A stretch of 64,000 nucleotides of DNA from Phaseolus vulgaris (lineage: Eukaryota > Streptophyta > Magnoliopsida > Fabales > Fabaceae): positions 37,510,105 through 37,574,104 of the forward strand of contig NC_023749.2 of the NCBI RefSeq assembly GCF_000499845.2, written 5' to 3'. Positions within the stretch are counted from its first letter, which is position 1, and each line of letters opens with the position of its first letter. This document shows positions 1-64,000 of the stretch, in pieces. Below the pieces are notes generated by a model. It was given only the letters and a program-made list of their open reading frames with translations, was not told the origin of the DNA and did not search any database. The translations under genes were made by a program, and so were the position numbers.

Positions 1-520
1 CAACCTCAAGACCAAGAGGGGGTGTTCATGGTTACCGAGCGCCCACCTAGTGGAGACAAGGGTGCCCGCGCAGGGGTCTCCCGCACAGAAAGCGCTCGGG
101 AGAGGCGACCCGAGCCAGTAGGGGATATCGTGGAGAGGCAGATTGGGGGCAAAATGTTCAAGCTTGGTAAGTTGTTGAACCAAGCGGAGCAAGATCAAGT
201 TGCCGGGGTGATAGCACGACACCTGGACGCTTTTGCATGGTCTGCCTCGGACATGCCAGGCATAGACCCAGATTTCCTGTGTCACCACCTCACCATGGAT
301 CCCAAGGTCAGGCCCGCCCGCTAGAGAAGAAGGAAGTTCAATGAAGAAAGGCGGCGGGTCGTCCAGGAAAAAACAAAGAAGTTGTTGAGTGCCGACCACA
401 TAAGGGAGATTCAATACCTTGAGTGGTTGGCAAATGTGGTCTTGGTGAAGAAGGCCAACGGGAAGTGGAGAATGTGTGTGGACTTCACCGACATCAACAT
501 GGCATGCCCGAAGGACTCGT
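1..520 (+). pseudogene. Gypsy pol fragment, protease-RT linker and N-terminal RT
   Basis: Translation gives the linker and start of a Tat-type reverse transcriptase: a 'FAWSASDMPGI' block, then 'LANVVLVKKANGKWRMCVDF' and 'ACPKDS', the standard N-terminal RT motifs of this lineage. A stop (TAG at 322-324) interrupts the frame soon after 'KVRPAR', and homology continues in the same frame beyond it. Homology ends abruptly near 520, where the sequence changes to a Copia LTR. The YVDD catalytic block is absent, so this piece cannot be functional. It matches the minus-strand Gm element almost motif for motif. Confidence 0.85.
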
Positions 521-522
521 AA

Positions 523-864
523 GTGATCTAGGGTTGATTGCTTAGTGGATTTCCTCAGTGGTTTCTGAGAAGACTAGATGTAACTCTGGGTTTAGAGTGA
601 ACCATTATAAACCTCTGTGTGTATTCTCTCTATCCTTAATCTCTTTAAATTCAGTTTTAATATTTGTGAATTGGTATAAACAACCGATTGTTTTTGCGAA
701 ACAACCGATTGTTTTTCTGGTGCTGTGCTCTTTGCTTTGTGTTTTGGCAAACTGATTTCCTTATCAATTGTTTCTCGAAGTAATTTCATTCTTGACTTAA
801 AAGTTTTCGAAAACCCTCTTTAAACCATTCACCCCCATCTAGTTTAAAGCCATACATTCTAACA
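523..864 (+). repeat. Copia LTR fragment (3' part) at a deletion junction
   Basis: This stretch aligns by eye with the last ~320 bp of the Copia LTR at 16930-17247. It shares the 'TTAGTGGAT...GGATGTAACTC...GAACCA..ATAAA' run, the 'AACAACCGATTGTTT' motif and an end in 'ATTCTAACA'. It ends with the CA expected of an LTR at 863-864. The Gypsy sequence on its two sides is not contiguous (RT before, 3' spacer after), so it marks a rearrangement rather than a clean solo-LTR insertion. Confidence 0.7.
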
Positions 865-1340
865 GCCTCCCCCTCGAGTGTGGGCGTCAGGTACGAACAA
901 CAAGGTTCGACCAGTTGAGTCCTCCTTTTCATGTGAGCAAAGACGAGGCTAGATGAACGCCTCGAGACTAAACACCATGATAGGGAGTGGCAGCTCCCGC
1001 GTAGGACACCTCCTCTCAAGTGTGGACGCCAAGGCTAAGCGAAAAGATTCCCAGTTAAGTCCTTTGTTGCCTTATGGGCAAAGATGGAGCCAGTTAGTAT
1101 ATCTCCCCTGACCACAAAGGCAGGGGCGAGGATCAGTAAAGGAGTTTCCCTTGTCTAAACAGAGTTAAGGCAAGGCCAGTTAAAGGTTCACGCATGTCCG
1201 CCCTCTGTCACAGGTGGCCAAGCGGTCAAAGCAAAGCGAAAGAAATGGCGAGGGATTGTGCTACCTAAGGTTCAAATTTTTCAAGGTCATCGTATGTTAA
1301 AGTTATTAACGTTAAAGCATTGTTAGCAAGTTAGCAGTTA
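865..1340 (+). repeat. Degenerate direct repeats in the G0 3' spacer
   Basis: Blocks such as 'CTCGAGTGTGGGCGTCAGG' and 'CTCAAGTGTGGACGCCAAGG' recur about 150 bp apart, each followed by a 'CAGTTRAGTCCT' stretch. The position, between pol and the antisense gene, is the same as that of the tandem arrays in G1 and G2. Copies are too few and too diverged for a clean unit length. Confidence 0.5.
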
Positions 1341-1352
1341 AAGGCAGAATGG

Positions 1353-3336
1353 CTAACAAGCAAATACAACAAAACAAGTAAGGGAGACGTCCATCTCAGG
1401 ATGCTTGCAAGCAATCTGAGCAAGAGCATCCTCGAACCCCGCTGCGTAGGCGTCGGCGTCATCATCGATGAGCTCCGCCTTGGCTCTCCCAAAGGCTTCA
1501 TCTTGTGTGGTGAGCTCTGCCTTGGCCTTCTCAAGGGCTTCAGTTTATGCAGTGAGCTCAGCCTCCACCTTCCCCAGTTTCACCTCCCTCTCCGTGGCCC
1601 GTTCTTCAAGTTTGACCATCTTAGTTTTTGTTGGCCACGACTTCTTCCTCGAGTCCCACCACCTGGGTGCGCAGTGGCACAACCTTGGCTAGCAAGGAGG
1701 TATACTCTTGGCTCTTGTCAACTTGGCGAAGTGTACTTAATTCCTGATTCAGTGCAGTCTCACGGTTGGAGACGACCTGAGCCTGTTGGGCTAGTTGTTC
1801 CTTCACCATAACCAGTTCTTTAGCCAAAGCCAGCTGCTCCTTTGCTTTTGACTCTGCCTCGTGGGAAAAGGCATCAGCTTGGGCAAAGAATTCGCCAAAA
1901 CTAAGAGCCAAGCTCTCCTGCATAGCCTTTTCGTTGGAGCTTCCCATGGCCCCTTGTTGATAGCCCTTGAGGATTTGTTGAAGGAACAGGGGAAGCTCAG
2001 GGGCAGGCGCAGGGGCAGGCTCAGGGGCGCTCTCACCCCCACCCTCGAGCGCAAAGAGGCTTTGAGGGGATGAGGCGTTGGGGAAGGGTGATCCCTGAGC
2101 GAGGCAGGGTGCCTAGCAGAGGAAAAGTTTGAAATAACCGCTACCGCCACCCTACGCTTTTTGAAGACAAGGCCGTCTGTAGTGTCTGCGTCATCATCAG
2201 ACACAATCTCCACCACCCTCTTGAGAGGGAATGGAGTGAGAGAAGCCCCAGCGGCAGCCAAGGGCACAACGTCCAGAGGGATTGAGGGGGCAGGAGAAGG
2301 GGCGGCTGGTGCGATGGTGGCTGGTGCGATGTTTGGAGCAGAAAGGGCTGGGGCACCTGCACCAGCGGCCGCCTCTTCACGAAGGGTTAAGACCTCAGCC
2401 AACCTTACCCGCTTCTCTTCATTCAGCACCATGCCTACACCCAGAACAGGGAGAGATGAGAACTTGGTAAGACAAAGTTAAGTAAGGAATCAGCACAGGC
2501 ATAAGAAAGAGTAAAACAGAGAGCTGAGAGAAAGGTCATGAGCAGGTTCCTATATCGATGTAGCCAGCAAGTCCTGATGGGTTATACTCATTCTTGATGA
2601 GCTCAGCGGTGTTGAAGATCGTCCCAAGACTAGCCAGCACTTGGCATACCTCACGATCAGCGGAGGATAGCTCATCGAGGGTTTTGGCCTTCTTGAGGGT
2701 CAATTTCCCCACCCAGTACAAGGGGAATCCGTCCAGAGAGGTGTCATCGTGCTCAGAACAACACACCCTAAAGAATTTCTCCTTGAAATCCTTGTAAGAT
2801 TGTTGAAACAGGGTGAGGATGACTCTCCTTGTCACCCCACTGAAGCTCACCCAGAGGTTCTTCCCAGGGTTTTTGGCTTAGAAGAAATGAAGAAAAACAT
2901 CTACGGTGGGTGGATGGCCAAAATGGTTGCAAAGGATGGAGAAGGCCCTCACAATCGCCCAACTATTGGGATGCAGCTGGGCAGGGGCAACGTTCACTTC
3001 AGTTAACAGCTCCCTCTCGAAGCGGGTAAAGGGAAGGTGCTGCCTAATGCGCTTAAAGACCGTTTGGTAAAAGAAGAAGAAGGGTTCTCCCTCGTTGGCA
3101 CGGTTGTCTATGCAAACGGGTTCGCCCTCCGCATAGGGGCGAACCGAGATATAGACGTCACTCTCTCTCCCAAATGTGCTACCCTTGAACTCAGGCTCAC
3201 TGTCTAGGTGTGCCCTACAGTCCGCGATAGAGGTGAGGGAGGAGGTTTTGACAAGGAGTTCAACGAACGCCCAGGGATACATGCTCTTGTAGTTGGCGTT
3301 GGGTGGAGGGTTGGATGTGACCTTCGTTCATGCCAT
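1353..3336 (-). pseudogene. G0 antisense accessory gene (two exons, decayed)
   Basis: Exon 1 runs 3336-2550 and exon 2 runs 2434-1353 on the minus strand, opposite to the element's pol. Exon 1 contains 'LTEVNVAPAQLHPNSW' followed by 'AFSILCNHFG' and later 'FPLYWVGKL', matching the exon 1 domain of G1 and G2 and resembling the Pfam 'putative gypsy type transposon' family. Exon 2 has an alanine/proline-rich start, a basic 'KKRRV' stretch, a long coiled coil and a C-terminal 'GFEDALAQIACKHPEMD' block. Defects: the third codon after the likely ATG is TGA, there is an in-frame TAA at 2880-2878, exon 2 needs frame changes, and the splice donor reads GA. Function is unknown, probably accessory to retrotransposition or expression. 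Confidence 0.75.
2435..2549 (-). other. Probable intron of the G0 antisense gene, donor mutated
   Basis: The 115-nt stretch ends in a pyrimidine-rich run and 'TGTAG' and begins 'GAACCTGC', one base from a GT donor. Joining 2550 to 2434 gives a phase-1 junction directly before an ATG codon, exactly as in G1 and G2. A 'CTTAAC' branch-point-like site lies inside. Confidence 0.6.
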
Positions 3337-3902
3337 GACGAAGGAAGCTAAAAAAGCAAGAAAAGAAGAAGGTAAGGGTTCAGCAAGGGGAGCTGTTGTG
3401 TAAAAGGGAAGAAAAACCCAGAAAAACCCTACGCTCGTAGAAAACCTAGAAAACAGAGGAACAAAGAGCAAATGTAGAGGAAAACCTAAACGCGGAAGTT
3501 TAAACAGGCCCAGGCAGTTACCAACGTGCGAAATCATAAATAAAGAGCAATCAATGGAGAAAAATCATACCTTTGATTGTTGATGAGCAAAAGTTCAGGT
3601 TTTTGCGAAGGTAGGAAACCAGAGTGTTCGAAGAGGAAGACAAAAAGTGCACTAGAAAGTTGCAAGTGATGGAACAATGCATGAAGCGCGCAATTTTGAA
3701 ATACTTAACGTAAACTTGGAAAGCGCAAGCGACGTTAGGTCCCAGCCATTTGATTAAGACACGTGTGCGTTGATTAAGGAAGGAACAGGAAAGAGTCACT
3801 TCAGTGCACTGTGCACGTCCTGTCACATGAAGCCACGTAGGTCGGTAGGGCGGGGCCATAGTCTCTTCATTGAACAAGTTAACAGCTCGAGACTTGGGGG
3901 CT

Positions 3903-4760
3903 TGTGTATCGACCAGTCCTCGGACTTGCGCGTTGACCAAAGTCACGGTGCGGCCCTGAATGCTGGGTCCACTGGGAGGTTGGCAGGACGAGCCAGAATC
4001 TCAGTAAGCTCGCGGGTAGGGGCAGCCGAGGAGGGGGCGACATCAAGACGGGGGGCGTGCAGGCCTCGGGCCTCGGCAAATCCAAACAGTAAAGCTGAGC
4101 CGAAAAAGGGTGGTTTCCAAACCACATTCCAACACTCAGTAAGGGAGAAGTCAAGGTCACAGAAAATCCATGCATGGTGTGTGGACGAGGCGGTAGGGCG
4201 CGTCGCAATCAAAGAGCCCGTGGGAAAGAGACGATTGGTAAGGGTCACGTCCCAGGGGTGATCTGCACGCATGGCACGTGAAATGGGACATGGCACTCCC
4301 AGGGCGGATGACCCAGAGATTGGGTGCATGAGTTGACACCCAACTGGTCATCCCGCGGAGGTTTCACTCTAGTAAAGGAGGGTCTTGCACACTAAATGGC
4401 CCTGAAAGTGGGTGATATTGATGCTAAGACGCACCTACAGTAAGCCTAAGTCACAACTAGCAAAGGAAGCAGAAACACTAAAGAGTATATAAAGGGTAAC
4501 AACCAACAGAATAAGGTACGCATTTCTAGTGCAAGTAACACACAGAGAGAATACAAACACAGAGCTCTCAGAGTTAATAGTTTTTGGTGTTTCTTTTCCC
4601 GAGAGTTTGACTTGAGCGTCGGAGTGCAGACGGCTGCGAGGGCGCCATTTGTCTCTTTGTTTCAGGTGTTTCCATCAGGGGAAAGATGACACTTAGAGAC
4701 AGGGGAATTCTTGGATGCGAGGTTATCAGAAGTGCACGAAGACGTTTTAGGTCACCAACA
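3903..4760 (+). repeat. G0 3' LTR
   Basis: The LTR starts TGTGTATCG after a polypurine-like 'GACTTGGGGGCT' and ends 'CACCAACA' just before an (AT)n run. It contains a TATA box at 4486-4493 and the 20-nt motif TGACTTGAGCGTCGGAGTGC at 4608-4627, which is identical in the G1 LTRs. No partner LTR is in the window. Confidence 0.75.
4486..4493 (+). promoter_or_regulatory. TATA box of the G0 LTR
   Basis: TATATAAA followed by GGG, about 270 bp before the LTR end and about 120 bp before the shared R/U5 motif. Confidence 0.6.
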
Positions 4761-4762
4761 AG

Positions 4763-4764
<2 letters not shown>

Positions 4765-4812
<48 letters not shown>
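4765..4812. repeat. (AT)n microsatellite
   Basis: An uninterrupted AT dinucleotide run of about 48 bp directly after the G0 LTR. Confidence 0.95.
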
Positions 4813-4814
<2 letters not shown>

Positions 4815-6570
4815 AGAATAAATATTCTGAAAATTTTAATTTAAAACTACTATAAATTTGAATAAAATACATCAGAATATACTAACTTTCCAATTAAAAA
4901 AAAATATATAATTGAAATATCAATTAGAATTAGAAAGTTGAAAATAACTAAATATTATAAATAAATACATTATTTTATTAACGCGATAATTAATTGTGGT
5001 AATTATAAATTGATTTCATAAATTTTAATAAATTACTTGCTATACAATTTGAAATAAAAAAATTATATATAAGATAATTATTTAATCAATCTAGTTAATT
5101 TTGAAAAGTATATGTTTTTATAAAAAAAAAGTTAAATGAACAAGTTCAGTCATATATGCACTTGATTATTATATAATTAAAAATATTTTTTTTAAATGTA
5201 AGATTATTAATAATTAATATATCTTTATATTAATTTGTTCATAAATTATAAAGAGATGATACGTGGATACATTTTATTTTTTCTGATAGAGGATAGTGCA
5301 CTAAATAATCACACATGTTATATTGAATCATTTCTCATTTAAAATGATTATTATATAATTGAGCACAAAATCAAGTAATAATAATAAGTTTTCTTCTCAT
5401 AATGATCATTAACTGCATGCATGCACTACATTGATTTCCTCTTCACCTCTCTTCTCATAATCTAATATATAAATAAACAAAATATGCAATTCTTTTCTAT
5501 CACAACTAACTCTTTCATTAGCATTTTTCTATGGTGTTCAAAGTTAATTCTTTCAACAAAATCTTTTCCACACAAAATGATGTGGACAAAGCCACTTACC
5601 AAGAGCATGTGTATTCTCTTTTTGTTCTCAATACTAGTTTTGGAAGCCACTGACAAGGTTGATGGGTACTACCCTAATCTTTTTTCGGGTGATGTTCCTA
5701 ATGTTCCTAATGCCCTTTTTGTCCCTAATGTCCCTTTTGTCCCTAATGTCCCTTTTGTCTTTGATGTTCCCAATGTCCCTAATGTCCCCGAGGAACATCA
5801 TCATTACATATATGATTTCTTCAAAAAAATTGACAATCATAAATTCAAACACTTGTCTTTTTTTGTTACATTACCATCCTTATGTTTTTTTTATTTGCAC
5901 CTTATTCATTTTCATCGTATTCATTGTCATGCTTTCGTGCGGTTACTTCAAAAAGGACAAACCTCCCTCGTAACCACAACTCTTGCGTACAATTACTATC
6001 CTTTTTTATTTATTTATAAAGTTGTTGACAAAAAAATATATCATGAAATGATTTGGTTTTGATTTGTAAATTTGAATTAGATGTTTGATTATTTGTGTGT
6101 TTTTATTTTTATTTTTTTATATTGTGTATTGTTTTGTGTACTTATAAGTTCCCTTTAGTTTACACAAATAATTTATAAAGGTGAAACTATAAAAAAAAAA
6201 AAAACAATAACAATAACAAGATATATATAAAATAAAAAGATGAAGTGAGTAATATGAAAAAAAAAATCTAAACCTAATCAAATCACATAAGTTAATTTTT
6301 CTAATAGTAATGTTTTCAATTGATAATAATAATAATTAATATTTTACAAAAAATTATTTCTTGTTCAAAATCTAGCTAATTATTTTATTTAAAAGAATAT
6401 TAATTTTAATATGATATGAAATAATATGAATAATATATAGTATATATTAATATTAATTATATTAATTCATTTAAATAAATTCAAATCAAAATATACACAG
6501 TAATGACTAGGTAATCAATATATAATTATGCATATTTATAAATTAAAGTAACAAAATAATCTCAACTTTA
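4813..6570. repeat. Tandem segmental duplication, unit 1
   Basis: This AT-rich unit starts 'ATTGAGAATAAAT' and aligns along most of its length with the next unit (from 6635), including ~650 bp upstream of the small ORF and the ORF itself. Identity is visibly below 90 percent with many small indels, so the duplication is old. Confidence 0.7.
5577..6062 (+). CDS. Hypothetical small secreted or membrane peptide, copy 1
   Basis: The ATG at 5577 is chosen because the second copy keeps the same start context (7617) while the upstream in-frame ATG at 5484 is not conserved. The N-terminus 'MMWTKPLTKSMCILFLFSI' looks like a signal peptide or membrane anchor. It is followed by a short proline-rich stretch with five or six 'PNVP'-like repeats, then 'EEHHHYIYDFF', which is also present in copy 2. 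A hydrophobic C-terminal segment ending 'KKDKPPS' is read in the +1 frame (to 5973). Copy 2 shows the same +1 shift, so there may be an unrecognised intron or a shared old frameshift. I do not recognise the family. Confidence 0.4.
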   Translation: MMWTKPLTKSMCILFLFSILVLEATDKVDGYYPNLFSGDVPNVPNALFVPNVPFVPNVPFVFDVPNVPNVPEEHHHYIYDFFKKIDNHKFKHLSFFVTLPSLCFFYLHLIHFHRIHCHAFVRLLQKGQTSLVTTTLAYNYYPFLFIYKVVDKKIYHEMIWF

Positions 6571-6634
6571 TAACGGTAGGAACATACTAAATAAATGTGT
6601 TATTATGTGGTAAAATATTTTTTTAATATATATA

Positions 6635-8341
6635 TTGAGAATAAATCTTGCAATTTTTTTAATTTAAATCTATTATAAATTTAAATAAAATATATCAGAT
6701 TACACTAAATTTCCAATTGAAAAAAAGAGAGTATATTATTGGCCTATCAATTAGAATGGCCCAAATAACTAAATATATCATAAATAAATAAATTATTTTA
6801 TTTACGTGGTAATTGACTATGGTAATTATAAAAAATGATTTCAAAATTTTTAATAAATTAATTTCTGTACAATTTAAAATAAAAAATTATATATAAAATA
6901 ATAATTTAATAAATTTAGTTAATTTTGATAATTATATATTTTTATAAAAAAAAAGTTAAATAAACAAGTTCACTCACATTTCAAAAGAATAAAAAATCAA
7001 TAATATATATTGATTGATAATTTTGTCACAATTTTTGTTATTATAATAATGTCACATTTTAAAGAAAAAAAATCAATAATATATTGATTGATAATTTCAT
7101 TATGTCACATTTTTTTTGTTATTATAATAATGTCACATTTCAAAGAAAAAAATAAATAATATACATTGATTGAAAATTTGCTTATTTTTCAATTTTTTGT
7201 TATTATAATAATGCAATACGTAGTTGATTCCAACATAATTATAAATAAATTTTTTTTAAAAATGTAATGTTATTAATATTTTTTTCATATTATAAAAAAA
7301 AGATGTTTATATATTTTTCTAACAGAGTGAGTATTTTAAATAATTACACATGTTGTGCTGAATCATTTTTCATTTAAAATAATAATCTTGTAACTAAGGA
7401 TAAAATCAAGCTTGCAACAACAACAATAATAATTTTTTTTTCTAAAAATATCATTGAATGCATGTACTATATTGATTCCCTCTTCACCTCTCTTCTCTTA
7501 AAGTAATATATAATTAAATTAATTATGCAACTTTCTTTCATCACATCTAACTCTCTTATAACATTTTTCTACGGTCTTTAGAGTTAACTCTTTCAACAAA
7601 ATCTTTTCTATACAAAATGATGTGGACAAAGCCACCCACCAAGAGCATGTGTATTCTCTTTTTGTTCTCAATAGTAATTTTGGCAACATTGACTTGGTTG
7701 ATGGGCACCATCGTCGACTTCTTCAGAATTGTAGTGATGTCCCTCAAGAACATCACAAGTACATATATGATTTCTTCAAAACAATTGATAGTGATATATC
7801 TTATATATTCAAAAGTTTTGGCAGTGATATATCTTATACATTCAAAGGTTTTGACATTCTTAGTTACATTATTATCTGTGTTTTTGGTCATTGTCACTTT
7901 ATTGTTTGTCTTTTTTTTTTTACGTTGCTCCAAAAAGGATGAACCTTCCTCCCAACCACAACAATGACAACAGTGATGCACTGTATCAAAGTGTAAGTAC
8001 ACACGTTCAATAAATACATTTAGGACCATTAGGTTATTGCTTTGATATGATTTATGTTATTAGAGAGAGTATTTTTCTACTTATTTGGTCATGATGGTGT
8101 AACAATCCTTGTTACTAAAGAAATAATATTTCCAGTTTTTTATCACTCCAAACTCTTGCGTGGATATGCTCTCTTTTTTTATCTATAAAATATTTGAGGA
8201 AAAATATATCATGAAATGGTTTTGTATTAATTTGAAAACTTGAATAGGATGTTTGATAATTTGTGTGTGTCATATTTTTATAACTTTTTTATGTTGTGTA
8301 TTATTATGAGTACTTAGAGATTTCTTTTAATTTTACAAAAA
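6635..8341. repeat. Tandem segmental duplication, unit 2
   Basis: Second copy of the unit starting at 4813. It begins 'ATTGAGAATAAAT' and carries the paralogous small ORF at 7617. An internal ~100-bp AT-rich segment with 'TTGTTATTATAATAATG' is itself repeated three times at about 7030-7215. Confidence 0.7.
7617..7967 (+). pseudogene. Hypothetical small membrane peptide, copy 2 (frame broken)
   Basis: Starts 'MMWTKPPTKSMCILFLFSI' like copy 1. The conserved 'EHHKYIYDFF' block is read in another frame after a one-base difference near 7683, and the hydrophobic C-terminus ending 'CSKKDEPSSQPQQ' is back in the first frame. The proline-rich PNVP repeats of copy 1 are absent. Either this copy is a pseudogene or the exon structure is not what a simple ORF suggests. 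Confidence 0.4.
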
Positions 8342-8570
8342 CACTACAAAAAATTATAATTTTAAGGAGTTTATTAGTGAACGTTACTATAACCTAGTAA
8401 GGTACTCACATACAAAAGGTTTTCCAAACCCCTAGTAAAACACACACTTAGTAGAGGTCTTTTAAACCTCCATTAACAAGCTAAATTTAATGAGTGAAAA
8501 TAAATTTTTAATTTTAGTTATTTTTCACTTTTTCTTGATTTCTCCTCTTTTTATTCTAACGTATTTCTTC

Positions 8571-9666
8571 TGGACAACATGGGAGTTTTGATGATTCAAA
8601 TATGTGTTGAAGGTTGAAGTTGTGCTACTTTTGGTTTGAGCTTAGTCTAGGTTGTTTAGATTTCTTGTAGAGATCATTCCTAGTCCATTGCACAAGCTAG
8701 TTCAATCCTTTTTAAAAGAGAAAAGTGTTTTTCTAAGAAAAGAGAAAAACAACCGGTTGAAACCACGATATAATCGGTTGTTTGTCATTTAGCTTGATTG
8801 AAGGTTTAAAAAACTGTTTTAGACTTGGTTAAATAACTTCCTAACCAATTCAACCGTATAAAACGACTTTTCAACCAATTGATTGTCACATTTCATAACA
8901 GCTTTTCAAAAACCTGTTGGATCTGTTTTCAGTTGCATCAAAACTGTTTTGGCTCATGATTGACTGCCTAGAACGACTAGTTTTAAGAGATATAAATATG
9001 GCTTCTCTTTGTATTTCAAAAACTACAAGTTAACACATTTACAATGAGATTGAAATTGTTTTTGAGAAGAGATTCAAATCAAGTTTTGCAAGATTGCTAA
9101 ATAGTTATGCACTGGTTTAAGGTCTGATCTTAGGAGCTCTATGATTACTGTAAATCCAGGTGAAATTTGTTCCTTTCTGATTCTTGTATTTGTTCTTTTA
9201 TAAACTTGTGAAGTGTGTGAAAACCTGTAAGGTCAGAGGGTGTTCTGACTAAGGTTGTGTGTAAGGCAAAGAGGGTGAGTGGTTCTTGTGGTATCAAGAT
9301 CACCTCTTTGTGGTTGTATGTATTGTAATATGTGATTGGTTACTAGTGGAACCCAGTTGTTATTATGGGAACTAGATGTAGCTCATGGTCGAGTAAACCA
9401 GTATAAATTGGCTGAGTAATTTCTCTCTCTCACACTCCTTATAAACTGTTTGATTTCATTTTGCTTTTCTTGTTGCCATAAACAACCGGTTAAAACGAAG
9501 TTTCAAACGATTGAAATTCTACAAACAGTTTCTTTTACATTGTTTGATTGGCTTTCTTGATTGCTTTTTCTGTAATTGTTGATAAATCTTCATTCTTATT
9601 CAATCTTTTCGAAAATATTTTGACAAACAATTCACTCCCCTCTTATTTAAGCCATTAATTCCAACA
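8571..9666 (+). repeat. Element A 5' LTR
   Basis: Starts TGGACAACAT and ends CCAACA. It has a TATA box (TATAAATA, 8991-8998) and several copies of the AACCGRTT palindrome, for example 8750-8759. It lacks a recognisable primer binding site after its end. Confidence 0.8.
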
Positions 9667-9676
9667 AATGCTACCT

Positions 9677-10819
9677 AGGTCACTACCATTTCAGAGTCAA
9701 AGGATCTAACATCCATAACAACTGTTTCTTTGTTTGGTAAGCTAAAGGAACATGAGCTTGAGATGAATAGGTTGGTTGTCCAAGAAAGTGAAGACAAACA
9801 CAACAAGGGTATTGCACTTAAAGGTTGCAACTAGAAAAGGCAACAAGACTCCAGTGATAGTGATGAAGACAGCATGAGCTTGCCGTCAAGGAAGTTTAGC
9901 AAATTCTTGAAAAAGAATAAAGGCCAATCTTCAAAGAGGTTCAATTCTAAGAAGCCAAATGACTTTAATCTTAACAAATATACTTGTTATGGTTGTGGTG
10001 AACAGGGTCACATCAAAGCCGAGTGCCCTAATAATGAGAGCAAGAAAAAAGATGATTTCAAAAGTGAAAGAAGAGGAAAATCCAAGAAGGCATATATAGC
10101 ATGGGATGATAATGATATATCCTCCTCTAGCTCTTCAGAAGATGAAGAAACAAACCTATGCTAAAACGCATCTGTATCAAGCAGTATGAGCACATCTTCT
10201 TCAGTCAAAGGTAATAATTACTACCAACTACTTGATGCTTTCAATGAAACTCATGAAGAAGATAACAGATTGGCTCTCATACAACCGGTTGAAAGGTTTG
10301 AACAACTGGCTTGAAAATAGAGTCAAAACACTCGAAGAAGAGTTGGAAAAATCTAAAGTTGATTTTGAAAACCTGGATTTGATTTACAAAAGCTCTACTT
10401 GCATGTGTGACTCAAAGTTTTGTGAAAACTGTGAAAATCTTGAAAGAAAGATTTACTATCTTTTGAAAACTATGGATAAGCTTAGAACTAGAAAATCCAA
10501 CATTGTGAATGTTCTTGCATATCAAAATTGTGTCTTTGGAAAAACATGCTTAAGATTTTATCCACTGAGCAAAGAGAATGGGATTTCAAAACCTTTTTAA
10601 TCAGTGCCAGAAAATCAACCGATTAAAAGAACGAAACAACTAGTTGTTACATATTTTTACTGTATGAAGAGAGGTCATTTAGTTAGATTCTACAGGTTTC
10701 GTAATTCTCTTGTTCCTAAAGGTATCTTTAAATGGATTCCAAGAAATTTCGATGGTTCCAAGGATAAATCTAACATGAAAGGTCTCAATTTCTTTAAGGG
10801 ATCAAATATTGTGATTTGA
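9677..10819 (+). pseudogene. Element A gag fragment with two zinc knuckles
   Basis: Homologous to the second half of element C gag (17860-19021). A first CCHC knuckle 'CYGCGEQGHIKAEC' (about 9985) is followed by a serine/acidic stretch, a leucine-rich coiled coil with 'LNNWLENRVKTLEEELEKS', and a second knuckle region 'YFYCMKRGHLVRFY', in which the first and last cysteines are replaced by tyrosine. The reading frame is broken by stops near 10161 and 10598. The expected role is nucleocapsid/RNA binding, but this copy is not functional. Confidence 0.8.
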
Positions 10820-11593
10820 TAAGCTTTACATTGCAGATTTTTGACTCCACATGAAGGGTGTGTAAAATCAGGATCTCATGGAAGCAAATTTGTAAGACGA
10901 TGCCTTGTTCTGATTTTGTGTACTATTTTCATATGTGTACTTTAAAATCTTGAAGAATAACTCTTTATTATTTATATGCTTGAACATTTCATTTTGAATT
11001 CAATTTTGTATTTCTACACTTAAGGATTCTGAATTACTTCGTATTCCTTCTGTTTCTATACAAATCTATGTGCCTTAAACCTGAATTCTCGTATGTTCAA
11101 TGGTTGTTAAAAGAATTTGGCTTTTTCAAATTTTTCACCAGTTGCATAAATTCAACCGATTGTTTCAACTCTGTCAGCACTGGTCAAATCTATTTTTTTG
11201 ATAAAATGTGTTTTAAATTGATGTTTTGTTCAAACCCTGTGATGTGTGTGGTCAACAATGCTTCAATTACAACCTTGAATGCAAATTTCCTCTACAATAA
11301 CTGCTATTCATGCAATATATTCCTCTAAATCTTAGAAATTAAATCTGCTTTTAAAATTTGGTCAAATCAGCATGTGTTTTCTTTCCTTTCTGTTATGACT
11401 GACAGAACTGCTTTATGATTTTGATTTGATGCCTTTTCTGTTTTGAAAACAACCCACTAAATGCCAACTTTGACTGGATTTTCAAGGTATATATGAGGTT
11501 ATTTGTTGCAGTCACCAAGAACAACCTATTTTTTTCTTCTTTCTGCACTAAAGTTTTTTCTGCAGTGTGCTCTCATCTTTCTCTACCTGGACT

Positions 11594-12797
11594 ATGGCTT
11601 CAACTCCTCCATCCTCTAAGAGAATGAAAACAAGGGTTGTAAGGAGTGGTGGAAAGCTAGAAGGCTGGTTCTTAGGGGAATCAGAACTTATAGACAAGTA
11701 CCTACATGAAACAAGTAGGAAGATAGTTGACACTCCAAAGTTTGTCTCTTTCACCTGGATGAAGCAACAAAATTTGACTATGGTGAGAATTCTTCTAAGG
11801 GAGCAAAGGCTGAAGAGATTCCTTGAGCTTTCTGGAAACATCTACCCAAATTTGGTGAAGGTATTCTACACCAACCTTTAGTTCAATGGTGACACTCTTA
11901 ACTCTCATGTAAAGGGGGTAGACATTGTTATCACCAATGATGTGTGGGTTGCCATAACTGGGCTAAAGTTTTTTGGAGTAAGGATTAACAAAGGCAATCT
12001 TGGGGTGATAGAAGAGTTCAACAAGATGCAATTCTACAAGAATTGTCTCAAAAACCCCCTCTCAAAGGTAAGAAACTTTTCTGTTGGAGGGTTGAAACTT
12101 GATGAAAGGCTCATTGCCTTCATTGTGTCATAGATTATTACACCAAGGGGGAACAATCATTCTACTCTCTCTGAAGAAGACTTGTTGTTAATCTACTACA
12201 TCATGAACAAAGTGAAGCTCAACTGGATTCACATAATCAAAGATGATATGCAAAAGGCTATAAGGTTAAGTGACTTCCACTATCCCTATGTCATATTAAT
12301 TTCTAAATTTCTACACTATTTTGAAGTAAATATTGAAGAAGAATTGGCTGAGATTATAAAGCCCTCAAGTGAGATCAATAATGGATCCCTAAGCAAGATG
12401 GGGTTTACCAAGATTGGTGGGAGATGGGTAAGCAAGGATGGTGACCAAGTTTGCCCTAGTGGAACTAATGATGAAGAAGAACCTGAAGTTGTAGCAAACC
12501 AATAGGAACTTGCTACTGAAACTCATGAAGCTGGTTTTAGTGATGATTACATAGGAGAAAGGATGACTTCAATGTCTCCTTTTAAGAGGCTAATGGTAAA
12601 CTGAATGGACACCTTTGCTAAAAACCAGAGAAATCTTCATGAACTGTGTGAATCAAGGTTTCAGCATATGGATTCAAGGTTCCAAACCTTGGATGAGTAG
12701 ATTGAAGAAGTTCAGAAACAACTTTAGGACCTACAATATGGCAGGAATGATTGAAGGAAGTCGAAGTCCTTCATTTAAAATTACTGGTTTATGTTTC
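11594..12797 (+). pseudogene. Element A accessory ORF, 'putative plant transposon protein' (PF20167-like)
   Basis: The ATG at 11594 opens 'MASTPPSSKRMKTRVV', then 'LEGWFLGESELIDKY', 'VFYTNL', 'HVKGVDIVIT' and 'GLKFFGVRIN'. This order matches the plant transposon-associated domain that usually reads 'FY.NL ... VRG ... I...LGL'. The frame is interrupted by stops at about 11879, 12131 and 12503, each with homology continuing beyond. The biochemical function of the family is unknown. The same ORF occupies the same place in element C, about 740-775 bp after gag, where pol would be expected. Confidence 0.7.
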
Positions 12798-13222
12798 TGA
12801 ACATTTTTTTTCTCTTATGCTATTTTTGTTTTAATCCTTCTTTCTGTCTATTTGTGAAGAGAAATAGGGGGAGAAGTGTTTGGGACGTAATATTCTAAAT
12901 ATCTGCACCTATTTCTGTTTTTGAACATTGCTATAACTACTATGACTGGTTTTTTATTTCAAATTGAAACTATGATACAAATGTTAACTGGTTATTCCTG
13001 CGAAATAACTGATTGTTTTTGTGTTGCACCTATGCATGTTTGACTGTTTTCTCACATTGATTTGGTTGATGTTCCTCACTGGAAACACCTAGTGGAAACT
13101 AGTTTGTTTTTCCAGTTTAACTGGAATAGATTATCTTGTATTTCTATGTTTGCTTGTGAATGCAGTTATACAAGATTCTAAACAAGAACATTCCAAAAAG
13201 CATCCCAAGGATTTGTCTCCTC

Positions 13223-13237
13223 CAAATAGGGAGAGAT
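13223..13237 (+). other. Polypurine tract of element A
   Basis: CAAATAGGGAGAGAT directly precedes the TG of the 3' LTR, as expected for plus-strand priming. Confidence 0.65.
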
Positions 13238-14336
13238 TGTAGAACATCGGTGCTTTGATGATTCAAATATGTGTTGAAGTTTGAAATTATGCTGCTTTTG
13301 GTTTGAGCTTAGCCTAGGTTGTTTAGATTTCTTGTAAAGATCATTCCTAGTCCGTTGCACAAGCTAGTTCAATCCTTTTTAAAAGAGAAAAGTGTTTTTC
13401 TAAGCAAAGAGAAAAACAATCGGTCGAAACCACGATATAATCGATTGTTTGTCACTTAGCTTGATTGAAGGTTTTCAAAACTGTTTTTGACTTGGTTAAA
13501 TAACTACCTAACCAATTCAACCGGTTAAAACGACTTTTCAACCGATTGATGGTCACATTTCATAACAGCTTTTCAAAAACCTGTTGGATTTGTTTTCAGT
13601 TGGATCAAAATAGTTTTGGCTCATGATTGACTGCCTAGAACGACTAGTTTTAAGAGCTAAGCTTCTCTTTGTATTTAAAAAACTACAAGTTAACACATTT
13701 ACAGTGAGATTGAAATTCTTTTTTCAGAAGAGATTCAAATCAAGTTTTGCAAGATTGCTAAATAGTTGTGCACTGGTTCAAGGTTTAATCTTAGTAGCTC
13801 TGTGATTCCTGTAAATCCAGGTGTAATCTGTTCCTTTCTGATTCTTGTATTTTTTCTTTTATATACTTGTAAAGTGTGTGAAAACCTGTAAGGTCAGAGG
13901 GTGTTCTGACTAAGGTTGTGTGTAAGGCAAAGAGGGTGAGTGGTTCTTGTGGTATCAAGATCACCTCTTTGTGGTTGTGTGTATTGTAATTTGTGATTGG
14001 TTACTAGTGGAACCCAGTGGTTGTTCTGGGAACTAGATGTAACTCAAGGTTGAGTGAACCAGTATAAATTTGTTGAGTAACTTTTTTCTCTCTCTCTCTC
14101 ACTCACTCCTTATAAACTGTTTGATTTCATTATTCTTTTGTTGCTGCCATAAACAACCGGTTAAAACGAAGTTTCAACCGATTGAAATTCTGCAAACAGT
14201 TTTTTTTACATTGTTTGATTGGCTTCCTTGATTGCTTTTTCTGTGATTGTTGATAAAGCTTCATTCTTATTCAATCTTTTCGAAAATCTTTTGACAAACA
14301 ATTCACCCCCTATTGTTTAAGCCATTAATTCCAACG
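13238..14336 (+). repeat. Element A 3' LTR
   Basis: Starts TGTAGAACAT after the polypurine tract and ends CCAACG (CA mutated to CG). It aligns with the 5' LTR throughout, but the TATA box present at 8991 is deleted here (only 'AGAGCTAAGC' remains near 13656). Confidence 0.8.
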
Positions 14337-14950
14337 AATGCTACCTAGGTGTTCATTTTCGTCCAAATACTTTTGTCTTCCTCCCCAATAGTGCAACCTT
14401 TGTTCAAAACCCAACGACCCCATTCTCTTCTTTCCATCTCTGTTCTGCCTCACCATAATTTATCGGAATCCAAAAAAAATCCCTCGCCTCGACAATTCCC
14501 TTTCAGAATCCAAGCTCGAGTCTCTCCTCCATAAAATTGCTGGTATATTTCACATAATTAAGTTTTCTTAAGTTATCAATTTAATAAATTTTCTATAACT
14601 GGCATGTTTTGTTTGACTTGTGTCTATAACATGATTCTCTTTGTGACTTGTGTTTGTTTGTGTGTTTAATTTGCCTCGCGCCACTGTATTACATGGATGT
14701 CGTTACCGATTTCGACATTGTCGCTGTGGATGAGTGTTACGAAGTTCTCGAAAAGGAATTGAAAAATAACATTTTCTTGCTGTCTTAGAAAAACAATTGA
14801 TTGTTTTCATGAAACAACCGATTGTTTTACCCCTGACACATTTGAATAAAGTTGTTATGAATTCTTATGCATGATTACAGTTGTTTCTTTTCTTTCAAAA
14901 CCCATTGTGGGTCAAAAATGCATTTACTATGCCTCTGAATCAGATAATAA

Positions 14951-14988
<38 letters not shown>

Positions 14989-15000
14989 TTTGTTTTTCTT
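14337..15000 (+). other. Non-element segment, possibly captured gene exons
   Basis: Between elements A and B lies sequence that is less AT-rich at first, with a pyrimidine-rich, UTR-like start (14380-14530), then 'ATTGCTGGTATATT', which could be an exon end. Further on, an open stretch near 14695 reads 'MDVVTDFDIVAVDECYEVL'. It looks like fragments of a host gene, but I cannot name it. An (AT)n run lies at 14953-14986. Confidence 0.3.
14953..14986. repeat. (AT)n microsatellite
   Basis: AT dinucleotide run of about 34 bp. Confidence 0.95.
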
Positions 15001-16179
15001 GAAATTCAAAGCTTTTGGTGAATGGCAACCACATTGGTGGTCATGGGGTTGATGAATACTTGTGAATGTATCTTTGGAACGTCTGGAAGGTTTGATCTTA
15101 ATAGAAGAAAGGATATTTCTACCAAATCCACCTCTTGAGCAATCATTCGACCAACTTGAAAATGAACCTTTTGAAGTACTACATTGTTGGGTATTGCTGG
15201 ATGAAGAAAGGATAGGGGGAGAAACTGTGGTCTCCTTGTTGAAATTTCTGGGGTCTATGGTACTTTGATTCTGCTGCTGCCATAACTCTAATACACTACA
15301 AATTTCAGTTGCAATTTTGATATTATATCACAAGTTTGTTGCTGCAATGATGCTGCTACACACAGTCGTATTCTGGTTTTTCTTAATTCTGTTTTTACCC
15401 CCTTCTTCTATTTTATTTGAGAAGACAAATAGGGGGAAAAGTGTTTGGATGTTGTAATGTTCTTTAATTTGCAATTATTCTGCTTATGAACATTTCTAAA
15501 AACTGCTATAACTGGTTTAAATTTGAAATTCTTTTGAAACTCTGATGCAAAATTTCAACCGGTTATTCCTGTGAAATAACTGATTGTTTATCTGTGTTTG
15601 CACCTCTGTATATTGACTGGTTTCTCATCTAATTTGGCTGATATTCCTATCTGGAAATCACCTAGTGGGAACTGGTTTGTGGTGCTTATTTGATTGGAAT
15701 AGATTATCCTGTGTTTCTATGTTTGCTTTATGCAGGTTTTACAAATTCTAAACAAGAACATTCCAAAAAGCATCCCAAGAATTTGTCTCCATCAAATAAG
15801 GGGAGATTGTATAGCATGGGAGCTTTGATGTTTCAAATCCATGATAAAGCTTGAAGTTGTGCTTCTTTTGGTTTGGGTTTAGGTTAGAATGTTTAGAATC
15901 TATGTAAAGATCAGTTCTTATCACTTGCACAAAACTTGCCCAATCTATTTTAAAAAGCATAGAGTTTTTCTAAGCAAAGAAAAAAACAACCGGTTGAATT
16001 ATCGAAATAATCGATTGTTTGTCACTTGGCTAGCTTAGAGGTTTTGAAACTATTTTTGACTTGGTTATGTAACTGCCTAACCAATTCAACCGGTTAAATC
16101 GTGTTTTCAATTGGTTGATGGTAACATTGGCTAACCGTTTTTGAAAAACTTGTTATTCTGTTTTGGGTATGATCAAAAC
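15001..16179 (+). mobile_element. Copia-like element B, 3' remnant with partial LTR
   Basis: 15001-15807 resembles the 3' internal end of element A (compare 12861-13237, including 'AGGGGGA.AAGTGTTTGG' and the 'TTATTCCTG.GAAATAACTGATTG' block). A polypurine tract AAATAAGGGGAGAT (15795-15808) leads into an LTR that starts TGTATAGCAT at 15808. The LTR breaks off at 16179, exactly where element C begins, so C inserted into B's LTR. Confidence 0.7.
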
Positions 16180-17247
16180 TGTTGATTAAGAGTGATCAAG
16201 TGCTTTGAAGAATCCAAATCCAAAGTGTTTGATGAAAGGCTGGTGTTGCTGCTGTGTTTAGGAGGGATCTGGGTAGAATAGAATGTGATCCACTCCTTTA
16301 CTGAATCTAAAACTGATGTGATTTAAAACCTTTTTGAAATCAAGTGTTTTTCAAACTAAGTGAAAAACAACCTGATTTTTGTCGAATCAACCGGTTGTTT
16401 TACTCTTAGAAGTTTTGAAAAGGTTGAAAACTGTTTTAGTTTGGTTGACTTAACTGTCAAGCCAAACAATCGGTTGTTTCGTGGTTTCAACCGATTGTTT
16501 CTTTGAAAATCCTAACAGAATTCAGTTTTGGTTGTTGAATGTGCTTTAAATGTTTTTCAACTGAATACGCTCCTTCATTAATTGCTTTGACCAATCTTTG
16601 GAAAATATAAATTGTTTGTTTATGTTCTCAAAAAAACAAGAGAAACATATTTGAGTTTTTCAGTTGTGACAAAGTTGATTCTAAGTTTTGAACATTCACA
16701 TCAAGCTTTGGGTTTTCAAAGAGAGTGGAATAGGATTGCAATTGTATTTATTTTAGTTTGTACTGTGAACAAGTGTAATCCATTCTAAACCTACTGTATT
16801 TCTGGTGTTATGTTGCCAATGAGTGTTGTGTGTTCTTGAGGTGGTCAAGATCAATACTCTTGGTGTGTTTTGCCAAAGGGAGTGTGTTTCTTGAAGGGTT
16901 CAAGGTCTACTTTGGTGGTTTGTGTGTTGTAATCTGGTTTGATTTCTTAGTGGATTACCCAATGGTTTTTTAGGGACTGGATGTAGCTCTTGGCTTAAGA
17001 GTGAACCAGTATAAATTGTTGGTGTATCTCTCTCTTACTCTGAACTCATTTAATTCTGTTTTTAGCTTTACTGGTATAAACAACCGATTGTTTTTTTTGT
17101 TGCTTTGCTGTTTAATTGCTTATATTCTTGGCTAACTTGATTCTTGTTCTGGATTCACACAAAGAATTTTGTTAAACCTCAAAAAAATTTCAAAAACCTC
17201 CCTTAAACAATTCACCCCCCTCTCGTTTAAGGCCATATATTCTAGCA
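16180..17247 (+). repeat. Element C 5' LTR
   Basis: TG...CA ends, length 1068 bp, TATA-like TATAAAT at 16606-16612. It contains a 13-bp perfect inverted repeat (arms 16464-16476 and 16488-16500) built from the AACCGATTG motif. Confidence 0.8.
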
Positions 17248-17249
17248 AT

Positions 17250-17261
17250 TGGTATCAGAGC
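17250..17261 (+). other. Primer binding site, initiator-Met tRNA type
   Basis: TGGTATCAGAGC, two bases after the LTR end, is the standard complement of the plant initiator-methionine tRNA 3' end used by Copia elements. Confidence 0.9.
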
Positions 17262-17307
17262 AAGGTACTTGAAAAATATTCAAGTTTGATCCTAATGTTT
17301 TTTTTCT

Positions 17308-19021
17308 ATGGCTGAAAAACTACCTTTTAGGGAGGGTGCCTCAATTAACAGGCCACCTTTGTTTTGTGGTTTGAATTATCAATTTTGGAAAGTTAGAATG
17401 AAATTCTTTGTTGAATCTCTTGATAAAGGAATTTAGGATGCAATTGAAAATGGTCCTTTTATTCCAAAATTTGAAAAGGATGAATCTTCTATTGAAAAAT
17501 CATGGTCCCAATGGACTGATGCTGAAAATAAAAAGGCCAAGTTTGATTGCATTGCCAAGAATATCACAACCTCTGCTTTGAATTAGAATGAAATTTTCAG
17601 GATCTCACAATGTGCATCGGCTAAGGAAATGTGGGATACTCTAGAAGTCACCCATGAAGGAACAAATGATGTGAAGAGAGCAAGGAAACATACTCTAATA
17701 CAAGAGTATGAGATGTTTAGAATGCTCAAGGGAGAATCGATTGCTGAAGTACAAAAGAGATTCACTCACATCATCAACTATCTAATGAGTCTTGGAAAAA
17801 CCTTTGACAAAGAGGAGTTAAACAAATATTCTCAAGTGTCTTGATAGATCTTGGGAATCTAAAGTCACGACTATCTCTGAATTAAAGGACTTGACATCTT
17901 TGACTACAACCTTCTTGTTTGGAAAGCTTAGAGAACATGAGTTGGAGATGAATAAACTCAATGTTCAAGAAAGTGAAGACAAGCATGTAAGGAACATTGC
18001 TTTGAAAGTTGCCAAGCACAAGAATAAGCAAGACTCAACTGATGAAAGTGAGGAAGAAAATCTTAGCCTGTTGTCCAAAAAGTTCAGCAAATTCTTGAAG
18101 AGAAACGGCAACAAAGAAAGGTATGGAAACAAGAAAACTAGTGATTTATATTCTAACAATTATACTTGCTTGTGGAGAACAAGGGCATATAAAAGCTTAT
18201 TGCCCAAATAGAGAAGGCAAGGAAAAGAAGTCAAGCAATAAGGAAAAGAAAGGGAAATAAAAGAGAGTCTATATTGCTTGGGATGAAAATGAAGTCTCTT
18301 CATCAAGCTCCTCATCAAGTGAAGATGAAAAATTCAATATGTGTTTAATGGCAGAAGGAGATGATGATTCAAGCAGCTCTAGCAGTGTAAGTTCTTATGC
18401 TTCCTTAAATGCTAAAAACTATAGCCAATTACTTCAAGCTTTTAAAGAAACTCATGAAGAAGCTAACTGATTGGCTCTCTCAAACAACCAATTGAAAGGG
18501 TTGAATAACTGGCTTGAAAATAGAGTCAAGACTCTTGAAGAAGAATTGGAAAAGTCAAAAATTGATTTTGAAAAACTTGAAATGCATTACAAAAATTCTT
18601 CTCACTTTTGTGACTCCAAGATTTGTAAAAATTGTAAAACTCTTAAGAGTAAGGTCCACTATCTTGTACGAACTGTGAATAAACTTTCAAAGGGTAAATC
18701 CAACTTTGAAACTGTCTTGGCATCCCAAAAATGTGTTTTTGGAAAATCCGGTTTGGGGTTTAATCCTCTAAACAAGAACAATGGGATTTCAAAGCCTTTT
18801 CAAAAGTGCTAGAAAAACAACCGATTGAAAGATCGAAACAACCGGTTGTTACATGCTTTTACTGCATGAAGAGAGGTCACTCAGTTAGATTCTGTAAAAT
18901 TAGGAAATATTTTGTTCCTAAAGGTATTTTGAAATTGATTCCCAGAGGTTGTGAGGTTTCCAATGATAAAGCTGAATCAAAAGGACCCACATTTGTAAGG
19001 GGACCAAATCTTGTTGCTTGA
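17308..19021 (+). pseudogene. Element C gag
   Basis: Starts 'MAEKLPFREGASINRPPLF' and has the Copia gag fold region ('YQFWKVRMKFF', then 'AKEMWDTLEVTHEGTNDVK'), an acidic linker, a first CCHC knuckle around 18165-18210 and, after a serine-rich and coiled-coil region, a second knuckle 'CFYCMKRGHSVRFC' (C-x2-C-x4-H-x4-C). Two knuckles and a long coiled coil make this longer than a typical Copia gag. Stops at about 17434 and 17584 and frameshifts near 17830 and 18165 break the frame. Protein would bind and package element RNA. Confidence 0.8.
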
Positions 19022-19761
19022 ATTTATTGTATTGTAGGGATACTAAGAGAAGCATGAAGTTTTGAGTTATCTGATCAAGCTTTTGGAAGAAAAGAAGTGT
19101 GTCTGGAACTAAATTAAGGGTATGTACCAACTCAAGATGTCTTGAAAGTCAAAAGAAGCATTCTTGATCACAAATAATGACTCATTGAAGGGACTTCATG
19201 ACAAAAGGATAAGACCTTCTTTGTCTTTGCTTTTCTATTATAAATTCATACTAAATTCTTCATCTGCATATGAACAATTGCATTTTAAATTCTTCTTTAT
19301 TTCTGCTTAAATCTCATACATTGTTGCTGCTGCAGAAAAACGACCGATTGTTTCTTCTCTGACAGCACTGCATAAAATTGATTTAATCTCTTTATGAATT
19401 TTATCTGTTGTAGATTTCTTTTCTAAAGGTTTTATGAGTCAATAAAGCAGTTATGAGGTCTGATTTGATTCAGAAGAAAGTTGTTTCTTGTCATAAAAGG
19501 AATATATTCCATATCTTGGAAATTCAAGTCACATGTGTTGACCATGTGTTTTTTTGCTCTAGGCTGACTTTTTTTCTGCAAAGGTTGAACCAGATTTCTA
19601 CCTTGAAGACTGAAACCCACTACAACCAAAGGATCAAAGAGGGATTTTGTTTTGTCATAAAACCCTCTGCAATTGTTTTCCTTCACAAAATCAACCCGTT
19701 GGCTCATCTCTTGTTGCACCTCATATTCTTCTCTGTGTGTGCTTTTTCTCATTCTGATTTC

Positions 19762-20264
19762 ATGGATTCCACTCCTCCATCATCAAAATGGTTTAAAAAC
19801 AGGGTTGTGAGATCAGAACGACGTCTTGAGGGCTGGTTTTCAGGAGACAATGAATTGATTGAGAAATATCGCTTTGAAACAAGTAGAAAAGTGATAAACA
19901 ACCCAAAAGTTGTCTCTTTTAGCTGGTTGAAGAGTCAAAAGCTGGATAATGTGAGAAGGCTTCTCAAAGAACAACTACTAAAGAGGTTCTTGGATATGAA
20001 AGGGAACATCTATTCGGATCTTATTCAGGTTTTCTACACCAACTTAAAATTTTGTTCAGGTTTTCTACACCAACTTATTCAGGTAACAATCTTGTTTCTC
20101 ATGTCAAGGGTGTGGATATGGAGATCACTCATGAGGTGTGGGCTGCTGTGACTGGCCTAAAGTATGTTGGGTTGAGAATCAACAAAGGTAACATTGGAGT
20201 GGTGGAAGACTTCAACAAAGTTCAATATTACAAAAGTGGTTTGAAGAATCCTCATGCACAGTGA
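19762..20264 (+). pseudogene. Element C accessory ORF, PF20167-like, truncated
   Basis: Opens 'MDSTPPSSKWFKNRVV' and follows the element A copy closely ('LEGWFSGDNELIEKYRFETS', 'VFYTNL', 'HVKGVDMEITHEVW', 'GLKYVGLRIN'). A short duplicated segment near 20030-20080 ('GTTTTCTACACCAACTTA' twice) shifts the frame. Homology ends at about 20264. Confidence 0.7.
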
Positions 20265-21931
20265 TAAATTTTGTAAAATCACTGCTAGATTACCGTTTTT
20301 TTTTCGGCAGAATTACACATTGTTCGTATTTTATTTATCATTTTTTTTGTACTTTGAATTTTTTGTACTTCTTTTTTCTATGCTTTTATAACACCTTGAA
20401 GAACTCAAATCCAGAATTTCAGAAATTTTCAGTAAGCAGATAAATTGCAATAAATCGAAACAGTCAGAACGTTTTCAAGAAAACAGAGGAAACCTAACAG
20501 GAATGAAAAACAGAATCAAGAACTAGCAAAGACATAATAGAAATGATGTTGAAGAACTTGTATAGGTCTATTACACAAGTATGAACTCAATACTAAAAAG
20601 AAAAAGCACCAAAGGATCAAGAAACAAACACATATAACTGCACTACACAAAATCAAGAAACAAAAATTACAACAAAAGGACCACAAAGAATTGATGACAT
20701 TTTTGGAGCAACATGACTTTTGACAAAACGTATAAGGATTCAAAAATGAAAATGACACAAACACAATGTATCAACAACAAGAAAACAGCAAGAAAATACC
20801 CAAAAATAAACCTAAAACAGAAAGGTAACAACAAGAATGTAAAGTTCTTGAATTAAAAGTGCCAAAACAACTCAAACACAAACAAGAACAAACCTAAGAC
20901 TCATGATACCACATGATATGATTCCAATAGCAAGATATAGATGTTTCATAGACATTATATGGAATCAACTTGAGTTGGAATATGAATAGGCACTTTTCTA
21001 GAATTGGATCAATGTTCTTTCATTCAACAACTCACCAAAACTTGAACCACCAAACCAAAACTCATGTAGAAACCCATTTCTTGTCAAATGAACCGATTGA
21101 AATGCATAAGAAAGCAAAGGAACCGATTAAAACTATCTAGAAAGACAATGAACCGAACAAAAACAAGAAAGAAAGCTAATGAACCGATTAAAATGGCTAA
21201 CAATTGAAATGAACCGAACAAAATAAGAGAAGAACCAAAAGAACCGAACAAAAGTGCAAGAAAAGCCTAAAACGTGTTTCTAGAGTTTATATGAACATGG
21301 AAATGGATGAATAGGATGGATAGGAGAAAAAGACTTATGTGGTTGGAGTCCTTGGAGAGGAACACGCCACTTGGAGGATGCAAAGCTCTAAGATGAGTGA
21401 GATGCCGCCACTTGAGGCTCCAAGATTGCTCTCAAGATAAGACTAGGTAAGAGAAGACACAAGTCTCTCAAACACTCACCAATTTGGGAGAATTTCGGTA
21501 CTTTCAATATCAAATCTGTATTTAGAAGGACTCAAACCCTCCTTATATAGGAGAAGGACCGGTCATGAAGTACACAAAGCTTACACAAGATGCTAACCAA
21601 AGGTCCCTTGCACATTACCCACTTCTAGCGCCTATAGTGAGATATGAAGGGTCAACTACTAGAATGTTCTAAACTAATATCTAAAGATACTTTACATAAG
21701 AGGTATCTTTAGGTTCCCCTCTAAGCACCTTCCTAAAAACTATATATTTAAACATTCTACATTTTATACAAAAGATATTACAAAAAGAGAAAACATTTGA
21801 CCACTACTTCCTAATTCTTTAAATTTTCTCATTGTAATCCTTTGAGGTAAAAAGGATGATGAGCTAATATCCTCTTGAGCACCTTCATCTTCGACATCTT
21901 TCCCTTCTTGATCTTGATCTCCATCACTAGT
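20265..21931 (-). mobile_element. Unassigned LTR retroelement fragment, minus strand
   Basis: Read on the minus strand, a probable LTR (about 21890 to 20914) with a TATA box (CTATATAAGG, 21550-21541) ends in CA two bases before TGGTATCATGAG (20911-20900), which resembles an initiator-Met-type primer binding site. The U3 part (21090-21250) carries six or seven 'GAACCGA' repeats. No coding domain could be assigned, so the superfamily is open. Confidence 0.45.
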
Positions 21932-22113
21932 GTTTCTCCATGGGGAGCTCCAGTGCTATTAGTGAAGAAGAAAGATGGTTCGTCACGTCTATGCATAGAT
22001 TATAGACAATTAAACAAGTTAACAATAAAGAATAAATATCTTCTTCCTAGAATTGACGATTTGATGGATCAGTTGCATGGGGCAGTTGTCTTTTCTAAGA
22101 TAGATCTGCGCTC
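21932..22113 (+). pseudogene. Gypsy reverse transcriptase fragment
   Basis: A 61-residue piece beginning '[19 protein letters not shown]' and continuing '[16 protein letters not shown]' and 'FSKIDLRS' is the classic N-terminal RT block of chromovirus-like Ty3/Gypsy elements. It is different from the Tat-type RT elsewhere in the window. It is cut on both sides, by the minus-strand LTR fragment and by an inverted Copia LTR. Confidence 0.85.
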
Positions 22114-22114
22114 G

Positions 22115-22531
22115 TCACCAAATTTTAGTTGGAAATCATTTAAAGCACATTCAACCATCAAAACAAAATTTTGTTAGGATTTTCAAAGAAACAATCGGTT
22201 GAAACCACGAAACAACCGATTGTTTGGTTTGGCAGTTAAGTCAACCAAACGTGAACAGTTTTCAACCTTTTCAAAACTCCTAAGAGTAAAACAACTGGTT
22301 AATTCGACAAAACAACAGGTTCTTTTCCACTTAGTTTGAAAAACACTTTATTTCAAAAAGGATTTAAAACACATTAGCTTTAGATTCAACAAAGGAGTGG
22401 ATTACAAATAAAACTACCCAGATCCCTCCCAAAACACAGCAGCAACTCATCCTTGCATCAAGCACAGAGGATTTGGATTCTTCAAAGCATAATTTGAAAT
22501 CTTCAAAGCACTTGATCACACTTGATCAACA
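22115..22531 (-). repeat. Inverted Copia LTR fragment (element C type, 5' part)
   Basis: The reverse complement aligns with 16180-16590. It starts exactly at TGTTGATCAAG and carries the same CAATCGGTTG/CAACCGATTG inverted repeat. Its first base abuts the RT sequence of Gm, which suggests insertion followed by loss of the rest. Confidence 0.8.
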
Positions 22532-22532
22532 G

Positions 22533-25262
22533 TACCTTTTTCACAGAGGTCGGGCTCCTCATTGCGATGATCTTCGCACACTTCTTAGGGTTTGCCTCTA
22601 TTCCCCGTTCAGTGAGGAGAAACCCCAAGAATTTCCCTACTTCTACCCTGAATATGCATTTTTCAGGATTTAGCTTCAAATTGTACCTGGCTATCATGGT
22701 GAATAGCTCTTTTAAATCAACAATGTGTTGGTTTTTCTCCTTGGAGGTTACGACCATGTCATCCACACACGCATGCACGTTTCGTCCAATCATGGGGGCG
22801 AGAACCCTATCCATCAGCCTCTAGTAGGTTGTTCCAGCATTCTTAAACCCAAAGGGCATCACCTTATAGCAATAACTAGAGACCTTTGGCATGAATGTTG
22901 TCTTGCATTCGTCTCGGGGATGCATCCAAATTTGGTTACACCCCGAGAAGGCATCCAAAAAGCTGAGAAGTCGGTAGCTTGACGCGCTATCCACCAAGGC
23001 GTCGATGTTGGGCAGCGGATATGAATCCTTCGGACAGGCCTTGTTCAAATCCGTGGAATTGACGCACATTCTCCACTTCCTGTTGGCCTTCTTGACCAAC
23101 ACCACGTTTGCCAACCACTTAGGGTACTGGATTTCCCTTATGTGGTTGACACTCAACAGCTTTTGGGTCTCTTGCCTGATGACCAGGCATCTTTCCTCGT
23201 TGAACTTCCTTCCCCTCTGTAGGATAGGTCTAACCTTTGGATCCATCGTGAGACGATGGCACAGAAAGTCAGAGTCGAGTTCGGGCATGTCCAAGGCAAA
23301 CCATGCAAAGGCGTTCAAATGTCGTGATATGACTTCGGCGATCTAGTTTTGCATTTCTTGGCTTAAGGACTTGCCAAGCTTGAACTTCTTTCCTCCGATC
23401 TCTCTTTCCTAAAACTCGCCTGTAGGCTCAGGTCGCTTTTCCCGGGTGATCTCCGTGCGGGTGACCCCTTCTACCTCCTGGGGATGGGCGGTGACTGCAC
23501 ATACCCCTATTTTAGTCTTCAAGCTATTCTCGTAGCATTTCTTTGCCGCCTTTTGGTCGGACTTGATGGTAACTACCCCTCCCTCAAGGGAAAGCAACTT
23601 CATTTTCATGTGCCTCGTCGAGGCCACTGCTCCTAACCTGTTCAGGGCAAGTCTACCTAGGAGGATGTTGTAAGCTGAAGGAGCGTTAACGACGAGGTAT
23701 CTGATGTTGATGGTTCGAGATGAGGTGTCATCCGTGAAGGTTGTTCTTAACTCCACATTCCCCCTCACTTCTACCTGATCTCTCGTGAAGTCGTACAAAC
23801 AGTCGCCATATGGTCTTAGTTGGTCGGCCAATAACTGCAATTTGTTAAAGGTTGACCAAAACATTACATCGACCGAGCTTCCTTGGTCGATGAGGACTCG
23901 GTGTACCCTTCTCCCTACCGTGACCCCCAAGATCACCACTAGGTCATTATCATATGAGACCACATCTCGCGCCTCTACTGCCATCACTCCTCTAGCATAC
24001 ATTTTTCGCTGGGAGGCGGTGCATCCTCCCCCTGAGAACCCCCTAAAGATCGTGTTGACCTTGCCATGGACTGGCACTTTATGTCCCTAATCCACTGCTG
24101 GGGTCACCACCATCGAGGCTTCTTGACCTTCCTCTAGATATTCCTTCAGGAAACCATCCTTCACCAGATCAGCCAATTGGTATCCCAGTGCTATACAGTT
24201 TCTCACGTTGTGCCCAAAGGCTTTTTGGAACTCGCACCAAGTGCCCTTACTTGGCCCCAAATTCTTGTTACTTTTTGGGGGGAACTTCAACTTGTCAGCC
24301 ACGTTTGGGATGGCGATCAACTCCTTGTGGCTCATTTTGAACTTGTGTCGACAGGGAAAGTCTCCCTTCACTCTCGCCCTAATCAAATGCTTTTTTCAAT
24401 TCGTAGGGTACATGTCTGATCGGTGATCTCTTCTCCATCGCAGCTTTATGTACTCTCATGGGTTGAGCTCAGCTGCTCTCTCGGGGCTTCGTTGGCCCAA
24501 CACTTCCTCGTTTTACTGTTACCTGTTCTTCAGCGTCGATGTACGCAACAGCTCGTCGCCGGATCTCACTAAACGTCTTCGCACGATTTCTTATCAAAGA
24601 ATCGTTGAACGACCCTGACAGAATTCCCCGTCCAAAGGCGTGCACCATCAGAGCTTCGTCCTTGGTGTGGAGCTTTACAACCAACGCCTCAAACAGGTTC
24701 ACGAAGCCCTTCAGGGCTCTCCCTGGTACTGCTTCACCCCGAAGAGTTCGAAAGAGATAAGGGGTGGAGCTCGGTTGACTATGAACTGCTCCCTGAACAA
24801 TGTAGAGAACTGATCGAATGAGGTTATGTGTCCGTTAGGAAGACCAATGAACCAATCCAATGTCGTGTCTGCGAACGTCCCCATGAACAGCTTGCAATGC
24901 ATGGCGTTTGTTCCTCCAGAGATCATCATCTAAGTGTGGAAAGTAGTGATGTGTGCCTCCAAGTCTTCGGTCCCTGTGAAAGTAATTTTGGGTGTCATGA
25001 AATTCGTTGGTATCACGACATTCATGATCGCCTGGGAGAACAGCATGGGGCAAGCTCTGACTGAAATGGGCGGGCTTTGCTCCCCCGCTGCGTGTTCCCC
25101 TAAGCGTTGTGGATCTCTTCGTAGCGCTCCATTAGCCCTGCGTAACTCTTGATTGCTTTCTCGCGATGTGTCTAGCTCGACCCTGAATTGGTCTTGTCTA
25201 TAGGCCTGCTCGGCCCGTACCTCAGCCGAAACCCTCTCTAGGTCAGCCTTGGATGCTGCCAC
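22533..25262 (-). pseudogene. Gm gag-protease-RT
   Basis: In minus-strand order: a gag core ('FADTTLDWFIGLPNG', 'FGRGILSGSF') from 25262 to about 24470; a knuckle-like 'CEFQKAFGHNVRNC' near 24240; aspartic protease with 'LIDQGSSVDVMFW' near 23870; and RT with 'VVLVKKANRKWRMC' and, at 22765-22754, 'CVDD' in place of the usual YVDD. Stops and frameshifts separate the parts (for example at 24930, 24710, 24085 and 23405). The order and motifs are those of Tat-lineage polyproteins. This copy is dead. Confidence 0.85.
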
Positions 25263-25407
25263 TGCTTGCTAGATAGTGTTGACGGTTTCCATGAGTTTTT
25301 GTAAGGTGGCATTGTCACCTTCCTCCTGTCCAGATGGACCTTGTCGAGTATTCCTCATATCGCCTGGTAGCTTGATCACAATTGTAGATAGGACCTAATT
25401 TTATCGG

Positions 25408-25425
25408 GCCCCACAGTGGGCGCCA
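25408..25425 (-). other. Gm primer binding site, tRNA-Lys type
   Basis: TGGCGCCCACTGTGGGGC differs by one base from the site in G1 and G2. The G1/G2 form is complementary to the 3' end of tRNA-Lys(CUU) as I recall that tRNA. Confidence 0.75.
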
Positions 25426-25427
25426 AA

Positions 25428-26268
25428 TGTTCTTGCCTGTTGACCTAGTCGTTGGTTGACTCTGGGAACAAATTGTGACTCCGTCTGCCCCTGCTGGAAT
25501 TTGCTCTTTCCTTTGGATGTTGGAACGCGGCTCCGTTTGAAACACAGGGGGCTCTACCTGTTGATTGCACACTGACGATCAAGTCAGTATAGGGCTTATA
25601 GAAACAATGAGTAAGTAAGCAAGTAGTTTTAGTCTTAGAAACGGTGTACCTTTATTAGGGATCTCAAGTCCCTTTTATAGACTACTTTTAGGTTACTTCT
25701 TGTAACAACCCTTCTCTCATGAGAACCTTATCTCGAGTGAAAGTAGGTTTGATGGGAGGAGAATCTGTTACAATGCGCACAATCTTAGTACGACAACCGC
25801 TAGAATCTTTCCTCCTTGGAGTGCATAATCTTAACAGCATGGCCGCCAGAGTACAAACTCATGTACAAACATCAGGGGACCCATTTGTCCATTGTAGCGT
25901 ACAAGCCTTTCACGTATCATGCATGCATCTTATCCCTAAAACCCTAGCACTCTTGGACTTAGGCATTTTTAGAGAATATTTTATTTGTGCTAGACCCGAA
26001 TGTACTAAACACACCACTCGCACTTTTTCGCTGACCAGGTCTTATACACCTTTAGTATATGAATGAACCTCAACGCATCCATACCTAAGGCCCACTTACG
26101 TCGTCCATTAACTCGACCAGACCACCGAGTTGACCTGCTTGACACAGGCGTCAATGTCCGATCACCGAGCACTCAGACAAATCTACTTACATCTCAGAAT
26201 GTGACTTATAGTCGTTCAAGTCATGCATTGATAGGTTCAACTATTGCAAGCCAATAGTTCAAGTTGAC
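25428..26268 (-). repeat. Gm 5' LTR (right boundary uncertain)
   Basis: Ends 'GGCAAGAACA' before the primer binding site. TATA box TATAAAA lies at 25679-25673, and a 17/20 match to the shared R/U5 motif at 25586-25567. The upstream end near 26268 (TGTCGTCAAC) is a guess, because no second LTR is available. Confidence 0.6.
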
Positions 26269-26285
26269 GACACATTCTTGATCGA

Positions 26286-26913
26286 AAAATATCACAGAAC
26301 TTTACTGACTACATCTGTCAAGATGGGAACTGAAACATTTTTCTGTTAGCTTTCGCCATTGTTGAAGGTGAAATAAAGCATGGACATATATGGTTCTTCC
26401 AATTGTTACGAGCATATGTGATGCCTCGGTCAAATTTATGCATGATTACCGACACAGGAACAACAATACTATCAACTTGGAATCTCCATAAGTTTCTTGG
26501 GAAGGAGATGATCTGACCTTAATGTATTGCATACACCATATAGCATCCAATTTCAACAAAAGGTTAAAAATGAAAACTTAAAGCGACAACTAATAAACAT
26601 GTGTAAACATTCCTTAACTTCCATCACACAATTCACTAACTTTTCCACTAATCCCCTTTTTGAGAATGTGATAAGTTATTAGATGAAGCAACCGACTCTA
26701 CAAACAAAGTTATCGATAATGAGAGCAGAATTTCGGCAAGCAGCCTCTTGGATGGATCAAATATAATTAGAAAAATGGACTCAGACCTATGACGGGGCAA
26801 GAGGTTTGACCACATAACAACAAATCTTGTTGAAAGCATGAAGTTTATTTTCAAAAGGGCATGATTCTTACCGATTTGTGCTCTAGTTAAGACCACATTC
26901 GAAAGAACAACTA
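26286..26913 (+). pseudogene. Mutator-like (MULE) transposase fragment
   Basis: The translation shows the MULE transposase core in order with a few frame changes: 'FLLAFAIVEGE', 'WFFQLLRAYV', 'LCMITDTGTT', then 'YCIHHIASNFNKR', 'WMDQI', 'LEKWTQTYD' and 'TTNLVESM' followed by 'ALVKTTFER'. These match the mudrA-type DDE transposase, including the region after the second aspartate. Several stops (for example near 26327 and 26777) show decay. The fragment ends at about 26913, where plastid rbcL sequence begins. Confidence 0.8.
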
Positions 26914-27750
26914 CTCAATTAGCTACAACACTTGGTGCATTTCCCCAAGGGTGTTCTAAAGTTCCTCTACCAAATTGAAGTACGAAGTCATCTCCAAAGA
27001 TTTCGGTCAGAGAAGGCAAATGCCAAATGTGAATACCTCCCGAAGCAATAGGCAAAACACCTGTAGAGAAACACAAGCCTAAGTGAAATAATTACCACGA
27101 CTTCGATCTTTTTCAATAAAATCATCACACAATAAGTCAACAAAACCCAAAGCGATTTCTCTTTCCCCTTCAAGTTGACCTACTACGGTACCGGAGTGAA
27201 CATGATCTCCAGCAGAAAAATGTAATGCTTTAGCTAGGACACGAAAGTGCATATCATGATTCTTTTGTCTGTCGATAACGGCATGCATTGCATGGTGTAT
27301 ATGAAGAAGTAGACCATTATCCCGACAATAATGAGCCAAGCTAGTATTTACAGTGAACCCTCATGTTAAATAATCATGCATTATGATAGGAATGCTTAAT
27401 TCTCTGGAGAATACAACTCTTTTTATCATTTCTTCGCATGTACCCACAATTGCATTCAAGTAATGCCCTTTGATTTCACCTGTTTCAGCCTGTACTTTAT
27501 AAATCGCTTCACCATAAAATAAGAAATGGTCTCTACAACGCATAAATGATTGGGAATTCACATTTTCATCATCTTTTGTAAAATCAAGTATTCCACGAAG
27601 ACATTCATAAACTACTCTGTCATAACTCTTAGCGGATAGCTCTAATTTAGGTTTAATAGTACATCCTAATAGGGGAGGACCATACTTGTTCAATTTATCT
27701 CTCTCAACTTGGATTGCATGAGGCAGACCTTGGAAAGTTTTAATATAAGC
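26914..27750 (-). pseudogene. rbcL: Plastid rbcL fragment in nuclear DNA (NUPT)
   Basis: The minus strand encodes Rubisco large subunit from '[20 protein letters not shown]' through '[17 protein letters not shown]', '[12 protein letters not shown]' and '[19 protein letters not shown]' to '[12 protein letters not shown]'. That is roughly the middle to the C-terminal third of the protein. Many replacements at invariant positions, stops and frameshifts (27361, about 27100) exclude a working gene or a plastid contig. Most changes look like C-to-T/G-to-A decay. The flanks are nuclear transposon sequence. Confidence 0.92.
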
Positions 27751-27770
27751 ATCTTGGTAATGCATACTAC

Positions 27771-28559
27771 AAGCAAGACACTAATATTCAAAATATATAG
27801 TCGCCTTATTAAGAACGAGGCACAATATGTTATGTGTGGTGTGCAAAAATATAATTGAGAAAATTCAGAGTTTGACGTTTAAGAGATAGTCACTCCCCAA
27901 TTTCAACTTCAACGTCAACCTATGTCCTAACTAATTTTCAATGTCACTCCTATCTAATATATCATTTTTAATATATTAAAAATACCTCGGTATTTATTTT
28001 TATATTACTTCACTTTAGACTCAACAATACAACACTATATAAACAATAAAACAGTAATTGTTTTCATGGATGAAAGCATAAATGTTGTTGTTAACCAAGT
28101 GAACTATTACGTACATTTGAGGGACATTTTAGTCCAAACCAGTAACATATGAAATCTAAACACATTCATATTTGGAAGTGACTAGAGAATTCACAACCTA
28201 AATTTGACTAACAAAAACATATTTTACCGAAACTTCTACCTACAATCATTTAGGACAAATGACAAAACATATCTTGTCCAAAGTTCTAAATACAATGATG
28301 TTTTGAACTATCTTGGAGTCTATGCAGTATCTGAATCTCTCTCTATGGACATCATTGTCTTTGAAAAAAAAGTGTGACTTTTCATAATAACTCAAGTTTC
28401 AATTTCTTATGATAAATTCTTTAGGCAGTTAAACCAAGATAATAGAAAGGTTGGATCCCACCATTAAGAGGCCTGGTTGAGTGTCTAACATTATGAAGTT
28501 TCTCAAAACTTGATATAAACCAACTCAGATAATGAATAGACACTAAATGCAAACAAAGT
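27771..28559. other. Unassigned AT-rich spacer
   Basis: No ORF, RNA or repeat boundary that I can support. The first ~120 bp might continue the interrupted transposase, but the similarity is too weak to call. Confidence 0.4.
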
Positions 28560-29263
28560 TCAGCTTAACAACATCTCTTGAGATGCATTATCTCCTTTAT
28601 TAGCAGATAAGAAAGGTGTAATAAATTCAGTTGTGACAGCATCTACTTTAAACCCTTTTCCTTTCATTATTTGGAGATGTTTTCTACACCTAGAAATATC
28701 ATATTTTCGCAACAGTCCCTGCAAAAAAGACGTTATAAGAGTGTTTATTAGGGGTGCACCCATTCCCTTCCATTCTCCTAAGCAACTCTTCAGCATCATC
28801 CAGCAGTCCTTCTTTACAGAGACCCTTAATCATTAGGTTAAGTATGCATCAGTTGTCAACCCTTTTTCTAGGACACAAGAAAGAAGTTTCCTTGCATTAT
28901 CAACTTTTCCTTCTTTGCACATTCCATCAAGTATGATACTGTAAATCACAATATCAAGATCCAGACCACTCTTTTCCATCACTGTGAACAACGACACCAC
29001 TTCAGAATCAAGCCAGCATTTGAACAAACCATCCAACACAACAGCACAGGTGTGGAGACTAGGAACCTGGCCATGCCCTTTCATATAAAAAAAAACAACT
29101 CCTTTGCAGCCAATGGCTTTCTCACTTCACAGAACCCACAAATAAGAATGGTCCAAGTGACCACATCAAGATCCGACCCTTTCCGAATCATTTCACCCAT
29201 CAGAGACATATCAACCTCCTTAACCCTACACCATCCATGAATCAACAAATTATACGTCACAAC

Positions 29264-30881
29264 TAAGGGTGGGCAAAAAATCCAAATTACAAAATTCAAT
29301 CCATAATTATCCAAATCCATATTAGTTTTAATCCATTTAAATGGATTTATCTTAAATCCAAATCCATACTTTTGGATTTTAAATCCAATCCATTTAATTG
29401 GATATGGATTAGATATGCATTAGATACATTTTTGGATTATCCAAATTACATTTTGGGTTGGATTTTGACTTGGCCCGATCCAAGTTGAGCTAAGACAATT
29501 CGAGTCGATGTCGAGCAGAGCAGGCCCGAACCGATGTCGAGTCATTCGAACCCAGGTCGTTGTCGAGTGTCCAGACCCGGGCCGATGTCGAGTCGTCCAA
29601 GCCGAGGCCGATTTGGAGCTGAGCGGGCCAAGGTCAATATTGAGCCGAGCGGGCCCAGGTCGATGTCAAGTCGAGCGGGCCCGGGCTGATGTCGAGTCAA
29701 GCGGGTCTGGACCGATATTGAGCCGAGTGGGCCCGGGTCAATGTCGATCCGAGCGGGTTGGAGTCGATGTCGATCCGAGCGGGCACATACCGATCTCGAG
29801 TCGTACGAGCCTGGGCCGATCTCAACTCGTGCGGGCCGGGGCCGATCTTGAGTCGTACGGGTCCAGGCCGATGTCGAGTCGTACGGGCCCGTACTGATCT
29901 TGAGTCATACGGGCTCGAGCCGATGTCGAGTGGTACGGGCACGGGTCGATGTCGAGTGGTACGGGCCTGGGTCGATGTCTAGTGGTACGGGCCCAGGCTG
30001 ATCTCGACTCGTACGAGCCCAGGCTGATCTTGACTCGTCCGGGCCCGAGTGTATGTCGAGTGGTACGAGCCCAGGCTGATCTCGACTCGTACGGGCCCAG
30101 GCTGATCTCGACTCGTACGGGCCCAGGCCGATCTCGACTCGTACGGGCCCGAGCGGATGTGGAGTCGTACGGGCCCGGTTCGATGTGGAGTCGTACGGGC
30201 CTGGGCCGATGTCGAGTCGTACGGGCCCGGGTCGATATGGAGTCGTACGGGCCCGGGTCGATGTCGAGTCGTACGGGCCTGGGCCGATGTTAAGTCGTAT
30301 AGGCCCATAATAATGTTGAGTCGTACAGGCCCGGGCTGATGTTGAGTTGTCCGATCCCGGGCCTGATTTCTAGTCGTCTGGGCTCGGGCCGATGTCGAGT
30401 CGAGAGGGTCCGATCGATGTCAAGTCGTCTGGGCCTAGGCCGATGTCAAGTCGTCCGGGCCTGGGCCGATGTCGAGTCGTCCGGGCATTTGGGTCGTCTG
30501 GGTCCGGGCCGATGTTGAGTCGTTCGAGACCGAGTCGATGTCGAGTCGTCCGAGCTCAGGATGTCGAGTGGTCCGGGCCCGGGTCGATGTTGAACCGAGT
30601 TGGTCCGCGTTGATCCACGTCCAAATTGAGTTGGATTAGGCCCAGTTCGAGTCAAGTTAGTTTGTGTGGATATCAAAATGGATGTAATGTATTTGACAAA
30701 GTGGTAATCTAATTAAGAAAGTATATTTAATCTAGATTCAATCCACTTTAAATGGATTTAAGAAAAATCCAAATAAATTTTATCTAGTTAAAATGGATAT
30801 GGATTTTAAATCCAATCCATTTATTTGGATTTGGATTGGATCTAGATTGGATTTTGAAAAATCCAATCCATGATCACCCTA
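29264..30881. mobile_element. hAT-type non-autonomous element inside the PPR pseudogene
   Basis: Flanked by an 8-bp target duplication GTCACAAC (29256-29263 and 30882-30889). Ends are TAAGGGTGGGC and, inverted, TAGGGTGATC, which fit the short 'YA-GGGTG' hAT termini. Subterminal regions are rich in palindromic 'AATCCA..TGGATT' repeats. No transposase is encoded. Removing the element and one duplication rejoins the PPR reading frame, which confirms the boundaries. Confidence 0.88.
29490..30650. repeat. 26-bp GC-rich minisatellite within the hAT element
   Basis: Roughly 45 degenerate tandem units of 26 bp around GATGTCGAGTCGTACGGGCC, then a variable CCGGGCC-like tail. The array is GC-rich while both element ends and the surroundings are strongly AT-rich. 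Open frames on both strands here are by-products of the repeat. Confidence 0.92.
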
Positions 30882-32001
30882 GTCACAACACTCGGCAAAC
30901 ACCTCTCCCCCTCGCTAACCATCAATCCAAACACCCTCGTCGCCTCCTCCATCCAATTCCTTAAGCAATGCCCGCCAATCAACGATTTATATATATGTAA
31001 CAACATTTGGCTCCACACCAGTCCTAACCATAAAACTCATCACATTCTTTGCCCATAAAACCAACCCTTCTTTGCAAAAATCATCCACCAGAATCGAAAA
31101 CACGTTTGCACGTCTGCTGCAATCCCCTTCTCCACTACCATCTCATTACAAAACCACCCCCTCCCTCCACCAACCAAACCCATCAACAAACCCTGAATCA
31201 AGCAATTGTGGAAGGATTAGGAAAATCCTATTGATTGCAATTTTCTCCAGACCCCCGGGAAAAGCATGAAAAAAAGGCTCGAATGGTACGATCCCGCCGT
31301 CACCCCAGAATGAAAGGGGCGATCTCGTAGTTCTTGGTCTGTGAAGACTCACAACATTAGGCTCAACAATAACACACATCTCACAAAACAACTCAAAAGC
31401 CTCATTCACCAACCTTGTCTTTCAAAGCCCATCCAAAATCGCATTATAAACCACAACATTAGGCTCCAAATTTCTCTCAACCATCTTCCTCAAACACTCC
31501 ACAGCACCAGAAGTATCCGCAATTTTACACAGACCATTAACCAACTCCCCATAAGTTCGAAAATTGCACTGATACCTAAAGTTTCCATTTTTTCAACCAA
31601 CCAAAGGGCACGATCCATATCCCCTTCAATTCAAAGGCCGTTAACGATGGTGTTAAGCGTCACCAGCGTGGGTTCCACGCCGATTTTGGTCATGACACCT
31701 AAAACGGCAAAATGTTGAGAGTGCACACGTTAGCACTTTCGCTTAGCGATTGGAAGCTTTTGATGAGGGAAATCGTCGTGGCATGGTGGTGCGATTTCCC
31801 GACGAGACCGAACAAGAGGTTGAAGTCTTGGACGCAGGGAAAGAGGCTTCAGGTTAGCATTCTGCGGAAGAAGTCGAAGGCAGCGGCGGCGGTGGCGGTG
31901 GTTTCGACGGCACAGATGATTTATATGATGATAGAGACATTTTAAGTTTAAAATTCGCCATGGTTCTTATTTTTGTCTATAAATAGTTTTATCGCATGAA
32001 T

Positions 32002-32835
32002 TAAGGCAATTGCTTCCTGTACCCGATCAATTATGATCGGCACCCGACGAATTTTTAGAAATTCCATTGTGTCCTTCTCTTCTTCACTTTGAAAAATAGT
32101 GTATGGTGAGTTGCAGAAGGAACTTTATTTTCTTCGGGTGATGCTTTGAGATGCAGAAGGGGAGGTTTTACTGGGGTTGTGCTCAGATATCGTCTACAAA
32201 GCCTGGTTTTCGCATTTCAGATGCAGGCGTCCGGAAGTAGATATTTTACTCCAAATATGAAAATGCCCACAACTATATTCCGCACACAAATATCCAGAAT
32301 CCATTCACACCCTTCCGAATGAAACCATCGCAGTCCACAACTACTACCTTCCGCGTCCAAACATCCGAAAGTGATTTAAACACTTCTAGATCAACGCAGC
32401 AAACAACTTGATTCCGCACAACAATATCCAGAAGTCACAAAATGATTTCCGCCTAAAAATGTTCACAACGCAACGCACACGCATACCTTGTCTTCTCCGA
32501 TGCCTTCTCCGATGCCTTCTCCGGTGCCTTCGTTCACTGTCGCAGATGATGCTCAAACCTTCGCATAACAGTGGACGACCTTCAAGCTTCTGGGTTCATC
32601 TTTGTTCAAGCCTTCGTTGTAAGTGCGAGAATGCGAACCACGGTGTTAGGTGCGAGAATGGCAGAGACGAAGTTGGGTGTGTGATTGGGTGCGAGAATGG
32701 CAGAGACTGAAGTTGAGTGTGTGATTGGGTGCACAAAACAATTAACCTAATTTCATTTTCATTAAGGGTACTTTGGTACTTTCACAAACGCAATTGGGTG
32801 TAGGTTAGGTTTGATTGGGTGTAGGGAGAATCACC
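32002..32835. mobile_element. MULE-like non-autonomous insertion with visible empty site
   Basis: Flanked by CATGAAT (31995-32001 and 32836-32842). A second copy of the surrounding repeat at about 34475-34560 reads straight through this point with a single GCATGAAT, so it is an empty site. The ends are degenerate inverted repeats with 'ACCCGATCAA' against 'ACCCAATCAA' and further CACCC blocks inward. No transposase is encoded. Confidence 0.7.
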
Positions 32836-35800
32836 CATGAATGAAAGGTATTTTTTTTAATTACCATCTTACGAGGTTTCACATTTTGAACCATCTTACT
32901 CTATTTTCCCTCTAAACGTTGTATTTTAGTTGTTAAATCTCTGGACTTACTTCTATTTGGTAAAAACTCTGTAACATTAAAAATTGATATATTAATTATA
33001 ATATTAATAAATTGGAAAGACCACAAATTTAATCCTTATAAAATGTTACCCTTTCCAAAATAAAAATTATGAATATCTATCAATTTGGTCTTTAATTTAA
33101 TATATTTACTAATATTAAAATATTAATCTAAAGAAATTTTTAAATATTACATAACATAATTTTATAATTTATAGGATTATTTTATAATTTATAGGATTAT
33201 TTTAAAATTTATAGGAATTATTTTATATAATTTATTTATTATTCAATAAACTTTGCAAAGTGATGAATGTAAAACGGAAACTCAAAATTAAATATATACT
33301 TATAAAATGGTATTAATATACTGGGCCCATCCTTCAATTCTCTTGTCACTCAAAATTATTGTTATGGCATATCAAGAATAACAAGTATAAATATGAACCA
33401 TATATGTGATTCATAAGGAATATCAAGAATATTTGATTGATAAGGATCTAATTTCAAAGATAAACATTCTAATAACAGAAAATAATTAGCTTAAGATTTT
33501 AGTTGTTTTTAAGAGTTAACAAACTAACTCTAAGGATTAACCAACTAACTTTTTTATTTAGCTTATTCCAACCGATCCCATATTGTTCTAACTAATAAAA
33601 TAAGAATTAATTTGATAATTGAAAATTGTAAAACATATTATTGATGTACAATATTAAACAAAAGCGTACAGCTATTTGTACTGTAAACTTGAAAAGAAAT
33701 ATTCTAATAACAGAAAATAACTAGCTTAGGATTGTAATTGTTTTTAAGAGTTAACAAACTAACTCTTAGAGTTAACAAACTAATTTTTTTTATTTATCTT
33801 ATTCCAACCTATCCCATATTTTTCTAATTAACATAATAGTAAACTTCTCTCAAAAGTTAAAAAATTGATGTTATCCTAACCAGAGAGATAATATCTCACC
33901 ATCTAAGGTTGTTGAACTAAAGTTTTCTAATAAAGAATATCAAGAATATTTGAGTGATAAGAAATTAATTTGATAATTGGAACTGTAAAACTGTATATTA
34001 TTGATGTATAATATTGAACAAAAGTGTACAACTATTTATACTGTCAAACTAGAATGAAAATGGACTTAAAATAGTTGTTTTTTTTAACAAAATAAGAAAC
34101 AACCAAAACTAAAATTATACAAAAATAAAATAGAGAATAAATTAAGTGTAAACTTTGATATAAAATGAAGAGATATTGGTGATGTTATATTTTTTTAAAA
34201 ATGTATTCATCTTGAGTAGTAAGAAAGATACGTGTAACACCTCAAAAATACATCTAACTAATACAATACAAATCCTGCATATTTATATACAAGTTTAGAG
34301 TTTTCCAAAATTTTCCTAATATATGATTAAAATTTATATAATACAAATATTTACAATATAAGGTTGAAAAAAAATTATTGTAAGAAAATCAAAAGGAATT
34401 GGTGGTATAGTTCATAACAATATGATTTTTTTTTAAATCTCATTTGTTTTTTTTTTTTTTTGGTTTATGATGATAAACACATTTTAAGTTTTAAATTAGC
34501 CATGGTTCTTACTTTTGTCTATAAATAGTTTTACGCATGAATGAAAGGTATTTTTTTTTAGTTCTTTTATATTTTATTTTTTCATTTTTATAAGTGTGAG
34601 AAAAATCAAAATTATTTTTGTAAATTTAAAATATTTTAAATTGTATAATTTATAAATTTATTTTGATTTTACAATTGAAAATTAAAAAATATATTATAGA
34701 TTATCCTAGATCTCAACCGATTTTAAGATTTTAATTGTTTTTAAGAGTTAACAAACTAACTCTAAGAGATAACAAACTAACTTTTTTATTTAACAGAATA
34801 GTAAACTTCTCTCCAAAGTTAAAAATTCGATGATATCCTAAAAAGAGAGCTAATATATCTTATAATGAATATGAGGTTGTTGAACTAAAGTTTTCTAATA
34901 AGGAATATCAAGAATATTTTATTCATAATAAATTAATTTGATAATTGGAAATTGTAAAACTATATATTATTGAGGTACATTATTGAACAAAAGTGTACAA
35001 CTATTTGTATTGTCAAACTAGAATTGAAAAGATAAACATTCTTATAACATTCTAATAACAAAAATAAGTAGCTTAGTATTTTAATTGTTTTTAAGAGTTA
35101 ACAAATTAAGAAATTAACTTTTTTTTATTTAGCTTATTCCAACATATCCATATTGTTCTAATTAACTGAATAGGAATTAATTTGATAATTGGAAATGGTA
35201 AAATTGTATATTATTGATGTACAATATTGAACAAAAGTGTACAACTATTTGTACGGTACAACCAATACCTTCACATCTTCTTAAAAGTTAATGAGAAAAT
35301 TTAGAATCCTTAGATATTGACTAATAATGTTTGTATGTTGAATGTGACAATGCTCAAATGCCACTATATTTTTTAAGAATATTTATGTGTAGTTATTCAT
35401 ATTCAAGATGGGCAGTATAAACTTACCATCTGAAATAGGTTAAGTCAAGTAAGTCTTTATTATCTATTTTTGATAGTTGGCTTACCTTTTCATTCATTTG
35501 GTGTTCCAACTTGAAGGTTTGATGATGATATTAGATAAATCTTAAAAGATCTGTGAAGTGCATTGGACAAAAGGTACCAATTTCAAGATTCCTAAAATAG
35601 TTGAAACAAATATCAAGAAAGGAGGGAATAGTAGATTCAGTTTTGTGAGGTTGTAAAATTATTCAAGAACAAAGAATGGGAGTTGATTTTCTAGTAGTAT
35701 CAAGTCATTCTGAATATCCCTTAGCATCCATTGTTTTGTCAACAAAGGATCTCTTCCCTCCACATCATATGTATGCAGTCTTAGAAAAAGCTCAATTATG

Positions 35801-38800
35801 ATGCAATCATGTTTAAGAAATCATCTCTATTATATTTAATAGGATCTGCATAACAAAATCGAATATCTTCTTCCATCTCTTTCATTTTGACAACAAATTC
35901 TCTCATACCTAGATGTGTTCGATTTAGAAATCCCTTTGAGATATTTGGGTTTATTCTCTTCCATTGTCTCAAAAATGTTGTCTACTTTGTGATGATAAGG
36001 GCCAATAGAAACAATTTGAGGGGTAGACTTTGGGGTTATTTTCAAGAATTCTTGGTGGTATCCTATAAATGCATTGCTTATGGAAACCATCCTCTTCAAG
36101 AGGTTTCACATTTTGAACCATCTTACTCCATTTTCTCTCTAAAAGTTGTATTTTAGTTGTAACATTAAAAATTGATATATTAATTATAATATTAATAAAT
36201 TGGAAAGATCACAAATTTAATTCTTATAAATTGTTACCCTTTCCCAAATAAAATGGTATTAGTATACTTACAATGTGGGCCATCCTTGAATTCTTGTCCA
36301 TAAAAAAAAATAAGTGATAGACGAGCATTAATTGTTGTTATGGCAGAAAAGTATATATATGAATAATAGACATGATTCTCTTTCTTAATGTCTGCTTATA
36401 CGAGTGATATGTCTTTATTTTGATGCTCTTTATTCTTCCTTGTAAGTCAATGTAAATGCAATTTAAGTTGGACACTCAACTTTGTTAAGACGATCCTGTT
36501 GGGAATTAATTTGATAATTGGAAATTGTAAAACTGTATATTATTGATGTACAATATTGAACAAAAGTGTACAACTATTTATACTGTCAAACTAGAATGAA
36601 AAGAGAAACATTCTAATAACAAAAAATAACTAGCTTAAGATTTTAATTGTTTTTAAGAGTTAACAAACCAATTAACAAACTAATTTTTTTTATTGAACTT
36701 ATTCCAACAGATCCCATATTGTTCTAATTAATAGAATAGTAAACTTCTCTCAAAAGTTAAAAATTTGATATCCTAACAAGAGAGCAAATATCTCACAATC
36801 TTGTGTACAACTATTTGTATTGTCTAACTAGAATGAAAAGATAAACATTCTAATAACATAAAATAACTAGCTTAGGTTTTAATTGTTTTTAAGAGTTAAC
36901 AAACTAACTCTAAGAGTTAAGAAACTAATTTTTAATTTAACTTATTCCAGCATATCCTATTGTTCTAATTAATAGAATAGTAAACTTCTTTCAAACGTTA
37001 CAAATCTGATGATATCCTAACAAGAAAGCAAATATCTCACACTCTGAGGTTATTAAACTAAAGTTTTCTAATAAGGAATATTAAGAATATTTGATTAATA
37101 AGGAATTAATTTCATACTTGCAAATTGTAAAACAGTATATTATTGATGTACAATATTGAACAAAAGTGTACAATTATTTGTATTGTCAAACTAAATAAAA
37201 AGATAAACCTAACAGAAAATAATTAGCTTAGGATTTTAATTGTTTTTAAGAGTTAACAAACTAACTCTAAGAGTTAACCAACTAACTTTTTTATTTAGCT
37301 TATTACAACAGATCCTGTATTGTTCTAATTAACAGAATAGGAATTAATTTGATAATTGAAAACTTTAAAACTGTATATTATTGATGTACAATATTGAACA
37401 AAATGTAAACTAGAATGAAAAGAGAAACATTCTAATAACAGAAAATAACTACGTTTTTTAAGAGTTAACAAATTAACTCTTAGAGTTAACAAACTAACTT
37501 TTTATTTAGGTAATTCCAACCTATCCCATATTGTTCTAATTAACATAATAGTAAACTTCTCTCAAAAAGTTAAAAATTTGATGATATCCTAACAAGAGAG
37601 ATAATATTACATCATTTGAGGTTGTTGAACTAAAGTTTTCTAATAAAGAATATCAGTAATATTTGACTGATCAGAAATTAATTTGATAATTGGAAACTGT
37701 AAAACTGTATAACAAAAGTGTACAAGTATTTATACTGTAAAACTAGAATGAAAAGAGACTTAAGTAGTTGTTGTTTTTAACAAAATAAGAAACAATCAAA
37801 ACTAAAATTATACAAAAAAAAAAAAAAAAAAATTAAGTGTAAACTTTAATATAAAATGAAGAAATATTGATGGTGTTATATTTTTTTTTAAATGTATTCA
37901 TCTTTAGCCGTAAGAAAGATATGTGTAACACCTTAAAAATAAATCTAACTATTAGAACACAAATCCTACATATTTATATATAAGTTTAGAGTTTTTCAAA
38001 AACGTTTCTAATATATGATTAAAATTTATAGAAATACAAATATTTATAATATAAGGTTGAAAAAAATATTATTGTAAGAAAATTAAAAGAAATTATTGAG
38101 ATAGTTACATAACAAATGATTTTTTAAAGTCTCCATCACTATATTCTAAACGCGTAATAATACGTAATAATATTCCTATTAATTCAGTTGGTGGTCAAAT
38201 TCAGCTGGTGATGACGCAATCTCATTTTAAGATTTTTACTGATTCAATTTCGCATTAAAATTACTAATATTTCAATACTTTAAGTCAATGTAAAAGCTGG
38301 ACACTCAACTCTAACTAACAGAACAGTTAACTTCTCTAAGAAGTTAAAAAAATTTGATGATATGGTTGTTGAACGTGTTTTCTGATAAGGAAAACATCTT
38401 ATCTACACAAGTTTCACAATCTTTTTATGATTTGCACTAAAAACAAAATGAAAGATTTAAGATTCATTTGATATTCATTTAATAATGTATCACTGAGACC
38501 CTATAATTACAATAGTTGAAGCATGTGTGCATTTATGAGCATCTATTAATTGAAAAAGAAAACATTATGGTAAGAAAATCAAAAGGGTGGTGGCATAGTT
38601 ACATAAGAAACATGTTTTTTTTTTTAAATCTCATGTTATCTTTTTTGCATTTATCTTATGATGATAGAGTCTAAGTTTAAAATTCGCATGGTTCTCATTC
38701 TATGTTCTAAGTTTAATTCTAAAGTATTTCTTTTAGTTCTTTTATACTTGATTTTTGCATTTTTATAAGTGTGAGAAAAATCAAAATTATTTTCGTAAGT

Positions 38801-38900
38801 TTAAAATATTTTAAATTGTATAATTTATAAATTTATTTTGATTTTATAATTTAAAATTAAAAATATATATTATAGATTTTACAGTATAAAAATAATTGGA
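32836..38900. repeat. AT-rich degenerate repeat cluster
   Basis: A unit beginning AATTAATTTGATAATTGG and continuing through 'GTAAAACTGTATATTATTGA', 'AAGTGTACAACTATTTGTA' and 'TAAGAGTTAACAAACTAACT' recurs. Starts are near 33605, 33963, 34931, 35175, 36504, 37104, 37342 and 37676, spaced 238 to 1329 bp. A separate block at 32870-33090 is duplicated at 36096-36250. Copies are diverged and interrupted, so this is a decayed, partly tandem family rather than a regular satellite. Confidence 0.75.
35470..36100 (-). pseudogene. DUF247 protein fragment
   Basis: The minus strand encodes 'TPQIVSIGPYHHKVDNIFET' with 'MEENKPKYLKGI' and, further on, 'DLILLENQLPFFVLE', the two hallmark blocks of plant DUF247 proteins, which are usually 400-550 residues long. 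Only the N-terminal third is present, with a frame break near 35836 and a stop after 'VLE'. It sits inside the AT-rich repeat cluster, so it was probably carried or left there by repeat expansion. Most DUF247 proteins have no known biochemical function. Confidence 0.8.
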
Positions 38901-40556
38901 GAAAGCCGTATGAAATTGCATAAAAGAATATTTTTATATGTGTCAAAATATATGAAGAGTCTGGGATAAAGCATAAAGGTGCAAAAATAAATTGTTTATA
39001 GTGAATACTATGTAACCTTATGTTCTTCTCTCACTGTTCTTGCTTTCATTGATTCATTGTTAGCGTGGTTCTTCACCTTTCGCAAATCTAGGGTTTTCCT
39101 TCGCCATCTTCCACCAATAGTATTAAAAATTATATCTCTCTATGTAACATTTTTTTATAATATATAAAGTTAAAACTAATTAATGTATATATATATATAT
39201 ATATATATTTTGTATGAAAAAATAATAAAAAAAGTGTTGTATGCAAATAATAAAACATCAAGTTAATTAATAATTTTAATAAGTAAATCAATTTTAGTTT
39301 TATTATAAAAACTTAAAGTTCTGTGATTTAAAAAATAATGTTTTTTTGTCAAAAGTTTAGTTAGCTCTGTGAACCAACCCAAAGTCAGGGTAAATGATAC
39401 TGAAGTTTCGCAAATCAAGTTTGGCATTTTCTTCTTGCACTTAATAACTTCTTTCTGCACCTTCATAATTCTAAAATAACCCTTTTGTAAAAAGTGCTGG
39501 GTTTATTTTTTTTCATTTTGTTAATTGCAAATTCGTAGAGTTTTAAAACTCTAAAATTGAAAATATAAAATTATATTATAAATCTTAGAATTAGGATATA
39601 ATTGGTAAAAATGGGATGAAGAATAGCCGTTATGATATTGGACAAGTTGAATATTTTCTTCCTTGCACTTTCATAATTTCTTTTCGCACCTCAGTAATTC
39701 TTTTCAGATAGGAGAGGTTGGAGAGGGTGAAGGCGCAGAAGCGAAGGAGCTTAAAGGCGTAGAAGTGGGTGTGTGCGTGGCCCAGAGTGGTAAAGTTGCT
39801 TCTGGTGGTTCACATGATTGCACTTGCTCAGTGTTTCCAACACATGTTCTTTCAGGTTTCGCTTCATTTGCTTTTTTCTTTTCTAAGACCAAGAACGTCA
39901 AATTCTTATAAAACACCAGTTGGTCACGCCGTTTCATCAACAGCAATCTCATTTTAATATTTTTACAATTTCATTCGATTTCACATATTAATTATTAAAA
40001 TTATCAATATTTTAAAATATTATTAAAAGTATCTAAATTGTTACTTTAGTATCTAAATTGGAATTTTTAAAAATACTTTTGTAAACTAAAAGAATAATAA
40101 GTAATTAAGTTAAGTCTTAGTAAATTATCACTAAGTAATGAAGTTCCAAATTTAAAATGATCTGGATAAGGATTGAGAATTTTATGCAGGTTTACAAGTA
40201 TGTGTATTATTTGGTATAAGTAATAAATCAATGGGTTTAAATAGATAATGGAAATTAGATAGTTAATTTTTTGCTTTAACTAAACTTTTAGTTAGTTTAA
40301 AAAAAATGGAATGAGAATAATAAATGAGTGGGGCTATGATAAATTAATTGGGTATGAGGTTAAACAAAACCTACTCTTATATTAAAATCTTAACAAATAA
40401 GGGAATGTAAATAGAAATTTGAAAATTTCCTTCCTTTACATATTTTCAAATTATCTTCTTTTACATTTCTTTTGCATCTTTTAAAATTATAATCTAAATA
40501 TTTTTTTTATTTTCTTTGATAATTTTTAAATATAGAATCTAACACGATCCTAAATA
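38901..40556. other. AT-rich intergenic region with no supported gene
   Basis: Contains a (TA)n run near 39186-39207 and a UTR-like, pyrimidine-rich stretch at 39020-39120 ('CTAGGGTTTTCC'). There is also a short GC-richer segment at 39710-39930 that is open on both strands. No domain is recognisable. Confidence 0.45.
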
Positions 40557-40561
40557 GGTTG

Positions 40562-41292
40562 TGTACCGGTACGGAGGAGAGATCGGGACCCACCCGGCTG
40601 CCCGATGCCGTGTCAGCCTGACCGAGACCATGAGAACCTGGCCGAAACCTTTTAAGACTTGGCCGAACGGCCGGAGCAGAAACCTTTGAAGACTTGGCCG
40701 AACGGCCGAAGCAGAAACCTTTGAAGACTTGTGCCGAGAGGCCGAAGCCTTTGAAGACTTGTGCCGAGAGGCCGAAGCCTTTGAAGACTTATGCTGAGAG
40801 GCCGAGGCCTTAGAAGGCTTGGCCGAAACCGCCAAAGACCACAGGGATTTGGCCGATGGCTGACCCGCACCGTGGGAATTTGGCCGATGGCCGAACCCCA
40901 TTACAACTAACGCTCAGACCGAGATCAGTGAAGCTAATCCATCATCAAGAATTAGGTAATGCAACCCTAAGCGGTATCCACCTCGATAAACGGTCCCAAC
41001 AAGGTAGGCCCACTAGAATAATATAAATAGCATGCATTTCAAGGAGTAAGGTATGTCATTATTACTGTTCACCTACCTGAGAGCTAACCACCCGCTTTAC
41101 TGACTTGAGCGTCGGAGTGCCTTCGCAGGTACCCCCACCATCCGGTGTTCACCCGACGACCGAGTCCCGAGTGCCGAAAGATAAGCAGAAGGAAGAGAAG
41201 GATCCCAGTTCATCACTCAACCACCTGCCCGACCGAAGGAAGGAGAAGAAGACTTCAACAGTTCTCTAGGTCCCATCTCCCTAGCAGGAACA
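40562..41292 (+). repeat. G1 5' LTR
   Basis: TGTACCGGTACGG at the start, AGCAGGAACA at the end, 731 bp. It contains ~30-bp internal repeats ('GACTTGTGCCGAGAGGCCGA', then AGCCTTTGAA), TATAAATA at 41022-41029 and the shared motif TGACTTGAGCGTCGGAGTGC at 41101-41120. Confidence 0.97.
41022..41029 (+). promoter_or_regulatory. TATA box of the G1 5' LTR
   Basis: TATAAATA, repeated at 51489-51496 in the 3' LTR. It lies ~80 bp upstream of the shared 20-nt R/U5 motif. Confidence 0.75.
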
Positions 41293-41294
41293 AT

Positions 41295-41312
41295 TGGCGC
41301 CCACCGTGGGGC
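41295..41312 (+). other. G1 primer binding site, tRNA-Lys(CUU) type
   Basis: TGGCGCCCACCGTGGGGC lies two bases after the LTR and is an 18-nt complement to the 3' end of tRNA-Lys(CUU) as recalled. The same 18 bases occur in G2. Confidence 0.85.
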
Positions 41313-41342
41313 CGAGGGAAACTAGCTGAAGGAAAAAAGTAG

Positions 41343-44300
41343 ATGGTTTCGACAAGAAGCATGGAAAGAATGACTGAAGCCGACCAGACAATGCTGCTGC
41401 TGTCTCTCCAGAGGGAAATGGCCGAGATGCGAAGAAAAGCCGAGGAGGCCGCTCAGAAAAATGAGCAAGAGCTGCAGGTTCTCCGCAGGGAGAACGAAGA
41501 TATGAGAAAGAAGCTGGGGGAGGGAGGACCTTCTGTCATACCGACGAACGTGGTTGGCAAGTCCTACACCTCTCCCCCCAACCCGGATGTGGCCGAGGGG
41601 ACGAGAGGCCGACCCCCTCCCCGCGAGACTGAAACGGGCGACGAGTCGTGCCTAATCAGGTCCACCCGGACGACCCTAACGGCCGACCCGAACCGTCGTC
41701 ATCCCTTTACAAACAACATCATCGAAGTCCCACTTCCTGAGAAGTGGAAGGGTTTCAACCGAGACCGATACGACGGGTCGACCGACCCGGACGAGCATAT
41801 GGACGCCTACACCACCCATATGAGTCTCTACACCTCGGACGACGCCGTCTTGTGCCGAGTGTTCCCCACATCCTTGAAGGGTGCAGCCCTTAGTTGGTTC
41901 ACCAAGCTCTCACCCAACTCCATAGATAGCTTTGCCACGCTCATCGCAAAGTTCGAAACACAGTTTGCGACCAGCCGGCCGCACCACCTGACCTCAATCG
42001 CCCTGGTAGGCATCCGCCAGGAGAAAGGAGAGTCGCTGAGAACCTTCGTAGATAGGTTCAGCAAAGTGGCAATGAGCATCCGAAATCTGAGTCCGGATGT
42101 CGCCATGCACCACATGCTGACGGCCCTGCGCCCGGGGCCCTTTGCCGACAACCTATGCATGCAGCCGGCCGACAGCCTGGCGAAGCTGAGAAAGAGAGCC
42201 GCTAAGTACATGCAGCTGGAGGAGCTAAGAGAGTTTCGCAACCAGGCCCGTGCCGAGGCCGGTGGAGAGAGGAAGGAAGGAAAAGACCGACAGGCTCGGC
42301 CGATACAGAGAACGGACCGGCGCCGGGAGAACCGAGACCGACCAATCCGTTTCTCGAGGTATACACCCCTAACGGCCGAGCGGGGAAGGATTCTGGACGA
42401 AGCCCTTAACGCCGAGCTGATCCCTCCCCCAAGGAAGGTGGCCAGCCCAAATAACGCCAACCGGAGGAAGCAGTGTCGGTACCACCAGAACACCGGACAC
42501 TCAACCGACGAGTGTCAGGCCCTTAAGGACAAGATAGAGGAACTTATCCAGGCTGGGCATCTCCGCCGGTTCGTCAGGAATGGCCGAGACCCACCGGGCC
42601 GGACGGATCCTCCCAGGCGGACGAGGTCACCTCAGCGCGGCCGAGAAAACCAAAACAACAGAGGCGACCGACAACCCGCAAGGGCCGACCCCCCTCGAAG
42701 GGACGACCCCCCAAGGGAGGGCGATAGGAGAGGTAACCGAGAGGTTATCAACACCATAGCCGGCGGTTTCGCCGGGGGAGGAAGCACAAACAACGCCCGG
42801 AAGAAGCACCTCCGGGCGGTACACCAGGTAAACGCCGTGGCGTTCCGACCAAGGATGCCACCCATCACGTTCACGGACAAAGACTTTAAAGGCGTGGACT
42901 ACCGCCAGCAAGACGACCCGATGGTGATAGCGGTCGACATAGATCGATTCACCATAAGGAAGACCCTCGTGGACCAAGGAAGTTCGGTAGATATCCTCTA
43001 CTGGAAAACTTTCAAGGCCATGAGAATGGCCGAGGCCGAGATGATGCCATACGACGACCACGTGGTAGGATTTTCGGGCGAAAGGGTGGGTACCAAGGGG
43101 TATATCGACTTGTACACCACCTTCGGAGAGGGGAAGAACACCAGGACCATCAAAATTCGGTACCTGGTCATCGACGCCAACACCTCCTACAACATCCTCC
43201 TCGGCCGACCATCCATCAACCGGCTGATGGCCATAGTATCAACCCCTCATCTCGCAATGAAATTCCCTTCGAAGACAGGAGACATTCTCACGGTCCACGT
43301 GGACCAGAAAGAAGCACGGGAATGCTACGCCGAGAGCCTCCGGGTGGAGCCTCTAAGGGCAGACACCTCTCCCCTTCGGGCGAGAAAGTCCTCCCGAAAG
43401 GACCGCTCCCCCAGGAAGGACCGGCCCAGGGAGACCCGGCCAACCGTGGCACTAGTAGACCTTGATCCCCGGGCAACCGAGGACAGGCTAGAGGCAAGAG
43501 AGGAGCTGAGGAGAGTCCCCCTCCTCGACGAAGAGCACAGCACGGCTGTAGGGACAGCCTTGGCGGCGGCCGAGGCCGAGGTCATGCACGCCGCGCTAAA
43601 AAAGAATGTCGACATGTTCGCATGGACGCCGGCCGACATGCCGGGAGTAAGTCCGGATGTCATCACCCATCGGCTGTCCATATTTAAGGAAGCCCGTCCG
43701 ATCTCCCAAAAGAAGAGGGACTTGGGCGACGAAAAATGACTCGCGGCGAAGGAGGAGGCCGGCAAGCTCCTGTCGGCCGGATTCATAAGGGAGGCCCGAT
43801 ACACGACATGGCTGGCCAACGTCGTCATGGTTACCAAGCCTAACGGTAACTGGAGGATGTGCGTCGACTACAGAAACATCAACAGCGCATGCCCGAAGGA
43901 TACCTACCCCCTCCCGAACATTGACCGACTGGTGGATGGGGCGGCCGGCCACAAAATTATGAGCTTCCTGGACGCTTACTCTGGCTATAACCAGATAAGC
44001 ATGCACCCGCGGGACAAGGAGAAGACGGCCTTCATGACGGCCGATGCCAACTACTACTACGAGGTCATGCCGTTCGGCCTCAAGAACGCCGGGGCAACCT
44101 ACCAGCGCCTCATGGACAAAATTTTCAAGGGTCTAATAGGCCGGGCGGTAGAAGTCTATGTGGACGACATAGTCGTGAAGTCCGACTCGTTCGAGCAACA
44201 TCTGAAGGATCTGGACGAGGTCTTCAAGGCCCTAAGGGGGGTCAACATGAAACTCAACCCCGAAAAATGTACTTTCGGGGTGGAGGGAGGAAAGTTCCTA

Positions 44301-46691
44301 GGCTTCATGCTCACCCACCGAGGGATAGAGGCCAACCCCGACAAATGTCAGGCCATACTCAGCATGAGAAGCCCGAACACCGTGAAGGAGGTACAACAAC
44401 TCCTTGGGCGGCTGACCACCCTCTCTCGATTTGTCCCCCGCCTGGCCGAGAGGACGAGGCCGATCGTTCAGTTGCTCCGTAAAGGCAAAAAATTCGTCTG
44501 GGACGACCAATGCGAGGAAATCTTCAAAAAATTCAAAGAGTTCCTCACATCTCCGGCCGTCATCCAGAAGCCGAGACCCGACGTCCCAATCCTCGTATAT
44601 CCAGCAGTCTCGGAAGAAGCAGTCAGCGCTGCCCTAGTGTAGGAGGCCGAGGGCGAGGAGCGACCCATATACTTTGTCAGCCGAACCCTCCATTCGGCCG
44701 AGACCCGATATCAGATGATTGAGAAGGTGGCTCTCGCACTCGTCCTCACGGCAAGACGGATGCGCCCCTACTTCCAAAATCACTCCATAACGGTAAGAAC
44801 CGACTACCCTATTTTCAAAATTTTATCTAAACAGGACCTTGCAGGGAGGATGATAGGATGGTCGGTCGAACTCTCCGAGTTCGACATACGTTATGAGCCG
44901 AGGGGCGCCATCAAGTCTCAATGCTTGGCCGACTTCTCGGCCGAGCTGACACCACTGCCCACCCTCTCGGACGGTTGGACTCTCTACGTGGACGGCTCAT
45001 CAAATAAAACAGCCTGTGGAGCGGGAGTCGTCCTGGAAGGGCCGGGCGACCTCCTCCTGGAACAAGCCCTCCAGTTCGGATTTCGGGCGACCAACAATCA
45101 GGTCGAGTACGAGGCCTTGCTGGCCGGGCTGAACCTAGCTTACGACATGGGAGCGCGCGAGGTTACATGCAAAAGCGACTCCCAGGTGATGGTCGGCCAA
45201 GTCAACGGAGATTTCGAGGTTAAAGAGCCTTTGCTGCAGCGGTACTACCACGCGGCCAAAAACAGTATCGCCCGCTTCAACAAAGCGCCCTTGCAACACA
45301 TACCGAGGGAGGACAACAAAAGGGCCGACATCCTGTCCAAGCTCTCGATCACCAAAAAGAAGAGCCACCAGAGGTCAGTCATACAAATATGGCTGAGACA
45401 CCCTAGTGTGACGGAGGCCGAGGCCGAGTGTCTGGCTATCGAAGAAGAAGAGGCCGACGCCGAAAACTGGATGACACCCGTCATCCAATATCTAACGGTC
45501 GGCACATGCAAGGCCGGCCAAGAGAAGGCGATGAAGCAGCAATGCGCCCGGTACATCATGATTAACGAAGATTTGTATCGGAGAGGCTACTCGACCCCCC
45601 TGCTAAAATGCATCACCAACAAAAGGGCCGAGTACATCCTGGCCGAGATCCATGAAGGAATCTGCGGAAATCACGCCGGGACGAGGACGATGGCCGCCAA
45701 AGTTTTGAGGGCCGGCTACTACTGGCCGACCATGCAAGGCGACTGTGCCGAATATGTGAAGAAATGCGCCAAGTGCCAAGAGTTCGGCCCCCTCCACCAC
45801 ACCAGGCCGGAAGAACTGCATAGCATCATCTCCCCATGGCCGTTCGCCATGTGGGGGATGGACATTATCGGGCCATTCTCCCTAGGGAAGGGGCAGACCA
45901 AATTCCTCCTGGTGGGAGTCGACTACTTCACCAAATGGATCGAGGCCGAGCCCCTCGCCTCCATCTCGGCGAAGAATGTACAAAACTTCGTATGGAGGAG
46001 CATAGTTTGCCGATTCGGCGTCCCACACACAATAGTAACTGACAATGGCCGACAGTTCATCGACCGAGGCCTACAATCCTTCTATGACGACCTGGGCATC
46101 AAGTCCGTCACAGCCTCGGTGGAACACCCACAAACCAATGGGCAGGCCGAGGCCGCCAACAAGGTCATACTCAACGAGCTGAAGAAGCGTCTGGGCAAAG
46201 CAAAGGGCCGATGGACCGAGGAGTTGATCGAGGTACTTTGGGCGTACAGGTGCACTCCCCAAACTACCACACAAGAAACGCCCTACAACCTGACATACGG
46301 AACCGAGGCCATGATCCCGGTAGAGGTGGCCGAGCCCACCATACGACGGCAGATGTTCGATCTCACCCTAAACGAGGAAAGCCTAGCGGTCAACCTTGAC
46401 TTGGTAAGTGAGCTTCGTGACAAAAGCAAGATTCGGGAGGCTGCCTGCAAAGCCCGGGCGACCAGACGGTACAACACCAAAGTCCGGCCGAGAGGTTTCC
46501 AGAAGGGCGATCTTGTCTGGAGAATGCGCAGCGACGCAAGAAAAAATGAAGGGAAGTTCTCATCCAACTGGGAGGGACCCTTCCGAGTTCGAGAAGTTGC
46601 GCAGGGAGGGGCTTATCATTTAGAATGGCTGTCAGGAAAAATTGTACCGAGGACGTGGAATGCCACGCACCTCAAGTTCTATTACAGCTAA
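41343..46691 (+). pseudogene. G1 gag-pol polyprotein (one frame, two nonsense codons)
   Basis: The ATG lies 30 nt after the primer binding site. In one continuous frame: an N-terminal coiled coil (residues ~15-60), the gag core (~125-235, with 'LKGAALSWFTKL'), a C-x2-H-x4-H-x4-C knuckle (C378, H381, H386, C391), aspartic protease (D544 of DQGSS), RT with YVDD (44157-44168), RNase H, then a second RNase H-like domain beginning 'LYVDGSS' (~44985), and integrase with the HHCC finger and DDE motifs ('GMDIIGPF', 'VTDNGRQF', 'GQAEAANK'). Two RNase H domains are typical of the Tat clade. TGA at 43737-43739 and TAG at 44640-44642 interrupt it; homology continues in the same frame after both. Confidence 0.93.
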
Positions 46692-46796
46692 AATCAATAA
46701 AATCACGCACTCTTTCCTCACCCAACCAGGGAGGTTTTAACGAGGCGTTTTCATCAAAAGTGTTGCAAATATCCTACCGAAAGTATTGGCCGAACG

Positions 46797-47390
46797 CCCA
46801 CTTGCTCGATTAACATCGCAAGTGCCGGCCCGCCGACCGCCCGCTCGCTCGATTAACATCGCGAGTGCCGGTCCACCGACTGCCCACTTGCTCGATTAAC
46901 ATCGCAAGTGCCGGCCTACCGAACGCCCTCTTGCTCGATTAACATCGCAAGTGCCGGCCTTCCGAACGCCCTCTCGCTCGATTAACATCGCGAGTGCCGG
47001 CCCACCGGCTGCCCACTTGCTCGATTAAAATCGCGAGTGCCGGCCCGCCGACCGCCCGCTCGCTCGATTAACATCGCGAGTGCCGGCCCACCGACTGCCC
47101 TCTTGCTCGATTAACATCGCAAGTGCCGGCCTTCCGAACGCCCTCTCGCTCGATTAACATCGCGAGTGCCGGCCCACCGGCTGCCCACTTGCTCGATTAA
47201 CATCGCGAGTGCCGGCCCGCCGACCACCCGCTCGCTCGATTAACATCGCGAGTGCCGGCCCACCGACTGCCCTCTTGCTCGATTAACATCGCAAGTGCCG
47301 GCCTACCGAACGCCCTCTTGCTCGATTAACATCGCAAGTGCCGGCCTACCGAACGCCCTCTTGCTCGATTAACATCGCAAGTGCCGGCAC
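46797..47390. repeat. G1 tandem array 1: 43-bp units with a hairpin core
   Basis: About 14 units of 43 bp, each with CTTGC or CTCGC, then TCGATTAACATC, then GCAAG or GCGAG. In 12 of 14 units the right arm matches the left arm of the same unit. Units 5-8 and 9-12 repeat as a higher-order block of four (172 bp). Confidence 0.92.
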
Positions 47391-48222
47391 GCCCACATTT
47401 TCAGTTGCTCGAATTTTACATTCGCAATTAAATGGCCGGCCGCCCATATTTTTACTTGCTCGAATTTTACACTCGCAATTAAATGGCCGGCCGCCCATAT
47501 TTTTACTTGCTCGAATTTTACACTCGCAATTAAATGGCCGGCCGCCCATATTTTTACTTGCTCGAATTTTACATTCGCAATTAAATGGCCGGCCGCCAAC
47601 ATTTTCAGTTGCTCGAATTTTACATTCGCAATTAAATGGCCGGCCGCCAACATTTTCAGTTGCTCGAATTTTACATTCGCAATTAAATGGCCGATCGCCC
47701 ACATTTTCAGTTGCTCGAATTTTACATTCGCAATTAAATGGCCGGCCGCCCATATTTTTACTTGCTCGAATTTTACACTCGCAATTAAATGGCCGGCCGC
47801 CCATATTTTTACTTGCTCGAATTTTACATTCGCAATTAAATGGCCGGCCGCCCACATTTCCAGTTGCTCGAATTTTACATTCGCAATTAAATGGTCGGCC
47901 GCCCTTATTTTTACTTGCTCGAATTTTACATTCGCAATTAAATGGCCGGCCGCCAACATTTTCAGTTGCTCGAATTTTACGTTCACAATTAAATGGCCGA
48001 TCGGCGGTAATTTTATTTGCTCAAGTTATACGTTCACACTTAAATGGCCGGTCGCCCACATTTTCAGTTGCTCGAATTTTACATTCGCAATTAAATGACC
48101 GATCGGCGGTAATTTTATTTGCTCAAGTTATACGTTCGCACTTAAATGGCCGGCCGCCCACATTTTTACTTGCTCGAGTTACACGTTCGCAATTAAATGG
48201 CCAGTCGCCCATATTTTTAGAA
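47391..48222. repeat. G1 tandem array 2: 51-bp units
   Basis: Sixteen units of 51 bp containing TTGCTCGAATTTTACATTCG plus CAATTAAATGGCCGGCCGCC. The inner 'TTGCTCGAW...WTCGCAA' inverted repeat is shared with array 1, so the two arrays likely descend from one unit. Because 51 is a multiple of three, several frames are open by default. Confidence 0.92.
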
Positions 48223-48400
48223 GACCGATTGAGTAACTTGTCAATTCTCACACCAAAATGATGAAAGGAAAACGGGACGACACATTAATAAACAAACATA
48301 TTAGGCGATACATCAAAAAACCAAAGCAAAAGAGGCCACACCCCGGCCTCGGAGGAAATCAAAAGAGCAAGAAAAGGCCACACCCCGGCTAAGGGAAAAC

Positions 48401-50611
48401 CTACTCCTGAACCTCTGTGCACTCCCCCTCCTCGGCCTCAACCCCCTCGACCCGAGCCACGGCCTCCCCTTCATTGGTCCCGGCCGCCGAAGCCTCCTGC
48501 GCCGACAAAGCCCCCACCTCAGCACTCGGAACCAGCCGGCCCTGGTAAACCTCATAGTCCATGTTAAATGAACCAGTGGCCGGCGGCCCTCCATAAAGCA
48601 CATGAGCCTGGCGCACCGCCCGGTCGAAGCATTGCTGGAGCAACTCCTCCGACTCCTCATAATTTTGGTCGAGCTCAGCCTCGACCTGCTCCTTTGCGGT
48701 TTGGAGGGCGGCCAACTTAGAGGCCGAAGATGAGAGCTTCTCCTCGGCCATCTTCTTCACCTCGACGACTTCGGCCGCCGCCCTTCGGGCCTCCTCCTTG
48801 GCCGAAGCCAAAAGCTGCCTCGCCTGAGCGGCATCCTTCGCGGCAAGCTCTCTCTCAGCAGCCTCCCGGGCAGCATTGGCCGAAAGTTCAGCATTAGCAG
48901 CCAAGGACCGCTGCAAATCCTCACGAGCCTCGGCCAGCTCCTGCTCCAACCGAGTCACCTCCTCGGCATGCCGGTCGTGGCCTTCAACCCCGTGCTCAAC
49001 GAGGACGATTGACCGGCACATAAGTTCTAGGCCGCTCCTCACCAAGTCAATGGGGGGGACCGACCGGAGCGACTCCCGAGTCCCCTCGGGGAGAGCCACG
49101 CGAACTCTTCGCATGAACCTGTGATTCCCCCCAAGCAGATCCAGGGCCGAGGACGAAGACCGGTGGCCTCCAGCTTGATGCCCAGATGCCTGCTCCACGC
49201 GCCGAGGGGACAAAGGGATCGCCTCGACAACCTCACGGGGAGGAGGCGGTGTCGGCAGAGAGCCGGGGGAACGATGGGTGGTAGCAATGTTACCTCCATC
49301 CCTCGGTCTCTTCTTGGACTTATGGGAGGGACCGGCCTCGCCCCTTCCAGCACCATGGGCGGTCGAGGGAATAACATCAATACTCTGACGTCCCTTTCGG
49401 GCAGCCGCCCTCTCCCGATACTTGTCGAGGACGCTGACGCCGGCCGGTTTCTCCTGAGCCATCGTAGCTGCAAACCAAAACAGTTAGAACAACATAAATA
49501 AAAAACACTGACCGACACAACAAAGGACGAGCCTCATACCCCTAATGGCTGCCCAACGCGCTGTCTCGGTATATGCACCGATCAGCGATCGGCAAGGAAG
49601 CTTCCTTGGGAGCGCATCGAAGAAGGAGAGAATCTCCACCTCCTCGCCCTCCGTCGGCCTCGGCCAAGACTTAAACTCCGTCGGCTTGGAAGTCCAATAC
49701 AGGGGAAACCGAGACCGACCTGCCTGGTCAAAGAAAAAGGCCGTCGCCTCGGGCCGAATGACAACCTTGACGAACCTCTCTTTAAACCTCTTGTACGAGA
49801 CCGCGAAAGGGTCGAACAAAACACTCCCTGGCCGACCGGCCAAAGATAGCCAAGAAGCAAGGCGACCGGGATGAGAGCCATATTAGCAAAGAAAAGAAGA
49901 AGGGGTTGGGCGAAGCCGCATAACGTCACACAACAAGCGAAATGCCTGAAGGGACGCCCATGTATTTGGGTGTACTTGGGTAGGGGCCACGTTGAGCGCC
50001 CGAAGGACGCCCATTGTAAACTTATCAAAGGGGAGAGACACGCGAAGGTCGGAGAAGAAGCAAGCATACATATAGAAAAAAGGAGGACCGTTACCAGCCC
50101 GATCCAGACACACCCGCTCGGTCGGCCCACACGGCAAGATCCTGAAGTAGTCTGGATCCCTGGAATCGTCAGAACCCTCGCCCGCTTTCAACACCGGGTA
50201 CCTGGCCAAAAACTTGGCCACAGACTTCTCGGTGCCATAAGTGGACGAGAACTCAACAACCCTAGGATCCACCCAACTAAAATCCGCGAGTGGGACAGCT
50301 GTCGGGGGTGAGCCCGACCGGTCACCAGCGCTAGCAGGGGGAGAGCCCGGCCGGGCAACTACGATAGTAAGAGGGGAATCCGATCGGTCAACGGCGTTAA
50401 CCGGGTCGTCCCCCCTAACCACCTCTACCATGGGTGACCCCTCGGCCATCCCAACCGATAAAGAATCGGTGGCAGATGAAGAGGTTGACGAAGAAGAGGT
50501 TGACTTAGGAGTTGACAAAGAGGAAGAAAGCCCAAGGACACGAGAGGGGCAACCGGAAGAGGGGGAAGAATGGCCGGACGTCCCTGACGTTGGCCGAGAC
50601 ACGGTTGACAT
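48401..50611 (-). pseudogene. G1 antisense accessory gene, two exons, one nonsense codon
   Basis: Minus strand: exon 1 is 50611-49540 and exon 2 is 49467-48401 (712 codons plus stop after splicing). The ATG at 50611 is the first in this frame after a TATA box at 50762-50755. Exon 1 is serine-rich, then has a domain with 'FSDLRVSLPFDKFTMGVLRA', 'VAPTQVHPNTW', 'AFRLLCDVMR' and 'FPLYWTSKP', similar to the Pfam 'putative gypsy type transposon' family. Exon 2 begins 'MAQEKPAGVSVLDKYRERAA', has a basic 'KSKKRPRD' possible nuclear signal, a ~130-residue alanine-rich coiled coil and an acidic tail. TAA at 49885-49883 is the only break. The function is unknown; coiled coil and basic stretch suggest a nuclear oligomer, which is inference. 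Confidence 0.82.
49468..49539 (-). other. Intron of the G1 antisense gene (72 nt)
   Basis: GTATGAGG donor, a TTCTAAC branch-point match about 20 nt before the acceptor, a U-rich 3' half and TTTGCAG acceptor. Splicing joins exon 1 to exon 2 in frame at phase 1, three codons before the residue numbering of exon 2's own ATG would start. Confidence 0.82.
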
Positions 50612-50754
50612 CACTACTAACCTTGGAAAAACGAGGTGAAGCTTTGCCAAAAGACCGAACGGTCACTCGGTTCTCAGAGAGTGGGCGAGGGAAGGCTCCA
50701 CTATCAGACAAACTCACTCAGAAAATGCAAGGTCTCGACACTGTTGGAGACCCC

Positions 50755-50762
50755 TATTTATA
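50755..50762 (-). promoter_or_regulatory. TATA box of the G1 antisense gene
   Basis: GGGCCCTATAAATAGGGG on the minus strand, ~145 bp before the start codon. G2 has GGGC-TATAAATAGG at the equivalent place. Confidence 0.7.
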
Positions 50763-51010
50763 GGGCCCATGGGCCTCGGAATTCGAAGCGTCGAATCAAT
50801 CTCAACCGTTAGATCTCTTAGATCCAACGGTTCACAATACTTCCCGCCCAGAAAACCCCTCATTAATGCCAATCACATCACGTCACCAAAGGTCATGTCA
50901 CGCCGCCCAGATCACGTCACACCTCGAGAAACGAAACAACCGCACGCCCTAGGAAGACCGGCCGAGTCCCATTATTGAAGACTCATCGGACATAACTCAC
51001 GCGTCTGCCC

Positions 51011-51028
51011 TTGAGCCTGGGGGGCAAG
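51011..51028 (+). other. G1 polypurine tract
   Basis: TTGAGCCTGGGGGGCAAG immediately before the 3' LTR. G0 and G2 have comparable G-runs at the same place. Confidence 0.7.
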
Positions 51029-51759
51029 TGTACCGGTACGGGGGAGAGATCGGGACCCACCCGGCTGCCCGATGCCGTGTCAGCCCGACCGAGACCATGA
51101 GAACCTGGCCGAAACCTTTTAAGACTTGGCCGAACGGCCGGAGCAGAAACCTTTGAAGACTTGGCCGAACGGCCGGAGCAGAAACCTTTGAAGACTTGTG
51201 CCGAGAGGCCGAAGCCTTTGAAGACTTGTGCCGAGAGGCCGAAGCCTTTGAAGACTTATGCTGAGAGGCCGAGGCCTTAGAAGGCTTGGCCGAAACCGCC
51301 AAAGACCACAGGGATTTGGCCGATGGCTGACCCGCACCGTGGGAATTTGGCCGATGGCCGAACCCCATTACAACTAACGCTCAGACCGAGATCAGTGAAG
51401 CTAATCCATCATCAAGAATTAGGTAATGCAACCCTAAGCGGTATCCACCTCGATAAACGGGCCCAACAAGGTAGGCCCACTAGAATAATATAAATAGCAC
51501 GCATTTCAAGGAGTAAGGTATGTCATTATTACTGTTCACCTACCTGAGAGCTAACCACCCGCTTTACTGACTTGAGCGTCGGAGTGCCTTCGCAGGTACC
51601 CCCACCATCCGGTGTTCACCCGACGACCGAGTCCCGAGTGCCGAAAGATAAGCAGAAGGAAGAGAAGGATCCCAGTTCATCACTCAACCACCTGCCCGAC
51701 CGAAGGAAGGAGAAGAAGACTTCAACAGTTCTCTAGGTCCCATCTCCCTAGCAGGAACA
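51029..51759 (+). repeat. G1 3' LTR
   Basis: 731 bp, the same length as the 5' LTR with about five substitutions. It ends AGCAGGAACA and is followed by the GGTTG target duplication. Confidence 0.97.
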
Positions 51760-51764
51760 GGTTG

Positions 51765-52555
51765 TGTTCCATGGTATTTTGTGTCTCATAATTTTAAATA
51801 GAGTTTGATAGAAGTATGACTTTATGATGTAGGCTTCCTGATTAGCGATATTTGTAGGTGATTATTTCGGATGATTATTTCGGTTTATATATACTTATAA
51901 TTAGAATTAATACTTTTATGTTGGAATCTTAATATGAAATTTTAAATTTAAAAGGAATTGAAGTAATTTGGATTTAATTGATAGGAGATTTTGTAGAAAT
52001 TGAAATTATATATGGACAAAATATTGAATTTTATTTGGATATGAGATTTAACAAAAATGTTTCAAAATGGTTTTGATTTTGAATTGAAAATGATAGAGTG
52101 GTATGTGGGAGTGAAAAATGAAAAGTTTTGTAATTCAAATTTTTAAATAATCTTTTCTAATATAAATTGTCTAGTGAATTAGAGACAATAAAAAGAGGAA
52201 ATTTTGGAGAATTTTATTGAAAAAATTTCCTCCAATAAAAAAAGTGCTAAAAATTACTTATAGATAAAAAAAAAATCTCTGACAGATTTAAACAAATAAC
52301 TTTGTTATATATAATTCCAATTTATTACAAAAATATCAGAATACTTCTTATATATTGTGTTGATGTTTATTATATGATTAGACATGTAGTATTTTAAGGA
52401 TTAGAGTAAAATATTCTATGAATTTTATGATTTGGTAATTTCTAGTAATAGTTAGGTTGTAAAATTTTGTATTAATTGGATTTAGTTGAAATGGATGGAT
52501 GTGAGTAATGGACTATCAAGTATTAGAGTCCTTAATTAAATGAGACATCCAAAAT
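51765..52555. other. AT-rich host spacer between G1 and G2
   Basis: No gene or RNA recognised. The sequence continues from the G1 insertion site (flank before 40557) and leads into the TTAGT duplicated target of G2. Confidence 0.6.
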
Positions 52556-52560
52556 TTAGT

Positions 52561-53117
52561 TGTACTTGTAGGCTAAAATCGAGAGGTTTAGGCCGAGAAC
52601 AACATTAAGTAAACAAGGGGGGATAAGGTTAAAACCGAGAGTGAAAAAGATATACATTAAAGAATAAAATAAAATATAAGTACTACTATAAAAATAAAAC
52701 CCAATTAAGTTTAAAACCTACAGGAGGGGTGTGTAAATAATAAAAAGGTGTAAAGAGAAAGTCCAACAGAAAAGGGGAAAAGCCCATTAAGGAAACCCTA
52801 TAAATAGAAGTCCAGAGTAAGAAAAAGGTAAGAGTGATTTTATCTGATGAATATTAAACCTTTTCTGACTTTGGCATCGGAGCAACTTGCAGGTACCCCC
52901 CACCTGTCGTGAGGAGAAGCCGAGAGCACCAGCCGATAGGAGAAGCCGAGAGCACCAGCCGAGAGGAGAAGCCGAGAGCACCAGCCGAGAGGAGAAGCCA
53001 AGAGTTCCTGTCGAGGAGAGAAATCAAGTATCCAGCCCAAGATAGTATCCAGCCCAAGATTGAAGGATTAGTCTTGTTAACCTATTTCGAGTGTTCTTGG
53101 TCCCTGCTGTAAGAACA
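52561..53117 (+). repeat. G2 5' LTR
   Basis: TGTACTTGTAGG to GTAAGAACA. TATAAATA at 52799-52806, the R/U5 motif variant TGACTTTGGCATCGGAGCAA at 52866-52885, and direct repeats of 'GCCGAGAGCACCA' near its end. Confidence 0.95.
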
Positions 53118-53120
53118 TTT

Positions 53121-53138
53121 TGGCGCCCACCGTGGGGC
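53121..53138 (+). other. G2 primer binding site, tRNA-Lys(CUU) type
   Basis: TGGCGCCCACCGTGGGGC three bases after the LTR, identical to G1. Confidence 0.85.
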
Positions 53139-53169
53139 CGAGGGTCAATTGAGAAGGGTTAAAGACAAG

Positions 53170-56100
53170 ATGAGTCAAGGAGGAGAACAAGGTGGAGATC
53201 GGGAAGACAATGTTAACATGCCAATGGCAATGTTGGTCCAATTACAAAAAGAATTCGAGATGTTAAAAAAGAATAATGAAGAAGAATTGTGTATGTTGAG
53301 AGCCGAAAATGCACACATGAGGAGAAAGTTACAAGAGGAATCGGTGTTGAATTCATCTTTCGAAACTGTTCAACCTGGGATACAAGTGAATGAAAGGCTA
53401 TATCACAACGAAAGTTCCCAAACCAAAAGAAGATGGCTTGAAAACTCTGGGGTTTGTGCAGGGACATCTTCTAGAAAACATCTGTTTTATGATGTTATAA
53501 ATGATACTCCGTTGCCTGACAATTGGAAGAACTTGACCATTGACAAATATGATGGGAGTATGGACCCTGATGAGCATATTGCAATATATACTACTCAAAT
53601 CAGCTTGTATACATGGAATGATGCTGTTATGTGCAGAGTATTTCCTACAACTCTGAAAGGGGCAGCATTGAGCTGGTTTACACGCCTCCCACCTTTGAGT
53701 ATAGATTGTTTTGATACATTGATAGAAAAGTTCGGCGCTCAATTTGCAACTAGTCGTCCTCATCATTTAACGTCAATCGCCTTAGTGAACATAAGACAAG
53801 AGAAAGGAGAGTCTTTAAGAATGTTCATGGAACGTTTTGGAAAGGTTGCTTTGGGAATCCGAAATCTTAGCCCAGAGGTTACCATGCATCATATGATAAC
53901 GACATTAAAACCGGGACCATTTGCCGATAGTCTTTGTAAGAAACCTGCGATCAATTTGGATGAACTAAGGCAACGAGCATCAAAATTTATGCAAATGGAA
54001 GAATTAAGGGAGTTTCGAAACCAAGTAAGGGTTGATGGAGGTGAGAAGAGGGTGATAGAAAGAGAACACCCACCTGTTGCAAGAAGAGCCCGAGAAGAGT
54101 TCAGAAGTCGAAAGTTCCAACAATACACACCTCTAAATACAAACAGAGCAAGAATTTTACAGGAAGCCATGGCAGCCGAAATAATACCATCACCAAGAAA
54201 AGCAAGAACACCAGAAAGGGCAGACCGCACCAAACATTGTGAATATCATAAAAATCATGGTCATCATACAGAAGAATGTATTGGGTTGAAAGACAGAATA
54301 TAAGAGTTGATTCATGCCGGGCAGTTAAAACGTTTTGTTCAAAGGGGAAACGCAAGAGCATGGTTGAGCCCTGAGAGAGATGTGAGAGGGCGAGAGCTGG
54401 GTGAAAGAAGGGTTGAAAGGTTTGAAAGGAGAGAAAATAAACGAGTGGAAAAAAGAGATGATAGAAGGATTGGAAGGCCAGATGAAAGAGGAGATAGAAT
54501 CTATCAAAGCACCCAGTCAGTAAGACGAAGCAGAGAGCGAAGTTTGGGAAGGCCGGTTAGGGGGTTTATAAATACGATCTCAAGGGGTTTTTCTGGGAAG
54601 GAATCCTCATCTGCACGAAAGCAACATTGAAGAAATATCAGGGCTGTTAATCATGTTTTTAAAAGAAGAACTTTACCACCAATGCTTTTCACAGACGAAG
54701 ACTTTCAAGAAATTGATCCAGATCATGATGATCCTATGGTGATCACGGTTGAAATAGCCGAATATGTTGTCATGAAGACCCTGGTTGATCAAGGGAGTTC
54801 GGTTGATATCTTGTTCTGGGATACGTTTAAAAGGTTGCATTTGAGAGAAGAAGACATAGTGCCTTTCCAAGAGCAAATCATTGGCTTTTCGGGTGAAAGA
54901 GTTAACACAAAAGGATATGTTGATTTGGTAACAACATTTGGAAGAGGTAGCAAAATTAGAAAAATTAAAATCCGATATCTGGTGGTGGATGCATCCACTT
55001 CATACAATGTGTTGCTAGGACGATCTTCCTTAAATAAGTTAGGAGCAATTGTGTCAACACCGCACTTGGCCATGAAATTCCCAACAGAAAAAGGAGAGAT
55101 AGCGACAGTTTATGTCAATCAAAGAGATGCTCGGGAGTGTTATGCGGCAGGTCTAAAAATGAATTTGAAGATGGATAGAGATGCTGAAAAAATAGTAGCC
55201 ATGGTGGACTTGGATCCCAGATTGAATGAGGAAAGGCTGGAGCCGAAAGAAGAAACAACAGCAGTAGTGTTAGGCCAAGACGACAGACAGTGCACTTATA
55301 TAAGTGGAAGAATGCCTGATGAATTGCTTAGCAAACTCATCACACTGTTGCGTAGCAATAAGGATTTATTTGCCTGGCAGCCGTTTGATATTCCTGGAAT
55401 TGATCCAGAGGTAATGTGTCACAAATTATCTGTTTGCCGGGAAGCAAAGCCGGTATCTCAAAAACGAAGAAAGTTAGGAGAAGAACGACGAAAGGCAGCA
55501 ATTGAAGAAACTCAAAAATTAATACAAGCTGGTTTTATCCGAGAAGCTAAGTATACTACGTGGTTGTCTAATGTGGTACTCGTCAAAAAACCAAATGGAC
55601 AATGGAGAATGTGTACAGATTACACCGATTTGAACAAAGCCTGCCCAAAAGACACATATCCATTGCCTAACATGGACCGACTAGTTGATGGGGCATCTGG
55701 CCAAGAGATGATGAGTTTTCTTTATGCTTATTCGGGGTATAATCAAATACAGATGTATGCACCTGATATCCTGAAAACAGCTTTCACCACTGATGTTGCA
55801 AATTATTGTTATAAAGTCATGCCTTTCGGCTTGAAGAATGCTGGAGCAACATACCAAAGATTGATGGACAAAGTGTTTAAAGAACAGATTGGAAAAAACC
55901 TAGAAGTGTACGTTGATGACATGGTCGTTAAATCAAGTGATACAGAAACACCTGGAAGATCTTGAAGAAGTGTTTGCTCAAATAAGAAAGTACAATATTC
56001 GTCTTAATCCAGAAAAATGCGTTTTCGGCGTCAGAGGAGGAAAAATTTTGGGATTCATGTTGACAAACAGAGGAATCGAAGCCAATCCTGATAAATGTGA

Positions 56101-58426
56101 GGCAATCATGCAGATGGGAAGACCGAAAAACCTAAAAGAAGTACAAAGGCTAGTAGGAAAGCTGAATTCATTATCAAGATTTCTGCCAATATTGGCTGAG
56201 AAAACCAAACCGATTATAAACTTGTTGAAAAAATCTGAAAACTTTGTGTGGAGTGAACAATGTGAGCAAGCTTTATCTCAAATAAAAAGCATGGTGGTTG
56301 AACCTCCAAACTTAGTAAAACCTGTACCCAATCAACCCATCATAGTCTACTTAGCCACTTCAAATGAAGCAATAGGAGCTGCTTTAATCCAAGAAAACCC
56401 AGAGCAGAAACCGATATATTTTGTGAGTAGAACCCTACAAAATGCCGAAACCAGATATCCCAAAGTTGAGAGAATTGCCTTAACATTAGTGTATGCTGCA
56501 AGACGCCTTCAACCATACTTTCAGAATCATCAGATAATTGTGAGGACAGATTTTCCAATATCTAAAATTTTAAAAAAACCAGAGCTTGCAGGTCGAATGG
56601 TGACATGGTCAATGGAGCTTTCGGAGTATGGAATCAAATACGAACCAAGAGGACCAATTAAAGCCCAATCTCTTGCAGATTTTATCATTCAGATGCCAAC
56701 ATCAGCACAACAGGACCAGTGGACTTTGTATGTAGATGGCGCGTCAAGCAAAAGAGGAAGCGGAGCAGGAATAGTACTTGAAGGACCAGATAATTTCCAA
56801 GTAGAGATGGCGCTAAGATTCGAGTTCAAAACATCCAACAACCAGGCCGAATATGAAGCTCTTGTTGCAGGATTGTTATTAGCCAGAGACATAGGAGTGG
56901 AAAATGTCATTTGCAAAACTGATTCACAGCTATCGGTGGGACAAGTGCACGGGGAGTATCAGGTAAAAGACCCTTTGTTAATGAAATATTATCATAAAGT
57001 CTTAAATATTATGCAATGTTTTAACAAAGCCGAGATGAAATATATTCCAAGAGAATTAAATATGAAAGCAGATTCATTGTCTAAGTTAGCAAGCCAACAA
57101 AGGCAAGTGCAACACAATTCAGTCATACAACAAACCCTCAGTCATCCGACAGTTAGTCTGGACGAATGCTTCAATATTATAACATCCAAAGATGACTGGA
57201 TAAAAACATACATCGAAATCATAAAGACCCAGGAGCAAGGTGTTGAGCCGGATGCCAAAACAGCAAAGAAAGTCGCTAGTTTCATTCTAATCGGTGATGA
57301 GCTATATAAAAGGGGATATTCCATGCCCCTGTTAAAATGTTTGACCAAAGAACAAGCAGAATATGTGGTCAAAGAACTTCATGAAGGAATTTGTGGACTG
57401 CATTGCGGAGCTAGAACAATGGCAACAAAGGTTTGCAGAGCTGGTTATTATTGGCCAACAATCCGAGAGGATTGTGAAGTTTATGTCAAAACATGTAGAA
57501 AATGCCAAGAGTTTGGGAGCTTAAATCATATCCCAGCGCAGGAGTTGCAAGAAATTATATCTCCATGGCCATTTACAAAATGGGGAATTGATATACTTGG
57601 CCCATTCCCACTTGGACGAGGCCAAACAAAATTCAAGATAGTAGTTGTAGACTACTTTACAAAATGGATAGAAGCAGAGGCATTGACAAAGATAACGGCA
57701 CAACAAGTCCAAACGTTTGTATGGAAAAATATAATATGTCGATTCGGAATCCCACATACTATTGTAAGTGACAATGGCCGACAGTTCATTGAAAAAAAAC
57801 TTATGGAATTTTATGCAGATTTGGGAATCAAGCCCACAACCACTTCAGTTGAACATCCGCAAATGAATGGACAGGCCGAAGCCGCAAACAAGGTTATTCT
57901 TGGACAATTAAAAAAGAGGTTGGGGACTGCTAAAGGATTATGGCCAGAGAAATTACCGGAGATCTTATGGGCATATCGTTGCACACCGCAAACATCAACT
58001 GGAGAAACACCGTTCAATCTCACTTACGGAACAGATGCAATGTTACCAGTAGAAGTTAATGAACCCACATTAAGAAGACAAATGGAAGACTGGAATATCA
58101 ACAATGAGTGTTTGAGAACCGATCTTGATCTTATTGAAGAACTTAGAGAAAAAGCAAAAATAAAGGAGACTGCAGTAAAACGAAGAGCAATGAAGAGATT
58201 TAATGCAAAAGTAAAATTTAGGGCTTTTAAAGAAGGTGATCTGGTATGGAGAATGCGAACTGATGCTCGAAAGGATCCACGACATGGAAAGTTGGCATCC
58301 AATTGGGAAGGTCCTTTTAGGGTGCTAGAAAACTTACAAAATGGAGCTTATAGATCAGAAACTTTGGAAGAGAAAGTGATACCGAGAACCTGGAATGCAA
58401 GTCATCTAAAATTTTATTTTAGTTAA
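53170..58426 (+). pseudogene. G2 gag-pol polyprotein (two stops, one frameshift)
   Basis: The first ATG after the primer binding site is at 53170 ('MSQGGEQGGDREDNV'). Domain order equals G1: coiled coil, gag core ('LKGAALSWFTRL'), knuckle C-x2-H-x4-H-x4-C near 54240, protease DQGSS near 54788, RT with YVDD near 55908, RNase H, a second RNase H ('LYVDGAS', ~56730), and integrase with 'GIDILGPF', 'VSDNGRQF' and 'GQAEAANK'. TAA at 54301-54303 and TGA at 54628-54630 are in frame, and a one-base shift falls near 55935, just after the RT catalytic site. The C-terminal half is then open for 837 codons. Confidence 0.92.
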
Positions 58427-58539
58427 AATAGATGTAAAAAGAAGACTATGTAATTATTTATCATATAATGAAGAAGAATTCTCAAGAAACAATCCATCTT
58501 GTTATCTTCCATTATGTACATATTCATTCTTCGTTTCTC

Positions 58540-58830
58540 GGCCTTGGATGCTTTCACTTCAGGTGAAATCCCACCCGAGAATAGATTTACACAATTTCTT
58601 TGGGCTTGGATGCTTTCAGGTGAAATCCCACCCGAGAATAGATTTACACAATTTCTTTGGGCTTGGATGCTTTCATTTCAGGTGAAATCCCACCCGAGAA
58701 TAGATTTACACAATTTCTTTGGGTTTGGATGCTTTCATTTCAGGTGAAATCCCACCCGAGAGTTGATTTACATAACTTTTTTGGGCTTGGATGCTTTCAC
58801 TTCAGGTGAAATCCCTCCTGAACAAACATA
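58540..58830. repeat. G2 tandem repeats after pol (~62 bp units)
   Basis: About five units of 'GGGCTTGGATGCTTTC' plus 'ATTTCAGGTGAAATCCCACC' and 'AGATTTACACAATTTCTTT'. The second unit is shorter. Each unit carries the palindrome TTTCAGGTGAAA. Confidence 0.88.
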
Positions 58831-58879
58831 AATATACTTCTCATTTTTGAAAGCCTTCAAATCAGATGAAATCCCTGCC

Positions 58880-59780
58880 GTCAGAATCTTCCTTTAAAAC
58901 TGTCAATCTTAAACGTTTTATTTCACACGGAAACTGAAAGATCAGAATTAAAAGATACATGATCTTTACACCTTCACAAAACGCCAGGTCTAAAGCAGTA
59001 ACTTTACAATTCGAAAAACCGAAAGCTACTCATCCAAAATACATTGCTAAACCGACAATTGCATATTACAATCAATCATGTATCAATTATGAATCAACCT
59101 TAATAAATTAAAGGTTTCTGATTAATAACTTTATACTTCACAATTTAAAAGATAAAAAATGCTTGTTCGATAAAACCGAAAGCAAATAATCCAATACGAT
59201 AAAACCGAAAGCAAATAATCCAATGCGATAATCACGGGGTAATATACTTTTTTAAATCCCAACCGAAAGAACCCGGTAACAATCTTATTAACAAATGAAT
59301 GTTTTAAATTTAAAATAAATAACCCAAAGGGTCAATATTGGGTTAAACACCGAAAGGCCTTTAATGTTAAATGATTATAATCCGAAATATCACGCTTAAA
59401 AAACCGAAAGGTCCAGGTTACAACATAGTCAATATCTTCATGCTCTAACTGAATGTCATGTTTAAACTAATATTTATGATCATTAAAACCGAGAGGTGAG
59501 CTCAAACAATTCAGACATTTTTAACGCTTTCAACATAAAGAAAACCGAAAACTAACAAGTCTCACAACGATTATAACCGAAAGAAAATTTTAACCAGACA
59601 ACATAATATAAAGGATAAAATTATGATGATAACCACAAAAGCTTAAACATTTATATTAACAAAGTTCCCAAAAAGGAATTACATCACGAATGCAAATATC
59701 CAACAAACCCAGCATTCCAAAACAATTGTACTTCTCAGCAAGTAACCGAGAGGTAACTGACAAACTATAAAACTTAAAAC
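58880..59780. repeat. Dispersed ACCGARAG motifs in the G2 spacer
   Basis: The 8-mer ACCGAAAG or ACCGAGAG recurs a dozen or so times, once in a clear 34-bp tandem pair at 59175-59225. The G2 LTR begins with the same 'AAACCGAGAGG' word. No coding content. Confidence 0.5.
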
Positions 59781-59787
59781 CCTATAC

Positions 59788-61753
59788 CTAATTTTCGATA
59801 TTAATATCTTCAGCATCATTATCCGAAATTTCATTAGCAGGAACTAGCTCACCATTAAAAAAGTCCTTCTTAACATCAAAATTACCTTCATCAATAGGAA
59901 TCTTATAAAAGTATTTTGCTTGTTGAAGAGCCTTCTCAAAGCCAAGTTTGTGTTGTTCAAATATAAAACTTTCGGCTTCAAAAACATTAGTCCTTAGCTG
60001 ATTAATCTCCTCATCCATGAGTTTGATGGTGTTCTTGTCGGATTCATTCGTAGAAGATAGCGCTGATACCTTCTCGGTCAAAAGTTGATTCTCTTTGAAC
60101 AATTGAACATTCTCTGCGCTAGATTTCAGATTTTCATTCTTCAAATCAGAAATTTCTTTTCCAAGACCTTCATTCTCGACTTCTTGTTCCTTTTTCTGTT
60201 TTTTCATCTTTTCTAACTCTAAAGATAAAGAGTTCATCCTTTCCTTATACTCAGCAAGATCATTCTTCAATTTTTCAAATTCAGATAACGACACGTAGTT
60301 CCCATTCTTCTCTTTCATCATTTTTCCAATCAAAAGATTTCTACTTGACAATTCAATAACAGAATCCGCTAATGAAGCAGCATCCATATTTTTCAGCATA
60401 TTGTAAGATGATTCACTAAAAGATGTTTGAACAAACTTTGCATACTTAGTCATAGCACTAAAAATCGTCTCAGGAAGAGGTTCAGATGAAACATTTTCAC
60501 TATGGCGATGGCGCCGAGAAGACGAATGTGACCTCTTGCTACTCCTATCTCGTTTCTTCGATTTCTTCGAAGGACCAGCAACATCGACATTACTTGTCGG
60601 TTCCACCACGTCAACATTAGCAACAAGTTCCACAGTTTCTACTTCCACAACAGGATTTACCACATTCTCACGTCGGGGAGTTACATCTTTGTTCAGCAAT
60701 TTCGAAAAGTAAGATCGAGCTTTCGGATTAGTGCTTGCCATCAGAGCTGAAAATCAATAAAAAATTTAGCAAAGTTAAAAAACTCATCCTAAAAAGCAAG
60801 AAAATGCGGAACAACCACGTACCAGTAAGATCTTCTCGAGGATGTGATGAAGTATACAACTGTAGCAAGGCACGAGTGGGAACTTGGTACGAGAAACGAC
60901 TAAAAACTTCAATAACATGACGATCGGCCACACCCATCGAATGGAAAGATATTGAGTTAAACTTCACAGGATCTTTCGTCCAATACAGAGGAAATTTTGG
61001 AGAATTTCCATTAAAGAAGTATTCTCTTCCTATTGGCTCTATTAGAATTTTGAAAAAACTTCCCTTAAAATCCTTATACGACAACGTAAAAGGCTTAAGA
61101 AAACACACGTTGGATTTGCTAATAAGGGATAGCCACCCCGGCCGTTTACCAGGCCGAGAACTATAATAGTATAGAAACGCAGAGGGACTAGGAGAAAGTG
61201 ACAATAATTTACACAAAATATTGAATGCTTGCATCGCAGCCCAACCATTAGGATGAAGCTGAGTAGGAGCAACATTAAGAAAATTAAGAACGCCCATTTG
61301 AAAATTGTTCAAAGGCAATCGAATATGCAGATCTCTGAAAAAGCAAGCATAAAAATAAAAAAATTCATAGCTATCACCTTCTCGGCCATGACACACATTA
61401 TCAACATCTCCAACACGCCGAAATGAAATGATATCATTTTCAATATCAGAATAGTAAATTTGATAACGGGAAAGAAAACTCCGAAGTTCGTTAGCAGAAC
61501 GATACTTCGAGAAATACTCTCGGACTTTAGGATTAACCCATTAATAATTGGGACAAAGGTTTTTCTGAGGCACGATAAATTCAAATTCTTGAGGAATATC
61601 AATAGCAGGAGCTCCACTTGAATCATTCATACAAGATGGAGTAGCAAATGAAGATTTCGACTCAGGAGGAACTTCTTCTCGAACCACTCGGCCAGTTGAT
61701 TCACCACCCGCGCTTGAAAATTCATCAGTAGCAGAAGAACTTGAAAGAGACAT
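59788..61753 (-). pseudogene. G2 antisense accessory gene, two exons, one nonsense codon
   Basis: Minus strand: exon 1 is 61753-60823 and exon 2 is 60746-59788 (629 codons plus stop after splicing). Exon 1 starts 'MSLSSSSATDEF' and carries 'YACFFRDLHIRLPLNNFQMG', 'VAPTQLHPNGW', 'AFNILCKLLSL' and 'FPLYWTKDP', aligning with G1 and G0. Exon 2 starts 'MASTNPKARSYFSKLLNKDV', then has an SR/basic stretch ('KKSKKRDRSSKR'), a ~150-residue coiled coil and a C-terminal 'GFEKALQQAKYF' block. The only break is TAA at 61543-61541. It may be a nuclear factor acting on the element; this is inference. Confidence 0.82.
60747..60822 (-). other. Intron of the G2 antisense gene (76 nt)
   Basis: GTACGTGG donor and a U-rich body ending ATTTTCAG. 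Joining 60823 to 60746 keeps the frame at phase 1 and gives 'A-L-M-A' at the junction, against 'A-T-M-A' in G1. Confidence 0.82.
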
Positions 61754-61845
61754 TACCTTCGCAAGAATTGAACGAAGATTGACAATACGCTTCCTTCTCA
61801 ACAGCAGCAAAGCTCAAACAATCATAAAAAACCCAATGGCAAACC

Positions 61846-61853
61846 TATTTATA
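61846..61853 (-). promoter_or_regulatory. TATA box of the G2 antisense gene
   Basis: GGGCTATAAATAGG on the minus strand, ~95 bp before the start codon at 61753. It matches the element in G1. Confidence 0.68.
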
Positions 61854-62089
61854 GCCCAGAGAAAACCCTAGAATTTCAAACGTTATAAACAATGTGGCAC
61901 CATTCAAAAATATGTCATCTAACAGTCAAAATGGCAAGTTCCTGTCAAGTCATGTAAACTGAGCAAAATAAAGCGCAGAAACCAAAGCGTTCCATATCAA
62001 ATCAAATCAAATGTCAAAATTATTATATTATATTAAGACACAAATATTTGTTTAAACTTAAAATAAAATATTTCTGTCTCGGGGGCTAG

Positions 62090-62703
62090 TGTACTGGTAG
62101 GCTAAAACCGAGAGGTTTAGGCCGAGAACAACATTAAGTAAACAAGGGGGGATAAGGTTAAAACAGAGAGGTTTAAACCAAGAGTGAAAAAGATATACAT
62201 TAAAGAATAAAATAAAATATAAGTACTACTATAAAAATAAAACCCAATTAAGTTTAAAACCTACAGGAGGGGTGTGTAAATAATAAAAAGGTGTAAAGAG
62301 AAAGTCCAACAGAAAAGGGGAAAAACCCATTAAGGAAACCCTATAAATAGAAGTCCAGAGTAAGAAAAAGGTAAGAGTGATTTTATCTGATGAATATTAA
62401 ACATTTTCTGACTTTGGCATCCGAGCGACTTGCAGGTACCCCCCACCTGTCGTGAGGAGAAGCCGAGAGCACCAGCCGAGAGCACCAGCCGAGAGCACCA
62501 GCCGATAGGAGAAGCCGAGAGCACCAGCCGAGAGGAGAAGCCGAGAGCACCAGCCGAGAGGAGAAGCCAAGAGTTCCTGTCGAGGAGAGAAATCAAGTAT
62601 CCAACCTAAGATAGTATCTAGCCCAAGATAGTATCCAGCCCAAGATTGAAGGATTAGTCTTGTTAACCTATTTCGAGTGTTCTTGGTCCCTGCTGTAAGA
62701 ACA
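62090..62703 (+). repeat. G2 3' LTR
   Basis: TGTACTGGTAGG to GTAAGAACA, preceded by the purine-rich TCTCGGGGGCTAG. It is 57 bp longer than the 5' LTR because of an extra 'AGAGGTTTAAACC' segment and extra copies of 'AGAGCACCAGCCG' and 'GATAGTATC'. TATAAATA at 62342-62349. Confidence 0.95.
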
Positions 62704-62708
62704 TTAGT

Positions 62709-63900
62709 AAAATTTGAATAAAAATATTGGAGGTGAAAAAGGGATTAGGATTCTTAATTTGTTATTTTTAATACGGGTGGATATGTTGCATTTGATTATC
62801 AATGAGGAGAAAAGAAAAAATGTGACACTTAAATAATTATATTTTGTATTGATTTAATTAAGTTTGAAGTCTTTGATTTTTAATAGAGTTTCTATTATTT
62901 TTTTTTATTTATTAATAAAAAATGGTATATTTTTCAATTGAGTATTTGTCCTTTAACATTTTTTTGTTAACTAAGTGATGTAATTATTATCTTGGTTTGT
63001 TACCCGACTTAGTTATCTCCATATATTATTTTATATTAATATTAAATGATGTAATTTTTTGGTTAACATAATATATGACTTTTACTATTATATGAGGGTA
63101 AACAAAAATGAAAAGAAAAACTAAACGAAAATCTAAATATAGTTTTGAGAGATTGCAAAATAAGCATGAGATTGATTAGCAAAATAAGCATGAGATTGAT
63201 TAGCAGAAAAAAAGGAAGTTGAAGTTGTGCCCGAAGATAATGAAGGACATTCCATAACCAGGTTTATTTGTGGCACATCTAATAATATGTAGTTTTTATT
63301 GTTTTGGTTCAAAATTATAAGAAATAACTTATTTGGATGAGATTGAAAAGAATCTGAAAACGAAAACGTGTGGGATGAAAATCAACAAAAACAAAGAGGA
63401 AAACAAAACGAAAACCTAAATATAGTGTTAAGAGACTATGGAACAAATGTAGGGTTGGAGTTGCACAGGAAGGTAGCAGAGGATAAAAAAACGGTAGTAT
63501 AGGATAAAAAAACTTGCAACAAACTTTGTATTTGGTCATAACCCTTATTCTATCGTTAATGTTCTCGTAGTCTCCTAACACCATTTTTAGATTTTTTTTG
63601 CAAACCTTTTCGTTTCTATTGATCCTCATCCAAAAATAAAATATTATGTTAACCACAAAATTACATAATTTAATATTAACAAAAATAATATGAAGAGACA
63701 ACTAAGTAAGGTGACATGACAAAATAACAACTACATCACCAATTAACAAAAAAGTTATATAAATAAAAACCTCAATTAAAAAATATATAATTTTCTAGTA
63801 ATCAATATACTAAGAAAATTTAATAGAAACTCAATTGAATATACTCAAATTTATTATGGATTTAAAATTTAATAAGTATTTTTTATATTTCTTGTTTTAA

Positions 63901-63937
<37 letters not shown>

Positions 63938-64000
63938 TTATATTTTGTTTAGATTAAAATGATAACAAATGAGAAATTTGATAAGAACTTAGTTATTTTA
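62709..64000. other. AT-rich flank, no supported gene
   Basis: Low-complexity intergenic sequence with short local duplications (for example 'AAAATAAGCATGAGATTGAT' twice near 63160-63200) and a (TA)n run at 63903-63931. Confidence 0.6.

What the first reader, a model, noticed from the sequence alone, without database searches (positions are those of the whole stretch)
48401..61753. A spliced antisense gene with the same intron in three different Tat retrotransposons
G0 (3336-1353), G1 (50611-48401) and G2 (61753-59788) each carry a minus-strand gene between pol and the 3' LTR. In all three a short intron (115, 72 and 76 nt) lies at the same place, phase 1, just before a conserved Met codon. 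Joining the exons keeps the frame in each. G1 and G2 have GT-AG ends; G0 has a mutated donor. Extra antisense ORFs are known in Tat elements (for example maize Grande), so the ORF itself is not new. The conserved intron and the fixed two-domain architecture (gypsy-type transposon domain plus nuclear coiled coil) across an AT-rich and a GC-rich family indicate a selected gene rather than a chance ORF.
Basis: partly seen in the sequence, partly recalled or inferred. Interest (0 to 1): 0.88.

Follow-up and report, generated by a model that had tools for sequence, protein, structure and literature searches.

The report
Spliced antisense gene in bean retrotransposons
Two young bean-family jumping elements carry a backwards-facing gene that appears to be cut in two by a small intron at the same spot as in several relatives, so what has been catalogued as separate backwards reading frames looks like one spliced gene for a two-part protein.

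Summary
The splice anatomy is confirmed for G1 and G2, not for G0. G1 (LTRs 40561-41292/51028-51759) and G2 (52561-53119/62090-62705) each carry, antisense between pol and the 3' LTR, an exon coding a Transposase_28 (TRP28) domain, a phase-1 GT-AG intron (72 and 76 nt, half T), and an exon coding a basic linker, a coiled coil and a conserved C-terminal motif. The antisense TRP28 ORF is published for Retand/Tat elements; I found no held paper that describes the intron. Relatives support it: of 29 unannotated ORFs that reach the junction, 28 carry a codon there that fits reading into a GT donor, and one, from a family otherwise unspliced, runs across as if spliced; 41 of 55 annotated proteins that reach it join there. 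Two Vigna families dominate. Exon 1 is predicted as one confident domain ending at the intron, without structural match. Corrections: every window copy has an in-frame stop in exon 1; G0 has no GT donor, a weak acceptor and a broken exon 2. No RNA was seen; splicing and function (nuclear accessory regulator) are inferred. The intron argues against origin from a mature sense mRNA.

The parts
40561..41292 (+). G1 5' LTR (aligned extent), followed by a stretch in PBS position, ATTGGCGCCCACCGTGGGGCC (not matched to a tRNA)
   Evidence: 99.3% identical to the 3' copy over 732 nt
51028..51759 (+). G1 3' LTR (aligned extent)
50754..50762 (-). G1 antisense TATAAATAG, 151 nt upstream of the exon 1 ATG, outside the LTRs
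49540..50611 (-). G1 exon 1 (TRP28 match about 50041-49904); in-frame TAA at 49885-49883
49468..49539 (-). G1 intron, 72 nt, phase 1, GTATGA...TTTGCAG, 50% T
48401..49467 (-). G1 exon 2: basic segment 49360-49301, coil-like region (Mis12 match under cut-off), C-terminal motif CFDRAVRQ at 48631, stop 48403-48401
46661..48341 (.). G1 tandem arrays (43-nt and 51-nt units; approximate extent) between pol and the end of the antisense gene
52561..53119 (+). G2 5' LTR (aligned extent), followed by TTGGCGCCCACCGTGGGGCC in PBS position
62090..62705 (+). G2 3' LTR (aligned extent); 7 mismatches and 57 gap positions against the 5' LTR
61845..61853 (-). G2 antisense TATAAATAG, 100 nt upstream of the exon 1 ATG, outside the LTRs
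60823..61753 (-). G2 exon 1 (TRP28 match about 61324-61154; predicted folded domain 61540-60824); in-frame TAA at 61543-61541
60747..60822 (-). G2 intron, 76 nt, phase 1, GTACGT...TTTTCAG, 53% T
59788..60746 (-). G2 exon 2: basic linker 60570-60511, predicted long helix 60288-59905, C-terminal motif GFEKALQQ at 59943
1353..3336 (-). G0 decayed copy of the same antisense gene: TRP28 about 3036-2881, C-terminal motif GFEDALAQ at 1439; stops and frame changes; intron not supported

Best explanation
The antisense region between pol and the 3' LTR of these Tat-type elements (Retand by their TRP28 gene; no RT tree was built) is one gene of two coding exons, not two ORFs. Proposed working: RNA polymerase II transcribes it antisense from its own TATA promoter lying between the gene and the 3' LTR; the host spliceosome removes one short T-rich phase-1 intron; the mRNA gives a protein of about 630-710 aa made of a folded TRP28 domain (exon 1) joined to a flexible basic linker, a long coiled coil and a short conserved C-terminal motif (exon 2). 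The protein most likely enters the nucleus, dimerises or oligomerises through the coil, and uses the TRP28 domain to bind element nucleic acid or a chromatin/integration partner, as an accessory regulator of the element. The sense genomic RNA carries only the intron's complement, so the intron survives every retrotransposition cycle. Shown here: exon-intron anatomy in G1 and G2, its recurrence in relatives at protein level, domain fold and coil by prediction, protein-level constraint across families. Inferred: actual splicing, promoter use, nuclear entry and function. My split: one spliced gene 0.92; nuclear accessory regulator 0.4.
For: G1-G2 introns at one column and phase; top-ranked splice pairs under a recalled matrix. 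Of 46 unannotated ORFs (source labels jgi, ena, lgn), 29 reach the junction: 27 have Gly and 1 Ser at the junction codon, as reading into a GT donor after a phase-1 exon end requires, and then diverge; most end 1 to 46 residues later. One (P0004, lgn contig of 1745 bp) has Asp and runs straight into exon 2 with no intron, though its group mates P0055 and P0087 have the Gly form. Four ORFs with an open 3n intron (P0005, P0030, P0031, P0032) all show Ala followed by Ala, Asp or Glu at the acceptor, as GCAG|G-type joins require. Of 84 annotated proteins 55 reach the junction and 41 of these join to the start of exon 2 at the same codon (my reading of the list). Constraint: difference by codon position 0.45/0.34/0.69 for the G1-G2 exon 1 domain and 0.60/0.47/0.77 for exon 2. 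Exon 1 model pLDDT 93.3, pTM 0.92, its last helix ending at the intron; exon 2 with a helix of 128 residues. C-terminal motif in G0, G1 and G2. Antisense TATA in both young elements.
Against: No RNA read was seen; P0004 may be an assembly artefact or intron-loss copy and its library type is unknown. The relatives were seen as proteins only, so Gly is compatible with, not proof of, GGT. The 29 and 41 are not independent: 18 of 29 are one group, and 35 of 41 are two groups, mainly Vigna. All three window copies are broken. G0 has no GT donor. P0003 cannot encode an AG just before the exon 2 Met (my reading). Fourteen of 55 annotated proteins do not join cleanly. Recalled splice matrix; perturbed matrices give G1 a median rank of 3, 95th percentile 58. 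A conserved Met 2-5 codons after the junction is also what a separate second ORF would show. dS is saturated, so no dN/dS. The promoter and function steps are untested.
Confidence: 0.75

Rival explanations
1. Two separate antisense ORFs: a TRP28 protein ending in the spacer and a coiled-coil protein starting at the conserved Met; the spacer is not an intron.
For: Conserved Met just after the junction; Vicient 2025 counts 104 antisense ORFs over 63 clusters, of which 57 carry TRP28 (PMC11963269); the 2014 common-bean survey used FGENESH and GENSCAN and speaks of one ORF2 without intron or exon in its text.
Against: In the 29 raw ORFs similarity ends at the same codon, which fits a GT donor in 28, while the ORFs end 1 to 46 residues further or run on through an open intron (some ends may be contig ends); acceptor AG with T-rich tract in G1 and G2; P0004 reads across; no TATAAATAG upstream of exon 2 in G1 or G2.
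Confidence: 0.07
2. The antisense transcript acts as RNA (dsRNA, siRNA source or interference with sense RNA) and the protein is dispensable.
For: Vicient and Casacuberta 2020 raise this possibility (PMC7264820); window copies are broken.
Against: Protein-level constraint by codon position, near-invariant residues in the 48-row alignment, confident fold and shared C-terminal motif.
Confidence: 0.1
3. The intron is regulated: retention gives a TRP28-only protein (or an inserted isoform where the intron is open and 3n) and splicing gives the coiled-coil fusion. (A refinement of the best explanation, not exclusive of it.)
For: Open 3n introns in P0005, P0030, P0031, P0032; early ends inside the intron in others; [quoted passage not shown]
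Against: ORFs crossing the intron in frame are found only if the intron is open, so the 3n cases are a biased sample; no RNA data.
Confidence: 0.2

Closest known systems
Antisense TRP28 (PF04195) ORFs of Retand elements (Vicient 2025, PMC11963269)
   Same: Antisense, between pol and 3' LTR, TRP28 domain, coil-like secondary domains (Mis12, SMC; G1 exon 2 matches Mis12 under the cut-off), tandem arrays in the same region
   Different: That main text has no occurrence of 'intron' and treats open reading frames one by one; here they are exons of one gene
ORF2 of 15 common-bean Ty3-gypsy families (Gao 2014, PMC4093653), e.g. pvRetro13
   Same: Legume, opposite orientation, SMC-like similarity, sizes 211-939 aa (pvRetro13: 631 aa, LTR 579; G2 spliced product 629 aa)
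   Different: No occurrence of 'intron', 'splic' or 'exon' in the text; whether G2 is pvRetro13 was not tested
Grande gene23 of maize (Gomez-Orte 2013; not held, known through PMC7264820)
   Same: Antisense gene with its own promoter and a nuclear product
   Different: Exon structure unknown to me; no sequence comparison was possible
HBZ of HTLV-1 (PMC3185765, passages)
   Same: Proposed to work alike: antisense, spliced, nuclear, zipper-type coil, regulator of sense transcription
   Different: Not a relative; transcript starts in the 3' LTR, ZIP domain, no TRP28
Ogre pol intron (PMC6317226, passage)
   Same: Spliceosomal intron in a Tat-clade element

Membership tests
Retand-type Tat elements with antisense TRP28 gene | TRP28 domain antisense between pol and 3' LTR | tested here: met
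   for G1 and G2; the G1 score is under Pfam's cut-off (24.4 against 26.2), G2 above. G0's element ends were not found
Retand-type Tat elements with antisense TRP28 gene | Ty3-gypsy pol with an extra RNase H between RNase H and integrase | tested here: met
   Retrotrans_gag, RVT_1, RT_RNaseH, RVT_3 (taken as the extra RNase H by its position), integrase in G1 and G2, in pieces separated by stops or a frame change
Retand-type Tat elements with antisense TRP28 gene | RT phylogeny within Retand | not tested
   no tree was built
Spliceosomal (U2-type) intron | GT-AG ends, T-rich, short plant-like length, same phase and position in relatives | tested here: met
   for G1 and G2 (relatives at protein level only); G0 not met
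Spliceosomal (U2-type) intron | Removal seen in RNA | tested here: inconclusive
   one intron-free contig ORF, P0004; library type unknown
HBZ-like antisense retroviral regulators | bZIP domain | tested here: not met
   no bZIP in the Pfam scan of the pieces (E up to 0.1)

The most novel reading that the evidence does not exclude
The intron is ancestral to the Retand antisense gene: the gene entered the element as intron-bearing DNA (a nested gene or transposon in reverse) rather than as a processed mRNA, and has since been kept as a strand-locked, spliced nuclear regulator in which exon 1 is an undescribed protein fold and splicing decides between a TRP28-only and a TRP28-coiled-coil protein.
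Probability: 0.25. Interest if true: 0.75.

Novelty: new variant of a known kind. Interest (0 to 1): 0.55.

Why it matters
Antisense ORFs of such elements have been reported since the 1990s (Grande 1997 and RIRE2 1999, as cited in PMC7264820) without agreed origin or function, and Vicient and Casacuberta (2020) asked for a search for antisense and spliced transcripts. A fixed intron unites what has been counted as separate ORFs, gives the right full-length protein to express and localise, gives exact junctions to look for in RNA data, and bears on origin: capture of a mature sense mRNA would have left no intron. Annotators should model this gene with two exons.
Full report
What is in the window. 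G1 spans two LTR copies 99.3% identical over 732 nt and G2 two copies with 7 mismatches and 57 gap positions, so both look like young insertions. They share a stretch in primer-binding-site position (TTGGCGCCCACCGTGGGGCC) although one is GC-rich and one AT-rich. Pfam finds gag, RT, RNase H, an RVT_3 domain and integrase on the plus strand in both, in pieces separated by in-frame stops or a frame change. The minus-strand ORFs in question lie between pol and the 3' LTR.

The proposed gene. Both introns are phase 1, G|CT, with GT-AG ends, 50% and 53% T against 19-37% T in the exons. Using a splice-site matrix that I wrote from recall, the proposed pair is the best of 2002 GT-AG pairs of 65-300 nt in G1 and of 1377 in G2. 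With 300 randomly perturbed matrices the median rank is 3 for G1 (95th percentile 58) and 1 for G2 (95th percentile 11), rank one in 71 and 230 of 300. The two introns fall in the same alignment column, although the exon 1 proteins are only 41% identical over 239 residues.

Exon 1 of G1 has an in-frame TAA at 49885-49883 and exon 1 of G2 one at 61543-61541; relatives are open at both places. G0 has a TGA at codon 3, a TAA at 2880-2878 and frame changes in exon 2. So no window copy is intact. G0 also has no GT at the proposed donor and its acceptor ranks 14 of 142. G0 belongs to the gene family by its TRP28 domain (E 3.1e-10) and by the C-terminal motif at 1439, but it does not support the intron.

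Relatives. Three protein searches (each scored only the roughly 8,000 candidates sharing most words) gave 130 proteins; the named ones in the listings are all from legumes (Vigna, Phaseolus, Mucuna, Lotus, Sesbania, Cajanus). 46 are unannotated ORFs with source labels jgi, ena or lgn, which I take as metagenome and Logan assemblies, and 84 are annotated ncbi/uniref proteins, which I take as gene models. A profile of exon 1 was used to find the junction. Of the 46, 29 reach it and 17 do not. A phase-1 intron after a G predicts that unspliced DNA reads Gly (GGT) at the junction codon. It is Gly in 27, Ser in 1 (P0003, fitting an A|GT donor) and Asp in 1 (P0004). Only proteins were seen, so Gly fits GGT but does not prove it. 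After the junction codon the ORFs diverge between families and end 1 to 46 residues later (some may end at a contig end), or, in four cases, pass through an open intron. P0004, from a 1745-base lgn contig, goes straight on into exon 2 (NDIILKMDPS), while its group mates P0055 and P0087 read NGEYLF and NGEHLF, which fits a GTGA donor. That is what a spliced cDNA would look like; I could not see the library type, and an intron-loss copy is possible, though precise loss would itself point to a spliced RNA. By a greedy 60% grouping (25 groups) the 29 fall into six groups: 18 in that of P0070 (Vigna unguiculata-like), 3 each in those of P0076 (with G2), P0055 and G1, and one each for P0005 and P0006. 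The donor form is present in all six. P0098 (...LGM) fits too but lies outside the count.

Acceptors. Four ORFs read the whole intron in frame (P0005, P0030, P0031, P0032); all four have Ala then Ala, Asp or Glu at the acceptor, as needed for GCAG|G-type joins. P0002 passes the intron out of frame and is compatible with CAG. P0003 cannot encode AG in the last codons before the exon 2 Met, a counter-example. ORFs that cross the intron in frame are seen only if it is open, so their 3n lengths are a biased sample.

Annotated proteins. Of 84, 55 reach the junction and 29 do not; by my reading of the list 41 of 55 join exon 1 to the start of exon 2 at the same codon (for example NVFD|YLSKMD in V. 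angularis, IIDIEG|HMAQ in V. unguiculata, REDLTA|LMAS in P. vulgaris P0001; two of the 41, P0080 and P0110, have Ile for the Met) and 14 do not. Of the 41, 20 are in the P0040 group and 15 in the P0070 group; five other groups have one each and one is ungrouped. The V. angularis genome paper predicted genes after repeat masking with MAKER, AUGUSTUS and RNA-seq assemblies (PMC5389050, passages); whether reads back these particular models is unknown.

Constraint. Differences by codon position are 0.45, 0.34, 0.69 for the G1-G2 exon 1 domain (0.75, 0.75, 0.73 expected if unrelated) and 0.60, 0.47, 0.77 for exon 2 (0.74, 0.73, 0.76 expected); dN is 0.58 and 0.98 with dS saturated. In a 48-row alignment (P0087 entered twice, so 47 distinct) three columns are invariant and 17 nearly so, and 47 of the 48 rows match TRP28. 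This is past selection on the protein across families; it is not a within-family dN/dS.

Protein. The exon 1 piece of G2 folds with mean pLDDT 93.3 and pTM 0.92 as one mixed domain whose last helix ends at the exon end. There is no match in PDB, by VIA-align or in BFVD; no match does not prove a new fold. Exon 2 is predicted as a short helix, a low-confidence stretch that holds the basic segment (SKKSKKRDRSSKRSHSSSRR in G2), a helix of 128 residues and a short C-terminal strand pair (mean pLDDT 70.1, pTM 0.33, 22 sequences). The motif GF/CFxxAxxQ near the C-terminus is in all three window copies; 30 of 130 proteins match the pattern, 28 of them towards the C-terminus and two (P0098, P0129) elsewhere; many of the 130 are too short to hold it. 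So the intron sits at the border of two protein modules.

Promoter. TATAAATAG occurs 10 times in the window against 0.79 expected from shuffles. Four lie in the four LTRs in sense; two lie antisense, 151 and 100 nt upstream of the exon 1 ATG of G1 and G2, outside the LTRs; the other four are elsewhere in the window. This fits the published own promoter of Grande gene23 (second-hand, PMC7264820).

How it most likely works. See best explanation. The antisense orientation has a simple consequence, inferred: the sense genomic RNA has no splice sites at this place, so the intron is copied faithfully, and its persistence needs no selection. It also means that the gene was probably not taken up as a mature mRNA in sense. 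An intron could further help the antisense mRNA to escape RNA silencing, which is known for plant transgenes (recalled; one search was only a search listing).

Literature. The antisense TRP28 ORF is established: 97% of Retand clusters (PMC11963269, abstract, passages and section 11 part 1), Transposase_28 in 23% of Retand elements (PMC6317226, passage), ORF2 in 15 common-bean families (PMC4093653, passages). PMC7264820 was read in parts 1 and 2 of 3. What I saw of these mentions no intron in the antisense gene, and searches listed no paper whose title or shown abstract does (several listings were cut to the best 12-20 of many). Grande 2013 and Steinbauerova 2011 are not held, so the intron may be described there.

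Verdict. A real and recurrent intron, to judge from sequence, that unites known antisense ORFs into one gene; ordinary in being part of a known accessory gene, new as far as I could search in its gene structure, with splicing in RNA and function still to be shown.

Noticed in passing
window 3570-3348, minus strand: Strong candidate leader intron (AAG|GTATGA ... TTTTTTAG, 223 nt, score 12.5 under the recalled matrix, about that of the G2 intron) ending 11 nt before the G0 ATG.
   Followed up: partly
window 61540-60824: The TRP28 region folds as a confident domain of about 239 residues, far larger than the 69-position Pfam model, with no match in PDB or BFVD.
   Followed up: yes
window 41343-46691 and 53113-58426: gag-pol of G1 is one frame with two in-frame stops; gag-pol of G2 has two in-frame stops and a frame change within RT.
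   Followed up: partly
window 52875-53086 and 62418-62655: 26-nt repeats inside the G2 LTRs seem to differ in number between the two LTRs, which would explain 57 gap positions against 7 mismatches.
   Followed up: no
window 29489-30490: Array of about 26-nt GC-rich units (GTCGTACGGGCCCGG...), 36 overlapping copies of a 68-nt reference listed.
   Followed up: no
window 72-521 and 23020-23469: Inverted, 74% complementary 450-nt arms; the first looks like RT sequence by eye, so a second Tat-like pol fragment in reverse is likely.
   Followed up: no
window 33400-38900: AT-rich region of interspersed diverged repeats in many families.
   Followed up: no
proteins P0112, P0113, P0118, P0119: A divergent TRP28 group whose ORFs lose similarity to the profile before the usual junction; a shifted donor in another phase is possible.
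   Followed up: no
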